The translations under genes and the position numbers were made by a program. Below, in pieces: positions 1 through 46,863 of a DNA stretch of 46,863 nt (position 1 is the first letter of the stretch; every line of letters starts with the position of its first letter). Location of the stretch: positions 1 through 46,863 of the forward strand of contig NZ_BHVX01000025.1 in NCBI RefSeq assembly GCF_003851545.1. Reading direction: 5' to 3'. Under the pieces are notes generated by a model, which saw nothing but the letters and a program-made list of their open reading frames with translations, was not told the origin of the DNA and searched no databases. The DNA is from Ralstonia sp. SET104 (GTDB taxonomy: Bacteria > Pseudomonadota > Gammaproteobacteria > Burkholderiales > Burkholderiaceae).

Positions 1-57
1 GACGAGGAATACTTCTTCCTCAAGATCCGCGCCGCCTTCCCCGGAATTCCTCGATGA
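1..57 (+). CDS. C-terminal end of an unidentified protein (partial)
   Basis: An open frame runs from the first base to a TGA at 55-57 and encodes the last 18 residues of a protein, ending FFLKIRAAFPGIPR. It is the frame open at the window edge and stops just before a non-coding stretch, so it is probably the 3' end of a gene that starts upstream. Too little is visible to name a family. Confidence 0.5.
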   Translation, partial: DEEYFFLKIRAAFPGIPR

Positions 58-317
58 ACCAAAGAAAGGCGCCATCCAGGGCAAGGGCAAAGCACACCAT
101 CTCGTGCAGGGCGTGGCTTTGCGTGGCTTGCCGTCTGTCGGTCTGCTGCTTTGCGCTCTACAACGGCTCGCGTTGGCTTGTGCGTTCCGTCGGTTTGGCT
201 TTTTTGCCTTGGGCTGGCTCCTGGAGTTGGTTCTGGGCTGGCTCTGTTTTGGGGCCATGTTTTGGCTCAGAATGGGCGCTTTCCTATGTTGTTTGCACTG
301 GCGTTATCGGAGCTGCC
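58..317. other. Non-coding gap with TGGCT-rich low-complexity sequence
   Basis: The frame of the downstream gene is open through this stretch, but its translation is Trp/Cys/Phe-rich and unlike any PaiB N-terminus, so I treat it as non-coding. It contains many loose iterations of TTGGCT and GGCTGGCTC between about 115 and 270. Near 60-72 there is a CAAAGAAAGGCGCC string that resembles the repeat unit seen at 2547-2611. No clear promoter or hairpin was identified. Confidence 0.4.
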
Positions 318-956
318 ATGTACGTTCCAGCCCATTTTGAAGAATCGCGCACTGAGGCACTGCACGCGCTGATCGCGCAGAACCCGTTCGGCACGCTGGT
401 CACGCACGGCCAGCACGGGCTGGATGCGAATCACATTCCGTTTTTGCTGATGCCCGAAGAGGGCGGGTTGGGTGTGCTGCATGCCCACGTGGCGCGGGCC
501 AACCCGGTGTGGCAGGACGTGGCCAATGGTGACGAAGTGCTGGTCATTTTTCGCGCGGGCGATGCGTATATCTCGCCAACGTGGTATCCGAGCAAGCACG
601 AAGCCCACAAGCAGGTGCCAACGTGGAACTACCGTGTGGCGCATGCGCATGGCCGCATCACCATCCGTGACGACGAGCGCTTCGTACGCGGCGTGGTGGC
701 GCGCTTGACGCGCGCGCATGAGGCATCGCAGCCCGTGCCGTGGAAGATGTCTGATGCGCCGGCCGATTACATCGACACGATGCTCAAGATGATTGTTGGC
801 ATCGAGATTGAGATCACGCGTATCGAGGGCAAGCTCAAGCTTGGCCAGAACAAGGAGACGCGCGATATCGCCGGCGCTGGGGAGGCGCTCAAGGCAAGCG
901 GTGAGCGCGTGATCAGTGAAGCCATGCTGGCTTGCGCTGCCAACAAGACAGCGTGA
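318..956 (+). CDS. FMN-binding negative transcriptional regulator, PaiB family
   Basis: The 212-residue product starts MYVPAHFEES and matches the PaiB-like, split-barrel FMN-binding family in length and order. Features include an early NPFGTLVT strand, a DANHIPFLL strand, the central VIFRAGDAYISPTWYPSK segment and the QVPTWNYRVAHAHG segment. PaiB of Bacillus is described as a repressor of sporulation and protease genes. In proteobacteria these proteins are usually annotated as regulators, but a flavin-linked enzyme role is equally possible. The ATG at 318 is preceded by GGAG at a six-base spacing. The same frame is open further upstream, but that extension has no family resemblance. It stands alone between the partial gene and the oppositely oriented fahA. 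Confidence 0.85.
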   Translation: MYVPAHFEESRTEALHALIAQNPFGTLVTHGQHGLDANHIPFLLMPEEGGLGVLHAHVARANPVWQDVANGDEVLVIFRAGDAYISPTWYPSKHEAHKQVPTWNYRVAHAHGRITIRDDERFVRGVVARLTRAHEASQPVPWKMSDAPADYIDTMLKMIVGIEIEITRIEGKLKLGQNKETRDIAGAGEALKASGERVISEAMLACAANKTA

Positions 957-1136
957 GCAGATAGCACGCGGCGCCCCCAGATGCAACCGGCGTGGCAGTG
1001 TCCGACGGTCTGTGCCGCGCTTGGCATGTCGCCGGGCCATCCAACGTTTTATGCAACCACGTTGACGCGGCATGGCTATGGCTGCGGCGTGCTGGTCGAA
1101 AGCAACATGGGGCGCCCAACCAGGTGGAGGTCAACG

Positions 1137-1163
1137 GGCTCCCTTCCAGGGGCGGAGGGAGCC
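1137..1163 (-). terminator. Candidate hairpin downstream of fahA
   Basis: GGCTCCCT at 1137-1144 pairs perfectly with AGGGAGCC at 1156-1163 across an 11-base loop, 15 bases beyond the fahA stop codon. There is no T-run after it on the minus strand, so this is a structured 3' end and not a classic intrinsic terminator. Confidence 0.4.
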
Positions 1164-1177
1164 TTGCGCGGTCGCAG

Positions 1178-2449
1178 TTACTTGGCGCTGTGTGCGGGCA
1201 GGATTTCGCCGCGTACTTCACCAAAGCCCACACGATAGCCATCGCCTTGGCACCAGCCGGTCATGATGACTTCGTCACCATCTTCCAGGAACGTGCGCGT
1301 GGTGCCGTTGCCAAGTGGCAGCGGCTGCTTGCCGTTGACGGTCAGTTCCAGCAGGCTGCCGTACGAATCGGGCGTGGTGCCGCTGATGGTGCCGGAGCCC
1401 ATCAGATCGCCCACGCGCACGTTGCAGCCGGATACGGTGTGGTGCGCAAGCTGTTGCGCCATCGTCCAGTACATCGCGCGGAAGTTCGTGCGGGCAATGG
1501 TCGCGCGCTCGCCGCCGTGCGGGCGCAATGCGGTCTCCAGAGCGATGTCGTAAGCGTTGGGGTGGCTCTGGCGCAGGTACTCCAGCGGCTCGGGCGATTG
1601 CGCCGGGTTAGCCACGCGGAACGGCTCCAGCGCTTCCATTGTCACGATCCACGGCGAGATCGACGTGCCGAACCCCTTCGAGTTGAACGGCCCCAGCGGC
1701 ACGTATTCCCATTGCTGGATATCGCGTGCGCTCCAATCGTTGAGCAGCACCATGCCGAACATGTGGTCCGGCGCGGCATCCACGGAAACCGGCTCGCCCA
1801 GCGCGCTCGGCTTGCCGACCACGAAGGCCATCTCCAGTTCGTAGTCCAGCTTGCGGCAGGCGCTGAAGATCGGGCGCGGCTGATCCGGCAGTTTGATCTG
1901 GCCCATCGGGCGGTGCAGCGGCGTGCCGCTTACCACCACCGAGCTGGCGCGGCCGTTGTAGCCGATCGGGATTTCCAGCCAGTTGGGCAGCAGCGCGTTG
2001 TCCGGATCACGGAACATGCGGCCGACGTTGGTGGCGTGCTCGCGCGACGAATAAAAATCCGTATAGCCGGGAATGTCGATCGGCAGGTGCATCACGGCGT
2101 GCGCTTGCGGCACCAGGGCCCGTGCGTGCAGCGTGGCGTTGTCGCGCACATGTGTATCCGCCACGCTGAACAGTGCTTGCAGCTTCTTGCGCGTTTCGGC
2201 CCATACGGGCTTGCCCAGTGCGATGAAGCTGTTGAGTTTGCCGGTGCGGAATGTGCCGCGTGCGGATGCGGGCAGCAGGCCGGCGTCATCCAGTGCGCCG
2301 AGGTCGATGACTTGATCGCCCAGGGCCACGCCTGCGCGGGGCGAGGGGTTTTCTTTGGTGGAGAAGATACCGAAGGGCAGGTTCTCCAGCGGGAAATGGG
2401 TGTCGGGTGCGTTGGCGGATTCCAGCCAGCTTAGGAGTCGTGTGGTCAT
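1178..2449 (-). CDS. fahA: Fumarylacetoacetase
   Basis: FahA hydrolyses 4-fumarylacetoacetate to fumarate and acetoacetate, the last step of the homogentisate route from tyrosine and phenylalanine. The 423-residue protein has the family's usual length and its SH3-like N-terminal domain followed by the FAH fold. The active-site residues known from mouse FAH all appear with a constant offset of five: Asp131 (YTDFY), catalytic His138 (SSREHAT), Glu204 and Glu206 (YELEMAF) and Asp238 (LLNDWSARD). It lies downstream of hmgA on the same strand. The 354-base gap between them holds a large repeat element that may add its own RNA structure. The final residues before the TAA are ILPAHSAK. Confidence 0.97.
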   Translation of the reverse strand: MTTRLLSWLESANAPDTHFPLENLPFGIFSTKENPSPRAGVALGDQVIDLGALDDAGLLPASARGTFRTGKLNSFIALGKPVWAETRKKLQALFSVADTHVRDNATLHARALVPQAHAVMHLPIDIPGYTDFYSSREHATNVGRMFRDPDNALLPNWLEIPIGYNGRASSVVVSGTPLHRPMGQIKLPDQPRPIFSACRKLDYELEMAFVVGKPSALGEPVSVDAAPDHMFGMVLLNDWSARDIQQWEYVPLGPFNSKGFGTSISPWIVTMEALEPFRVANPAQSPEPLEYLRQSHPNAYDIALETALRPHGGERATIARTNFRAMYWTMAQQLAHHTVSGCNVRVGDLMGSGTISGTTPDSYGSLLELTVNGKQPLPLGNGTTRTFLEDGDEVIMTGWCQGDGYRVGFGEVRGEILPAHSAK

Positions 2450-2529
2450 GTTGGGTCGAGGGCGTTGGGTTGTTTTGGACTTGGCGTTGCCGGTGCATGC
2501 TCTGTTTCACCCCCTGCCGGGGGCGACTC

Positions 2530-2555
2530 ACTTTCTTTGTCTTGCCAAAGAAAGT
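2530..2555. repeat. Short perfect hairpin at the head of an intergenic repeat element
   Basis: ACTTTCTTTG (2530-2539) and CAAAGAAAGT (2546-2555) form a ten-base-pair perfect stem with a six-base loop. The right arm is also the first unit of the tandem repeat that follows. A CCCCCTGCCGGGGG-like GC-rich inverted repeat sits directly before it. Confidence 0.8.
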
Positions 2556-2611
2556 CAGCAAAGAAGGTCAGCAAAGAAAGTCAGCAAAGAAGGTCAGCAA
2601 AGAAAGTCAGC
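2547..2611. repeat. 13-bp tandem repeat, five units
   Basis: The unit AAAGAARGTCAGC is repeated five times without gaps at 2547, 2560, 2573, 2586 and 2599. It alternates strictly between an A and a G at the seventh base (A-G-A-G-A), which implies that a 26-bp double unit was amplified. A diverged sixth copy, AAAGACAAGCG, follows. It lies between hmgA and fahA and has no open frame with recognisable homology. Confidence 0.9.
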
Positions 2612-2630
2612 AAAGACAAGCGCGCCCGAT

Positions 2631-2742
2631 GCGGCGAAAGACTCCTTGAATTTCCGTCGCAGGGAGGGAGAGGAGGCAAACGCGCTGCGCTCAGACAGCC
2701 TCCTCTCTTTTTCCTCCCTGCAACAAAAATTCAAGGCGCCGC
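2631..2742. repeat. 112-bp interrupted inverted repeat between hmgA and fahA
   Basis: Four nested pairs of arms match in order. GCGGCG (2631-2636) pairs with CGCCGC (2737-2742), and CCTTGAATTT (2644-2653) with AAATTCAAGG (2727-2736). CAGGGAGG (2660-2667) pairs with CCTCCCTG (2713-2720), and GAGAGGAGGC (2668-2677) with GCCTCCTCTC (2698-2707). The two innermost arms are contiguous on the left and separated by five T on the right. The whole would fold into one long cruciform or RNA hairpin. Its size and symmetry look like a non-autonomous intergenic repeat (REP/MITE class) rather than a simple terminator. Confidence 0.9.
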
Positions 2743-2803
2743 ATAGGGCAGGGTACAGCCACACCTTCTTGGTGCTTGCCTTGGCGTCAAGGCGAATTCG
2801 GTA

Positions 2804-4162
2804 TTAACGCTTGCTCGGGTCGAAATGCTTCTTCAGGCCCTGCCAGCACTCGAAGTACTTGGCTTGCAATTGCGCAGATTCCGCTGCAAAGCGTGTCGGG
2901 CGAATGACGGCGGGCGTCTCAAACATGAACGCCATCGTCGCGTCCACTTTGTGCGGCTTGGTGGTGTCGCCATTGCTGGCTTTCTCGAACGTGTCGGCGT
3001 CTGGGCCGTGGCCGCTCATGCAGTTGTGCAGGCTGGCGCCGCCGGGCACGAAGCCTTCGGCTTTGGCGTCATACACGCCCTGAATCAGGCCCATGAACTC
3101 GCTGGCGATGTTGCGGTGGAACCAGGGCGGGCGGAACGTGTTTTCGGCCGCCAGCCAACGCGGCGGGAAGATGACGAAGTCGATGGTGTCCACGCCCGGC
3201 GTGGCGGAGGGGCTTTGCAGCACCAGGAAGATCGACGGGTCTGGGTGGTCGTAGCTGATCGAGCCGATGGTGTTGAACAGGCGCAGGTCGTATTTGTACG
3301 GTGCGAAGTTGCCGTGCCAGGCCACCACGTCCAGTGGCGAGTGGCCGATTTTGGCGCGCCACAGGTTGCCCTGGAATTTGGCGACGAGTTCGAAATCGCC
3401 TTCGCGGTCTTCGTACCAGGCGTGCGGCGTGAGGAAGTCGCGCGGGTTGGCCAGGCCGTTCGAGCCGATTACCCCCAGGTCCGGCAGGCGGAAGATCGCG
3501 CCGAAGTTCTCGCAGATGTAGCCGCGCGCTTCGCCCTTTCCGTCGTTATCAGGCAACTCAACGCGGAAGCGCACGCCGCGCGGCACGACGACGATTTCCA
3601 GCGGTTCGACATCGATCACGCCCATCTCGGTCAGCAGGCGCAGGCGGCCCTGTTGCGGCACGATCAGCAGTTCGCCATCTGCGTTGTAGAAGAAGCGATC
3701 GGTCATCGACGCGTTGGCGGCGTACAGGTGGATGCCGCAGCCGGTTTGTGCGTCGGGGCCGCCATTGCCTGCGAAGGTGACGATGCCGTCAATGAAATCC
3801 GTGCCGGTGGCCGGCGTGGGCAGCGGGTCCCAGCGCAACTGGTTGGGCGAGGGCGGCACTTCATTGAAGTTGCTGTGAAAACGCGCCTGCTGGATGGCCT
3901 CGAACGGCAGGTGCACCGCACCCGGGCGAATGCGGTACAGCCACGAGCGGCGGTTGTGCGCACGCGGCGCGGTAAAAGCCGTGCCGGAAATCTGTTCCGC
4001 ATACAGGCCATACGGCGCTTTCTGCGGTGAGTTCTGGCCGTGAGGCAGCGCGCCCGGCAGGGCTTCGGTGGCGAACTCGTTGCCGAAGCCGCTTTGGTAA
4101 GCGGGGCGGTCCAGCGACGCGGGGGTGAATGCGTTCATGGTCGTCGGGGCGAGCATGTTCAT
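2804..4162 (-). CDS. hmgA: Homogentisate 1,2-dioxygenase
   Basis: HmgA opens the ring of homogentisate with O2 to give maleylacetoacetate, using a mononuclear non-haem iron in the cytoplasm. The 452-residue protein has the full family length. The iron ligands known from human HGO appear with a constant offset of 14: His349 (PPWFHRN), Glu355 (ASEFMG) and His385 (MSGHGPD). The N-terminal [19 protein letters not shown] segment is typical of the family. The ATG at 4162 follows GAGGA at a suitable spacing, and a second in-frame ATG lies two codons in. It is 57 bases downstream of the MFS gene on the same strand, so the two are probably co-transcribed. No maleylacetoacetate isomerase is in the window. 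Confidence 0.97.
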
Positions 4163-4219
4163 GGTGAAGTCCTCAGCTGGAGGGATGCGTCAAAAGAAAG
4201 CGTAGTCGTTGCGCTGCGA

Positions 4220-5620
4220 TCAGGCAGGTTTGCCCGTTGAGTTACGCGCGGCAAAGCGTGCGGCGTCGGGGCCACTGGCGGCCAGCGTGAGCGCCAGCAC
4301 CATGCCGAACGACACCAGCGCCGGTACCGCCGCAGCCGAGAACAGCGCCGGGCTGCTCCACTGCATGGCAATCAGTTGCCCGCCGATCACGGGGCCGATG
4401 ACCGAGCCGATGCGGCCCACGCCCAGGCTCCAGCCGATGCCGGTGGCGCGCAGCGTGGTCGGGTAATACGTGGCGGCCAGCGCATTCACTGCAGGCTGTC
4501 CGCCGACAATGCAAAAGCCGGTGATGAACACCACTGCCACCAGCACGGGCAGCGCCGCTGCCACATGGCCGATCAGCGCGACGGTGGCGCAGGCGATCAG
4601 AAAGCACATGGCCAGCACACGCACAAAGCCCAGGCGATCGATCAACCGGCCCAGCGTGAGCGTGCCGATCACACCGCCTACCTGCAGCGCGGTGGCCACC
4701 AGCACGGACGTATCCGTTGGGTACCCCGCATCACGAATCAGCGTCGGCAGCCAGTTCGACAGAAAGTACAGGTCGATCAGGTTCATGAAGTTGATGACCC
4801 ACAGCACCAGCGTGACCTTGGCGCGGCCTTCCGTGAACAGTGCGGACACCGGCATGCCACGCGCGGGGGATTCGGGCACCACGAACTGCGTCTGCGCATT
4901 TACCTGCAGTTGCGGGTCGAGCTTGTGCAGCCAGCGCGCGAGGCGCTGATGACGCGTCTGCGGATCGCCCTTGAGCACAAGGTATTGCAGGGATTCCGGC
5001 AGCCACAGCACCATCATCAGGCCGATAACCAGCGGCACCAGCCCGCCCACCAGAAACACCGCGTGCCACCCAAAGCGCGACAGCAGCGCCGCGCTCACGA
5101 AACCGCCCAGCGCCGCGCCCACGGTAAAGCCGCACGACACCAGCATCATCCATGTCACGCGCGAGCGCGCGGGGCTGAACTCGCCGGCCAGCGCCATCGC
5201 GTTGGGCATGATGCAGCCCAGCCCCAGGCCAGTAATGAAGCGCAGCACCAGCAGCGCCTGCACCGTTTCGACCTGCGTGGTGGCCAGCATGCAGGCCGCA
5301 AAGAAGAACGTGGCAATGATCAGCACCGGCCGCCGCCCGAAGCGGTCGCCCAGCACACCAAACACCAGGGAGCCGACCAGCATGCCGAACAACCCCGCGC
5401 CGAATACAGGCCCGAGGCTCGCCTTGGTGATGTTCCAGTCCTTGATGATGGCCGGTGCCACGTAGCCCATGGCCTGCACGTCAAAGCCGTCGATGATCAG
5501 GCATAGCCCGCAGATGGCGAGAAGCAGGATCTGGAAACCGCCAACCTTGCCCTGGTCGATCAGGCGGGCGAGGTCAATGGAAGTGGGTAATGCTGCGGAT
5601 GCAGCGGGGGCAGGGCGCAT
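4220..5620 (-). CDS. MFS transporter, aromatic acid:H+ symporter type
   Basis: The 466-residue inner-membrane protein looks like the AAHS branch of the major facilitator superfamily (BenK/PcaK/MhpT relatives). It has a DGFDVQAMGYVAP motif in the first helix, the loop 2-3 signature GDRFGRRPVLI, a GLGLGCIMPNA segment in helix 4 and a WLPESLQYL motif after helix 6, with about twelve hydrophobic segments. The start at 5620 (MRPAPAAS) is chosen because GGAGAC lies just upstream. A start eight codons earlier (5644) is possible. Transport of homogentisate, hydroxyphenylacetate or a related acid is inferred from its place ahead of hmgA. It diverges from a LysR gene. Confidence 0.85.
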   Translation of the reverse strand: MRPAPAASAALPTSIDLARLIDQGKVGGFQILLLAICGLCLIIDGFDVQAMGYVAPAIIKDWNITKASLGPVFGAGLFGMLVGSLVFGVLGDRFGRRPVLIIATFFFAACMLATTQVETVQALLVLRFITGLGLGCIMPNAMALAGEFSPARSRVTWMMLVSCGFTVGAALGGFVSAALLSRFGWHAVFLVGGLVPLVIGLMMVLWLPESLQYLVLKGDPQTRHQRLARWLHKLDPQLQVNAQTQFVVPESPARGMPVSALFTEGRAKVTLVLWVINFMNLIDLYFLSNWLPTLIRDAGYPTDTSVLVATALQVGGVIGTLTLGRLIDRLGFVRVLAMCFLIACATVALIGHVAAALPVLVAVVFITGFCIVGGQPAVNALAATYYPTTLRATGIGWSLGVGRIGSVIGPVIGGQLIAMQWSSPALFSAAAVPALVSFGMVLALTLAASGPDAARFAARNSTGKPA

Positions 5621-5710
5621 GGATGTCTCCGGGTTTGGCGGCATCTGTGGCCGCTCTGTCTTTCGGGCTTGGATCTGCCGTATTCTCCGGAATTGCGGGA
5701 AAATTTGAAA

Positions 5711-5739
5711 TATCAATGCGAGAATGCGCGCTATTGATA
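5711..5739. promoter_or_regulatory. Inverted repeat in the divergent MFS/LysR promoter region
   Basis: TATCAAT (5711-5717) is repeated in inverted orientation as ATTGATA (5733-5739), 22 bases centre to centre. The DNA around it is AT-rich and sits between the two divergent start codons. This is a reasonable LysR-type operator for autoregulation and control of the MFS-hmgA unit. The assignment is inferred from position and symmetry only. Confidence 0.5.
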
Positions 5740-5767
5740 GTGTGAATATGGAGTGTGGAGTGTGGCC

Positions 5768-6685
5768 GTGCTGAACCTGCGGGATGTCGACCTGAATCTG
5801 CTGGTGCTGTTTCAGGAAATCCTGCGCGAGAAACGCATTTCTGTTGTGGCCGAGCGTCTGGGTCTCTCCCAGCCGGCGGTAAGCAATGCGCTTGCGCGCC
5901 TGCGCCAGACTTTTGACGATGAGCTGTTCGTGCGCACCCCGCGCGGCATGATGCCGACCGCACTTGCCGAGCAATTGGCCGAGCCGGTGGCCGCGGCGCT
6001 CGATACGCTGCAGCGCGCCTTCGGCCAGCGCACGCATTTCGACGCGGCCAGTTCCGCGCGCACCTTCACCATTGCCATGAGCGACGTCGGCGAGGTGTAT
6101 TTCATGCCGGTGCTGGCGCAACTCTGCGCCGAGCAGGCGCCCGGCGTGCGCATCAACACCCTGCGCGCCGGCGGGTTTGACATGAAGGCAGAGATGGCGG
6201 CAGGCACCATCGACCTCGCCATCGGGGCGTTCGATGATCTGTTGGGCGAGAGCATCTTTCAGCGCCGTCTGTTCCAGCAGGACTACGTGACGATGTTCCG
6301 GCGCAGCCATGCGTTGTCGGAGGGCGAGCTGACGCTGGAGCGCTTTCGCGTTGCGTCGCACCTGGTGGTGGCGAGTTCGGCCAGCCCGTACAACGCCATC
6401 GGGCCGCTGCTCGACAAGGCGGGGATCACGCAGTCGGCGCGCTTCTCGGTGCCGCACTTTGTGGCGGTGCCGTACATCGTCAGCACGACGGACTTGGTGG
6501 TGACCGTGCCGCGCAAGCTGGCCGAGCGCGCGGCGCCGCCATTCGGGCTGCAATTTGTGGCGCCGCCGCTCAAGCTGCCAGCGCTGCAGACCAATGTGTT
6601 CTGGCACCGGCGCTTTCACCAGGACGCCGGTAACCAGTGGTTGCGCAATCTCGTCGCGCAGCGCTTTGCAGAGATCGATGGCTAG
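5768..6685 (+). CDS. LysR-family transcriptional regulator
   Basis: The protein is about 305 residues and starts with the classic LysR winged helix-turn-helix (NLRDVDLNLLVLFQEIL, then VVAERLGLSQPAVSNALARLR, then LFVRTPRGM). A periplasmic-binding-protein-like effector domain follows. The start is a GTG. I prefer 5768 because GGAG lies seven bases before it; in-frame GTGs at 5753 and 5762 are alternatives. It diverges from the MFS-hmgA-fahA unit and probably regulates it in response to an aromatic acid. It ends seven bases from the convergent DUF2783 gene. Confidence 0.88.
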   Translation: MLNLRDVDLNLLVLFQEILREKRISVVAERLGLSQPAVSNALARLRQTFDDELFVRTPRGMMPTALAEQLAEPVAAALDTLQRAFGQRTHFDAASSARTFTIAMSDVGEVYFMPVLAQLCAEQAPGVRINTLRAGGFDMKAEMAAGTIDLAIGAFDDLLGESIFQRRLFQQDYVTMFRRSHALSEGELTLERFRVASHLVVASSASPYNAIGPLLDKAGITQSARFSVPHFVAVPYIVSTTDLVVTVPRKLAERAAPPFGLQFVAPPLKLPALQTNVFWHRRFHQDAGNQWLRNLVAQRFAEIDG

Positions 6686-6691
6686 GGCGGG

Positions 6692-6895
6692 TCAGGCCGC
6701 GGCCGGCAGCGCGATGCGCGCAGCCGCCAGCGCCTCGCGCAGCACCGCCATATCGCCGATATGGTTGGCGAGCAGCAGGATCAACTGCGCATTGAGCATG
6801 GCGCTGTGTTCATCGCTGAGGTTGCGGTGCGCGTCGATCAGCGCCTCGTAAAAATCGTCCGGATGCGGCAGATTGGGTTGGGTGTTCAGCGGCAT
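6692..6895 (-). CDS. DUF2783 small protein
   Basis: A 67-residue acidic, helical protein starts MPLNTQPNLPHPDDFYEALI and contains LSDEHSAMLNAQLILLLANH. It matches the short DUF2783 family, which is commonly found next to flavin-dependent aromatic hydroxylases. Its start codon lies five bases after the stop of the upstream monooxygenase gene, so translation is likely coupled. It could be a stabilising or regulatory partner of the monooxygenase. No catalytic motif is visible and no function is known to me. Confidence 0.75.
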   Translation of the reverse strand: MPLNTQPNLPHPDDFYEALIDAHRNLSDEHSAMLNAQLILLLANHIGDMAVLREALAAARIALPAAA

Positions 6896-6900
6896 GGCAA

Positions 6901-8580
6901 TCAGGCAGTGGCGCCCACAAGGGGTGACGTGGCGGCGCGAGGATGTCCACTGGCACGGAGCACGGCGGCCGCCAGCTTGGTGGCATCGACCGTGCGCCAG
7001 CGTGCGCAAACGTGCTGGTCGGGGCGGATCAAATACAGCGTGCCCGGCCGCGCGTCATAGCGTTGTGTGACCAGGCCGTCGATATCTTCAAGCGCCGTCA
7101 CGTTGGCTGAGACCGTGCCCATGCCGCCAGCCGGGAAGACGGCCAGCGTGCGCAGCGGCAGCGCGTTGACGTGTTCTCCGGCGCCGCAGAAGCGCAGCGC
7201 CGTGAAGCCTTCGCGCAAGTGGCTCAGTAGCCAATCGGCGCGGCCGTCGGCGGTGCGCACCGGCGCATCAAGGGCGACGGCACCCGGTACGAGCGCGCAG
7301 GCGAAGGGCGCATCATCAGCGGTCGAAAGTGACGAGCTTTCCAGCACCGTGGGCATCGACAGCCGCCCACTGTTGACGAGCGTGCGCGCAAACGGATAGT
7401 GCTTGGCCAAGCGCAGCGTGGCATCGCGGAAGAGCCGGCTGACGGCGCTCTTGGGCGTGATGAAATCGGTCGAGCGTGTGGAGTGGCGGATGTTGTCGTC
7501 GGCGGCGAATTCGCGCTCGCTCGCATAGGTGTCGAGCAGCGCGTCGGGCGCGTCGCCGCTCAGGACCATGCGCAGCTTCCACGCGAGGTTTTCCGCATCC
7601 TGCAGGCCACTGTTGGCCCCGCGCGCCCCGAACGGCGACACGCGATGCGCTGCATCGCCGATGAACAATACGCGGCCGTGGCGGAAGCGGTCCATGCGTT
7701 CGCACGAAAACGTGTAGACGCTCACCCATTCCAGTTCGAAGTCGACACCTTCGCCAAGCAAGGCCCGCACGCGCGGGATGACGCGCTCGGGCTGCTTCTC
7801 GGCCACGGGGTCGGCGTCCCAGCCGAGCTGGAAGTCGATACGCCAGACGTTGTCGGGCTGGTGGTGCAGCAACACCGACTGGTTCGGGTGGAACGGCGGA
7901 TCAAACCAGAACCAACGCTCGCTCGGGAAGGGCGCATTCATGCGCACGTCGGCGATCAGGAAGCGGTCTTTGAACGTCTGGCCGTGGGCTTCAAGGCCCA
8001 TCATCTGGCGCACTGGGCTGCGCGAGCCATCGGCGGCGACCACGTATTGCGCACGCTGCGTGTACGCGCCGTCGGGCGTCTCAATGGTGAGCGTCACGCC
8101 ATCGGCATCCTGCGTGAGCCCCGTCACCTTGTTCTGCCAGCGCAGTTCAATATTGGGCAGCGCCTGCGCGCGCGCGACGAGAAAGCCCTCCACGTAGTAC
8201 TGCTGCAGGTTGATGAACGCCGGCCGGCGGTGGCCGGTTTCGGGCAGCAGATCGAAGCTGTAGAGCAGTTCGTTCTTCAGGTAGACCTTGCCGACGTTCC
8301 AGCTCACGCCTTTGTCGACCATGCTGTCGCCGCAGCCAAGGCGGTCGAAAATTTCCAGCGAGCGCTTGGAAAAGCAGATGGCGCGCGAGCCGGTGGACAA
8401 CGTGCAGTCGTCATCCACAACGACGACGGATACACCTTGCTGTGCCAGATCGATGGCCGTGGCCAAGCCAACCGGCCCCGCGCCGACGATGACGACAGGG
8501 CGAGGTTCGCTCGCCGCGCCCGGCTGCTGTTCAGCGCACGGCGCGTAGGAAAAGACGCGGTTCTGGAAATCGGGATTCAT
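6901..8580 (-). CDS. FAD-dependent aromatic-ring monooxygenase (PheA/TfdB, MhpA-like)
   Basis: The 559-residue flavoprotein has the FAD-binding Rossmann motif VVIVGAGPVGLATAIDLAQQ (residues 29-48), the DG fingerprint YVVAADGSRSPVR and the GD motif FIGDAAHRVSPFGARGANS. These are the three signatures of class A single-component aromatic hydroxylases. A thioredoxin-like C-terminal domain ends with LYLIRPDQHVCARWR. It resembles 3-(3-hydroxyphenyl)propionate hydroxylase, but the substrate is uncertain. Proximity to hmgA makes hydroxylation of a hydroxyphenylacetate towards homogentisate an attractive inference. The start at 8580 gives MNPDFQNRVF. The frame is open upstream, but only as the shadow of the MBL gene. 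It is the middle gene of a three-gene minus-strand unit. Confidence 0.88.
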   Translation of the reverse strand: MNPDFQNRVFSYAPCAEQQPGAASEPRPVVIVGAGPVGLATAIDLAQQGVSVVVVDDDCTLSTGSRAICFSKRSLEIFDRLGCGDSMVDKGVSWNVGKVYLKNELLYSFDLLPETGHRRPAFINLQQYYVEGFLVARAQALPNIELRWQNKVTGLTQDADGVTLTIETPDGAYTQRAQYVVAADGSRSPVRQMMGLEAHGQTFKDRFLIADVRMNAPFPSERWFWFDPPFHPNQSVLLHHQPDNVWRIDFQLGWDADPVAEKQPERVIPRVRALLGEGVDFELEWVSVYTFSCERMDRFRHGRVLFIGDAAHRVSPFGARGANSGLQDAENLAWKLRMVLSGDAPDALLDTYASEREFAADDNIRHSTRSTDFITPKSAVSRLFRDATLRLAKHYPFARTLVNSGRLSMPTVLESSSLSTADDAPFACALVPGAVALDAPVRTADGRADWLLSHLREGFTALRFCGAGEHVNALPLRTLAVFPAGGMGTVSANVTALEDIDGLVTQRYDARPGTLYLIRPDQHVCARWRTVDATKLAAAVLRASGHPRAATSPLVGATA

Positions 8581-8629
8581 GTCTCGCTCACACCTGCGGC
8601 AGTCCTGGCTGCCGCTTTGTTTGTGGGGT

Positions 8630-9589
8630 TCAGTTCTGCAGCGCGGCCCACATCTCCTGATCGCGCTGCGCCGTCCAGATACGCGGGTGCTTGATGCCGC
8701 TGGCCTCATCAAAGGCGCGGGTGACGTCAAACGGCAGGCAATGCTCGTAGATAAAGACGTTGCCGAACTTCGGGTCCATTGCCGCACGTGTGTGGGCCAT
8801 GGCGGCCTTGAGGTCCATCTTTTGCGCCACGGCTTCCTTGCCACGCTCAAGCAGCGTCGAGACGAAATCACGCGTGTAGGCCAGGCCCTTGTCGACTTCT
8901 GCCGGATTGAGCAGTGCAGGGCCGCGGCCGGGCACGAGCTTGTCGGCGCCGAGTGCGCGCAGCGCATCCAGCGTGGCGGGCCACTCTTCGAGTTGCGCGT
9001 CGCCGCAGTAGCAGGCAGCGTCGTATTCAACCAGATCGCCGGAGAACAGCACCTTTTGCGACGGAATCCATACCACCGTGTCGCCCTTCGTGTGGCCGGG
9101 GCCCAAGTGCAGGATCTTCACTTCCAACTGCCCAAGGAACAGCGTGAGTTCGCGCTCGAACACCAGCGTGGGCCACGTCAGGCCGGGCACGGTTTCCACG
9201 CCCGCGAACAGGCGCGGGAAGCGCTCGATCTCGGATTTCATATCGGCCTCGCCGCGCTCGACGATCATCTCGTACGTGCCGCGGCTGGCAATCACGTTCT
9301 GTGCGCCTTCAGCAAAGTAGGCCGACGCCCCCAACACGCGCACCGCGTGGTAGTGCGACAGCACCACGTGCTTGATCGGCTTGTCGGTGATGGCGCGGAT
9401 GCGTGCGATCAGGTCTTGCGCCATCGCGGGTGTGGCGGTGGTGTCAACGATCAGCACCGAGTCGTCGCCGATGATGACGCCCGAGTTCGGGTCGCCCTCG
9501 GCGGTGTAGGCGTAAGCGTTGGGAGAGAGCTGGGTAAAGGTGACTTGTTTGGCCTCGAGGTCGGCTTGCGAGGCGAAGGCTTTGGCCAT
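8630..9589 (-). CDS. Metallo-beta-lactamase-fold protein with an incomplete metal site
   Basis: The 319-residue protein has the MBL order of motifs, but several ligands differ. The first motif, normally HxHxDH, reads HYHAVR (His79, His81, Val83, Arg84). The third motif has His166 (GPGHTKGD) and the fourth Asp185 (FSGDLVEYD). The last, normally PGHG, reads PGRG (Arg222). The three ligands of the first metal are kept and those of the second are lost. It could be a mononuclear hydrolase, for example a lactonase or thioesterase, or an oxygen-binding or structural relative. The ATG at 9589 follows AGGAG. It is the first gene of the unit with the FAD monooxygenase and DUF2783 protein, divergent from an IclR gene. 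Confidence 0.82.
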   Translation of the reverse strand: MAKAFASQADLEAKQVTFTQLSPNAYAYTAEGDPNSGVIIGDDSVLIVDTTATPAMAQDLIARIRAITDKPIKHVVLSHYHAVRVLGASAYFAEGAQNVIASRGTYEMIVERGEADMKSEIERFPRLFAGVETVPGLTWPTLVFERELTLFLGQLEVKILHLGPGHTKGDTVVWIPSQKVLFSGDLVEYDAACYCGDAQLEEWPATLDALRALGADKLVPGRGPALLNPAEVDKGLAYTRDFVSTLLERGKEAVAQKMDLKAAMAHTRAAMDPKFGNVFIYEHCLPFDVTRAFDEASGIKHPRIWTAQRDQEMWAALQN

Positions 9590-9758
9590 TCTGTCACTCC
9601 TGGTGTAGTGAATTACGGTTGGGGGAATTCTTCTTCGGCGTGCATTGGCCGGAAAGCACAAGTTGGGGTGCGCTGATATCAGGCTGTGCCGAACGTTGGC
9701 AATCATAGAGCGCACCGTCGGGAGGCGCGCCTAGGGTATACGAGAGTTATGGTTAGAA

Positions 9759-9776
9759 GCATTGTTTATACAATGC
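9759..9776. promoter_or_regulatory. Perfect 18-bp palindrome, candidate IclR operator
   Basis: GCATTGTTTATACAATGC has seven-base perfect arms around a four-base centre. It lies in AT-rich DNA between the divergent MBL gene and the iclR gene. Its size and symmetry fit IclR-family operators, so the neighbouring IclR is the obvious candidate to bind it and control both directions. This is inference. Confidence 0.6.
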
Positions 9777-9861
9777 ATAAAAATAAAAATCGGCCGTCAA
9801 AATAATGCAGCGTGCTACCCTCGCGGCACTTTGTCGGCCCAGCCCTAGCCCCAGCCGCGGC

Positions 9862-9885
9862 CCCAGTCCCAGTCCCAGTCCCAGC
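9862..9885. repeat. Hexanucleotide tandem repeat CCCAGT in the iclR leader
   Basis: Three exact CCCAGT units and a fourth CCCAGC run from 9862 to 9885. A looser CCCAGCC/CCCTAGCC tract precedes them from 9838. The array ends 17 bases before the iclR start, where a ribosome-binding site would be expected, so unit number could affect iclR expression. No good Shine-Dalgarno sequence is visible. Confidence 0.75.
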
Positions 9886-9902
9886 CAATACGCCCCCGAA
9901 AC

Positions 9903-10787
9903 ATGGAGACCACGGAAGTCGAAGACGATCTGCCATCCAATGGCGATACAGAAGACGTGCCTGCGAACCGTGACCGCTCGGGCGTCCAATCCATTGAAGT
10001 CGGCTCTCAATTGCTGGTGGCGCTCACACGCGCCATGCGTGCGATGGCGCTTGGCGATCTGGCGCGCGCGGCGGGCATGCATCCGTCCAAGGCGCACCGC
10101 TATCTGGTGAGCCTGCAGCGCGTGGGCGCGGTCTCGCAAGACCCGCTGACCGGCCGTTACGAACTCGGTCCGTTTGCGCTGCGCCTTGGGCTTGCCAGCC
10201 TCAACCGCTCCGATGCCATCGTGCGCACGCGGCCCCTGCTTGCCGGCCTGCGCGACCAGACCGGCCACACCATCGGCATTGCTGTCTGGAGCGATCGCGG
10301 CCCGACCGTTGTGCACTGGGAGAAGGCCGGCGGCGCGCCGGGCGTGAACCTGCGCATTGGCGACGTCATGCCGATGCTCAATTCCGCCACCGGCCGTCTG
10401 TTCGGCGCCTATCAGCCAATGGAGCAGACGCTGCCCTTGGTTGAGCGCGAACTGCGCGAGCGCGCCCGCGACGATCTGCCTGGCCTGCCGCGCTCGCTTA
10501 CCGACTATTACCGCCTGTGCGAAGACATCCGCACGGAAGGCGCATCGTGGGTCACCGGTAGTCTGCTGCCGGGGGTGAACGCGCTGTCTCTGCCGGTGTT
10601 CGGCACGCGTGGGCAACTTGCGCTGGTGCTGATCGCGCTGAACCTGCAACCGCTGTTTCACGCGCAGCGCGGCGGAGAACTGGAGCACACGCTGCGCGCG
10701 TTTGTGATGCGCCTGTCCGCCATGCTGCAGGCGCCGTCAGTCAGCCCCGCCAAGCCAGGCAGCCGACGTACCCGGGCTGCGCGTTAG
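9903..10787 (+). CDS. IclR-family transcriptional regulator
   Basis: The 294-residue protein has an N-terminal winged helix (SIEVGSQLLVALTRAMRAM, then LGDLARAAGMHPSKAHRYLV, then GRYELGPFALRLG). A GAF-like effector domain follows, containing GIAVWSDRGPTVVHWEKAGG and NSATGRLFGAY. A charged, roughly 30-residue N-terminal extension precedes the DNA-binding domain. The ATG at 9903 has only a weak ribosome-binding site, but the helix-turn-helix leaves no later option. It is divergent from the MBL-monooxygenase unit and 112 bases upstream of the Liv-type transporter genes, so it probably controls one or both in response to an aromatic or related effector. Confidence 0.88.
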   Translation: METTEVEDDLPSNGDTEDVPANRDRSGVQSIEVGSQLLVALTRAMRAMALGDLARAAGMHPSKAHRYLVSLQRVGAVSQDPLTGRYELGPFALRLGLASLNRSDAIVRTRPLLAGLRDQTGHTIGIAVWSDRGPTVVHWEKAGGAPGVNLRIGDVMPMLNSATGRLFGAYQPMEQTLPLVERELRERARDDLPGLPRSLTDYYRLCEDIRTEGASWVTGSLLPGVNALSLPVFGTRGQLALVLIALNLQPLFHAQRGGELEHTLRAFVMRLSAMLQAPSVSPAKPGSRRTRAAR

Positions 10788-10899
10788 GGTTGTCGCCAAT
10801 TTCATCCTGTCGTAAGAAATTTACTATCTCGTAACTCGTGGCGCCCCCTCGCCCGGCACATCCGGCGCGAACTCCACGACTACAAGAACGAGGAGCTTC

Positions 10900-11952
10900 A
10901 TGGACTTGTCGATTGCCGCCATCCTGGCGCAAGACGGCGTGACATCGGGCGCGATTTACGCGCTGCTGGCACTGGCGCTCGTGCTGGTGTTTTCCGTCAC
11001 GCGCGTGATCTTCATCCCGCAAGGCGAGTTCGTGGCATATGGCGCGCTTACGCTGGCGGCCATCCAGGCCAACAAGGCGCCGCTGTCGGCCAGCATGCTG
11101 GTGGCGCTGGGTGTGCTGACTTTCCTTGTCGAGACGGGCCGCACGCTGCTGCAGCCCGAGCTGCGCCTGCATGCGCTGCGCACGGGTGCCATCTACGCAG
11201 GCAAATACCTCGTCTTTCCGATTGCTGTGTATGTCGCGGCCAGCATGCTCGCACCGATGACGTTGCCGATGGCCGCGCAGGTGGCGCTCGCATTGCTGAT
11301 CGTCATTCCCATGGGCCCGATGATCTACCGCCTGGCCTACGAGCCGCTGGCCGAGGCAAGCACGCTGGTGCTGCTGATCGTCTCGGTAGGTGTGCATTTT
11401 GCGATGGTGGGGCTGGGCCTTGTGATGTTTGGCGCTGAAGGCTCGCGCACCGATGCGTTTTCCGATGCGCGCTTTGATCTGGGCGCACTTTCGGTGTCGG
11501 GCCAGAGCCTGTGGGTGGTGGCCGTATCGATGCTGATGATCGTGGCGTTGTATTTCTACTTTGGCCGAACCGTGTCGGGCAAGGCGCTGCGCGCAACGGC
11601 GGTGAACCGGCTGGGTGCGCGGCTGGTGGGCATTGGCACTACGCAGGCGGGGCGTTTGGCCTTCACGCTGGCAGCAGCGCTTGGCGCGCTGTGCGGCATC
11701 CTGATCGCGCCGCTCACCACGGTCTATTACGAGTCGGGTTTCCTGATCGGCCTGAAAGGTTTCGTGGGCGCGATCGTTGGCGGGCTGGTGAGCTATCCAG
11801 TGGCCGCCTTGGGCGCGCTGCTGGTGGGTCTGCTGGAATCGTATTCATCGTTCTGGGCTTCGGCGTTCAAGGAAGTGATTGTGTTCACGCTCATCATTCC
11901 CGTGCTGCTGTGGCGATCGCTCACCACCAAGCATGTCGAAGAAGAGGAATAA
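10900..11952 (+). CDS. Branched-chain-type ABC transporter permease, LivH family
   Basis: The 350-residue inner-membrane protein starts [33 protein letters not shown]-like, the typical LivH first helices. It has the [17 protein letters not shown]-type segment and [10 protein letters not shown] near the end, with about eight or more membrane spans. A central extension with [18 protein letters not shown] is longer than in the E. coli protein. LivH pairs with LivM to form the channel of ABC importers for branched-chain amino acids and, in this phylum, also aromatic acids and amides. GAGGAG lies six bases before the ATG. It is the first gene of a three-gene unit downstream of iclR; four bases separate it from the next gene. 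Confidence 0.9.
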
Positions 11953-11956
11953 GCCG

Positions 11957-13783
11957 ATGACCACGCTGACCAAATCTTCTGAAGGCGCTGCGCAGCGCGG
12001 GCGGTTCTCGCGCAACCGCGTACTGACGGCGTTGTTCTTGCTCGCCCTGACGCTGGTGCCCGTGGTGCCCACCCCCGAGTTCTGGATCACGCTGCTCAAT
12101 TACATCGGGCTCTACAGCCTCGTCGCGCTGGGCCTCGTGCTGCTCACGGGCGTGGGCGGGCTGACCTCGTTCGGGCAGGCGGCGTTCGTTGGCTTGGGGG
12201 CATACAGCACGGCGTATCTGACGACGCAGTACGGCCTCTCGCCGTGGATCGGCCTGCTGGCCGGGCTGGTGATTACGGTTGTCTGCGCCTACGTGATCGG
12301 CCTGATCACGATGCGCATGTCGGGCCACTACCTGCCGCTGGCGACGATTGCATGGGGCCTATCGCTGTTCTTCCTGTTCGGCAACCTGGAATTCCTGGGC
12401 AAGTACGACGGGCTGAATGGCATTCCGGTGCTGAACGTGCTTGGCAAGCCGCTGCACACCGGGCGCGAGATGTTCTACCTGATCTGGGCGGTGGTGGTGG
12501 TGGCTGTGCTGGCGGTGCAGAACCTGCTGAACTCGCGTCCCGGCCGCGCCATTCGCGCGCTTAAGGGCGGCGGTACGATGGCCGAGGCGATGGGCGTGAA
12601 TACGGCGTGGATGAAGGTGGTGATCTTCGTGTTCGCGGCGGTGCTGGCGTGCATCTCGGGCTTTCTCTATGCGCATCTGCAGCGCGCGGTGAACCCGACG
12701 CCGTTCGGCCTGAATTACGGCATCGAATACCTGTTCATGGCGGTGGTCGGTGGTGTGGGCCATGTGTGGGGTGCTGTGCTCGGCGCGGGTTTGCTGACCA
12801 TTCTGAAAGACAGCTTGCAGAGCATCCTGCCGAAGCTGCTCGGCTCCAACGGCAACTTCGAGATCATCGTGTTCGGCGTGCTGCTGGTGCTGTTGCTGCA
12901 ATATGCGCGCGATGGCGTGTGGCCGTTCATCCGCAAGCTGTTTCCGTCGGCGCCGACGGCCCGCGCGCCGGACGATGCGCCCACGCTCAAGCAGCGCGAA
13001 AAGCCGCAGGCCGGTGAGTTGATTCTGGACGTGCGCGCCGCGCGCAAGGAGTTCGGTGGCCTCATTGCTGTGAACGACGTCAGCTTCCAGGTGAAGGCCG
13101 GCGAGATCATTGGCCTGATCGGCCCCAACGGCGCGGGCAAGTCGACCACCTTCAACCTTGTCACCGGCGTGCTGCCGGTCACGCGCGGCGAGGTGCTCTA
13201 CCGTGGTGAACACATCAGCGGCAAGCCATCGCGCGAAATCGTCAAGCGCGGCATCGGGCGCACCTTCCAGCATGTGCAGTTGTTGTCGGGCATGACGGTG
13301 CTCGAGAACGTGGCGATCGGCGCGCACTTGCGTGGCGACTTTGCGGCGCAGGGCGGGGTGCTCGCCAGCGTGGTGCGCATGAACCATGCCGAGGAGCAGA
13401 AGCTGCTGTTCGAAGCGCGCCGCCAGTTGGAGCGCGTGGGCTTGGCCGACTGCATGTATCAGGAAGCCGGCAGTCTGGCACTGGGCCAGCAACGCATTCT
13501 GGAAATTGCCCGCGCACTGTGCTGCGACCCTGCGTTGCTGTTGCTGGATGAACCCGCCGCCGGCCTGCGCTACAAAGAGAAGCAGGCGTTGGCCGCGCTG
13601 CTGACCAAGCTGAAGGCCGAAGGCATGAGCGTGCTGCTGGTTGAGCACGACATGGACTTCGTCATGAACCTGACCGATCGGCTCGTGGTGATGGAATTCG
13701 GCACCAAGATCGCCGAAGGGCTGCCGCAAGAGATCCAGCAGAACCCGGCCGTGTTGGAAGCCTACCTGGGCGGCGTGGAATAA
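11957..13783 (+). CDS. LivM-LivG fusion: ABC transporter permease/ATP-binding protein
   Basis: One 608-residue chain joins a LivM permease (residues about 25-330, with [29 protein letters not shown]) to a LivG ATPase (about 350-608). The ATPase has Walker [10 protein letters not shown] at 389-397, the C-loop written LALGQQ at about 507 in place of LSGGQ, Walker [13 protein letters not shown] at about 524-535 and the switch His in LLVEHDMDF. The linker is charged ([15 protein letters not shown]). The start at 11957 follows GAGGA. No substrate-binding protein lies nearby, so the transported compound is unknown. Flanking catabolic genes make an aromatic acid or an amino-acid-like substrate likely. 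Confidence 0.9.
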
Positions 13784-13794
13784 GGAGAACGCGC

Positions 13795-14538
13795 ATGTCG
13801 ATCATCCTCGAAGTGAAGGACCTGCACGTCCGCTACGGCAAGGTGGAAGCGCTGCACGGCGCCAACCTGAAGGTGGAGGCGGGGCAGATCGTCACCGTCA
13901 TCGGCCCGAACGGCGCAGGCAAGTCGACCATGCTGGGCGCCATCATGGGCGCGCTGCCCACGACGGGTTCAGCCAATGGCGTGGTCTCGTATCTCGGTCA
14001 CAACCTGACCGGCTTGCCGGTGGAGAAGCGTGTGGCGCGCGGCATGTGCCTCGTGCCTGAGAAGCGCGAGCTGTTCGCCACCATGAGCGTGGAAGACAAC
14101 CTCGTGCTCGGCGCCTATCGTCGCAAGCGTGCGGGCGAGCGCAACTATCTGGACCAGATGGATGTGGTCTATGACCTTTTCCCGCGCCTGAAGGAGCGCC
14201 GCGTGCAGGAAGCCGGCACGCTCTCCGGCGGCGAGCGCCAGATGCTGGCCGTGGGCCGCGCGCTGATGGCCAAGCCCCAATTGCTGATGCTGGACGAGCC
14301 GAGCCTTGGGCTTGCGCCGCTGATCGTCAAAGAGATCTTCCATATCATCAGCGACCTGCGCAAAACCGGCGTAGCAACGCTGCTGATCGAACAGAACGCG
14401 CGCGCCGCCCTGCAGGTGGCCGATTACGGTTACGTGCTGGAAACCGGCGACATGACGCTCGAAGGCCCCGCGCACGCGTTGGCTGTCAACCCGCGCGTGA
14501 TCGAAACGTATCTGGGGCTGGCGAAGAAGGCCGCCTGA
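13795..14538 (+). CDS. Branched-chain-type ABC transporter ATP-binding protein, LivF family
   Basis: The 247-residue cytoplasmic ATPase has Walker [10 protein letters not shown] from residue 37, the signature [16 protein letters not shown] from residue 143 and Walker [15 protein letters not shown] from about 163. The switch segment [23 protein letters not shown] is characteristic of LivF. It starts 11 bases after the LivM-LivG fusion with an AAGGAGA ribosome-binding site and completes the transporter. No terminator with a T-run was seen after the TGA. Confidence 0.93.
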
Positions 14539-14560
14539 CTATCGTTGTCAGGCGCAGCGA

Positions 14561-14863
14561 TCAATCGTCGTCATCGTCATCGCCGTGACGACGGTGTTTC
14601 CAGTACTCGTGTTCGCGCCTGCGTTGCTCGCGCCACTGCCTTTCTTGCCATCTGCGGGCACGCCAGTCGTCGTAGTAGTAGCCGGGGCCAACGATGACCG
14701 GCTGCGGCTCGACGTACACAGGTTGCGGCGCATACACCGGCGCCGGCGCGACATATACCGGTGCAGGAATGCCAATGCCAATGCCGACATCGACGTGAGC
14801 CTGCGCGGCCTGAGGTGACAACACGGCGGCGGCTAGCGCACACAGTGCCAGAATCTTTTGCAT
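14561..14863 (-). CDS. Small secreted protein with Pro-Val repeats and an Asp tail
   Basis: The 100-residue product has a clear signal peptide (MQKILALCALAAAVLSPQAAQA). A VGIGIGIPAPVYV segment with repeated PVYV/PQPV units follows, then a Tyr-rich patch, then an Arg/Trp/Glu-rich segment (DDWRARRWQERQWREQRRRE) and six terminal Asp residues. This layout is common among small exported proteins of Burkholderiales with no assigned role. GAGGAG lies eight bases before the ATG at 14863. It faces the livF gene convergently, 22 bases away. Envelope or cation binding is conceivable from the acidic tail, but nothing proves it. Confidence 0.75.
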   Translation of the reverse strand: MQKILALCALAAAVLSPQAAQAHVDVGIGIGIPAPVYVAPAPVYAPQPVYVEPQPVIVGPGYYYDDWRARRWQERQWREQRRREHEYWKHRRHGDDDDDD

Positions 14864-14958
14864 GGTGAAACTCCTCGACATGGTTGCACTGTAGTCGAGT
14901 GGCACGTGCGTGGTCTTGCAAAAGCTATACGGGTGTTACGAAATGTAACGCGACGGCG

Positions 14959-15494
14959 TCAAGCGAGCGTGCGTTCCATCAATTGGGTGTCTGCACCATA
15001 GATGGCGCGTAGCGTTGCGAACGGTTCCGCTTCGACCGCAACGCGGCGATAGCCGAGGCGATGCCAGAACACGTTGGCGCCTTGCACGGCCACCAGACGC
15101 GATTGGCGCAAGCCCTGCGCCTGGGCTGCCGCGCAGGCAGTCGCGTAAAGGCGCTCCCCCAGGCGCTGCCCACGGCCGGCGCAATAGCCATGTCGTGTAC
15201 GAACCAGAGCACATCGGCCGCATCTCCTGCATCTGCTGTTGGGAGCGGCATGTGCAATTTGGGCGGCTCCCATGCGTGCCACGCATGCGAAAGCAGGTAG
15301 CCGACCACCTCGGCGCCACCCAGCGCGACCAGGCACATGGCCGGACTGCGCGCCCAGCGGCTGGCAAGCGCATCGTCCGATTCCAGGAACCCGTCGCCGT
15401 AGCACGCCTGCTGTACGGTCAGGATGCCGCGCAGGTCGTCTGCAACGATCGGGCGAATGCTGAGTGCAGACACGGATTCGGGGTGGGGCGGCAA
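14959..15494 (-). pseudogene. GNAT N-acetyltransferase, frameshifted
   Basis: The N-terminal part reads ALSIRPIVADDLRGILTVQQ and continues to the acceptor-binding strand WFVHDMAIAP, then passes into a nonsense frame. The expected motif A (GRGQRLGERLYATACAAAQA) and the rest of the domain (RLVAVQGANVFWHRLGYRRV) are in a different frame, ending at the TGA at 14959-14961. The break is at about 15172-15182, where one missing base after GCGCC would restore IAP-GRGQRLG. It is either a recent inactivating deletion or a sequencing error. The upstream end is unclear: 15494 is a TTG and a GTG lies at 15473. Confidence 0.75.
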
Positions 15495-15652
15495 ATTGGC
15501 AAATCGGCAAGTCTACCGGACGCTTGCAGGCCATCATGCTGATTTCGCATAACGTGCGCGCGCATCGGTATTCGCGGCAGGGCGCACGTATCCTGTCACT
15601 TCGTTGGCAGGGCAGTCCGGCCCCGCTCCCACTTGAATTCCTTTCTTCCAGC

Positions 15653-16525
15653 ATGTCTCGAATCGTCTTCCTGAACGGCCAATACGTGCCGGCTGCTGAA
15701 GCCACCATCTCCATCATGGACCGTGGCTTCACGTTTGCCGATGGCATCTACGAAGTGACCGCCGTGGCGCGTGGCAAGCTCATCGACAGCGACGCGCACC
15801 TCGCGCGCCTGTCGCGCTCGCTATCCGAGATCGGCATCGAAAACCCTTATACCGAAGCCGAATGGACGCGTGTGTGCGAAGCGCTGGTGGCGCAGAACGA
15901 GCTGGAAGAGGGCGTCGTCTACATGCAAGTCACGCGCGGCGTGGCTGAGCGCGATTTCGGCATTCCCGCAGACATCACGCCCACTGCCGTGGCGTTCACG
16001 CAGGTCAAGACCATCGTCAACAGCCCGCTGGCGCGCAAGGGCGCAACCGTGGTGACGGTGCCCGACCTGCGCTGGAAGCGCTGCGACATCAAGAGCGTTG
16101 GCTTGCTGCCGCAGGTGATGGCCAAGCAGATCGCCGCCCGCGCTGGGGCTCACGAAGCCTGGATGACCGACGGCGACCGCGTGACCGAAGGCGCGTCGTC
16201 CACCGCGTTCATCATCACCGCCGACAAGCGTTTGATCACGCGGCCGTTGTCCAACGCTGTGCTGCCGGGCATCACGCGCGTATCGATCCTGGCGCTGGCG
16301 CGCGAACATGGCCTGACGCTGGAGGAACGCACCTTTACCGTGCAGGAAGCCCAGCAAGCCGCTGAGGCGTTCTACACGAGCGCATCGACGTTCGTCATGC
16401 CGGTGGCATCCATCGACGGCGTGAAGGTCGGCAATGGCGAGCCGGGCCCGCTTACGCAGGCGCTGCGCACTCTGTACCTGCGCTTTGCTGGCGTGGATGC
16501 CGCAGAGCCCGCGGATCAGATGTGA
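15653..16525 (+). CDS. dat: D-amino-acid transaminase (class IV aminotransferase)
   Basis: The 290-residue PLP enzyme belongs to fold type IV. Its N-terminal FLNGQYVPAAEATISIMDRGFTFADGIYEV segment is diagnostic of the D-alanine/branched-chain aminotransferase group. The Schiff-base lysine is Lys147 in KRCDIKSVGLLP, and GDRVTEGASSTAFI contains the usual Glu that holds the pyridine nitrogen. It probably converts D-alanine and 2-oxoglutarate to pyruvate and D-glutamate, although class IV enzymes are easily misassigned. The ATG at 15653 has no strong ribosome-binding site. The frame is open upstream without homology. It stands alone, divergent from the broken GNAT gene. Confidence 0.88.
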   Translation: MSRIVFLNGQYVPAAEATISIMDRGFTFADGIYEVTAVARGKLIDSDAHLARLSRSLSEIGIENPYTEAEWTRVCEALVAQNELEEGVVYMQVTRGVAERDFGIPADITPTAVAFTQVKTIVNSPLARKGATVVTVPDLRWKRCDIKSVGLLPQVMAKQIAARAGAHEAWMTDGDRVTEGASSTAFIITADKRLITRPLSNAVLPGITRVSILALAREHGLTLEERTFTVQEAQQAAEAFYTSASTFVMPVASIDGVKVGNGEPGPLTQALRTLYLRFAGVDAAEPADQM

Positions 16526-16590
16526 CCAAAGCGGTTTCGCCAGCGCGGTAGAATCGCTCGCTAAGTTTTTGCAGCAAGGCGAGATATCCA

Positions 16591-17148
16591 ATGAAAACAG
16601 GAGGCTGGCGCTGGCAAAGCGCCATCGCGGCGACCGCTCTGGTTGCTGCGCAGTGGGCAGCGATGCCCGCGTTCGCGCAAACCGTATTGCCGTCGGCCGC
16701 TACGCCGTCGGCGGTTGTGCCGGGAGTTTCCGCGGGCAATGCGTCCCCGGCGCCTGAATCCGCCAGTACTGGTTCGCGCTGGCGCCGGTTCGAGAGCATC
16801 AACGGCATCGTGTCGTATATCGACCGGCAATCGGTCAAACCACAGCCAAGCGCTGAGGCGGATGCCGATACGCACACCGTGCACTTCCGGCTGCTGCGCA
16901 ACGTGCTGCCCGATTTCACGATCAAGACAGCAGACGGCCAGCCGATCCGCTCGTCGGTCAAGCAGGTGGTGCTCGATTGCGCGCGACATAGCTACACGGT
17001 CATTGCGCAAACGCTCTATCGCGCACGCAACGCGACGGGCGCGCCGCTTTATCAGATCCGCTACGGCGATGAAGCGCCAAGCCGTTCGCTGCGCGAAGGC
17101 AGCGTATTCGAGTGGATTGCAGGCCGCTTTTGCGGTGCGGGCCACTAA
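16591..17148 (+). CDS. Secreted protein, surface-adhesin E-like domain
   Basis: The 185-residue product has a signal peptide ending near AMPAFA (residue about 29) and a Pro/Ser/Ala-rich linker. The mature domain starts WRRFESINGIVSYIDRQSVK and contains VHFRLLRN, SVKQVVLDC and EWIAGRFC. The W...YID..S...V...LRN...DC pattern resembles the short domain that databases call surface-adhesin protein E, common in beta- and gammaproteobacteria. Two Cys residues in the mature part (near the DC and RFC motifs) could form a disulfide. Function is unknown; periplasmic or outer-membrane location is inferred from the signal peptide. Confidence 0.65.
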   Translation: MKTGGWRWQSAIAATALVAAQWAAMPAFAQTVLPSAATPSAVVPGVSAGNASPAPESASTGSRWRRFESINGIVSYIDRQSVKPQPSAEADADTHTVHFRLLRNVLPDFTIKTADGQPIRSSVKQVVLDCARHSYTVIAQTLYRARNATGAPLYQIRYGDEAPSRSLREGSVFEWIAGRFCGAGH

Positions 17149-17163
17149 CGTTCTGGCTGGCAA

Positions 17164-17183
17164 GGGCGGTATAAACGCCGCCC
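17164..17183. terminator. Candidate hairpin between convergent genes
   Basis: GGGCGG (17164-17169) and CCGCCC (17178-17183) form a GC-rich stem with an eight-base loop between the ends of two convergent genes. No T-run follows on either strand, so confidence as a terminator is limited. Confidence 0.4.
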
Positions 17184-17191
17184 TGGCGTGC

Positions 17192-17428
17192 TCAGATTGG
17201 CGCGGCTTCCCGACTGTTGCTTCCGTTCTCGCTTCTGTTCTCGCTTTCCTCGCGACCTCGCGCGTAAGGCTGCCGTTCCTGCTCAAGCTCGGGATACCGG
17301 CGTGAAGCGAAGCCCATGGCGGCTTCGTACGAGCCAAACTGGTTCGATTCGGCGGCCACGCCATCATTGACCAGGATTGCGTACCACTTCCCGTATAGCG
17401 GGCCGTACACCACGACCTTGCTTTTCAT
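17192..17428 (-). CDS. Small uncharacterised cytoplasmic protein
   Basis: The 78-residue protein starts MKSKVVVYGPLYGKWYAIL and has a folded-looking N-terminal half (VNDGVAAESNQFGSYEAAMGFASRRYPE). A charged, low-complexity tail rich in Glu, Arg, Asn and Ser follows. AGGGA precedes the ATG at 17428. I do not recognise a family. The GSYEAAMGFASRR segment could be a helix in a SPOR-like or CV_2116-like small domain, but this is only an impression. It is convergent with the secreted protein upstream. Confidence 0.55.
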   Translation of the reverse strand: MKSKVVVYGPLYGKWYAILVNDGVAAESNQFGSYEAAMGFASRRYPELEQERQPYARGREESENRSENGSNSREAAPI

Positions 17429-17600
17429 TGTCTTGTCCCTGTTTCTTGTATCGATTGCCGGCGGCGCGGTTTGCGCGCAGCGGCGGCTCGAGCCGTCCGG
17501 GCGCCAGGTCATGGCGCGCCGTCAGCGTTGTGGCTGACGATGATTGCAGGTGTGCTGCGCGCGCGTCAACGTTTGCGTTGGGCGCAATGCTCTAGTGGCG

Positions 17601-18575
17601 TCAAGCCCGCGCCAGCGTGCCGGCCACGCGGGCTCGCCGCAGTTCGGCCGGTTCGTGGCCTGATTCGACGTAATCTGCAAAGCGGCGGATGCAGTCCGCC
17701 ACCCAGTCGGGGTGACGCAGGGGCAGCCAGTGGCCCGCGTCGATCTCGTGGCGCCAGTAGTGAGGCACCCACGCTTCAATCGCGTGCGTGACGGCGGGGC
17801 TCACGTAGCGGTCTCGCGTCGGCACGATTAACTGCACCGGTGCATGCGGTGCGCGTGCCTGCGGGCGCGCGAGGCGCTCGCGAAAATTCGCGCGATACAT
17901 CCGCAGGCCGTTGCAGGCATCGCGCACCAGCGTCGGCCGTTGGGCTTCGATGCGAACGCCCTCTGTCTTGTGCAACCACCACGGCCAGGCCCGTGCCACC
18001 CACAGCCGCCACGACCATTCCGGCACCAGCGGCAGGTGAAAGTACCCCACGTACCACGATTGCAGCCGCTGCTTCCACACGGCGCGCTGGGCGGCCCATG
18101 TGCCAGCACCGAGCTGCATGCGCATCCAATGGCCGACGTGGTCCAGGCACGGGCCCGAGATCGACGTGTATGACGCAATGCGCCCGCGCAGCCGCTCAGT
18201 CGTCACTGATTCCCAGCTATGGATGGAACCCCAGTCATGCCCGACCAGGTGGAAGCACTCGTCGGGCAGCAGTGCATTGGCCACGGCGGCAAGGTCGTCG
18301 GCGAATTGGGAGATGCGGTAACCGGTGGTGTCAGCCGGAGCGTCTGACAGGCCAGCGCCGCGCACGTCAAAGGTCAGGACGCGGCGGTTGCGTGATAGCG
18401 CATCACGCACACCATGCCAGACGGAACTGTCGTCCGGATACCCGTGCACGAGAACGATTGCAGGTGCGTGCTGCGCGGAATGGTCGGCGGGCTGGATCAG
18501 GCGCGCATGCAGGCGAACGCCGCCTGAGCGCACAACATGGGATGACTGCTGGACGACGGCGGCAGGTGCGGGCAT
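17601..18575 (-). CDS. Alpha/beta hydrolase, epoxide-hydrolase-like
   Basis: The 324-residue protein has the alpha/beta-hydrolase order of motifs. The oxyanion loop is LVHGYPDDSSVW and the nucleophile elbow is VGHDWGS, with Asp114 where esterases have Ser. The late acid is in PTRDRYVSP and the catalytic His in DAGHWLPLRHPD. An Asp nucleophile followed by Trp is typical of epoxide hydrolases and haloalkane dehalogenases. In this family the domain often occurs fused to a short-chain dehydrogenase; here it is free-standing. The start at 18575 follows GGAG; an alternative lies at 18620. It diverges from the di-haem peroxidase gene. Confidence 0.8.
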   Translation of the reverse strand: MPAPAAVVQQSSHVVRSGGVRLHARLIQPADHSAQHAPAIVLVHGYPDDSSVWHGVRDALSRNRRVLTFDVRGAGLSDAPADTTGYRISQFADDLAAVANALLPDECFHLVGHDWGSIHSWESVTTERLRGRIASYTSISGPCLDHVGHWMRMQLGAGTWAAQRAVWKQRLQSWYVGYFHLPLVPEWSWRLWVARAWPWWLHKTEGVRIEAQRPTLVRDACNGLRMYRANFRERLARPQARAPHAPVQLIVPTRDRYVSPAVTHAIEAWVPHYWRHEIDAGHWLPLRHPDWVADCIRRFADYVESGHEPAELRRARVAGTLARA

Positions 18576-18720
18576 CGGGAGGGCTCCATGTCGATCAAGA
18601 GTGACATTGATCGATGGCATGGTAGGCGCCTCGCTGGGCGTTTGACAATGCGCAACTTTCCTAACGCTGTGTGTCCCCGTCGCAACAAATCTCGTGCTTT
18701 CCCTGAGCAATTTCCATAGA

Positions 18721-18752
18721 ATGCGAACGCGAATTGTTCCTATTACCATTAA
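18721..18752 (+). promoter_or_regulatory. Fur-box-like sequence upstream of the redox island
   Basis: GCGAATTGTTCCTATTACC (18729-18747) within an AT-rich patch looks like the GCGAATnnTTCTCATT form of Fur sites seen ahead of iron-uptake genes in this class. The match to the 19-bp GATAATGATAATCATTATC consensus is only partial: one hexamer fits well (GGTAAT on the other strand). It sits 44 bases before the first gene of the island. Iron control is therefore suggested but unproven. Confidence 0.35.
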
Positions 18753-18795
18753 TTGAGCCGTCCGAGCAGGCGAAAAGACTGTCGGCATCAGGGAA

Positions 18796-20211
18796 ATGCA
18801 AGAAAAAGAACAGAAAGGGGGCGGCGTGTGCGCGCGTTTGCTTGTGCGTACGTCGATGCGCGCGGTGTGGCTGGTGGTTTCGGCCACCCTGGTAGCGGCC
18901 TGCGGGGGAGGCGACGGCGGCAGCAGCACGTCAACAACGGCATCGACTGCGACCAATACGCTGTCGCCGATGGCGCAGGTGGGCAAGCAGATCTTTTTCG
19001 ATCAGACGCTCTCGGCATCGGGCAAGCAGTCTTGCGCGTCGTGCCATGACCCGGCGCGCGGGTTTACCGATCCGAACAACCTTGCGGTGTCGATTGGCGG
19101 GCCGAATTCCAACCTGCCGGGCCTGCGCAATGCGCCGTCGCTGAACTACGCGTCATACACGCCGAACTTCAAGATCGACGGCACGGGCAAGGCCTCTGGC
19201 GGATTCTTCCGCGATGGCCGTTCGCCATCGTTGGCGGATCAGGCGCAGCAGCCGTTCACCAACGAATTTGAGATGGCCAATGCATCGGCCGACGACGTGT
19301 TGAAGACGCTGCTCACGCGCCCATACCTCGATCAGTTCACGGCGGTATTTACCAAGGCTGGCATCCAGGACAGTGCGACCGCCATGCAGAGCATCGGCCG
19401 CGCGCTGGCCGCCTTCCAGTCTGAAGACCCGAGCTTTCACACATTCGACAGCAAGTACGACGCGTACCTGGCCGGCAAGGCCACGCTGGCCGACGCGGAG
19501 ATGCGCGGCCTGCTGCTGTTCAACAACCCAACCAAAGGCAATTGCACCGCGTGCCACGTGTCGTCGCGCACGGGCAGCACGCCTGCGCTGTTCACCGATT
19601 TCACGTACGACAACGTCGGCATCCCGCGCAACTGGGGCATTGCCGCCAACCTGGAAGGCACGACGCTGCCCTATGTGCCGAAGAACGGTGCTGCGCTCGG
19701 TGCGCCCAACTACAGCTACTACGACCTGGGTATCTGCGGCCCGCTGCGCACGGACTTCCGCGTGGGCGGCTCGACGTGCGGCAAGTTCAAGGTGCCGACG
19801 CTGCGCAACATTGCGCTCACGCCGCCGTACTTCCACAACGGCGTGTTCCAGACGCTGGACCAAGTGGTGGCGTGGTACGTCACGCGCGATACGCAGCCTG
19901 ATCGCTGGTACGTCAAGGCTGACGGCACACCGGATGTCCCGTACAACGATCTGCCCGTTGCCTTCGATGGCAACGTGAATGTGGCCGAGGTGCCATACAA
20001 CCCCGCCGCGGCACCGTCGATGACGAACCAGGAGATGAGCGATCTCGTGCATTTTCTGTGCACGCTTACCGATGGGTTTGATCCGGCCAATCCGTCGGCC
20101 TATCGCGTGCCGGCGCAATGCGGCTCCACTGAAGCCAGCGTGGGCGCCGCCCGTATCCAGACCGTTTCTGCCGGCGCAGCCACGCTGGGCAAGACGGCAA
20201 GCAGCCAATAA
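18796..20211 (+). CDS. Di-haem cytochrome c peroxidase-family lipoprotein (MauG/CcpA-like)
   Basis: The protein has two c-type haem motifs, CASCH (Cys80, Cys83, His84) and CTACH (Cys250, Cys253, His254). The spacing and surrounding segments (GKQIFFDQTLSASGKQSC, RDGRSPSLADQA, NNPTKGNCTACH, KVPTLRNIALTPPYFHNG) are those of the CcpA/MauG superfamily. A lipobox LVAAC with Cys36, followed by GGGDGGSS, predicts a lipid-anchored periplasmic protein. The start may be 18796 or Met21 at 18856, which would give a normal-length lipoprotein signal. It could reduce peroxide or oxidise a protein or metal partner. It is the first gene of a group with a porin, an FMN-binding protein, ApbE and a membrane haem-type protein. 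Confidence 0.88.
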   Translation: MQEKEQKGGGVCARLLVRTSMRAVWLVVSATLVAACGGGDGGSSTSTTASTATNTLSPMAQVGKQIFFDQTLSASGKQSCASCHDPARGFTDPNNLAVSIGGPNSNLPGLRNAPSLNYASYTPNFKIDGTGKASGGFFRDGRSPSLADQAQQPFTNEFEMANASADDVLKTLLTRPYLDQFTAVFTKAGIQDSATAMQSIGRALAAFQSEDPSFHTFDSKYDAYLAGKATLADAEMRGLLLFNNPTKGNCTACHVSSRTGSTPALFTDFTYDNVGIPRNWGIAANLEGTTLPYVPKNGAALGAPNYSYYDLGICGPLRTDFRVGGSTCGKFKVPTLRNIALTPPYFHNGVFQTLDQVVAWYVTRDTQPDRWYVKADGTPDVPYNDLPVAFDGNVNVAEVPYNPAAAPSMTNQEMSDLVHFLCTLTDGFDPANPSAYRVPAQCGSTEASVGAARIQTVSAGAATLGKTASSQ

Positions 20212-20252
20212 ACCGATTCAAAGTTCAAAGCAAAACCAGGGAGCGTCACAGC

Positions 20253-21629
20253 ATGAAACGAACCGCATTGTCGGCCGCCGCAGCCATCGCGCTGATGGGG
20301 GCTGGCGCAGCCAACGCCGCCACCACGGCGCAACTCGAACACAAGCTCGATGCGATGGCCGCGCAGATTGAAGCGCTCAAAGCCGAACTGAAGGAAGTCA
20401 AGACGCAGAACGCGACGCTCGCCACGCAGCAGCAGACGCAAGCGAAAGCCCAGGCCCAGCAAACGGCCGCCCTGCAAGACGTGCAGCAGACCGTGCAGAC
20501 GGCGCAGATCGCTTCGTCCAAGCCGTCGCCGCTGGACAACCTCACGCTGTGGGGTTACGGCGAGGTCAACTACAGCCGCCCGACCCGTCGCTCCGAAGAC
20601 ACCAAGATGGACCTGTCGCGCGCCGTGTTCGGCATTGGCTACAAGTTCAACGACAAGACGCGCTTCAATTCGGAGTTTGAAGTTGAGCATGCGATTGCAT
20701 CGTCGTCCGATTCGGGCGAGTTTGAGGTCGAGCAGTTCTACATCGACCACAAGCTGACCGAGAAGATCGGCTTGAACGCGGGCCTGTTCCTGATCCCGGC
20801 GGGCTTCATCAACCGCAACCACGAGCCGACCAACTACTACGGCGTGCATCGCAATTTTGTTGAAACGCTGATCATTCCGAGCACGTGGCGTGAGGGTGGT
20901 CTCTCGTTGTATGGCGATACCGACTTCGGCCTGAACTGGAACGTGGGCCTGACCACCGGCCTGAACCTGGCCAAGTGGAGCTTCAACCCGGAGAACCCGC
21001 TATTCAACTCCGCGCTGGAGATGCAGAACAATGGTGCGGGCCCGCTGCAGCAGACCCACCAGGAGCTGGGGCTGGCAAACGCGAAGAACCTGTCGCAGTA
21101 CGTGGCGCTCAATTACACCGGTATTTCGGGCCTGACACTCGGCGGCTCGGTTTTCACGGGCAAGAGCAGCCGTGCGCGCACCGACGCGCCGCTGCCGGAG
21201 CAACGCGCAACGCTGTATGAAGCGCACGCCCGATGGACCCCGGGCAAGTGGGATCTGTCTGCGCTGTATGCACGCGGCACGCTCAGCAACACCGCCGCTG
21301 CCAACCAGTTGAACCCGGGCGCAGCCAACCCGATGCCATCGGCGTTCTATGGCTGGTACATGCAAGCCGCTTACAACATCTGGCAGAAGGGCGATTACCG
21401 CCTCGCACCGTTCGTCCGCTACGAGCGCTACAACATGGCCGAGAAGTACGAAGGTCTGGCGCCGGGCTTTGCCTCGCCGTCGGGCTGGCCCCTGCTGGCC
21501 GACACGGTGTACACCATCGGCGCGAACTTCTACCTGAACCCGAACGTGGTGTTCAAGATCGACTACCAGCGCTTCAAGCAGAACCGCGATTTCTCGCGGG
21601 TTGATCTGGGCTTGGGCGTCTCGTTCTAA
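20253..21629 (+). CDS. Outer-membrane porin with N-terminal coiled coil (OprO/OprP-like)
   Basis: The 458-residue protein has a signal peptide (cleavage near GAANA, residue 22) and a heptad-rich coiled coil (AQLEHKLDAMAAQIEALKAE, then Gln-rich to about residue 85). A beta-barrel starts LTLWGYGEVNYS and ends in the porin-type terminal phenylalanine (VDLGLGVSF). Segments such as FNSEFEVEHA, VEQFYIDHKL and NAGLFLIPAGFINRNHEP resemble phosphate-selective-type porins. It is 41 bases downstream of the di-haem peroxidase gene with AGGGAG before the ATG, so the two are probably co-transcribed. It may let a specific anion or metal complex reach the periplasmic redox proteins encoded beside it. Confidence 0.8.
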   Translation: MKRTALSAAAAIALMGAGAANAATTAQLEHKLDAMAAQIEALKAELKEVKTQNATLATQQQTQAKAQAQQTAALQDVQQTVQTAQIASSKPSPLDNLTLWGYGEVNYSRPTRRSEDTKMDLSRAVFGIGYKFNDKTRFNSEFEVEHAIASSSDSGEFEVEQFYIDHKLTEKIGLNAGLFLIPAGFINRNHEPTNYYGVHRNFVETLIIPSTWREGGLSLYGDTDFGLNWNVGLTTGLNLAKWSFNPENPLFNSALEMQNNGAGPLQQTHQELGLANAKNLSQYVALNYTGISGLTLGGSVFTGKSSRARTDAPLPEQRATLYEAHARWTPGKWDLSALYARGTLSNTAAANQLNPGAANPMPSAFYGWYMQAAYNIWQKGDYRLAPFVRYERYNMAEKYEGLAPGFASPSGWPLLADTVYTIGANFYLNPNVVFKIDYQRFKQNRDFSRVDLGLGVSF

Positions 21630-21672
21630 GAACCTGCTCGCGATCCTGCTGTGCGGCTCGATCTTGACCCTG

Positions 21673-21705
21673 CCAGGCTCGCCGTGCCTATGTACGGCTG
21701 CCTGG
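21673..21705 (+). terminator. Strong bipartite hairpin after the porin gene
   Basis: CCAGGC (21673-21678) pairs with GCCTGG (21700-21705), and GCCGT (21681-21685) with ACGGC (21694-21698), giving an eleven-pair interrupted stem 44 bases after the porin stop. No T-run follows. It may mark an mRNA end or processing site that separates the porin from the FMN-binding gene. Confidence 0.45.
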
Positions 21706-21806
21706 TGGGCAAACTCGTCGGGCCAACCTTGGGCCGCTCGCTACGGATCGTGAACGGGTTCCAGGCTGTACCGATTCAATGAAATGAACCGAAGGAGGCG
21801 CAAGCC

Positions 21807-22367
21807 ATGCGTTACCAGCCAGTGCCCATCGTTCTCGTGTGTGCAGCCGCCGTGGGCGCACCGGGTGCCGTTATCACGCAGGCTTTTGCAGCCGACTATA
21901 TGACTGCTGCCGAGGCCCAGAAGGCGATGTTTCCCGAGGCCACCAGCTTCGAGCCGGTGCTGCTCACGTTGTCGGCCGACCAGCTCAAACAGTTGGCCGA
22001 TCGTGCTGGCGGTGCGGCCAAGCCGGGTGCCTGGCGCGCGTGGCAAGCCAGGCAGGGTGACAAGACACTCGGGTACGTTGTCACCGATGCCGTCATCGGG
22101 AAGTTCGAGCTGATCAACTACGCCGTCGGCTTGAACGCGGCGGGCGAGATCAGCGGCGTCGAGATCCTCTCCTATCGCGAAAGCCACGGCTATGAAGTTC
22201 GCAACAAGCCGTGGCGCGCACAGTTCCTGGGCAAGTCGGCCAAGTCGGCGCTGCGCGTGGGGGATGACATCAACAACATCAGCGGGGCAACGCTGTCATG
22301 CACGCACCTGACCGATGGCATCCGCCGCATTGCGGCGATGGCGCAACTGGCGCTCGTCAAGCACTGA
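21807..22367 (+). CDS. Exported FMN-binding protein with a covalent flavinylation motif
   Basis: The 186-residue protein has a signal peptide (to about FAA, residue 29) and an FMN_bind domain. The domain contains LGYVVTDAVIGKFELINYAV, GEISGVEILSYRESHGYEV and the motif NNISGATLSCTHL. In NqrC and RnfG relatives the SGAT threonine (Thr162 here) carries FMN through a phosphoester bond made by ApbE. The very next gene is apbE, overlapping by one base, which strongly supports covalent flavinylation in the periplasm. A strong AAGGAGG precedes the ATG. It probably passes electrons between the inner membrane and a periplasmic acceptor. Confidence 0.88.
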   Translation: MRYQPVPIVLVCAAAVGAPGAVITQAFAADYMTAAEAQKAMFPEATSFEPVLLTLSADQLKQLADRAGGAAKPGAWRAWQARQGDKTLGYVVTDAVIGKFELINYAVGLNAAGEISGVEILSYRESHGYEVRNKPWRAQFLGKSAKSALRVGDDINNISGATLSCTHLTDGIRRIAAMAQLALVKH

Positions 22368-23146
22368 TGCCGGTCGTCTGCCGGCGCGCGCGTCCGCTGC
22401 TCGGCACGCTGGTCGATGTGCAGGCCGAAGGGCCCGATGCCGCGGCGGCGGTCGCGGCGGCGTTTGATGAGATTGCCGCCGTGCATGCGCTGTTGAGCTT
22501 TCACGCGCCGAGCAGCGAGTTACAGGCAATCAACCGCGCTGTACCGGGCGCGCGATTGAATGTCGATCGCCGCACGCTTGCCGTCTTGCGCGTGGCGGCC
22601 ACGCTGCATGCCGAGTCGGCGCGTGCCTTCGATTGCCGTGTCGGCAACGCCGAGGATCTGGCCGATACGCGCTTTCCTGTGGCCTTCGACGGCGATGTCC
22701 TTCTCAAGCAGACCCGCGCGTCGATGGATCTGGGTGGCATTGCTAAAGGCTATGCCGTCGATTGCGCCGTCGAGGCAATGCGCGCGCATGCGATCGGGCG
22801 TGCCGTCGTCAACGCGGGTGGCGACTTGCGCCACCACGGCGTGCAACCGATGACCGTGCAGGTGCGCGACACGCGCAACGCGGCGCGGATCGCCGCAACG
22901 GTTCGGCTCGACAATGCCGCGCTCGCCAGTTCAACCGCGGGTGGGTTGGGCGCCGTTGCAGATGGCGCGTCACGCATTCACGGTGCAGACCGGGTTGCGC
23001 TGCCTGCATGGGCAGGCGCCACGGTGCAGGCACCCATCTGCATGCTGGCCGATGCACTGACCAAGATCGTGCTCGCCACAGGCAATGCCGCGCATCCGTT
23101 GCTTGGCCGCTACAAAGCGACGGTGGCCGTATACTCGCCGGGTTGA
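22367..23146 (+). CDS. apbE: FAD:protein FMN transferase
   Basis: ApbE transfers FMN from FAD to a Thr or Ser of an exported acceptor. The 259-residue protein has the family's GTLVDVQ start, the DLGGIAKGYAVD motif, NAGGDLRHHG and the C-terminal ADALTKIVLATG motif that binds Mg/FAD. It is short for the family (about 300-350 is usual) and shows no obvious signal peptide from the ATG at 22367, so its compartment is uncertain. The start overlaps the stop of the FMN-binding gene (TGATG), which implies translational coupling between enzyme and substrate. Confidence 0.9.
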   Translation: MPVVCRRARPLLGTLVDVQAEGPDAAAAVAAAFDEIAAVHALLSFHAPSSELQAINRAVPGARLNVDRRTLAVLRVAATLHAESARAFDCRVGNAEDLADTRFPVAFDGDVLLKQTRASMDLGGIAKGYAVDCAVEAMRAHAIGRAVVNAGGDLRHHGVQPMTVQVRDTRNAARIAATVRLDNAALASSTAGGLGAVADGASRIHGADRVALPAWAGATVQAPICMLADALTKIVLATGNAAHPLLGRYKATVAVYSPG

Positions 23147-23179
23147 TATTCGCCGATTCATCGGTTTTCCCTGCACGTC

Positions 23180-23668
23180 ATGTCCGCTCCTCCTCGTTTT
23201 TCGCATCATCTGCGCGAAAGCGCCTTCCGCCTGAGCCGCCGCCGGCGCTGGATGGTGTATGGCGTGTTTGCAGCGCTGCTGGTGACGGGCCTGATCTGGC
23301 TGGCGCTGCATTTTCTGGACGATGGCAGCGAGAGTGGCACGCAGGTGCTGGCGTGGAGCATGAAGGTGCACGGCGCGGCTGCCATGGCGGGTTTGTACCT
23401 GTTTGGCATGCTGTGGGGGCCGCATATCCGCAACGCGTGGGTGCGGCGGCGCAATCGCGCGGCGGGCGCAGTGTTTGGCACGCTGACGGCGGTGCTTGTG
23501 GCGACCGGCTACGCGCTGTATTACGTCAACGGCGAATTGCCGCGCCAGAGTGCAGAGATCCTGCACTGGCTGGCAGGCGTGACAGTGTGCATCGCCCTGT
23601 GGGTGCACATCGCGATCGGGCGCAGGAAGCGCAAGGCTTCATCGACCCCCGCGACGTTCCAGATGTGA
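23180..23668 (+). CDS. Four-helix His-rich inner-membrane protein (cytochrome b561/DUF4405-like)
   Basis: The 162-residue protein has a basic N-terminus, four predicted membrane spans (about 24-45, 61-80, 95-117 and 125-146) and a basic C-terminus. His44, His64, His129 and His143 lie in or at the ends of the helices, as in small b-type cytochromes. It follows apbE by 33 bases. Its likely job is to bring quinol or other membrane electrons to the covalently flavinylated FMN protein. No family name can be assigned with certainty. It ends 16 bases before the convergent LysR gene. Confidence 0.65.
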   Translation: MSAPPRFSHHLRESAFRLSRRRRWMVYGVFAALLVTGLIWLALHFLDDGSESGTQVLAWSMKVHGAAAMAGLYLFGMLWGPHIRNAWVRRRNRAAGAVFGTLTAVLVATGYALYYVNGELPRQSAEILHWLAGVTVCIALWVHIAIGRRKRKASSTPATFQM

Positions 23669-23684
23669 GGATCGGACGGGCGGC

Positions 23685-24668
23685 TCAGGTCGGGCTGCGG
23701 TGCGCCGCTGCCGCGCCCAGCGTTGATTCGAGGGTGGCCAGCAACACGCGAACTGCCGCCGGCATGTTTCGCCTCGCGGGCATGAGCGCGTAGATCTTCA
23801 GCGGTGACGAACGGTAGGCGGGCAGGACGTGTATCAAGCGTCCGCGGGCGACTTCGTCAGCCGCAAACTGTTGCGACAACCGGGTCACACCCAGGCCGTG
23901 CAGGGCTGCGCGCATGCGCAGTTCGGCACTGCGTGTGCGCATACGCGGCTGGACCGGCAAGATTTCCGGTTCGTTGCGTTCGTGGAAGAACTCCCAACTG
24001 GTCTCCTCGTCATTGGCGATGGTCGGCCAGTCAGTCAGATCAGCAGGGCGTGTGGGACAGCCCAAACGCTGAACCAGCGTTGGCGATGCAAAGAACGCGC
24101 GCTCCAACAGAACGACCCGCTTGCACACGAAGCCACTGTCACGTAACGACGTGTTTGTCATGACGAACGCCAGATCGTAGCCCTGTCGAACGAGATCGGG
24201 TAGTTCCCACGTCACGTCGACGCGCACCTGAAGATCGGGATGGCTCTGCATGAGCTGGGACAGGCAGGGGGATAGCTGCTGAACGCCGATCTCGGCAGGC
24301 GTGGCGATCGCCAGCGTGCCGCGAACCTCCTCGGAAGCCACCTTGGCGTCTCGGGTCACATCACTCAACGCCTCGAACAGCGGCGCCAGCTTTTCATAAA
24401 GGAGCCTGCCCTGCTGGGTGATGCGCACATGTCTGGTGTTCCGCTCGAAGAGTCTGGCGTGCACGCTTGCCTCGACGCGGGACACGGCCAGGCTCGCCGA
24501 TGATTTCTGCACGCCCGCCAGTGCCGCCCCTTTTGTGAAGCCCTGGCCTTCGACAACCCTGCAGAAGATTTCCCAGTCTTTCCAGTCGGCCCCTTTCAAT
24601 TTTTCATCCTTTTGTGTTTCAGCTAAGCCAGTTTTCTGGTTAGGCAGTGCTCGAATTTTGCCATGCAT
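23685..24668 (-). CDS. LysR-family transcriptional regulator
   Basis: The 327-residue protein has an N-terminal winged helix (WKDWEIFCRVVEGQGFTKGAALAG, then SSASLAVSRVEASVHARLF, then TQQGRLLYEKLAPL) and a LysR effector domain. About 25 residues precede the DNA-binding domain, more than usual, so a later start is possible. The ATG at 24668 has AAGGA only two bases away. It diverges from the porin gene at 24894, and a triplet of GAACA/TGTTC half-sites lies just upstream. It may control the porin and itself. The effector is unknown. Confidence 0.85.
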   Translation of the reverse strand: MHGKIRALPNQKTGLAETQKDEKLKGADWKDWEIFCRVVEGQGFTKGAALAGVQKSSASLAVSRVEASVHARLFERNTRHVRITQQGRLLYEKLAPLFEALSDVTRDAKVASEEVRGTLAIATPAEIGVQQLSPCLSQLMQSHPDLQVRVDVTWELPDLVRQGYDLAFVMTNTSLRDSGFVCKRVVLLERAFFASPTLVQRLGCPTRPADLTDWPTIANDEETSWEFFHERNEPEILPVQPRMRTRSAELRMRAALHGLGVTRLSQQFAADEVARGRLIHVLPAYRSSPLKIYALMPARRNMPAAVRVLLATLESTLGAAAAHRSPT

Positions 24669-24694
24669 CTTCCTTCTTAATTTTTCAGCAATGT

Positions 24695-24720
24695 GAACAG
24701 ATTGTTCGGAAAAAAGAACA
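24695..24720. promoter_or_regulatory. Alternating GAACA/TGTTC half-sites, candidate LysR operator
   Basis: GAACA (24695-24699), TGTTC (24703-24707) and GAACA (24716-24720) form two overlapping inverted repeats with spacers of three and eight bases. They lie 27 bases upstream of the lysR start in the divergent region. Further on, TTCAT and ATGAA arms flank two CGATTCGC-like direct repeats near 24800-24830. Regulatory use is inferred. Confidence 0.45.
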
Positions 24721-24893
24721 CAGTGTTTTCGGTCTTTCGCTTCTTTCTGGAGGCCGGCCCCCCTTAGACTTGCACCGCCTTCTTACGACGGTTCATTCCG
24801 ATTCGCCTGGATGCGGATTCGCAAATGAAAGTTGAACAGATTCACGGGCATAAAGTTAAAAGATCATTCGTTCAAGCATAATTGGGACTGATA

Positions 24894-25958
24894 ATGAATA
24901 AAGCTCTCCTTGCAGTGACAGCACTGGCCAGCACCGTGTCCTGCGCCGCGTTTGCCCAGTCGTCCAGCGTGACGCTCTACGGCATTGCCGATGCCGGCCT
25001 CAGCTACCAAAGCCACGTGAATGCCGGCGCCAACGGCAACGGTTCGGTCGCTGCGCTCACCTCGGGCGGTCTGTCCGGTTCGCGCTGGGGTATCCGCGGG
25101 GTGGAAGACCTCGGGAATAATCTGAAGGGTATTTTTGTGCTGGAGAGCGGTTTCGATATCGATACCGGCAAATCCGCCCAGGGTAGCCGCCTGTTTGGCC
25201 GTCAGGCTTACGTTGGTTTGCAAGGCGACTTTGGCGCTGTCACGCTGGGGCGTCAACAGAACGCGCTGTATGACCTGTTTGGCGCCTACGACCCGATGGC
25301 CGTCGGCCCGGCGTACTCGCTCAACTCGGTCGATAACCAGTTCAACGGCCGTGCTGATAACGCCGTCAAATACACGGGCAAGTTCGGCGGCCTGACCGCA
25401 ACCGGCTTCTACAGCTTTGGCCGCGACACCAACTCGGGCCTGGGCGGTGAAGTGCCGGGCCACTTCAAGGTCGGCACCAACTTTGGCGGCGGCCTTGGCT
25501 ATGCGAACGGTCCGCTGTCGGTGGGCGTTGCTTATGACCAATACCAGGGCAGCACCGTTGCCTCGTCGGCCCTTACCGCCCGGCGTACCGCCATTGGCGC
25601 ATCGTATGCGGTGGGCGACGCCAAGGTGTTTGCGGGCTATCGCTGGATGCGCGACGAAGTCACGACCGGCTCGGCGCGTCACGACAACCTGTACTGGCTC
25701 GGCGCACTGTACAAGTTCACGCCGGCCTTCACGCTGACCGGCGCGGCCTACTACACCAACGCCCGCACCGACAGCAACAGCTCGTGGATGTTTGTCTTGA
25801 ACGCTGACTACGCATTGTCCAAGCGCACCGACGCCTACGCGCTGGTTGGCTATGTCAACAACAAGGGCAACGCGACCTATGGCGTGACGGGCAGCGCAAA
25901 CACGCTGCCGGGCCAAAACCAGACCGGCGCAATGATTGGCGTGCGCCATCGCTTCTGA
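24894..25958 (+). CDS. Gram-negative porin (OmpC-like, trimeric type)
   Basis: The 354-residue outer-membrane protein has a signal peptide (MNKALLAVTALASTVSCAAFA) followed by QSSSVTLYGIADAGLSYQSH, the standard start of betaproteobacterial general porins. Other family marks are GGLSGSRWGIRGVEDLGNNL, FVLESGF, FGRQAYVGLQGDFGAVTLGRQ and the C-terminal VRHRF ending in Phe. It should form a diffusion pore for small hydrophilic solutes. The start at 24894 is supported by the signal peptide. It is divergent from lysR and followed by a strong terminator at 26054. Confidence 0.93.
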   Translation: MNKALLAVTALASTVSCAAFAQSSSVTLYGIADAGLSYQSHVNAGANGNGSVAALTSGGLSGSRWGIRGVEDLGNNLKGIFVLESGFDIDTGKSAQGSRLFGRQAYVGLQGDFGAVTLGRQQNALYDLFGAYDPMAVGPAYSLNSVDNQFNGRADNAVKYTGKFGGLTATGFYSFGRDTNSGLGGEVPGHFKVGTNFGGGLGYANGPLSVGVAYDQYQGSTVASSALTARRTAIGASYAVGDAKVFAGYRWMRDEVTTGSARHDNLYWLGALYKFTPAFTLTGAAYYTNARTDSNSSWMFVLNADYALSKRTDAYALVGYVNNKGNATYGVTGSANTLPGQNQTGAMIGVRHRF

Positions 25959-26053
25959 TCGGGGTCAGCTCGTCAAAGCAATCTGGCACGCCCGCGTGCG
26001 TGCCGATGTAAGTTCATATCGACCTTGACTTGTCACTGGGTTCAAGGACGTTT

Positions 26054-26084
26054 GGCCGGCAGAAGTGCCGGCCATTTTTTCTTT
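26054..26084 (+). terminator. Intrinsic terminator
   Basis: GGCCGGCA (26054-26061) and TGCCGGCC (26066-26073) form an eight-pair perfect stem with a GAAG tetraloop, followed by ATTTTTTCTTTT. This is the best terminator in the window and closes the porin transcript. A weaker hairpin, GGCACGC with GCGTGCC (25985-26004), precedes it. Confidence 0.9.
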
Positions 26085-26096
26085 TGGGGATTGGAA

Positions 26097-26321
26097 ATGA
26101 CCAAAAGAAAACAGCCCACCGGGAGGACGGCGGGCCGCAAGGTTGACAGCAGGAAAGACCGATTGAAGCGGACGCCGGACCTGGCATCCCCGAGCTTGCA
26201 TCCCATTCAGTCCGGCGATATGGCTGGTACAACACCCGACCCTTATCGTGATGACGCTGATGTGCGTGGAGATCGCACTGCCCGATACCGGGTCGTGACC
26301 GGGCCATGGAGCGCACTGTAA
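26097..26321 (+). CDS. Small basic hypothetical protein
   Basis: A 74-residue frame starts MTKRKQPTGRTAGRKVDSRK and has a strongly basic N-terminal half and a mixed C-terminal half (DPYRDDADVRGDRTARYRV). GGGGA lies a few bases before the ATG. I recognise no family. It starts directly behind the T-run of the porin terminator, so it would need read-through or its own promoter. It may be spurious or the remnant of a gene. Confidence 0.3.
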   Translation: MTKRKQPTGRTAGRKVDSRKDRLKRTPDLASPSLHPIQSGDMAGTTPDPYRDDADVRGDRTARYRVVTGPWSAL

Positions 26322-26394
26322 AAGGTCGATGCTTTCAGCAAACTTTCTTCTCCCCATGGATTGACTCAGGGCTATCCCCAGGGCTGTGAGCCGA

Positions 26395-26421
26395 TGTATT
26401 GACCCAGTGAAAACCTGCTCA
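26395..26421 (+). repeat. Left terminal inverted repeat of the IS
   Basis: It starts with the TG typical of IS3-family ends and reads TGTATTGACCCAGTGAAAAC followed by CTGCTCA. It matches the right end at about 22 of 27 positions with one single-base gap. Confidence 0.88.
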
Positions 26422-26437
26422 CGTCACAATAGGAGAA

Positions 26438-26758
26438 ATGACGATGAGCACGAAGATGGAAGAAGACATCAAGCGCTGGACGGCCAAGCGCAAGAGCGCG
26501 CTGGTGCTGGACATCATCCAGGGCAAGACGACGGTAGCGGAAGCCAGCCGCGCCTACGACCTGTCGCCCTCCGAGATTGAAGGTTGGGTAGACGACGGCA
26601 AGCGCGGCATGGAGAACGCGCTGCGCGCCAACCCGCTGGATGTGAAGGAGCAATACGAGCGGCAGATCAAGGATCTGCAGGAAGCGTACGGCGAAGCCAT
26701 GCTGGAGTTGCGTGCTCGAAAAAAATTGCAGTCCCTGCTGGGCGAGGACGAGAAGTGA
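26438..26758 (+). CDS. IS3-family transposase OrfA
   Basis: The 106-residue protein is the DNA-binding part of the transposase. It has a helix-turn-helix (ALVLDIIQGKTTVAEASRAY, then LSPSEIEGWVDDG) and a C-terminal leucine-zipper-like helix (VKEQYERQIKDLQEAYGEAM). The ATG at 26438 and a second at 26444 both follow AGGAG. Near the end the codons CGA-AAA-AAA form the slip site. OrfA stops at 26758, overlapping the orfB frame by four bases. Confidence 0.92.
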   Translation: MTMSTKMEEDIKRWTAKRKSALVLDIIQGKTTVAEASRAYDLSPSEIEGWVDDGKRGMENALRANPLDVKEQYERQIKDLQEAYGEAMLELRARKKLQSLLGEDEK

Positions 26759-26784
26759 TCGAGATGATCCGCCAGGGACTGCAA
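26719..26784 (+). promoter_or_regulatory. Programmed -1 ribosomal frameshift signal: A7 slip site plus stem
   Basis: Seven A at 26719-26725 are read A-AAA-AAA in the orfA frame, the classic -1 slippery heptamer. Slipping joins OrfA after ELRARKK to IAVPAGRGREVIEMI and so to OrfB. Immediately after, TTGCAGTCCCT (26726-26736) pairs perfectly with AGGGACTGCAA (26774-26784), an 11-pair stem. A possible inner GGCG/CGCC pairing and the orfA stop lie inside its loop. Confidence 0.85.
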
Positions 26785-27576
26785 GCCGACGGCATTACCG
26801 TCTCGATCTCTAAGCTGTGCCGGTGGTTTGAGGTGCCGCGCCGCACCGTGTATTACCGGACGGTGAAGTCCGCGCCGAAGGTCCAGGCTCGCTTCGCGGA
26901 GCCGATCAAGACGATGATCGAAGAGTCGCCGTCGTTCGGCTACCGGACGGTGGCACATCTGCTGGGGTTCAACAAGAACACGGTTCAACGCATCTTCCAG
27001 CTCATGGGTTGGCAGGTTCGCAAACGTCCTGTCGGCTTCCGGCCGCGCATTCAAGCCGTGCCGTCGGTGGCCACCGCACCGAACGAGCGCTGGTCGACAG
27101 ATATGTGCCGCGTCTGGGCAGGCCGAGACGGTTGGGCGACGCTGGCGCTGGTGATCGACTGTCACACGCGCGAGTTGCTTGGCTGGCATCTGTCGCGCAG
27201 CGGCCGCGCCAGTACGGCTTCGAGCGCGTTGGAGCATGCGCTGATCGCTCGGTTCGGCCTCCTCGGACGGGTGCCGAAGCCGTTCCTGCTTCGAAGCGAC
27301 AACGGCCTGGTGTTTACGAGCCGCGATTACACGGCCTTGGTGCGCAGTTATGGCCTGCGCCAGGAGTTCATCACGCCGCACTGCCCGCAGCAGAACGGAA
27401 TGGTTGAGCGCGTGATCCGCACGCTCAAGGAGCAATGCGTGCATCGGCATCGCTTTGAGACGCTGCAACACGCCAGCCGCGCGATCGCGGATTGGATTCA
27501 CTTCTACAACCATCGACGGCCACACCAGGCGCTGAAGATGAAAACCCCGGCTGAGGCGTTTGCTTTAGCCGCTTAA
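26755..27576 (+). CDS. IS3-family transposase OrfB (catalytic domain)
   Basis: The 273-residue frame carries the RNase H-like integrase core. The DDE residues are visible in RWSTDMCRVW (first Asp), LLRSDNGLVFTSRDY (second Asp) and QQNGMVERVIRTLKEQ (Glu, with the usual spacing of about 35). An HTH_21 region (SISKLCRWFEVPRRTVYY, then SFGYRTVAHLL) precedes it. The end FYNHRRPHQALKMKTPAEAF is typical. Independent initiation could use GTG 26755, which overlaps the OrfA stop, or ATG 26764. The functional enzyme is most likely the OrfAB fusion made by frameshifting. Confidence 0.95.
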   Translation: MIEMIRQGLQADGITVSISKLCRWFEVPRRTVYYRTVKSAPKVQARFAEPIKTMIEESPSFGYRTVAHLLGFNKNTVQRIFQLMGWQVRKRPVGFRPRIQAVPSVATAPNERWSTDMCRVWAGRDGWATLALVIDCHTRELLGWHLSRSGRASTASSALEHALIARFGLLGRVPKPFLLRSDNGLVFTSRDYTALVRSYGLRQEFITPHCPQQNGMVERVIRTLKEQCVHRHRFETLQHASRAIADWIHFYNHRRPHQALKMKTPAEAFALAA

Positions 27577-27577
27577 C

Positions 27578-27604
27578 TTGTGCAGGTTTCGCTGGGTCAT
27601 TACA
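27578..27604 (+). repeat. Right terminal inverted repeat of the IS
   Basis: The plus strand ends GCTGGGTCATTACA, with CAGGTTTC before it. Its complement, TGTAATGACCCAGCGAAACC, matches the left end. The orfB stop lies one base before this repeat. Confidence 0.88.
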
Positions 27605-27678
27605 CCGATGCCTATCAGCATTGGGGTCGCACGCCTCATGGCTGGCACAATGGCGGCTTGCCCGCACGGATTCCTGCC

Positions 27679-28140
27679 ATGGCTGCAAATTTGTGTATTC
27701 GCCCCATCCGTCAAGATGACTTTGCCGCCTGGAAACCCCTCTGGGATGGCTACAACGCCTTTTACGGCCGCGCGGGCGAAACTGCTTTGCCTGATCTCGT
27801 CACGCAGACGACATGGCAGCGCTTCTTCGATGAGCGGGAACCCGTCTACGCCATGGTCGCTGAGCGCGAGGGCGTGTTGCTCGGCATCGTGCATTTCCTC
27901 TTCCACCGCAGCACGACGCAGGTGCAGGCGAGCTGCTATCTGCAGGATTTGTTCACGGTTGAGGTTGCGCGCGGGCAGGGTGTTGGGCGCGCGCTGATCG
28001 AGGCTGTGTATCGCCGTGCTGCCGAGGCGGGCTCGCCGCGCGTGTACTGGCAAACGCACGAAACCAACGTAACGGCGATGAAGCTGTACGACACCATTGC
28101 CGAAAAATCCGGCTTCGTCGTCTACCGGAAGTTTCTGTAA
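27679..28140 (+). CDS. GNAT-family N-acetyltransferase
   Basis: The 153-residue protein shows the full GNAT fold: CIRPIRQDDFAAWKPLW at the start, the beta-4/5 segment YLQDLFTVEVARGQGVGRALIEAVY with the acetyl-CoA pyrophosphate loop (ARGQGVGRAL), then VYWQTHETNVTAMKLYD and VVYRKF. It would acetylate a small amine or a protein amino group; the substrate cannot be read from the sequence. The ATG at 27679 is preceded by weak ribosome-binding sequence. The frame is open back to the IS end. The IS lies 74 bases upstream and may have separated this gene from its promoter. Confidence 0.87.
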   Translation: MAANLCIRPIRQDDFAAWKPLWDGYNAFYGRAGETALPDLVTQTTWQRFFDEREPVYAMVAEREGVLLGIVHFLFHRSTTQVQASCYLQDLFTVEVARGQGVGRALIEAVYRRAAEAGSPRVYWQTHETNVTAMKLYDTIAEKSGFVVYRKFL

Positions 28141-28196
28141 TTGCGTTCGGGGCGCTGGGGGTGAGTTCGCCTCAAAACTGGCGCCGGGTGGGCAAT

Positions 28197-28233
28197 CCGG
28201 CTGAATAGCCGGCTTCCAGCGTGCCATTTTTTT
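28197..28233 (+). terminator. Candidate intrinsic terminator after the GNAT gene
   Basis: CCGGCT (28197-28202) pairs with AGCCGG (28207-28212) over a GAAT loop, and a run of seven T lies at 28227-28233. The 14-base gap between stem and T-run weakens the call. Confidence 0.5.
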
Positions 28234-28312
28234 CCAAAGCCATAGGGTAATCCCGCATCTTCGATTTCTAAGACGCGGTCTATAGTTGCACCTGTGTTCC
28301 AGATATTAACAG

Positions 28313-28341
28313 ACGTTTCATAGGTAAAACAAGTGAAACGT
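28313..28341. promoter_or_regulatory. Candidate IclR operator ahead of the 12-gene catabolic operon
   Basis: ACGTTTCA (28313-28320) is inverted as TGAAACGT (28334-28341). Within it GTTTCATAGGTAAAAC (28315-28330) has the same GTTTC-N6-RAAAC layout as the palindrome at 39842-39857. The site lies just before the first gene, and both copies share GACGTTTC followed by AAACAA. The IclR regulator encoded inside the operon (32063-32890) is the obvious candidate to bind both. Confidence 0.6.
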
Positions 28342-28357
28342 GATGGAGTCGACAGAA

Positions 28358-28663
28358 ATGCAACCGCAATACAACCCCGACCTCGCTCCGTGGGAGCCGA
28401 TTTCTCCGAACAACGTCGCTGGCAAGGGCCGTGTCGAGCGCCCCGGCCACGTTGCCAATCTGGTGTGGCAGACGCGCGCTGCCGAGCCGGCTGCCTATGA
28501 GAGCCAACTGGCCGATTCGCTTGAAGCAGCGTTCCTGGGCGGCGCGCAGACGCCGGCCGATATCGTCGTCGTGCTGAATGAGCGCGGCCCGCGCAACGCT
28601 GCCGGCGGTGAGGCCTGGACGGAAGCGGCATTCCTGGCGGAGATGCGCCGCCTGGGCGCCTGA
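28358..28663 (+). CDS. Small recombinase-like helix-turn-helix protein
   Basis: The 101-residue protein starts MQPQYNPDLAPWEPISPNN and ends GGEAWTEAAFLAEMRRLGA. The C-terminal part (TPADIVVVLNERGPRNAAGG, then WTEAAFLAEMRR) looks like the small helix-turn-helix of large serine recombinases (short loop, then W/T-x-x-x-L/V-x-x-hydrophobic), without any catalytic domain. I recall such proteins next to Rieske oxygenase genes in Burkholderiales, annotated as recombinase-like HTH. The start at 28358 follows GGAG at eight bases; 28343 is an alternative. It is the first gene of the operon. It may be an accessory or regulatory protein rather than a recombinase. Confidence 0.65.
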   Translation: MQPQYNPDLAPWEPISPNNVAGKGRVERPGHVANLVWQTRAAEPAAYESQLADSLEAAFLGGAQTPADIVVVLNERGPRNAAGGEAWTEAAFLAEMRRLGA

Positions 28664-28732
28664 GTACCACACGATTCGACGCCGCATCGTCCACAGAGAC
28701 GGCCGGCGCAACCCCATCAAGCGAGGTAAGCA

Positions 28733-29800
28733 ATGGAAGGCAACAAGGAAGCGCAGAAGGAAGCGCGCATCAACACCGGTCTGCGCAACTACTGGTATCC
28801 GGTGGCGGCGTCGTGGAATGTGAAGAACGCCCCGGTGGGCATGACCCGCCTGAGCCAGAACATCGTGCTGTGGCGTGATACCGCTGGCCAGGTGCATGCA
28901 CTCGAAGACCGCTGCCCGCATCGCGGCGCACGCCTGTCGATGGGCTGGAACCTGGGCGACCACGTGGCCTGCTGGTACCACGGTGTTGAAGTGAACGGCC
29001 AAGGTACGGTCACGAGTGTGCCGGCAGTCGATGCCTGCCCGATGGAAGGCAAGACCTGCGTACGCAGCTACCCCGTGCAGGAACGTGCCGGCGCCATCTT
29101 CCTGTGGTTTGGCGATAAGGCCCCCTCCGAGTTTGACGATGCCGTCGGCACGCTGCGCTTGCCCGAAGAGCTGACCAGCGACGAGCACAGCCACTTCCTC
29201 TGCTTTGCACACTGGAACGTCAACTACCGCTACGCCATCGACAACGTCATGGACCCGATGCACGGCGCATACCTGCACGCTGTGTCGCATTCGATGGCCA
29301 GCGGCGAGAAGAAGGCCGTGATGGAAGTGGTTGAAACCGAGCACGGGATCATGTTCCAGAAGACCGGGCAGCGCGGCGTGAACTTCGATTGGACCGAGTT
29401 TGGCGAGACCGGCACGATGTGGCTGCGCCTGTCGATTCCGTATCAGCCGAAGGTGGGGCCGGGCGGCCCGTTCACCATCATCGGCATCGTCACGCCGGTG
29501 GATGAAGAGCATTGCATCGTCTACTTCTGGCGCACGCGCCACGTGCAGGGCTGGGAGCGCGACGTGTGGCGCTTCCTGTATCGCAACCGTCTGGAAGGCC
29601 TGCACTGGGATGTGCTCGAACAGGACCGCGTGGTGCTCGAATCGATGGCGCCTGAAGCGCGCGATCACGAGACGCTGTACCAGCACGACATCGGCATCAC
29701 GCGCATCCGCCGTGTGCTGGCCCGCCGCGCTGCTGCCGAGTTGGCCGATGCCCCGGTCGCGATGCTCAAGCCGGTTGCCACGGAAGCCCAACATGCCTGA
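28733..29800 (+). CDS. Rieske non-haem iron ring-hydroxylating oxygenase, alpha subunit
   Basis: The 355-residue protein has a Rieske [2Fe-2S] domain with CPHRGA (Cys61, His63) and CWYHG (Cys80, His83). The mononuclear iron site is in NVMDPMHGAYLH (Asp174, His177, His182). It has the size of single-subunit (alpha-only) oxygenases of the VanA/phthalate 4,5-dioxygenase group, and no small beta subunit is present. Electrons should come from the VanB-type reductase encoded at the end of the operon (38809-39765). It would hydroxylate or demethylate an aromatic or heterocyclic substrate that is not identifiable from the sequence. Its last codons overlap the start of the next gene by eight bases. 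Confidence 0.93.
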   Translation: MEGNKEAQKEARINTGLRNYWYPVAASWNVKNAPVGMTRLSQNIVLWRDTAGQVHALEDRCPHRGARLSMGWNLGDHVACWYHGVEVNGQGTVTSVPAVDACPMEGKTCVRSYPVQERAGAIFLWFGDKAPSEFDDAVGTLRLPEELTSDEHSHFLCFAHWNVNYRYAIDNVMDPMHGAYLHAVSHSMASGEKKAVMEVVETEHGIMFQKTGQRGVNFDWTEFGETGTMWLRLSIPYQPKVGPGGPFTIIGIVTPVDEEHCIVYFWRTRHVQGWERDVWRFLYRNRLEGLHWDVLEQDRVVLESMAPEARDHETLYQHDIGITRIRRVLARRAAAELADAPVAMLKPVATEAQHA

Positions 29801-30566
29801 GCGCAATCCAGCCACCGGATTGCTGGCCGGCCGCAAGGTGCTCGTGACAGGTGCCGCACGCGGGCTGGGGCTGGCATTTGCCAAGTCCATTGCGCAAGCC
29901 GGCGGCGCGGTTGCGCTGGCAGACATTCTTGGCGAACGCGTGCAGGAAGAGGCCGCAGCACTGCGCGCGGCCGGTTTCGAGGCCCACGGCTTCACGCTCG
30001 ATCTGGGGGATCCGGCTTCCATTCGGGCCTGTGCTGTGGCGGCTGCGCAGGCACTGGGCGGGCTCGATGGCCTTGTCAACAACGCGGCCATCACCAATTC
30101 GGGCGGGCGCGATGCCTCGTCCATCGACGTGGACACCTGGGACCGCGTGATGACCGTCAACGTGCGCGGCACCTGGCTGATGACGACGGCCTGCCTGCCG
30201 GCACTCAAGGCGTCGGGGCGCGGCGCCATCGTCAACCTGTCGTCAGACACGCCGCTGTGGGGCGCGCCCAACTTGCTGGCTTATGTGGCCAGCAAGAGCG
30301 CCGTCATCGGCATGACCAAGTCTTTGGCGCGTGAATGCGGCGCAGACGGCATCACCGTCAACGCTATCGCGCCGGGTTTGACGCTGGTGGAAGCCACCGA
30401 ATATGTGCCGGCGCACCGGCATGCGCTGTACCGCGACCAGCGCGCCATCTCGCGCGATCAGATGCCCGGCGACGTCTGCGGCGCCGTGCTGTTCGCGTTG
30501 TCCGATCTTTCCCGGTTCGTGACGGGCCAGACGCTGGCCGTCAACGGCGGTTTTGTCATGCAGTAA
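29793..30566 (+). CDS. Short-chain dehydrogenase/reductase
   Basis: The 257-residue protein is a classical SDR with the cofactor motif TGAARGLG, NNAA, the catalytic Ser in IVNLSSDTP and the active-site YVASK. It ends with the usual VTGQTLAVNGG. Placed directly after the Rieske oxygenase and overlapping it by eight bases, it may dehydrogenate the cis-dihydrodiol or alcohol formed. The ATG at 29793 is chosen for this overlap and because the motifs start immediately after it. The frame continues upstream only as a shadow of the oxygenase gene. Confidence 0.9.
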   Translation: MPERNPATGLLAGRKVLVTGAARGLGLAFAKSIAQAGGAVALADILGERVQEEAAALRAAGFEAHGFTLDLGDPASIRACAVAAAQALGGLDGLVNNAAITNSGGRDASSIDVDTWDRVMTVNVRGTWLMTTACLPALKASGRGAIVNLSSDTPLWGAPNLLAYVASKSAVIGMTKSLARECGADGITVNAIAPGLTLVEATEYVPAHRHALYRDQRAISRDQMPGDVCGAVLFALSDLSRFVTGQTLAVNGGFVMQ

Positions 30567-30606
30567 TGCAGTAACGCATCCACACACCATTCAGAAGAGG
30601 TATTCG

Positions 30607-31143
30607 ATGAGCGATCTCTCCGAACAACAGCAAGTGCAGCGCACGTGGGACCGCCCGGAAGGCGCGTCGTTTGAAGACTGGATGAACAGCCGCGTGGCGC
30701 GTTTTTCCACCCGCCGATACGACTGGGATGCCCTCAAATTCCAGGCCGACTACGACCCGAAATACCGCCGCGCGCAAATGCGCTACCTCGGCACGGGCGG
30801 CACGGGCGTGTCGGCTGACACCAACACGGTGCCGGCGGAACACTTCACGTTTTCGACCATGGTCATTCCGGCAGGCCACGAAGGGCCGTCGCACCTCCAC
30901 ACCGATGTGGAAGAGGTGTTCTTCGTCATTCGCGGCAAGCTCAAGCTGGTGTTGGAGAAAGACGGCGAGCGTTACGAGACCATCCTGACCGACCGCGATC
31001 TCGTCTCGGTGCCGCCGGGTGTGTACCGCGAAGAAATCAACATCGGCGATGAAGACGCGCTGATGTGCGTGATGCTCGGGGCCAAGAAGCCGATCACGCC
31101 GACGTACCCGCCCGAGCACCCGCTCGCCAAGATCAAGCGTTGA
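30607..31143 (+). CDS. Cupin-domain protein
   Basis: The 178-residue protein has one conserved cupin barrel. Motif 1 is PAGHEGPSHLHTDVEEVFFVIRG, in which His96, His98 and an acidic residue near 102-103 form the metal site. Motif 2 is around LVSVPPGVYREEIN. About 80 residues precede the barrel (RPEGASFEDWMNSRVARFST). It may be a small metal dioxygenase, isomerase or decarboxylase in the pathway, or a sensor. GAGG lies a few bases before the ATG at 30607. It is four bases upstream of the alpha/beta hydrolase gene. Confidence 0.85.
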   Translation: MSDLSEQQQVQRTWDRPEGASFEDWMNSRVARFSTRRYDWDALKFQADYDPKYRRAQMRYLGTGGTGVSADTNTVPAEHFTFSTMVIPAGHEGPSHLHTDVEEVFFVIRGKLKLVLEKDGERYETILTDRDLVSVPPGVYREEINIGDEDALMCVMLGAKKPITPTYPPEHPLAKIKR

Positions 31144-31147
31144 TGCC

Positions 31148-32050
31148 ATGAGCGCGCAGGCTGTCATGTCTTCTGCACCATTTCGCGTTGCTGATGCGCT
31201 TGCCGCGCTCGGCGCCGCATTTGCCGAACACACCGTTACGATCAACGAGCGCGGCGATCGCATCGGCTATCGGCAATGGGGCGAGCGCGGGCCGGTGGTG
31301 GTGCTGTTGCACGGCATCAGCTCCAGCGCTGCGTCGTGGCTGCCGTGTGCGCGGATGCTGTCGCAAACCATGCGTGTGCTCGCATGGGATGCGCCAGGCT
31401 ACGGCAACTCCACGCCGCTTGCACAAGCCGAGCCGCGCGCAGCCGACTATGCCGTGCGGTTGCGTGCGTGGCTTGCCGAGCTGCATGTGAAGCCCGACGC
31501 GATCGTCGGCCATTCGTTGGGCGCGCTGATGGCGTCTGCCTATGTGGCCGAAGCGCCGACAGTGATGCAGCCCAAATGCTTGCTGCTTCTGAACCCTGCA
31601 CAGGGCTACGGCCGACCGGGGCAGGAAGAAGAGTCGCGCAGCGTGCAGGCCCAGCGCCTGGCAACGCTCGATCAGCTCGGCATCGATGGCATGGCGGAGT
31701 CGCGCCATGCGCATCTGCTGCGGCCCGATGCCACTGATGAAGAACGTGCCTGGGTGCGCTGGAACATGAAGCGCCTGAACGACGAAGGGTATCGCCAGGC
31801 CGTGGCGATGCTCAGCGGCGATGACATCAACACCTATCTGGGCAAGCGGCCCGCATCAACGTCAGCACAAATCGCCTGCGGCGATGTGGATTGCATCACA
31901 CCCCCGCAAGGCTGCAGAGCGCTGGCCGAGACGTTCGGCCTGCCGTTTGCGCTTGTGCGGGCTGCCGGGCACGCCTCCTATATCGATACGCCTGATGCCG
32001 TTGCAGGCTGGATCGAACAAGCCGTCCTCTCCAATTTTCGAAACGCCTAA
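31148..32050 (+). CDS. Alpha/beta hydrolase (ring-fission-product hydrolase-like)
   Basis: The 300-residue protein has an oxyanion loop LLHGISSSAASW, the nucleophile elbow IVGHSLGA with Ser123, an acid in CGDVDCITPP and the catalytic His in AGHASYIDTP. The overall pattern fits hydrolases that split C-C bonds of meta-cleavage products or simple enol-lactones and esters. Its place between ring-oxidation genes supports such a role. A start at 31166 (Met7) is an alternative. Confidence 0.87.
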   Translation: MSAQAVMSSAPFRVADALAALGAAFAEHTVTINERGDRIGYRQWGERGPVVVLLHGISSSAASWLPCARMLSQTMRVLAWDAPGYGNSTPLAQAEPRAADYAVRLRAWLAELHVKPDAIVGHSLGALMASAYVAEAPTVMQPKCLLLLNPAQGYGRPGQEEESRSVQAQRLATLDQLGIDGMAESRHAHLLRPDATDEERAWVRWNMKRLNDEGYRQAVAMLSGDDINTYLGKRPASTSAQIACGDVDCITPPQGCRALAETFGLPFALVRAAGHASYIDTPDAVAGWIEQAVLSNFRNA

Positions 32051-32062
32051 GCGCGAAGACGT

Positions 32063-32890
32063 ATGAGCAATGACCTCATCCCAGAAGACGTGCAGGAAAA
32101 GTACATCGTGCCTGGGCTCGAACGCGGCCTGCGCCTGCTGTGCGAGTTCAGCCACAAAGACCGCGTGCTGTCTGCACCGGAATTGGCGCGCCGCCTGAAG
32201 GTGCCGCGCTCGACGGTGTTCCGTCTGTTGACCACGCTTGAAGTGATGGGCTTTATCGAGCGTGTCGATGGCGGCCGTGATTTCCGTCTCGGTATGGCAG
32301 TGCTGCGCCTGGGCTTTGAATATCTGGCCTCGCTGGAGTTGACCGAGCTGGGCCGTCCGCTGCTTGATCGTCTGCGTGACGACATCCATTACCCGTGCAA
32401 CCTCGTCGTGCGTGACGGCCGTTCGATCGTTTACGTGGCGAAGTCAGTGGCGCCCACGCCGTTCACAAGTTCGGTCAATGTCGGTACGCGCCTGCCCGCG
32501 CATGCGACGGTGCTGGGCCGCGTGTTGCTGGCGGATCTGTCGTTGGCCGAATTGCGCCAGCTCTATCCGGAGCCGCAGCTGGAGGTGTTCTCCGCAAACA
32601 CGCCGCGCACGGTAGAAGAGCTGTTCGAGATGGTCCAGCGCGACCGCGAACACGGCTACGTGCTGCAGGAAGGTTTTTTCGAGGCCAACATTTCTACGAT
32701 TGCTGCGCCCGTGCTGGACCGTGCCGGCAAGGTGGTGGCTGCGCTCGGCACCACCATTCCGTCGCCGCGCATCGAAGCCGCGCAACTCGATTTGATGATC
32801 GACAAGGTGCGCGCCGCTGCGGGCGAACTGTCGTACTTGCTGGACTACCGCCCCGCCAGTGGCAAGGTCGTCAATCTGTTCCGGGAATGA
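32063..32890 (+). CDS. IclR-family transcriptional regulator
   Basis: The 275-residue protein has an N-terminal winged helix (VPGLERGLRLLCEF, then APELARRLKVPRSTVFRLLT, then DFRLGMAVLRLG). Its GAF-type effector domain includes PCNLVVRDGRSIVYVAKS, TRLPAHATVLGRVLLA and EGFFEANISTIAAPV. It is encoded inside the operon it probably controls, unlike the usual divergent layout. The stop overlaps the start of the next gene (ATGA). Candidate binding sites lie before the operon and before the porin-MFS unit. Confidence 0.92.
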   Translation: MSNDLIPEDVQEKYIVPGLERGLRLLCEFSHKDRVLSAPELARRLKVPRSTVFRLLTTLEVMGFIERVDGGRDFRLGMAVLRLGFEYLASLELTELGRPLLDRLRDDIHYPCNLVVRDGRSIVYVAKSVAPTPFTSSVNVGTRLPAHATVLGRVLLADLSLAELRQLYPEPQLEVFSANTPRTVEELFEMVQRDREHGYVLQEGFFEANISTIAAPVLDRAGKVVAALGTTIPSPRIEAAQLDLMIDKVRAAAGELSYLLDYRPASGKVVNLFRE

Positions 32891-33696
32891 CCATGCCGAT
32901 GATCGACCTGACTGGCAAGACCGCTGTTGTGACCGGAGGTTCGTCCGGCATTGGTCTCGCCACCGTTGAACTGCTGCTGGAAGCCGGCGCCGCCGTGGCG
33001 CTGTGCGGACGCAATGCAGAGCGCCTCGCAAACGCCGAGGAAGGCTTGCGTAACCGGTTCCCGAAGGCCACGTTGTTCGCCGCCAAGTGCGACGTGCTCG
33101 ATGCCATGCAGATGGCCGCGTTTGCCGATGCCGTGGAACAAGCGCTCGGCCCCATCGACATCCTGATCAACAACGCTGGCCAGGGCCGCGTCTCGACCTT
33201 TGCCGATACCGACGATGCCGCGTGGACGCAGGAGCTGCACCTCAAGTTCTTCTCCGTTATCCACCCCACGCGTGCCTTCCTGTCGCAACTGGAACGCTCG
33301 GCGCACGGTGCGATCGTCTGCGTGAATTCGCTGCTGGCGCAGCAGCCCGAGCCGCATATGGTGGCCACCTCGGCCGCGCGTGCCGGCGTGCTTAATTTGG
33401 TGCGCTCGATGGCCACCGAGTTCGCGCCGAAGGGCGTGCGTGTGAACGGCATCCTGATCGGGCTGGTCGAGTCCGGCCAGTGGCGCCGCCGCTTCGATGC
33501 GCGCCCCGAAGAAGACCAGCATCTCGACTGGGCCGCGTGGACGCGCCGCCTGGCCGCGCAAAAGCATATTCCCCTTGGCCGCCTGGGCCTGCCCGAAGAG
33601 GCAGCCCGCGCCATTCTGTTCCTTGCCTCGCCGTTGTCTTCGTACACCACGGGCAGCCACATCGATATCTCCGGAGGACACTCCCGTCATGCTTAA
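32887..33696 (+). CDS. SDR-family protein with substituted catalytic Tyr and Lys
   Basis: The 269-residue protein has a normal NAD(P) site (TGGSSGIG at 16-23, NNAG at 95-98) and catalytic-type Ser148 (VCVNSLL). At the canonical Ser+13 and Ser+17 positions it has Thr161 and Arg165 (ATSAARAG) instead of Tyr and Lys. The C-terminus TTGSHIDISGG is typical. It may be a dehydrogenase with altered chemistry, or may have lost oxidoreductase activity and bind cofactor for another purpose. The ATG at 32887 overlaps the iclR stop; Met at 32893 is an alternative. Its end overlaps the next gene by eight bases. Confidence 0.87.
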   Translation: MTMPMIDLTGKTAVVTGGSSGIGLATVELLLEAGAAVALCGRNAERLANAEEGLRNRFPKATLFAAKCDVLDAMQMAAFADAVEQALGPIDILINNAGQGRVSTFADTDDAAWTQELHLKFFSVIHPTRAFLSQLERSAHGAIVCVNSLLAQQPEPHMVATSAARAGVLNLVRSMATEFAPKGVRVNGILIGLVESGQWRRRFDARPEEDQHLDWAAWTRRLAAQKHIPLGRLGLPEEAARAILFLASPLSSYTTGSHIDISGGHSRHA

Positions 33697-35428
33697 TAGA
33701 CAACAACAGGAACGACAACACGAACAACAACTGGTCACGGTGGGCCACGCGATTGCAGCCTTCCTGGAGGCCTGCGAGGTCAAGGCCGCCTTTGGCGTGA
33801 TCTCCATCCACAACATGCCCATCCTTGATGCGATGGGCGAGCGCGGCAAGATTCGCTTCATCATGGCGCGCGGCGAAGCAGGCGGCGCCAACATGGCCGA
33901 CGCCTATGCCCGCACCACGGGTGGCCTGGGCGTATGCCTGACCAGCACCGGCACCGCGGCGGGCAATGCAGCCGGTGCGATGGTCGAGGCGCTGACCGCC
34001 GGCACGCCGCTGCTCCATATCACTGGCCAGATCGAAACGCCGTATCTGGACCAGAGCCTCGCATACATCCACGAAGCGCCGGACCAGCTCACGATGCTCA
34101 AGTCCGTCTCCAAGGCTGCCTTCCGCATTCGCAGTGCAGACACCGCCATCAGCACGATGAAGCTGGCGGTGCAGACAGCGCTGACGGCGCCGACGGGCCC
34201 GGTGAGCGTAGAGATTCCCATCGACATTCAGGCCGCGCTGATCCCGATGCCGGACGATTTGCGCCCGCTGCAGGTGCCGCAGCATGTGCCCTCGGCGCAC
34301 GCGCTGGATGCGCTGGCCGAGCGCCTGTCACACGCGCGCCGTCCGATGCTCTGGCTGGGCGGTGGCGCACGCCACGCTGTCAAGCAGGTCAAGCGTTTGA
34401 TGGATCTGGGTTTTGGCGTGGTCACCAGCACGCAGGGCCGCGGTATCGCGCCGGAGGATGATCCGCGCTCGCTGGGCGCGTTCAACCTGCACAAGCCGGT
34501 GGAAGCGTTCTACCAGACGTGCGATGCCATGGTCGTGGTCGGCTCGCGCCTGCGCGGCAATGAAACGCTCAAGTACGAACTGAAGTTGCCGCGTCCGTTG
34601 TACCGCATCGATGCAGATGCCTCGGCAGAAGGCCGTTGCTACGCCAGCGACTACTTCGTCTGCGGAGATTCGGCCCTCGCGCTGGATGGCCTGGCTGACC
34701 GGCTGGAAAACAGGATGCAGATCGACGCTGCATTTGCCGGTGATCTGCGTGCAGCACACGATACGGCGGTGGGTGGCCTGATCGATGGCCTGGGCCCGTA
34801 TGCGAAGCTGGTGGAAGCGCTGCAAGCTGCCGTGGGCCGCGAGTTCAATTGGGTGCGCGACGTGACGGTGTCGAACAGCACCTGGGGCAACCGCCAACTG
34901 CGCATCTTCGATTCGCGCGCCGGCGTGCATGCGCTGGGTGGCGGCATCGGCCAGGGCCTGGCAATGGGCATTGGGGCGGCCATCGGCTCGGCGGCCACGG
35001 CGTCGGGCAAGACCACGTTCTGCCTGGCCGGCGACGGCGGCTTCATTCTGAATCTGGGCGAACTGGCCACTGCCGTGCAGGAGCAGGCCAACCTTGTCAT
35101 CGTGCTGATGAACGACAAGGGCTACGGCGTCATCAAGAACATCCAGGATGCGCAATATGGCGGCCGCCGCCACTATGTGGATCTGCATACGCCGGATTAC
35201 GCGGCGCTCGCACAGTCGCTGCAACTGCGCCATCGCCGTGTGTCCGATCTGGCGGATGTGGGAAGCGCGCTGAAGGAAGCCGCCGCGGGCGAAGGCCCGT
35301 TCCTGATGGAGATCGACATGCTCTCCATCGGCAGCTTCAAGACCGTCTTCGCAGGCCCGCCGGTCAACCAGCAGGCCAAGGAAGGCTTGGGCGAACGCGC
35401 TGCCGAACGCACCACGGTGGTGGCGTGA
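33689..35428 (+). CDS. Thiamine-diphosphate-dependent enzyme (acetolactate synthase/2-oxoacid decarboxylase family)
   Basis: The 579-residue protein has the three-domain layout of the family. The Pyr domain carries the activating Glu63 (MARGEAGGANMADAYAR), followed by a central domain with WLGGGARHA. The PP domain has the ThDP/Mg motif LAGDGGFILNLGEL through to VLMND, near residues 446-477. It could decarboxylate a 2-oxo acid or carry out carboligation; the family is often misannotated as acetolactate synthase. The start at 33689 follows GGAGGA and overlaps the preceding SDR gene by eight bases. It sits next to an aspartate dehydrogenase-like and an aldehyde dehydrogenase gene, which supports a 2-oxoacid decarboxylase role. 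Confidence 0.9.
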   Translation: MLNRQQQERQHEQQLVTVGHAIAAFLEACEVKAAFGVISIHNMPILDAMGERGKIRFIMARGEAGGANMADAYARTTGGLGVCLTSTGTAAGNAAGAMVEALTAGTPLLHITGQIETPYLDQSLAYIHEAPDQLTMLKSVSKAAFRIRSADTAISTMKLAVQTALTAPTGPVSVEIPIDIQAALIPMPDDLRPLQVPQHVPSAHALDALAERLSHARRPMLWLGGGARHAVKQVKRLMDLGFGVVTSTQGRGIAPEDDPRSLGAFNLHKPVEAFYQTCDAMVVVGSRLRGNETLKYELKLPRPLYRIDADASAEGRCYASDYFVCGDSALALDGLADRLENRMQIDAAFAGDLRAAHDTAVGGLIDGLGPYAKLVEALQAAVGREFNWVRDVTVSNSTWGNRQLRIFDSRAGVHALGGGIGQGLAMGIGAAIGSAATASGKTTFCLAGDGGFILNLGELATAVQEQANLVIVLMNDKGYGVIKNIQDAQYGGRRHYVDLHTPDYAALAQSLQLRHRRVSDLADVGSALKEAAAGEGPFLMEIDMLSIGSFKTVFAGPPVNQQAKEGLGERAAERTTVVA

Positions 35429-35460
35429 GCCTGCAAGCGAATCCATCCAAGGAGCCAGAC

Positions 35461-36264
35461 ATGCTGCATGTATCGATGGTCGGTTGCGGAGCGATCGGGC
35501 TAGGCGTGCTGGAGTTGCTCAAAGCCGATCCGGACGTCTGCTTCGACACGGTGATCGTGCCCGAGCACGCAATGAACAAGGCACGCGAGGCCATCGCCCC
35601 GTTTGCCCCGAATGCACGCGTGACGACGCACCTGTCGGCGGATGCGCATCCTGACCTGTTGGTGGAGTGCGCTGGCCATGACGCGCTGGAAGAGCACGTG
35701 TTGCCGGCGCTGGAGCAGGGCATCGATTGCCTAGTGGTATCGGTCGGTGCGCTGTCCGAGCCCGGCGTGGCTGAGCGGCTGGAGGCGGCGGCCCGGCGCG
35801 GCAATGCCCAAGTGCAATTGTTGTCCGGCGCCATCGGTGCAATCGACGCGCTTGCCGCAGCGCGCGTCGGTGGGCTCGATGCCGTGGTCTACACGGGCCG
35901 CAAGCCCCCGCGCGCCTGGAAAGACACGCCGGCCGATCAACAGTTCGATCTCGATGCGCTGCGTGAGCCGACCGTGATTTTTGAAGGCAACGCCCGCGAA
36001 GCCGCACGCCTGTTCCCGAAGAACGCCAACGTAGCGGCCACGCTGTCGCTGGCGGGCCTCGGGCTGGAGCACACGCACGTCAAGCTGCTGGCCGACCCGA
36101 CGGTGGACGAGAACATCCACCACGTCGAGGCGCGCGGCGCCTTTGGCGGGTTCGAGCTGACCATGCGCGGCAAGCCGCTGGCGGCCAATCCCAAGACATC
36201 TGCGCTGACGGTGTTCAGCGTGGTGCGTGCGCTGGGCAATCGCGCGCACGCCGTTTCGATTTGA
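35461..36264 (+). CDS. L-aspartate dehydrogenase-family protein
   Basis: The 267-residue protein has the Rossmann motif VGCGAIGLGVLELL (Gly8, Gly10, Gly13), the conserved LVVSVGAL, LLSGAIGAIDAL and YTGRKPP segments, and His220 in VDENIHHVEARG, the conserved histidine of the family. These NAD(P) enzymes convert L-aspartate to iminosuccinate/oxaloacetate or form iminosuccinate for NAD synthesis. Within a catabolic operon it more probably acts on an amino-acid-type intermediate or removes ammonia. The ATG at 35461 follows AAGGAG. No nadA or nadC is nearby, which argues against a NAD-biosynthetic role. Confidence 0.9.
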   Translation: MLHVSMVGCGAIGLGVLELLKADPDVCFDTVIVPEHAMNKAREAIAPFAPNARVTTHLSADAHPDLLVECAGHDALEEHVLPALEQGIDCLVVSVGALSEPGVAERLEAAARRGNAQVQLLSGAIGAIDALAAARVGGLDAVVYTGRKPPRAWKDTPADQQFDLDALREPTVIFEGNAREAARLFPKNANVAATLSLAGLGLEHTHVKLLADPTVDENIHHVEARGAFGGFELTMRGKPLAANPKTSALTVFSVVRALGNRAHAVSI

Positions 36265-36280
36265 GTGAGGCCATTGCGCC

Positions 36281-37783
36281 ATGACTGTCTCTACCCTGAA
36301 CGCAACCGCAACGTCCGTGCTGCCGATCTGCATTGCAGGCGAATGGCGCCTCGGCACCGGCGAACGCTATGTCACGCGCTACCCGGCCACCGGTGAGGTC
36401 GTCGCAGAACTCAATGCCGCCAGCGTGGCTGACGTGCAAGAGGCTGTGGCCGGTGCGTACCGCGCCTTCCTCTCCAGCGGTTGGGCAAGCGCCAAGCCGC
36501 ACGAACGTGCTGCTGTGCTGTATCGCGTGGCCGATTTGATCCGCTCGCGCAGCGAAGCTCTGGCGCAACGCCAGCGCCTGGACAACGGCAAGCCGATCAA
36601 CGAGACGCGCGCCCTGGTGGCAAGCGCTGCCGCCACGTTCCAGTTTTTCGGCGCTGCGTGCGAGACGCTGGAGGAATCACTGACCCCCGCGCGTGGCGAT
36701 AGCCTGACGATGAGCGTGCATGAACCCATGGGCGTGGTGGCTGCCATCACACCGTGGAACTCGCCCATCGCCAGCGAAGCGCAGAAAATGGCGCCCGCGC
36801 TGGCCGCCGGCAACGCCGTCGTCGTCAAGCCGGCCGAAGTCACGCCGCTGATGGCGCTGGAACTGGCCGCCATCTGCGAAGAGGCGGGCGTGCCCAAGGG
36901 CATGATCAGCGTGCTGCCGGGAAAGGGCTCCGTCATCGGCGATGCGATCACCAAGCATCCGCTGGTGCGCCGTGTGTCGTTCACGGGCGGCACGAATACC
37001 GGGCGCCATATCGCACATATCGCGGCCGACAAGATGATGCCGGTGTCGCTCGAACTCGGTGGCAAGTCGCCGACGATGGTATTTGAAGATGCTGATATCG
37101 ACCACGCAGTGAACGGTGTGCTGTACGGCATCTTCAGCTCGTCGGGTGAATCGTGCATCGCGGGTTCGCGCCTGTTTGTGGCGCGCTCGCTGTACGAGCC
37201 ATTCATGGATCGCCTGGCTGCCGCTGCTGCCCGTTTGCGCGTTGGTAACCCGGCCGACGAGGCTACGCAGATGGGCCCGCTGATCACGGATCGCCACCGC
37301 GAGACCATCGAGTCGTACGTCGCCATGGGTGTGGAAGAGGGCGGCCACCTGCGCACGGGCGGCCTGCGCCCGGAAATCTCTGGCTGCGAGTCGGGCTACT
37401 TCTACACGCCGACCATCATCGAGGGGCTTACCAACAGCGCGCGCATCTGCCAGGAAGAAATCTTTGGCCCGGTGCTCGTCGCCATGGCCTTCGACAACGA
37501 AGACGAACTCATCGAACAGGCCAACGACAGCGTCTACGCACTGGCTGCCGGTATCTGGACGCGCGACTACAAGCGCGCCTGGCGCATCGGCCGCGCCGTG
37601 CAGGCCGGCAATGTGTGGATCAACACGTACAAACAGTTCTCGATCTCGACGCCATTTGGCGGCTGGCGCGACAGCGGGCTGGGCCGCGAGAAGGGGCGCC
37701 TGGGCATCCTGCAGTACATGGAACAGAAGAGCCTCTACTGGGGCCTGAACGAACAACCGCTGGCCTGGGCCAACGCCAACTGA
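36281..37783 (+). CDS. NAD(P)-dependent aldehyde dehydrogenase
   Basis: The 500-residue protein is a full-length ALDH with Asn160 (ITPWNSP), the general base Glu258 (SLELGGKSP) and the nucleophile Cys292 (SSGESCIAGSR). The PFGGWRDSGLGREKG segment is near the C-terminus. It should oxidise an aldehyde to a carboxylic acid, consistent with the upstream ThDP decarboxylase producing an aldehyde. It is 16 bases downstream of the aspartate dehydrogenase-like gene. The substrate is unknown; the closest named relatives I recall are benzaldehyde/betaine-aldehyde type enzymes. Confidence 0.93.
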   Translation: MTVSTLNATATSVLPICIAGEWRLGTGERYVTRYPATGEVVAELNAASVADVQEAVAGAYRAFLSSGWASAKPHERAAVLYRVADLIRSRSEALAQRQRLDNGKPINETRALVASAAATFQFFGAACETLEESLTPARGDSLTMSVHEPMGVVAAITPWNSPIASEAQKMAPALAAGNAVVVKPAEVTPLMALELAAICEEAGVPKGMISVLPGKGSVIGDAITKHPLVRRVSFTGGTNTGRHIAHIAADKMMPVSLELGGKSPTMVFEDADIDHAVNGVLYGIFSSSGESCIAGSRLFVARSLYEPFMDRLAAAAARLRVGNPADEATQMGPLITDRHRETIESYVAMGVEEGGHLRTGGLRPEISGCESGYFYTPTIIEGLTNSARICQEEIFGPVLVAMAFDNEDELIEQANDSVYALAAGIWTRDYKRAWRIGRAVQAGNVWINTYKQFSISTPFGGWRDSGLGREKGRLGILQYMEQKSLYWGLNEQPLAWANAN

Positions 37784-37818
37784 AGCCAAAGCAAACGCCC
37801 GGACCACAGGAGATGAAG

Positions 37819-38787
37819 ATGAACACGATTCGAGGCATCGACGAAATCGTCTACGGTGCCGACGACCTCGCCGCTTGCAAGCGGTTCTTCCAGGATTGGG
37901 GGCTCGCCCTGCAATCGGAAGACGCCGGCGGCCTGCTGTTCGAAACGCTCAACGGTTGCCGCGTACGCGTCAAGCGCAGCGACGATATAACGCTGCCGCC
38001 CGCCATGGAAGCCGGCCCGACGTTGCGTGAAGTGATCTGGGGCGCCGATTCGCAGGCCGTGCTCGATCGTCTGGCCGATAAGCTGGCCGACCAGCCCGGC
38101 TACGTCAACGCGGATGGCCGCGTCGGCTGCACGGACCCTAACGGCCTGGCCGTGCGTGTGCAGCTGACCGCCAAGCGCGACATCGACGTGCAATGCGCCG
38201 AGATGAATACGTGGACGGACAAGCCGCGCCGCAACCAGCCCAGCCCGATCTACGAACGCGCCACGCCCATTGAGGTCGGCCACGTGGTGTTCTTCGTGAA
38301 GGACGTGGCGGCGACGGAACGCTTCTATATCGAGAAGCTCGGCTTTGTGCCGTCTGACCACTACCCGGGCCGGGGCGCGTTTCTGCGCTGCGAACCCGAG
38401 GGTGGCCATCACGACCTGTTTCTGCTGCAAACGCCGCAGGCCAAGAGCGGGCTCAACCACGTGGCCTTTACGGTGCGCGACATTCACGAAGTGTTTGGTG
38501 GTGGCATGCATGTATCGCGCAGCGGTTGGGATACGCAATTAGGCCCGGGCCGTCACCCGATCTCGTCGGCGTATTTCTGGTACTTCAAGAACCCCGCCGG
38601 TGGCCTGATCGAGTACTACGCCGATGAAGACCAGCTTGACGCCAATTGGCAGCCGCGCGATTTCGAGCCCGGCCCGACCGTGTTTGCCGAATGGGCGATC
38701 GACGGCGGCATTGATGGCAACACGCGCCGCCAGAAGAACGTCGCCGGCCCGGAAGGCAAGTTCCTGACGGAAAAGGAAAAGCGCTGA
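37819..38787 (+). CDS. Two-domain VOC protein, extradiol dioxygenase-like
   Basis: The 322-residue protein has two vicinal-oxygen-chelate domains. The C-terminal domain carries a full 2-His-1-carboxylate metal site: His155 (EVGHVVFFVKD), His214 (GLNHVAFTV) and Glu265 (GLIEYYADED). The N-terminal domain (RGIDEIVYGADDL) lacks these ligands, as in type I extradiol dioxygenases. It is likely to cleave a catechol-type ring at the meta position. The C-terminal tail (NTRRQKNVAGPEGKFLTEKE) is longer than usual. The start at 37819 is chosen because AGGAG lies six bases before it; 37813 is also possible. Confidence 0.88.
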   Translation: MNTIRGIDEIVYGADDLAACKRFFQDWGLALQSEDAGGLLFETLNGCRVRVKRSDDITLPPAMEAGPTLREVIWGADSQAVLDRLADKLADQPGYVNADGRVGCTDPNGLAVRVQLTAKRDIDVQCAEMNTWTDKPRRNQPSPIYERATPIEVGHVVFFVKDVAATERFYIEKLGFVPSDHYPGRGAFLRCEPEGGHHDLFLLQTPQAKSGLNHVAFTVRDIHEVFGGGMHVSRSGWDTQLGPGRHPISSAYFWYFKNPAGGLIEYYADEDQLDANWQPRDFEPGPTVFAEWAIDGGIDGNTRRQKNVAGPEGKFLTEKEKR

Positions 38788-38808
38788 AACGTTGCAGAGA
38801 GAAGTGCT

Positions 38809-39765
38809 ATGAGTACGAATTTCCCCCTCAACCTGCGCGTGCACGCCATGCGCTACGAAGCCCAAGGCATCGTGAGCGTGGAGCTGCGCGACGTTGACGG
38901 CAAGACCTTGCCCGAGTACGCCCCCGGTGCGCATATCGAGCTGCATCTGGGCAACGGGCTGGTGCGCAGTTATTCGCTGTGCGGTGCGCCTGAGGTGCGT
39001 GACCGCTACGTGGTCGGCGTGCTGCTTGATCGCAACAGCCGTGGCGGCTCGCGTTATGTGCATGAGCAGTTGCGTGTGGGCTCGATGCTCAAGATTGGGG
39101 GCCCGCGCAACCACTTTGAGCTGGATGAAACTGCGCCGCGCACGGTGCTTGTCGCCGGTGGTATCGGTGTCACGCCTATCGTCTGCATGGCGCGTCGCTT
39201 GGCCGAGCAGGGCAAGGTGTTCTCGATGCTCTACTGCGCACGCTCGCACGCTGAAGCGGCTTTCGCTGATGAGCTGGCCGCGCATGGCGATGCGGTGCGC
39301 TTCCACCTGGATGCCGAAGCCGGCGGCCCGCCTGATCTGAAAGCACTGCTTGCAGGGCATCCGGCCGATACGCACTTCTATTGCTGCGGCCCAGGCCCGA
39401 TGCTGCGCGCCTTTGAGTCGGCATGTGAGGCACTTGGCTATGCCAACGTCCATATCGAACGCTTTGCAGCTGACCCCGGCGTGGAGTCGGTGCAGGACGG
39501 GGAGTATCAGGTCAGACTCGCGCGCACCGGTGCTGAGCTGTGTGTGCCGGCCGGCAAGTCGCTGCTCGATGCGCTGCTCGAGATTGGCGTGGAGGTGGAA
39601 CACAGCTGCAAGGAAGGCGTGTGCGGCTCGTGCGAAACACGCGTGCTGGAAGGCGAGCCCGACCACCGTGACAGCGTGCTCTCCAAGAGCGAGCGCGCAT
39701 CCAACCAAACGATGATGGTTTGCGTATCCGGCTGCAAAGGCAAGCGGCTGGTGATTGATCTGTAA
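38809..39765 (+). CDS. VanB/PDR-type ferredoxin-NAD(P)H reductase
   Basis: The 318-residue protein has, in order, an FMN-binding barrel (VRSYSLCGAPEVRDRYVVGV), an NAD(P)-binding domain (VLVAGGIGVTPIVCMAR, then FYCCGPGPML) and a C-terminal plant-type [2Fe-2S] domain with CKEGVCGSC (Cys267, Cys272, Cys275) and a fourth ligand at Cys305. This is the phthalate dioxygenase reductase/VanB layout, which passes electrons from NAD(P)H to a Rieske oxygenase. Its partner is almost certainly the oxygenase at 28733-29800, ten genes upstream. It is the last gene of the operon and is followed by a terminator. Confidence 0.93.
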   Translation: MSTNFPLNLRVHAMRYEAQGIVSVELRDVDGKTLPEYAPGAHIELHLGNGLVRSYSLCGAPEVRDRYVVGVLLDRNSRGGSRYVHEQLRVGSMLKIGGPRNHFELDETAPRTVLVAGGIGVTPIVCMARRLAEQGKVFSMLYCARSHAEAAFADELAAHGDAVRFHLDAEAGGPPDLKALLAGHPADTHFYCCGPGPMLRAFESACEALGYANVHIERFAADPGVESVQDGEYQVRLARTGAELCVPAGKSLLDALLEIGVEVEHSCKEGVCGSCETRVLEGEPDHRDSVLSKSERASNQTMMVCVSGCKGKRLVIDL

Positions 39766-39785
39766 CGGGGGGGGATTGCTCAGGC

Positions 39786-39816
39786 GCCGGCTCGAGAGCC
39801 GTGCCCTCTTTTTTTT
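39786..39816 (+). terminator. Intrinsic terminator ending the catabolic operon
   Basis: CGGCT (39788-39792) and AGCCG (39797-39801) form a GC-rich stem with outer GGC/GCC pairing, followed by CCTC and eight T (39809-39816). It lies 20 bases after the reductase stop. Confidence 0.82.
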
Positions 39817-39841
39817 GCGCCGTGTTTTTCTTTTAAACGAC

Positions 39842-39857
39842 GTTTCGCATACGAAAC
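39842..39857. promoter_or_regulatory. Candidate IclR operator ahead of the porin-MFS unit
   Basis: GTTTCGCATACGAAAC is a perfect palindrome with six-base arms and a CATA centre. It shares the GACGTTTC start and AAACAA end with the site at 28312-28332, and lies between the terminator and the porin gene. This suggests one regulator for the operon and for this transport unit. Confidence 0.65.
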
Positions 39858-39943
39858 AAAACAAGAAGCACAACCAGCTCGTCCACCAAGACGGCGATAA
39901 CAACGGGCAGGGCGGACACCTTGTCCAGTGGAGGAAACAGCAA

Positions 39944-41044
39944 ATGAAGACAACCTTGTTCGCCATTGCGGCGATGTGCCTTGCTGGTACGGCAGCGGCC
40001 CAGAGCAACGTGACGCTGTACGGCAGCATTGATGAAGGCGTGGCCTACATCAACAGCCTGAAGAGCGGCGCGAGCAGTGGCTCGGCGTTGCGTATGGACC
40101 CGGGTACCATGCAGCCGGATCGCTTCGGCCTGCGCGGCTCGGAGGATCTTGGCGGCGGCACGCAGGCCATCTTCCAGTTGGAGTCGGGCTTTCTGGGCGA
40201 CACGGGCAGCAGCGTGGTGGCCGGCAAGCTGTTCAACCGGACCGCGTGGGTGGGCCTTACCAGCGATCGCCTGGGCAACATCCAGCTTGGTCATCAGGCG
40301 GATTTCATGTTCGATTACCTTGGTCGCCTGAGTAACGGTTTTCAGCTCACCAACTTCTACCTGTTCCACCCGGGCAACTTCGACAACCTGGCCAACCAGT
40401 TCCAGATCGACAACGCTGTGCGTTACGTCTCCCCCATCTTCGGCGGGCTGCAACTGGGCGGTGTGTACGGCTTTGGTGAAGTGCCTGGCTCGCCGTCCAA
40501 GAGCCGCAGCTACAGCCTGGGCGCGTACTACACCAACGGCGGTTTTCGTGCTGCTGCCGCCTACACGGCATCGAACGACCGCGCGCTGGACATCGCGGGC
40601 CGCTTGGGGATCACCAACACGCTGGGCACGACGCTGGTGCCAGGTGTGATGACGCCGATGAGTTCGGTCAAGTCCTTCGGTACCGGCGCGCTGTATCAGT
40701 TCAGCGGCCTGCCGCTGCAGTTCAACGCCGTCTACACGCAAACGCGCATTACCCTGGGTGGCGCCAATGCCCGCGCACAGAACGTCGACCTGGGTACCGC
40801 TTGGCACTACAGCGCCGCCAACACGCTCAACGTGGGTTATACCTTCAGCAAGTACGAGGGCGCCCGCTGGAATCAGTTCAGCCTGGGCAACGTGTATGCC
40901 TTCTCCAAGCGCACGCAGGTGTACGTGCAAGGCACCTACCAGCGTGCGGCTGGCGATGCGCAGTCCGCTGCCATCAACGGCGTGGGCGTGTCGGCACAGC
41001 GCAACCAACTCGTTGTCAGCACCGGGGTGCATCACTCGTTCTGA
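39944..41044 (+). CDS. Gram-negative porin (OmpC-like)
   Basis: The 366-residue protein has a signal peptide (MKTTLFAIAAMCLAGTAAA), the porin start QSNVTLYGSIDEGVAYINS, the segments DRFGLRGSEDLGGGTQAIFQ and FLGDTGSSVVAGKLFNRTAW, and a C-terminal VSTGVHHSF ending in Phe. It should form a trimeric outer-membrane channel, probably for the substrate of the adjacent operon. GGAGGA precedes the ATG. It is followed after 75 bases by an aromatic-acid MFS carrier on the same strand. Confidence 0.92.
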   Translation: MKTTLFAIAAMCLAGTAAAQSNVTLYGSIDEGVAYINSLKSGASSGSALRMDPGTMQPDRFGLRGSEDLGGGTQAIFQLESGFLGDTGSSVVAGKLFNRTAWVGLTSDRLGNIQLGHQADFMFDYLGRLSNGFQLTNFYLFHPGNFDNLANQFQIDNAVRYVSPIFGGLQLGGVYGFGEVPGSPSKSRSYSLGAYYTNGGFRAAAAYTASNDRALDIAGRLGITNTLGTTLVPGVMTPMSSVKSFGTGALYQFSGLPLQFNAVYTQTRITLGGANARAQNVDLGTAWHYSAANTLNVGYTFSKYEGARWNQFSLGNVYAFSKRTQVYVQGTYQRAAGDAQSAAINGVGVSAQRNQLVVSTGVHHSF

Positions 41045-41119
41045 CGTCCTGACCCAACGCGCGCCGCTGGGCAGCGACCCAGTGGCGCAGCAACATCCAT
41101 CCCCTGGAAGGAGCTTCAC

Positions 41120-42511
41120 ATGAAGCCAGGTGTTTTGATTGACAACGATGTGCCATTGGGCGCGATGAGCCTGGGCAAGATCGTTGCCCGCATTGAGCGG
41201 CTCAAGAGCAACGGTATGCACGTGCGTGCGCGTCTGCTGATCGGGCTGGCGACATTCTTCGATGGCTTTGACGTGATCGTCATTGCCGCTACGCTGCCGC
41301 TGCTGATCGCGCAATGGCATCTGAGTCCGGCGCAGATTGCTTTCGTGATCGGTGCGCCCGGCATTGGCCAGTTGATTGGCGCGCTGGTGTTTCCCATGTT
41401 GGCAGAGCGATTCGGCCGCGTGCGCATGATCGGCTATAGCGCGGGCATCATCGGGTTGATGAGCATTCTGTGCGGTGTGGCGCCCAGCTTTGCCGTGTTT
41501 GCGGCGCTGCGTATCGTGCAGGGTATCGGCTTGGGTGGCGAGCTGCCTGTAGCGGCCACGTACATCAACGAAGTCACGCGCGCACATGGTCGCGGGCGTT
41601 TTGTGTTGCTCTATGAGGTGGTGTTCCCGATTGGCCTGCTGGTGTCCAACGCACTGGGTGCGTGGTTGGTGCCGCATTTCGGTTGGGAGGTGATGTACTT
41701 CCTCGGTGGCATTCCGCTGGTGCTGTTTTTCACGCTGCCCAAGGCCGTGCCGGAGTCGCCGCGCTGGCTGGCCACCAATGGCCGCATGGCCGAGGCCGAT
41801 AGCGCGCAGGCGCGCTTTGAAGCCAAGGCCAAAGAGCCGCTGCCACCGCTGGGTGATACCTCGGCATTCGAGCAGATGTCGCATCGCCATCCAAAGCGCG
41901 GCATGCGCGACCTGTTCGGCCCGGTGTACATCAAGCGCACGGTGGTCGTGGCCATGCTGTGGGCAACGTGTGGCTTCATCCAGTACGGCCTGTCGACGTG
42001 GCTGCCGACGATCTACAAAACGATCTACCACGCGCCGCTGCAACTGGCGCTGAACCTGGCGGCGCTGGCGTCGGTGCTGGGCGTGGTGGGCTCGCTGGTT
42101 TGCGCGATGATTGTTGACAGGGTGGGCCGCAAGCCGGTGATGGTGGTGTCGTTCGTGCTGTGCGGCATCTCGCTGGCCCTGGCTGGGCTGCTGCACGGGC
42201 AATCGCTCTATGTGGTGGCAGGACTCTGCTCGCTGGCGTTGGGGTTGATGGCCTGCGGGTTCATCACTGCGTATGTCTATACGCCGGAGCTGTACCCGAC
42301 CAACATCCGCGCGATCGGTTGTGGCATGGGTGGCGCGTGGCTGAAGATCGCTGCGATCTTCTCGCCGATGCTGATCGGCTCAACCATCGGCTCGGGCAAC
42401 GTCAGCAACGCATTTTTCTTGCTGGCCCTGGTACCCATCCTGGCGGCGATCACCATTTACTTCCTCGGCATCGAGACCAAGGGAAAGGTGCTGGAGCAGC
42501 TTGAGTTGTAA
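41120..42511 (+). CDS. MFS transporter, aromatic acid:H+ symporter type
   Basis: The 463-residue inner-membrane carrier has ATFFDGFDVIVIAATLPLL in helix 1, the loop 2-3 motif AERFGRVRM, GIGLGGELPVAATYINEV in helix 4, VPESPRWLATNGR after helix 6, DRVGRKPVMV in the second half and YTPELYPTNIRAIG near helix 11, with twelve hydrophobic segments. This is the AAHS/sugar-type MFS pattern. With the porin upstream it forms an uptake pair, and the shared operator links it to the catabolic operon. The ATG at 41120 follows AAGGAG. Confidence 0.88.
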   Translation: MKPGVLIDNDVPLGAMSLGKIVARIERLKSNGMHVRARLLIGLATFFDGFDVIVIAATLPLLIAQWHLSPAQIAFVIGAPGIGQLIGALVFPMLAERFGRVRMIGYSAGIIGLMSILCGVAPSFAVFAALRIVQGIGLGGELPVAATYINEVTRAHGRGRFVLLYEVVFPIGLLVSNALGAWLVPHFGWEVMYFLGGIPLVLFFTLPKAVPESPRWLATNGRMAEADSAQARFEAKAKEPLPPLGDTSAFEQMSHRHPKRGMRDLFGPVYIKRTVVVAMLWATCGFIQYGLSTWLPTIYKTIYHAPLQLALNLAALASVLGVVGSLVCAMIVDRVGRKPVMVVSFVLCGISLALAGLLHGQSLYVVAGLCSLALGLMACGFITAYVYTPELYPTNIRAIGCGMGGAWLKIAAIFSPMLIGSTIGSGNVSNAFFLLALVPILAAITIYFLGIETKGKVLEQLEL

Positions 42512-42537
42512 GTCGAAGGCGGTTGAGGGTCATGCAG

Positions 42538-42567
42538 CGGGGTGGGTGCTCTTGGGTACGCACCCCG
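42538..42567. terminator. Candidate hairpin between convergent genes
   Basis: CGGGGTG (42538-42544) pairs with CACCCCG (42561-42567) between the convergent MFS and dehydrogenase genes. No long T-run follows, so it is a possible bidirectional terminator only. Confidence 0.45.
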
Positions 42568-42574
42568 TTGTGCT

Positions 42575-43453
42575 TCAGGCGACAGGGTGATTTGCCATCA
42601 GCTCCAGCGCACGCACCATGGCTGAGTGATCCCACGCCTTGCCGCCGTTGGCCGCGCACACGCTGAAAAGCTGTTGCGCAGAGGCGGTGTTCGGCAGGGC
42701 AATACCGAGCTTGCGAGCGCCTTCCAACGCCAGGTTCAGATCCTTTTGGTGTAGCTCGATGCGAAAGCCTGGATCGAACGTGCGCTTGATCATGCGCTCG
42801 CCATGCACTTCAAGGATCCGAGACGAGGCAAAACCGCCCATCAGCGCTTCGCGCACGCGTGCCGGATCAGCGCCAGCCTTGGAGGCGAATAGCAGCGCTT
42901 CGCCCACGGCCTCGATGGTCAGCGCCACGATGATCTGGTTGGCCACCTTGCAAGTCTGTCCGGCACCGGAGTCACCCACATGCGTGATGTTTTTGCCCAT
43001 CAATGCAAACAACGGTTTGGCGCGCTCGAACGCGGCATCCTTGCCGCCGACCATGATGGTGAGTGTGGCATCGCGCGCGCCGATTTCGCCGCCCGAAACA
43101 GGCGCATCAAGGTAATCCGCGCCGAGCGTTTCAACACGCTTGGCAAATGCTTGTGTTTCGATTGGGGAGATCGAACTCATGTCGATGAACAGCTTGCCGG
43201 CCGCCAGGCCCTGCGCGACACCGTCTTCTCCAAACAGCACATCGGCCACGTCCGGCGTGTCCGGCACCATTGCGATAATGATGTCTGCCGCTTGCGCGAG
43301 CGCCGCCGAGTTGGCGACAACCGTGGCGCGCGAACGCAAATCGTCCGGGACGGAATGCTTGCCGCTGACGATCAGGGTGTGCTCGCCCTTGATCAGGCTG
43401 CGTGCCATGTGGGCGCCCATGATGCCCAGGCCGATGAATCCGATGGTTGCCAT
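42575..43453 (-). CDS. Beta-hydroxyacid dehydrogenase family (2-hydroxy-3-oxopropionate reductase-like)
   Basis: The 292-residue NAD(P) enzyme has the N-terminal motif IGFIGLGIMGAHMARSL, the substrate-binding DAPVSGGEIGA (from residue 117) and the catalytic Lys169 in GAGQTCKVANQ. These are the marks of the tartronate semialdehyde reductase/3-hydroxyisobutyrate dehydrogenase family. The FDPGFRIELHQKDLNLAL segment favours tartronate semialdehyde (2-hydroxy-3-oxopropionate) reductase. The start at 43453 follows AGGAAG. It is convergent with the MFS gene. It is probably part of glyoxylate or glycerate metabolism, with no clear link to the operon. Confidence 0.9.
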   Translation of the reverse strand: MATIGFIGLGIMGAHMARSLIKGEHTLIVSGKHSVPDDLRSRATVVANSAALAQAADIIIAMVPDTPDVADVLFGEDGVAQGLAAGKLFIDMSSISPIETQAFAKRVETLGADYLDAPVSGGEIGARDATLTIMVGGKDAAFERAKPLFALMGKNITHVGDSGAGQTCKVANQIIVALTIEAVGEALLFASKAGADPARVREALMGGFASSRILEVHGERMIKRTFDPGFRIELHQKDLNLALEGARKLGIALPNTASAQQLFSVCAANGGKAWDHSAMVRALELMANHPVA

Positions 43454-43754
43454 GATGTTCTTCCTGAGGCGTCTGTGTGATGTGGATGGGGACAGTGCGT
43501 CACGCCGCAGCGCTTGCCACAAGCGTAGATCAGAACTGCCGCCGAAACCCGGCTGGCTGCAAGGTTGTGCGCGCAAGAATGCTTTGAACTGGCGCCGCAT
43601 GGGCGTTTGCGGCGTGGGATGCCCATCCGGAAACAAGGTCCTGAAATAAGCGCCAAGAAGCGTCATTGCTCGTGCAATGGTTTCGGAGACCCCTCTCATA
43701 GACTGAAAGCGTGCCGATAACACAGCTATCGGGCAGGCAGAAATGGGAGGGGAT
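43454..43754. other. Intergenic region with one small inverted repeat
   Basis: No protein-like frame is convincing here. CCGATA (43714-43719) and TATCGG (43727-43732) form an inverted repeat just upstream of the small ORF at 43755. The rest contains no obvious structure. Confidence 0.5.
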
Positions 43755-43886
43755 ATGTCCACCGCAGCCACCACCGCAGCCAACTGGATCGTCATCCTGA
43801 CGTGCGCGTACATGGAGTACAGCACTTGGCGGGGCATGAGCGTCTACCGCCGCACGGTCAGCTATGAAAGCGTGGTGTGGTGCTGA
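43755..43886 (+). CDS. Putative 43-residue small protein
   Basis: An ATG preceded by GGGAGGGG opens a 43-residue frame: MSTAATTAANWIVILTCAYM, then EYSTWRGMSVYRRTVSYESV, then VWC. It has a short hydrophobic stretch (WIVILTCAYM) that could touch a membrane and two Cys residues. It ends one base before the convergent DUF985 stop codon. I know no family. The good ribosome-binding site and the inverted repeat upstream are the main support. Confidence 0.4.
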   Translation: MSTAATTAANWIVILTCAYMEYSTWRGMSVYRRTVSYESVVWC

Positions 43887-44414
43887 CTAACGCACTACGG
43901 GCTTGGGCAGCAACCTTTGGACGAGATCGCCATGTGCCGAATATCTTGCCAGCAGCGCACCACTGTCGGCCAGCTCGAACTCGCTGAACTCGAATCCCGG
44001 TGCGACGGTACAACCGACCAGCGCATACCCATGCTCACCCGGCACGCGTTCGGCCGCAAACCAGCGGCCTGCCGGCACCATCGCCTGGTACACCGCCATC
44101 GCGTCGTGGGCCGCGTGGCCAAGCTGATGCGTGCGCACCGTGCCGTCAGCCTCCAGCACGTGCACATTGAGTGAGTCACCCGCATGGAAGTGCCACAACT
44201 CGTCCGACTGGATCCGATGCCAGGCGGAATATGCATCATCGGCCAAGAGGTAATAGATGGCAGTGGCAGCCGCACATTCGACGGCCCGAACATGGATCCG
44301 GCCTCGCTGGACGCGCTCCTCACTGCGATAGGTTTCGCGATAGAAGCCGCCTTCCGGGTGCGGTTCAAGCCCGAGGCGGGCGATGAGGCGCAGGGCAGCG
44401 GGGGCGATCGGCAT
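43887..44414 (-). CDS. DUF985 cupin-fold protein
   Basis: The 175-residue protein starts with the LGLEPHPEGGFYRETYRS motif and continues with AIYYLLADDAYSAWHRIQSDELWHFHAGDSL and GEHGYALVGCTVAPGFEFSEFEL, the hallmark segments of DUF985 (a single-domain cupin). Members have no settled enzymatic role; some are annotated as ureidoglycolate-lyase-like or sugar-binding. The ATG at 44414 is the first in frame. It is 23 bases downstream of the membrane hydroxylase gene on the same strand, so the two may be co-transcribed. Confidence 0.9.
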   Translation of the reverse strand: MPIAPAALRLIARLGLEPHPEGGFYRETYRSEERVQRGRIHVRAVECAAATAIYYLLADDAYSAWHRIQSDELWHFHAGDSLNVHVLEADGTVRTHQLGHAAHDAMAVYQAMVPAGRWFAAERVPGEHGYALVGCTVAPGFEFSEFELADSGALLARYSAHGDLVQRLLPKPVVR

Positions 44415-44437
44415 GATGAAAAACCTTCGGCTCAGTT

Positions 44438-45637
44438 CTACTGACGACGAAACGGAAAGCGCTGCTGGTTGACGAAGCCGTCTGGCATGTAGTCGCCCAC
44501 CACGCCGTACTTTTCAGGGAAGGCCTTCTTCGACTTCACTGCGGTGCCGAACAGGTAGTCGATGAAAGCGAAGTGCGCCGCGTAATTCTTGTCGATCGCT
44601 TCATCTTCCGACGAGTGATGCCAGTGGTGGAAATCCGGCGTCACAAAAATGTACTTCAACGGCCCCCACGGCAAGTGCACATTGGCGTGATTGAACACCG
44701 CCTGGAACCCCACGATGATGATGTAGACGTCGACCACGGCCTTGTCGAAACCCAGCACGAACAGCGGCCCCAGCACCGCCACACGCGTGACGATCAACTC
44801 AAGAATGTGCTGGCGCGAGCCGGCCAGCCAGTCCATTGTCTTCACGCTGTGATGTACGGCATGAAAGCGCCAAAGGAACGGCACCTCGTGATACGCGCGG
44901 TGCGTGACGTATTCCATCAAGTCAGCCACCAGCATGCACAACAGCAACTGGGGGATGAACCAGATGTGTTGCACCATCTGCTGGAAATCCGCATGCACCA
45001 TCCATCCGAACACGCGGTGGATCACGAAGTTCACCACCAGCAGCACCAGCCCGACGATAAAGTGGTTGACGGCAAAGTGCACCATGTCGGTCTGCCATTC
45101 AGCGCGAAACACCGGCTGCTTCTTGTAGAGCGGGAACAGCTTCTCGAGCAGTACGAAAATCGCCGTCGAACCGAGCAAGTCGAGAATGAACCAATCCATG
45201 CCGATGTACGGCGTGTGATCGGGAAAGTCGCCCACCGGCACGCGAGAACCACCCAGTGCGACGGCAACCACCACAAAGAGGAACGCCAAGCCGTTAAGGC
45301 GACGACGGTTATCCAGCACGATATTTGCCAGCGATAACCCGCCCGAAATCAACAGCGAGACAAACAGAATCTGCCGAATCACATCCACGGAATACGCTCG
45401 CCGCAATTCAGGCGTCGTCAAATATTGTGGAAAGTGAAACGCCAGCACGCCCAACAAACATAAAAAGCCCAGCACCAATGCCAGGATCGTGCCGATCATG
45501 CCCCGGCCGAACTTGAGGCCGCCGTTGGCATGCAGCAGTGCATTGGCATCGCGGATGGTCGCGTCGGCCACGCGGACGATGGCGGGGTGCTGTTCCTCTT
45601 CTGGCAGTGGTGTCAAAGGTTTTTGGGACGCATCCAT
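44438..45637 (-). CDS. Fatty acid hydroxylase/sterol desaturase-family membrane protein
   Basis: The 399-residue protein has several membrane spans and the di-iron histidine boxes of the family: HRAYH (His246, His250), HAVHH (His259, His262, His263) and HHWHH (His337-341). An extra N-terminal membrane domain of about 170 residues (GMIGTILALVLGFLCLLGV, then LFVSLLISGGLSLANIVLD) precedes the catalytic part. It would hydroxylate or desaturate a lipid or isoprenoid chain at the inner membrane. The start at 45637 is an ATG one codon after a TTG; no strong ribosome-binding site is visible. Confidence 0.88.
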   Translation of the reverse strand: MDASQKPLTPLPEEEQHPAIVRVADATIRDANALLHANGGLKFGRGMIGTILALVLGFLCLLGVLAFHFPQYLTTPELRRAYSVDVIRQILFVSLLISGGLSLANIVLDNRRRLNGLAFLFVVVAVALGGSRVPVGDFPDHTPYIGMDWFILDLLGSTAIFVLLEKLFPLYKKQPVFRAEWQTDMVHFAVNHFIVGLVLLVVNFVIHRVFGWMVHADFQQMVQHIWFIPQLLLCMLVADLMEYVTHRAYHEVPFLWRFHAVHHSVKTMDWLAGSRQHILELIVTRVAVLGPLFVLGFDKAVVDVYIIIVGFQAVFNHANVHLPWGPLKYIFVTPDFHHWHHSSEDEAIDKNYAAHFAFIDYLFGTAVKSKKAFPEKYGVVGDYMPDGFVNQQRFPFRRQ

Positions 45638-45858
45638 CAATCTGACTCGCTGTATTGTTTTGTTTTATTAATATTGCGATTGCCAACCGAATATTGGCCT
45701 GTTCGCATTGCTGCGTGATTATACGGATCAGGTTCACGGATTCAACGGCGCAAATTTCCTTTGCATAAAAACACCTGTGATTGCGCTTGACTGCATGCTG
45801 CCGCCAGAATGGCGTTTTCGTAGAGGGCACTCGCCTTCATGAATCTGGAGCGAACACC

Positions 45859-46578
45859 ATGACACCTGGAATGTGGATGCAGCGGGCGTTGGCGATCATA
45901 GGTTTGTCGGCCAGTGCGTTCGCCATGGCGGCCGGCTCGGCCGTCGAGCCGGGCGAGTACATCTATATTCTCGGCGGCAGCGCCAGCGGCACAATGACGG
46001 TCAAGGGCAACAGCTTCACTATCACCACCATCGGCGGCAACTGCCACACGTGTGCAATCGACGGCACGTTCCATGGCCGCGTCGGCATCGACAAGGATGA
46101 CGGCAAGTGCCACATCGCAGTGTCGGGCAACAAGGATGCGCTCAAGCTGGATTCCGCGGCCACCGCCGAGGCCTGCCGAGAGTTCTGCGGCATGCGCGCC
46201 ATGTTCGACGGAGACTACCGCCGTGCACCCGCCGCCTGCACCGACCGCCAGCGCCAAGTCCGCATCGGCCTGGCGCACAAGCAATACGCTGCCAAGAATT
46301 ACGATGCAGCCCGCACGACGCTGCGTTCACTGCTTTCCGACTGTGGCTCCTTCATGGACTGGATCGAGCGCGACAAGGCCCGAAGTGACCTCGCCGTGAC
46401 TGAATACCACCGTGGCGACAGTGCACAGTGCCTGGCGGCGCTGTCCGAGACGACTGCTGCCAAAGCGCAAAAGGACGCATCGCTGGTTTTGCCGCCGTGC
46501 GACGCAGACAACTACGCAGCCACCAGCAAGGCCATTCTCTACAACCAGCGGTTGTGTTCGGCACCGGCTAAGAAGTAA
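45859..46578 (+). CDS. Cys-rich secreted hypothetical protein
   Basis: The 239-residue product has a signal peptide (MWMQRALAIIGLSASAFAMA region) and a small beta-rich N-terminal part (GEYIYILGGSASGTMTVKGN, then FTITTIGGNCHTCAIDG). A helical C-terminal part follows (AHKQYAAKNYDAARTTLRSL). There are about nine Cys residues in the mature part (NCHTC, KCH, ACREFC, AACTD, DCGS and further ones), likely disulfide-bonded. GGAG precedes the ATG at 45859 by eight bases. I recognise no characterised family. The NCHTC motif could bind metal, but no haem motif (CxxCH) is present. Confidence 0.72.
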   Translation: MTPGMWMQRALAIIGLSASAFAMAAGSAVEPGEYIYILGGSASGTMTVKGNSFTITTIGGNCHTCAIDGTFHGRVGIDKDDGKCHIAVSGNKDALKLDSAATAEACREFCGMRAMFDGDYRRAPAACTDRQRQVRIGLAHKQYAAKNYDAARTTLRSLLSDCGSFMDWIERDKARSDLAVTEYHRGDSAQCLAALSETTAAKAQKDASLVLPPCDADNYAATSKAILYNQRLCSAPAKK

Positions 46579-46863
46579 TGCCGCGGCCAGATAAAGAAGA
46601 GCGCCCACAAAATCGAGAATGCCCTGGCATCTGAGCGGCCGCCGCACCAATGGCCCATGCTGTTCGGAAGGGTGTCCCGCGCTTCTCGTGCTGGAACGGT
46701 AGCAGGACTGACCATGCAGAGAGGCCTCTCCGCGCAAGCCGCAAGGTAACGTCTTCTCCGTTGGCGTCGACGCCCAAAGCCCTTTTTTCAGGGGGCTGAT
46801 AAAAGGTTCTTCGAACAATTCCGTGGGCCTGAATTGCCACATTCCGTATGCTGACGCCGACTA
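46579..46863. other. Intergenic end of the window with a palindrome and a hairpin
   Basis: No convincing gene is seen. GGCGTCGACGCC (46763-46774) is a perfect 12-base palindrome. Next to it, AGCCC (46778-46782) pairs with GGGCT (46793-46797) around a T-rich loop, which would read as a weak terminator for a minus-strand gene lying beyond the window. Confidence 0.45.

What the first reader, a model, noticed from the sequence alone, without database searches (positions are those of the whole stretch)
28358..39765. Twelve-gene Rieske-oxygenase operon for an unidentified, possibly nitrogen-containing substrate
Seen: one strand, gaps of at most 69 bases and four start/stop overlaps (29793, 32887, 33689 and the near-contact at 31148). 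Order: recombinase-like HTH, Rieske alpha subunit, SDR, cupin, alpha/beta hydrolase, IclR, atypical SDR, ThDP enzyme, aspartate dehydrogenase-like, ALDH, VOC extradiol-like, VanB-type reductase. Established: Rieske plus VanB reductase, extradiol-type VOC and alpha/beta hydrolase form ring hydroxylation and meta-cleavage modules. Inference: the pathway hydroxylates and opens a ring, and the AspDH/ThDP/ALDH trio processes an amino- or oxo-acid side chain or product. I know of no characterised pathway with this exact set.
Basis: partly seen in the sequence, partly recalled or inferred. Interest (0 to 1): 0.8.

Follow-up and report, generated by a model that had tools for sequence, protein, structure and literature searches.

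The report
Likely kynurenic acid breakdown operon
A block of twelve neighbouring genes, kept together in many bacteria, matches step by step the kind of enzymes described in the 1960s for breaking down kynurenic acid, a tryptophan product active in the brain and immune system, and may supply genes for that pathway; the substrate is not yet proven.

Summary
The operon is real: twelve same-strand ORFs at 28358-39765, gaps of at most 69 bases, three overlaps. It is widely conserved. Of 107 fetched loci holding its ThDP and AspDH genes, 104 hold its Rieske gene, in Ralstonia, Cupriavidus, Herbaspirillum, Pseudomonas, Klebsiella, Acinetobacter, alphaproteobacteria and Streptomyces, in several gene orders and with three kinds of electron donor. 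All 26 plasmid records with the Rieske gene (E at most 1e-40) also carry the ThDP gene. Catalytic residues are intact, but SDR2 lacks the SDR Tyr/Lys pair.

Best reading (inference, 0.63): kynurenate breakdown. Rieske plus reductase make the 7,8-dihydrodiol; SDR1 makes 7,8-dihydroxykynurenate; VOC opens the ring; SDR2, ThDP and ALDH reduce, decarboxylate and oxidise the side chain; cupin and alpha/beta hydrolase break the remaining pyridine ring; AspDH takes the iminosuccinate/aspartate piece. The route's chemistry is mostly recalled.

Against: no activity data; no kynurenine gene in any of 114 loci; co-occurrence with tryptophan dioxygenase no better than a control. Six open-access searches on kynurenate, listings only, showed no gene assignment.

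The parts
28358..28663 (+). small HTH_62 (recombinase-like helix-turn-helix) protein, 101 aa; function unknown, found beside the Rieske gene
   Evidence: Pfam PF20552 83 bits, cut-off 27; BLAST family in 107 of 114 loci, 59 of 114 by direct tblastn with this protein
28733..29800 (+). Rieske non-haem iron oxygenase alpha subunit, VanA_C type; proposed kynurenate 7,8-dioxygenase
   Evidence: PF00355 and PF19112 above cut-off; C61/H63/C80/H83 and D174/H177/H182/D298 conserved in at least 97% of 111 rows
29793..30566 (+). SDR1, classical SDR; proposed dihydrodiol dehydrogenase
   Evidence: PF13561 183 bits; S151/Y164/K168 conserved in at least 97% of 103 rows
30607..31143 (+). cupin, 178 aa; proposed ring-opening step (unassigned chemistry)
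   Evidence: PF07883 45.9 bits; H96/H98/E102/E103 conserved, second-motif His replaced by R141; 41-89% identical to 23 relatives
31148..32050 (+). alpha/beta hydrolase; proposed C-N or C-C hydrolase of the ring fragment
   Evidence: PF12697 64.8 bits; triad S123-D248-H275 conserved; model pLDDT 95 resembles esterases and an enol-lactonase
32063..32890 (+). IclR-type regulator, nearest the PcaR/PobR group
   Evidence: TIGR02431 173 bits, below its cut-off of 285
32887..33696 (+). SDR2, atypical SDR without the Tyr/Lys pair; proposed C=C reductase of the ring-cleavage side chain
   Evidence: NCBIfam PRK07062 461 bits, cut-off 266; T161 and R165 at the YxxxK positions, at least 97% of 112 rows
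33689..35428 (+). ThDP-dependent enzyme; proposed 2-oxo-acid decarboxylase
   Evidence: PRK07064 935 bits, cut-off 495; E63, G448-D449-G450 and N475 conserved
35461..36264 (+). L-aspartate dehydrogenase family; proposed to take the iminosuccinate/aspartate fragment
   Evidence: PRK13303.1-2 527 bits, cut-off 226; PF01958 117 bits; aligns with solved L-aspartate dehydrogenase 2dc1
36281..37783 (+). aldehyde dehydrogenase; proposed oxidation of the 2-formylethyl side chain
   Evidence: PF00171 563 bits; N160/E258/C292 conserved
37813..38787 (+). VOC type I extradiol dioxygenase; proposed 7,8-dihydroxykynurenate 8,8a-dioxygenase
   Evidence: PF00903 52 bits; HpaD 62 bits, below the equivalog cut-off of 321; H157/H216/E267 and H200/H248/Y257 conserved
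38809..39765 (+). VanB-type reductase (FAD/NAD plus C-terminal 2Fe-2S)
   Evidence: PF00111 50 bits, PF00175 29 bits; replaced by ferredoxin plus FAD reductase, or FAD-dependent reductase plus flavodoxin, in some other taxa
39944..41044 (+). porin, possibly part of the unit (uptake)
   Evidence: PF13609 161 bits; this porin family in 72 of 114 loci, not always downstream
41120..42511 (+). MFS transporter of the aromatic acid/H+ symporter type, possibly part of the unit
   Evidence: TIGR00895 218 bits, below its cut-off of 419; this MFS family in 31 of 114 loci; follows the reductase directly in the Cupriavidus loci listed

Best explanation
The operon breaks down kynurenic acid, and in related clusters perhaps xanthurenic acid after another hydroxylase. 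(1) Porin and MFS take it up. (2) The Rieske oxygenase, fed by the VanB-type reductase, adds O2 at C7/C8. (3) SDR1 oxidises the dihydrodiol to 7,8-dihydroxykynurenate. (4) The VOC enzyme cuts the C8-C8a bond, leaving a 4,6-dihydroxypicolinate ring with a 3-carboxy-3-oxopropenyl side chain. (5) SDR2, which lacks the usual Tyr/Lys, reduces the side-chain double bond. (6) The ThDP enzyme decarboxylates the 2-oxo acid to an aldehyde. (7) ALDH oxidises it to 5-(2-carboxyethyl)-4,6-dihydroxypicolinate. (8) Cupin and alpha/beta hydrolase open the lactam and break the C4-C5 bond, which on paper gives glutarate and 2-iminosuccinate. (9) AspDH interconverts iminosuccinate, aspartate and oxaloacetate. 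Shown: genes, families, catalytic residues, conservation. Recalled: the chemistry of steps 2-4, 6 and 7 and the existence of step 5. Inferred: every gene-to-step assignment, and all of step 8.
For: Every reaction type in the recalled pathway has one candidate gene in the operon, and no catalytic gene is left over: Rieske plus reductase, SDR, extradiol VOC, second SDR, ThDP, ALDH, hydrolase and cupin, AspDH. A ThDP plus ALDH pair after meta-cleavage is unusual for benzene-ring pathways (general knowledge) and is what this pathway needs. SDR2's conserved loss of Tyr/Lys suits C=C rather than carbonyl reduction. Hydrolysis and C4-C5 cleavage of the last ring gives a C4 imino-diacid, which explains AspDH. 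The genes behave as one pathway: Rieske in 104 of 107 loci with ThDP and AspDH, 26 of 26 plasmid records with Rieske also hold ThDP, several gene orders. Related clusters add enzymes fitting an N-heteroaromatic carboxylate: a flavoprotein in 30 loci, whose tested member is nearest 6-hydroxynicotinate 3-monooxygenase (290 bits), and a RidA-family protein in 34. PMC5610271 (passages) cites Taniuchi and Hayaishi 1963 for enzymatic formation of 7,8-dihydroxykynurenic acid.
Against: No activity data. The middle of the pathway is from memory; no paper read here gives it step by step. No kynA, kynB or kynU homologue lies in any of the 114 loci. Tryptophan dioxygenase occurs in all 156 Rieske-positive family genomes, but homogentisate dioxygenase, a control, occurs in 154 of them, so this is uninformative. 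The Rieske enzyme's best solved relative is dicamba O-demethylase, 81 bits, so a demethylase or monooxygenase role is possible. Cupin and ABH structure searches were generic. Three of the four alphaproteobacterial clusters read lack the small cupin and have a longer one. A CoA-transferase/acyl-CoA dehydrogenase pair beside one cluster, which I hoped was glutarate utilisation, did not score as such. Molybdenum-hydroxylase genes downstream in eight Cupriavidus-type loci lie among genes that look like a MarR regulator and Bug-type binding proteins and may belong to a separate nicotinate-like cluster. In the Vibrio cluster, which has the flavoprotein but no Rieske or SDR1, the flavoprotein reading frame is split in this record and the chromosome was not searched, so this clue is weak.
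Confidence: 0.63

Rival explanations
1. The same chemistry on a different bicyclic N-heteroaromatic, such as xanthurenate alone, quinaldate or another hydroxyquinoline carboxylate: dihydroxylation of the benzene ring, extradiol cleavage, decarboxylation and oxidation of the side chain, then opening of the pyridine ring.
For: The enzyme types would be the same. A partial copy in Caballeronia NK8 lies beside a three-subunit molybdenum hydroxylase, as expected for quinaldate or quinoline use; its large subunit matches quinoline 2-oxidoreductase at 268 bits but 4-hydroxybenzoyl-CoA reductase better at 438. NicC-like flavoprotein and RidA-family protein in related clusters.
Against: Without a 2-carboxylate and a 4-oxygen on the pyridine ring the final fragment would not be aspartate-like, leaving AspDH unexplained. 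Molybdenum-hydroxylase families were seen in few of the 114 loci (6 and 4 loci). The breadth of hosts (156 of 299 family genomes; Klebsiella and Acinetobacter records) points to a common natural substrate.
Confidence: 0.19
2. One reading: a single aromatic ring carrying an amino-acid side chain is hydroxylated and meta-cleaved, while AspDH, ThDP and ALDH deaminate, decarboxylate and oxidise the side chain.
For: AspDH, ThDP and ALDH are adjacent in the window and in nearly all of the 80 loci laid out, and in principle form an amino acid to oxo acid to aldehyde to acid chain.
Against: AspDH belongs to the family of a C4-dicarboxylate enzyme (PRK13303.1-2, 527 bits; aligned with 2dc1), not an aromatic amino-acid dehydrogenase. 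ThDP, AspDH and ALDH stay with the ring-cleavage genes even where the gene order is scrambled, which either reading allows.
Confidence: 0.1
3. An aromatic ether or methylamine demethylase pathway: the VanA/DdmC-like Rieske enzyme removes a methyl group to give a catechol that is meta-cleaved.
For: VanA_C domain; nearest solved relative dicamba O-demethylase; VanB-type reductase.
Against: No vanillate-demethylase equivalog model rings. SDR1 directly after the oxygenase fits a dihydrodiol dehydrogenase. ThDP and AspDH are left unexplained. Formaldehyde or folate genes near the clusters were not searched for.
Confidence: 0.05

Closest known systems
Classical bacterial kynurenate (quinoline) pathway, EC 1.14.99.2, 1.3.1.18, 1.13.11.10 (names and numbers recalled; Taniuchi and Hayaishi 1963 seen only as a reference in PMC5610271)
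   Same: Same series of reaction types: dihydroxylation, dihydrodiol dehydrogenase, extradiol cleavage, 2-oxo-acid decarboxylation, aldehyde oxidation
   Different: Known to me as enzyme activities; I found no genes assigned to it. The cupin, ABH and AspDH end steps are my proposal
Meta-cleavage pathways (catechol 2,3-dioxygenase, HpaD)
   Same: Type I extradiol dioxygenase fold with HHE metal site; ALDH and alpha/beta hydrolase present
   Different: No hydratase or aldolase among the twelve genes; ThDP enzyme and AspDH instead; VOC scores far below the HpaD and C23O equivalog cut-offs
VanAB / DdmC-type Rieske systems
   Same: VanA_C oxygenase with a single-protein FNR-type reductase
   Different: Reductase exchanged for ferredoxin plus FAD reductase, or FAD-dependent reductase plus flavodoxin, in some taxa; accompanied by SDR1 and VOC
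L-aspartate dehydrogenase (NadX-type) enzymes; Pseudomonas aeruginosa PA3505 is recalled as a characterised member in a similar gene cluster (not tested here)
   Same: Same family, over the NCBIfam cut-off
   Different: Located in a ring-cleavage operon rather than among NAD biosynthesis genes

Membership tests
Kynurenate 7,8-dihydrodiol pathway | Ring-hydroxylating oxygenase with intact Rieske and mononuclear iron ligands plus a reductase | tested here: met
Kynurenate 7,8-dihydrodiol pathway | NAD-dependent dihydrodiol dehydrogenase (a classical SDR here) | tested here: inconclusive
   SDR1 keeps S151/Y164/K168; the activity itself is untested
Kynurenate 7,8-dihydrodiol pathway | Extradiol dioxygenase with complete active site | tested here: met
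   H157/H216/E267/H200/H248/Y257 in at least 97% of 108 rows; roles of the residues are general knowledge
Kynurenate 7,8-dihydrodiol pathway | Separate side-chain reductase, 2-oxo-acid decarboxylase and aldehyde dehydrogenase | tested here: inconclusive
   Families and catalytic residues present; reactions inferred
Kynurenate 7,8-dihydrodiol pathway | Acts on kynurenate | not testable with these tools
   Needs enzyme assay or growth test
Kynurenate 7,8-dihydrodiol pathway | Genomic link to kynurenine formation (supporting, not defining) | tested here: not met
   0 of 114 loci hold kynA/B/U homologues (the three query genes confirmed); genome-level TDO co-occurrence 156 of 156 against 154 of 156 for a control
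Vanillate O-demethylase (VanA) | VanA_C domain | tested here: met
   PF19112 54 bits, cut-off 23.5
Vanillate O-demethylase (VanA) | Match to a demethylase equivalog model | tested here: not met
   Four NCBIfam hits, none a demethylase; best 4beta-methylsterol monooxygenase, 81 against cut-off 600
HpaD / catechol 2,3-dioxygenase | Equivalog score | tested here: not met
   62 against 321 and 55 against 320
L-aspartate dehydrogenase | Over the NCBIfam equivalog cut-off | tested here: met
   527 against 226

The most novel reading that the evidence does not exclude
These genes are the missing sequences for three activities I recall as sequence-less (EC 1.14.99.2, 1.3.1.18, 1.13.11.10) and for a new ending in which a highly conserved cupin and an alpha/beta hydrolase dismantle a 4,6-dihydroxypicolinate to glutarate and iminosuccinate, captured by AspDH. 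The pathway would be widespread in soil bacteria and present in opportunists such as Klebsiella pneumoniae and Acinetobacter baumannii, so that microbes could remove host-derived kynurenic acid. A NicC-like flavoprotein would let some clusters also use xanthurenic acid.
Probability: 0.42. Interest if true: 0.85.

Novelty: new variant of a known kind. Interest (0 to 1): 0.7.

Why it matters
Kynurenic acid is a neuroactive and immune-active tryptophan product. PMC5610271 (passage) says its fate is not known in yeast or higher eukaryotes, with a degradation pathway suggested in Pseudomonas fluorescens. If the assignment is right, a widely conserved operon without a name here gains a function, three activities that I recall as lacking sequences gain them, and bacterial kynurenate removal can be tracked in genomes and metagenomes. 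The claim can be tested with one growth assay and one enzyme assay.

Tried and rejected
Co-occurrence with tryptophan 2,3-dioxygenase: 156 of 156 Rieske-positive family genomes against 225 of 299 overall; the control HgmA gives 154 of 156 (misses G663 and G664) against 222 of 299 (recounted from the listings). Not evidence.

Adjacent kynurenine genes: the own genome's arylformamidase, kynureninase and tryptophan dioxygenase genes and the other ORFs of at least 180 aa around them, searched against 114 loci at E 1e-20, 35% identity and half the query length, gave no hit.

Glutarate genes beside the Pseudosulfitobacter cluster: the CoA-transferase scored 275 against cut-off 750 for succinate-glutarate CoA-transferase, with two other models scoring higher; the acyl-CoA dehydrogenase scored 230 against 470 for a glutaryl-CoA dehydrogenase, with three other models higher. 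Rejected as support.

Molybdenum-hydroxylase genes downstream in Cupriavidus-type loci: intervening genes suggest a separate cluster (their labels are mine, not scanned). Only the Caballeronia pNK84 case is kept, as weak support.

Vibrio as a natural 'flavoprotein instead of Rieske' case: on checking, the flavoprotein frame in this record ends early and its C-terminal part lies in another frame, and the Vibrio chromosome was not searched. Downgraded to a weak clue.

Structure searches: cupin model weak (pLDDT 68) and its matches generic; ABH generic. Promoter and terminator scans: nothing above chance. No inverted repeat of 12 or more bases at 28140-28760 with arms within 60 bases.

Literature: ten searches. 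Six asked about kynurenate and four about the genes. Searches matched more papers (22 and 175) than the 20 listed. None of the listed titles and abstracts reports a kynurenate gene cluster. Passages only were read in PMC5757984, PMC9732424, PMC11354734, PMC5610271 and PMC5897657; the rest were seen as listings. PMC5757984 reports Acinetobacter baumannii L-aspartate dehydrogenase, betaine-aldehyde dehydrogenase and acetolactate-synthase genes raised on mucin; whether these are the present cluster was not tested.

Counts quoted are BLAST-family counts; direct tblastn labels differ by up to seven for the enzymes (for example VOC 108, cupin 108, ThDP 111).

Full report
OBSERVATION. A porin and an MFS transporter of the aromatic-acid type follow on the same strand; the same families occur in 72 and 31 of 114 related loci, not always downstream. 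Simple promoter and terminator scans gave nothing above chance, so co-transcription rests on spacing and conservation.

WHERE IT OCCURS. One scan of named genomes with the ThDP protein returned the 80 best loci of 360 that encode a relative. A tblastn layout shows largely the same gene set in records titled Ralstonia, Cupriavidus, Herbaspirillum, Collimonas, Massilia, Pusillimonas, Variovorax, Polaromonas, Thauera and Pseudomonas. The window's genome is probably Ralstonia: the six nearest loci (L003-L008), titled Ralstonia or Burkholderiaceae, are 84-100% identical protein by protein. The Rieske gene occurs in 15 of 16 genomes of the window's genus, 156 of 299 of its family, and only in the own genome among 369 drawn from the class; the thresholds were E of 1e-60, 1e-50 and 1e-60. 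In the plasmid collection 26 records hold the Rieske gene at E of 1e-40 or better, and all 26 are among the 29 that hold the ThDP gene at 1e-60. The three extra are two Vibrio nigripulchritudo records and a Variovorax paralogue in a different setting.

ONE PATHWAY, SHUFFLED. Over 114 loci read with a crude gene caller, BLAST families give SDR2, Rieske and ThDP each in 110, IclR in 109, HTH, ABH, AspDH and ALDH in 107, SDR1 and cupin in 104, VOC in 101 and the VanB-type reductase in 78. Of 107 loci with ThDP and AspDH, 104 have the Rieske gene; the exceptions are two short contigs and Vibrio. Gene order differs between Ralstonia, Cupriavidus, Herbaspirillum-type, Pusillimonas-type, Klebsiella, Acinetobacter, Novosphingobium, other alphaproteobacterial and Streptomyces clusters. 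The electron donor is exchanged: of the 107, 77 have the VanB-type reductase, 14 a ferredoxin and/or FAD reductase, and 16 neither; among the 16 are three alphaproteobacterial clusters with an FAD-dependent reductase plus flavodoxin, and truncated or rearranged loci. Content held together while order changes is what a single pathway looks like.

CATALYTIC ANATOMY. Alignments of 103 to 112 rows per protein, window included, keep the Rieske and iron ligands, the classical catalytic residues in SDR1, the metal and acid-base residues of an extradiol enzyme in VOC, the Ser-Asp-His triad in ABH, the ALDH cysteine and glutamate, and the ThDP glutamate and GDG motif. SDR2 consistently lacks the Tyr/Lys pair: Thr161 and Arg165 stand there in at least 97% of 112 rows. 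The cupin keeps H96, H98 and E102 but has Arg141 in place of the usual second-motif histidine, and is 41-89% identical to 23 relatives. Residue roles are from general knowledge of these folds.

THE MATCH. I recall from textbook and KEGG-type knowledge that Pseudomonas converts kynurenate to its 7,8-dihydrodiol, then 7,8-dihydroxykynurenate, then by extradiol cleavage to 5-(3-carboxy-3-oxopropenyl)-4,6-dihydroxypicolinate, which is reduced, decarboxylated to the 2-formylethyl compound and oxidised to the 2-carboxyethyl compound. In the library, PMC5610271 (passages) cites Taniuchi and Hayaishi 1963 on enzymatic formation of 7,8-dihydroxykynurenic acid; I read no paper giving the whole route. 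The operon holds one candidate for each reaction type. The remaining genes (cupin, ABH, AspDH) fall into place if the last ring is hydrolysed at N1-C6 and split at C4-C5: on paper this gives glutarate and a C4 imino-diacid, the natural partner of an aspartate dehydrogenase. That last part is my derivation and is not in any source I read.

CLUES FROM VARIANTS. A second architecture (Herbaspirillum, Pseudomonas, Pusillimonas, Variovorax and others) adds, in varying combinations, an NMT1-type ABC binding protein (41 loci), a RidA-family protein (34), an unknown protein of about 110 aa (34) and a flavoprotein monooxygenase (30). The one flavoprotein compared with solved structures is nearest 6-hydroxynicotinate 3-monooxygenase, 290 bits. 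On the Vibrio plasmid that flavoprotein gene accompanies the core genes while Rieske and SDR1 are absent from the locus and no Rieske match was found on the record; this would fit entry from the 8-hydroxy compound xanthurenate, but the flavoprotein frame is split in this record and the chromosome was not searched. Caballeronia NK8 has a complete copy and a partial one (ferredoxin, HTH, Rieske, ThDP, VOC) beside a three-subunit molybdenum hydroxylase, the enzyme class I recall as making kynurenate from quinaldate.

AGAINST. Nothing here shows the substrate. Kynurenine-pathway genes are not in any of the 114 loci, although the own genome has arylformamidase, kynureninase and tryptophan dioxygenase genes elsewhere. 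The genome-level co-occurrence test failed its control. The glutarate-gene lead failed. Related quinoline carboxylates cannot be excluded.

NOVELTY. Six full-text searches on kynurenate and four on the genes of an open-access library listed no paper assigning a gene cluster to kynurenate degradation; two of the lists were cut at 20, and subscription papers are mostly outside the library. NCBIfam names ThDP and SDR2 only generically. I rate it a new variant of a known kind: familiar enzyme families in a pathway known as chemistry, with an unexplained and apparently new ending.

Noticed in passing
window 1178-4162: Fumarylacetoacetase and homogentisate 1,2-dioxygenase genes (611 and 678 bits, over cut-off), with an aromatic-acid-type MFS gene at 4220-5620 (389 bits, below its cut-off of 419) and an FAD monooxygenase at 6901-8580: the window holds a second aromatic-catabolism region.
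   Followed up: partly
window 26438-27576: Two ORFs of an insertion-sequence transposase (transposase HTH and integrase core domains) upstream of the operon, between a porin and a GNAT gene.
   Followed up: partly
window 42575-43453: Tartronate-semialdehyde (2-hydroxy-3-oxopropionate) reductase on the minus strand after the MFS gene (TIGR01505 397 bits, cut-off 341); the start is probably 43453 rather than 43837.
   Followed up: no
L028 16189-16521, L052 2734-3051: A protein of about 110 aa in 34 of 114 loci, close to the Rieske gene of the second architecture; no NCBIfam match for the L028 copy and no Pfam match for a similar-looking L052 ORF.
   Followed up: partly
L085 and L127 (Vibrio nigripulchritudo plasmid): Core cluster with a NicC-like flavoprotein gene, TRAP transporter and glutathione S-transferase but no Rieske or SDR1 in the locus; the flavoprotein is not in the record's gene table and its frame is split, so it may be broken or misread in this record.
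   Followed up: partly
L095 (Klebsiella pneumoniae), L084 (Acinetobacter baumannii): Versions of the cluster with ferredoxin and FAD reductase; in the Klebsiella pneumoniae record it lies between speB and tkt, a chromosome-like neighbourhood.
   Followed up: partly
L087 (Variovorax SRS16): ThDP paralogue (47% identical) beside a hydroxymethylglutaryl-CoA lyase gene and near CoA-transferase genes, hinting at another use of this ThDP family.
   Followed up: no
L032, L092, L107: A CoA-transferase family near the cluster in three of 114 loci; the L092 member is family III by Pfam; substrate unclear.
   Followed up: partly
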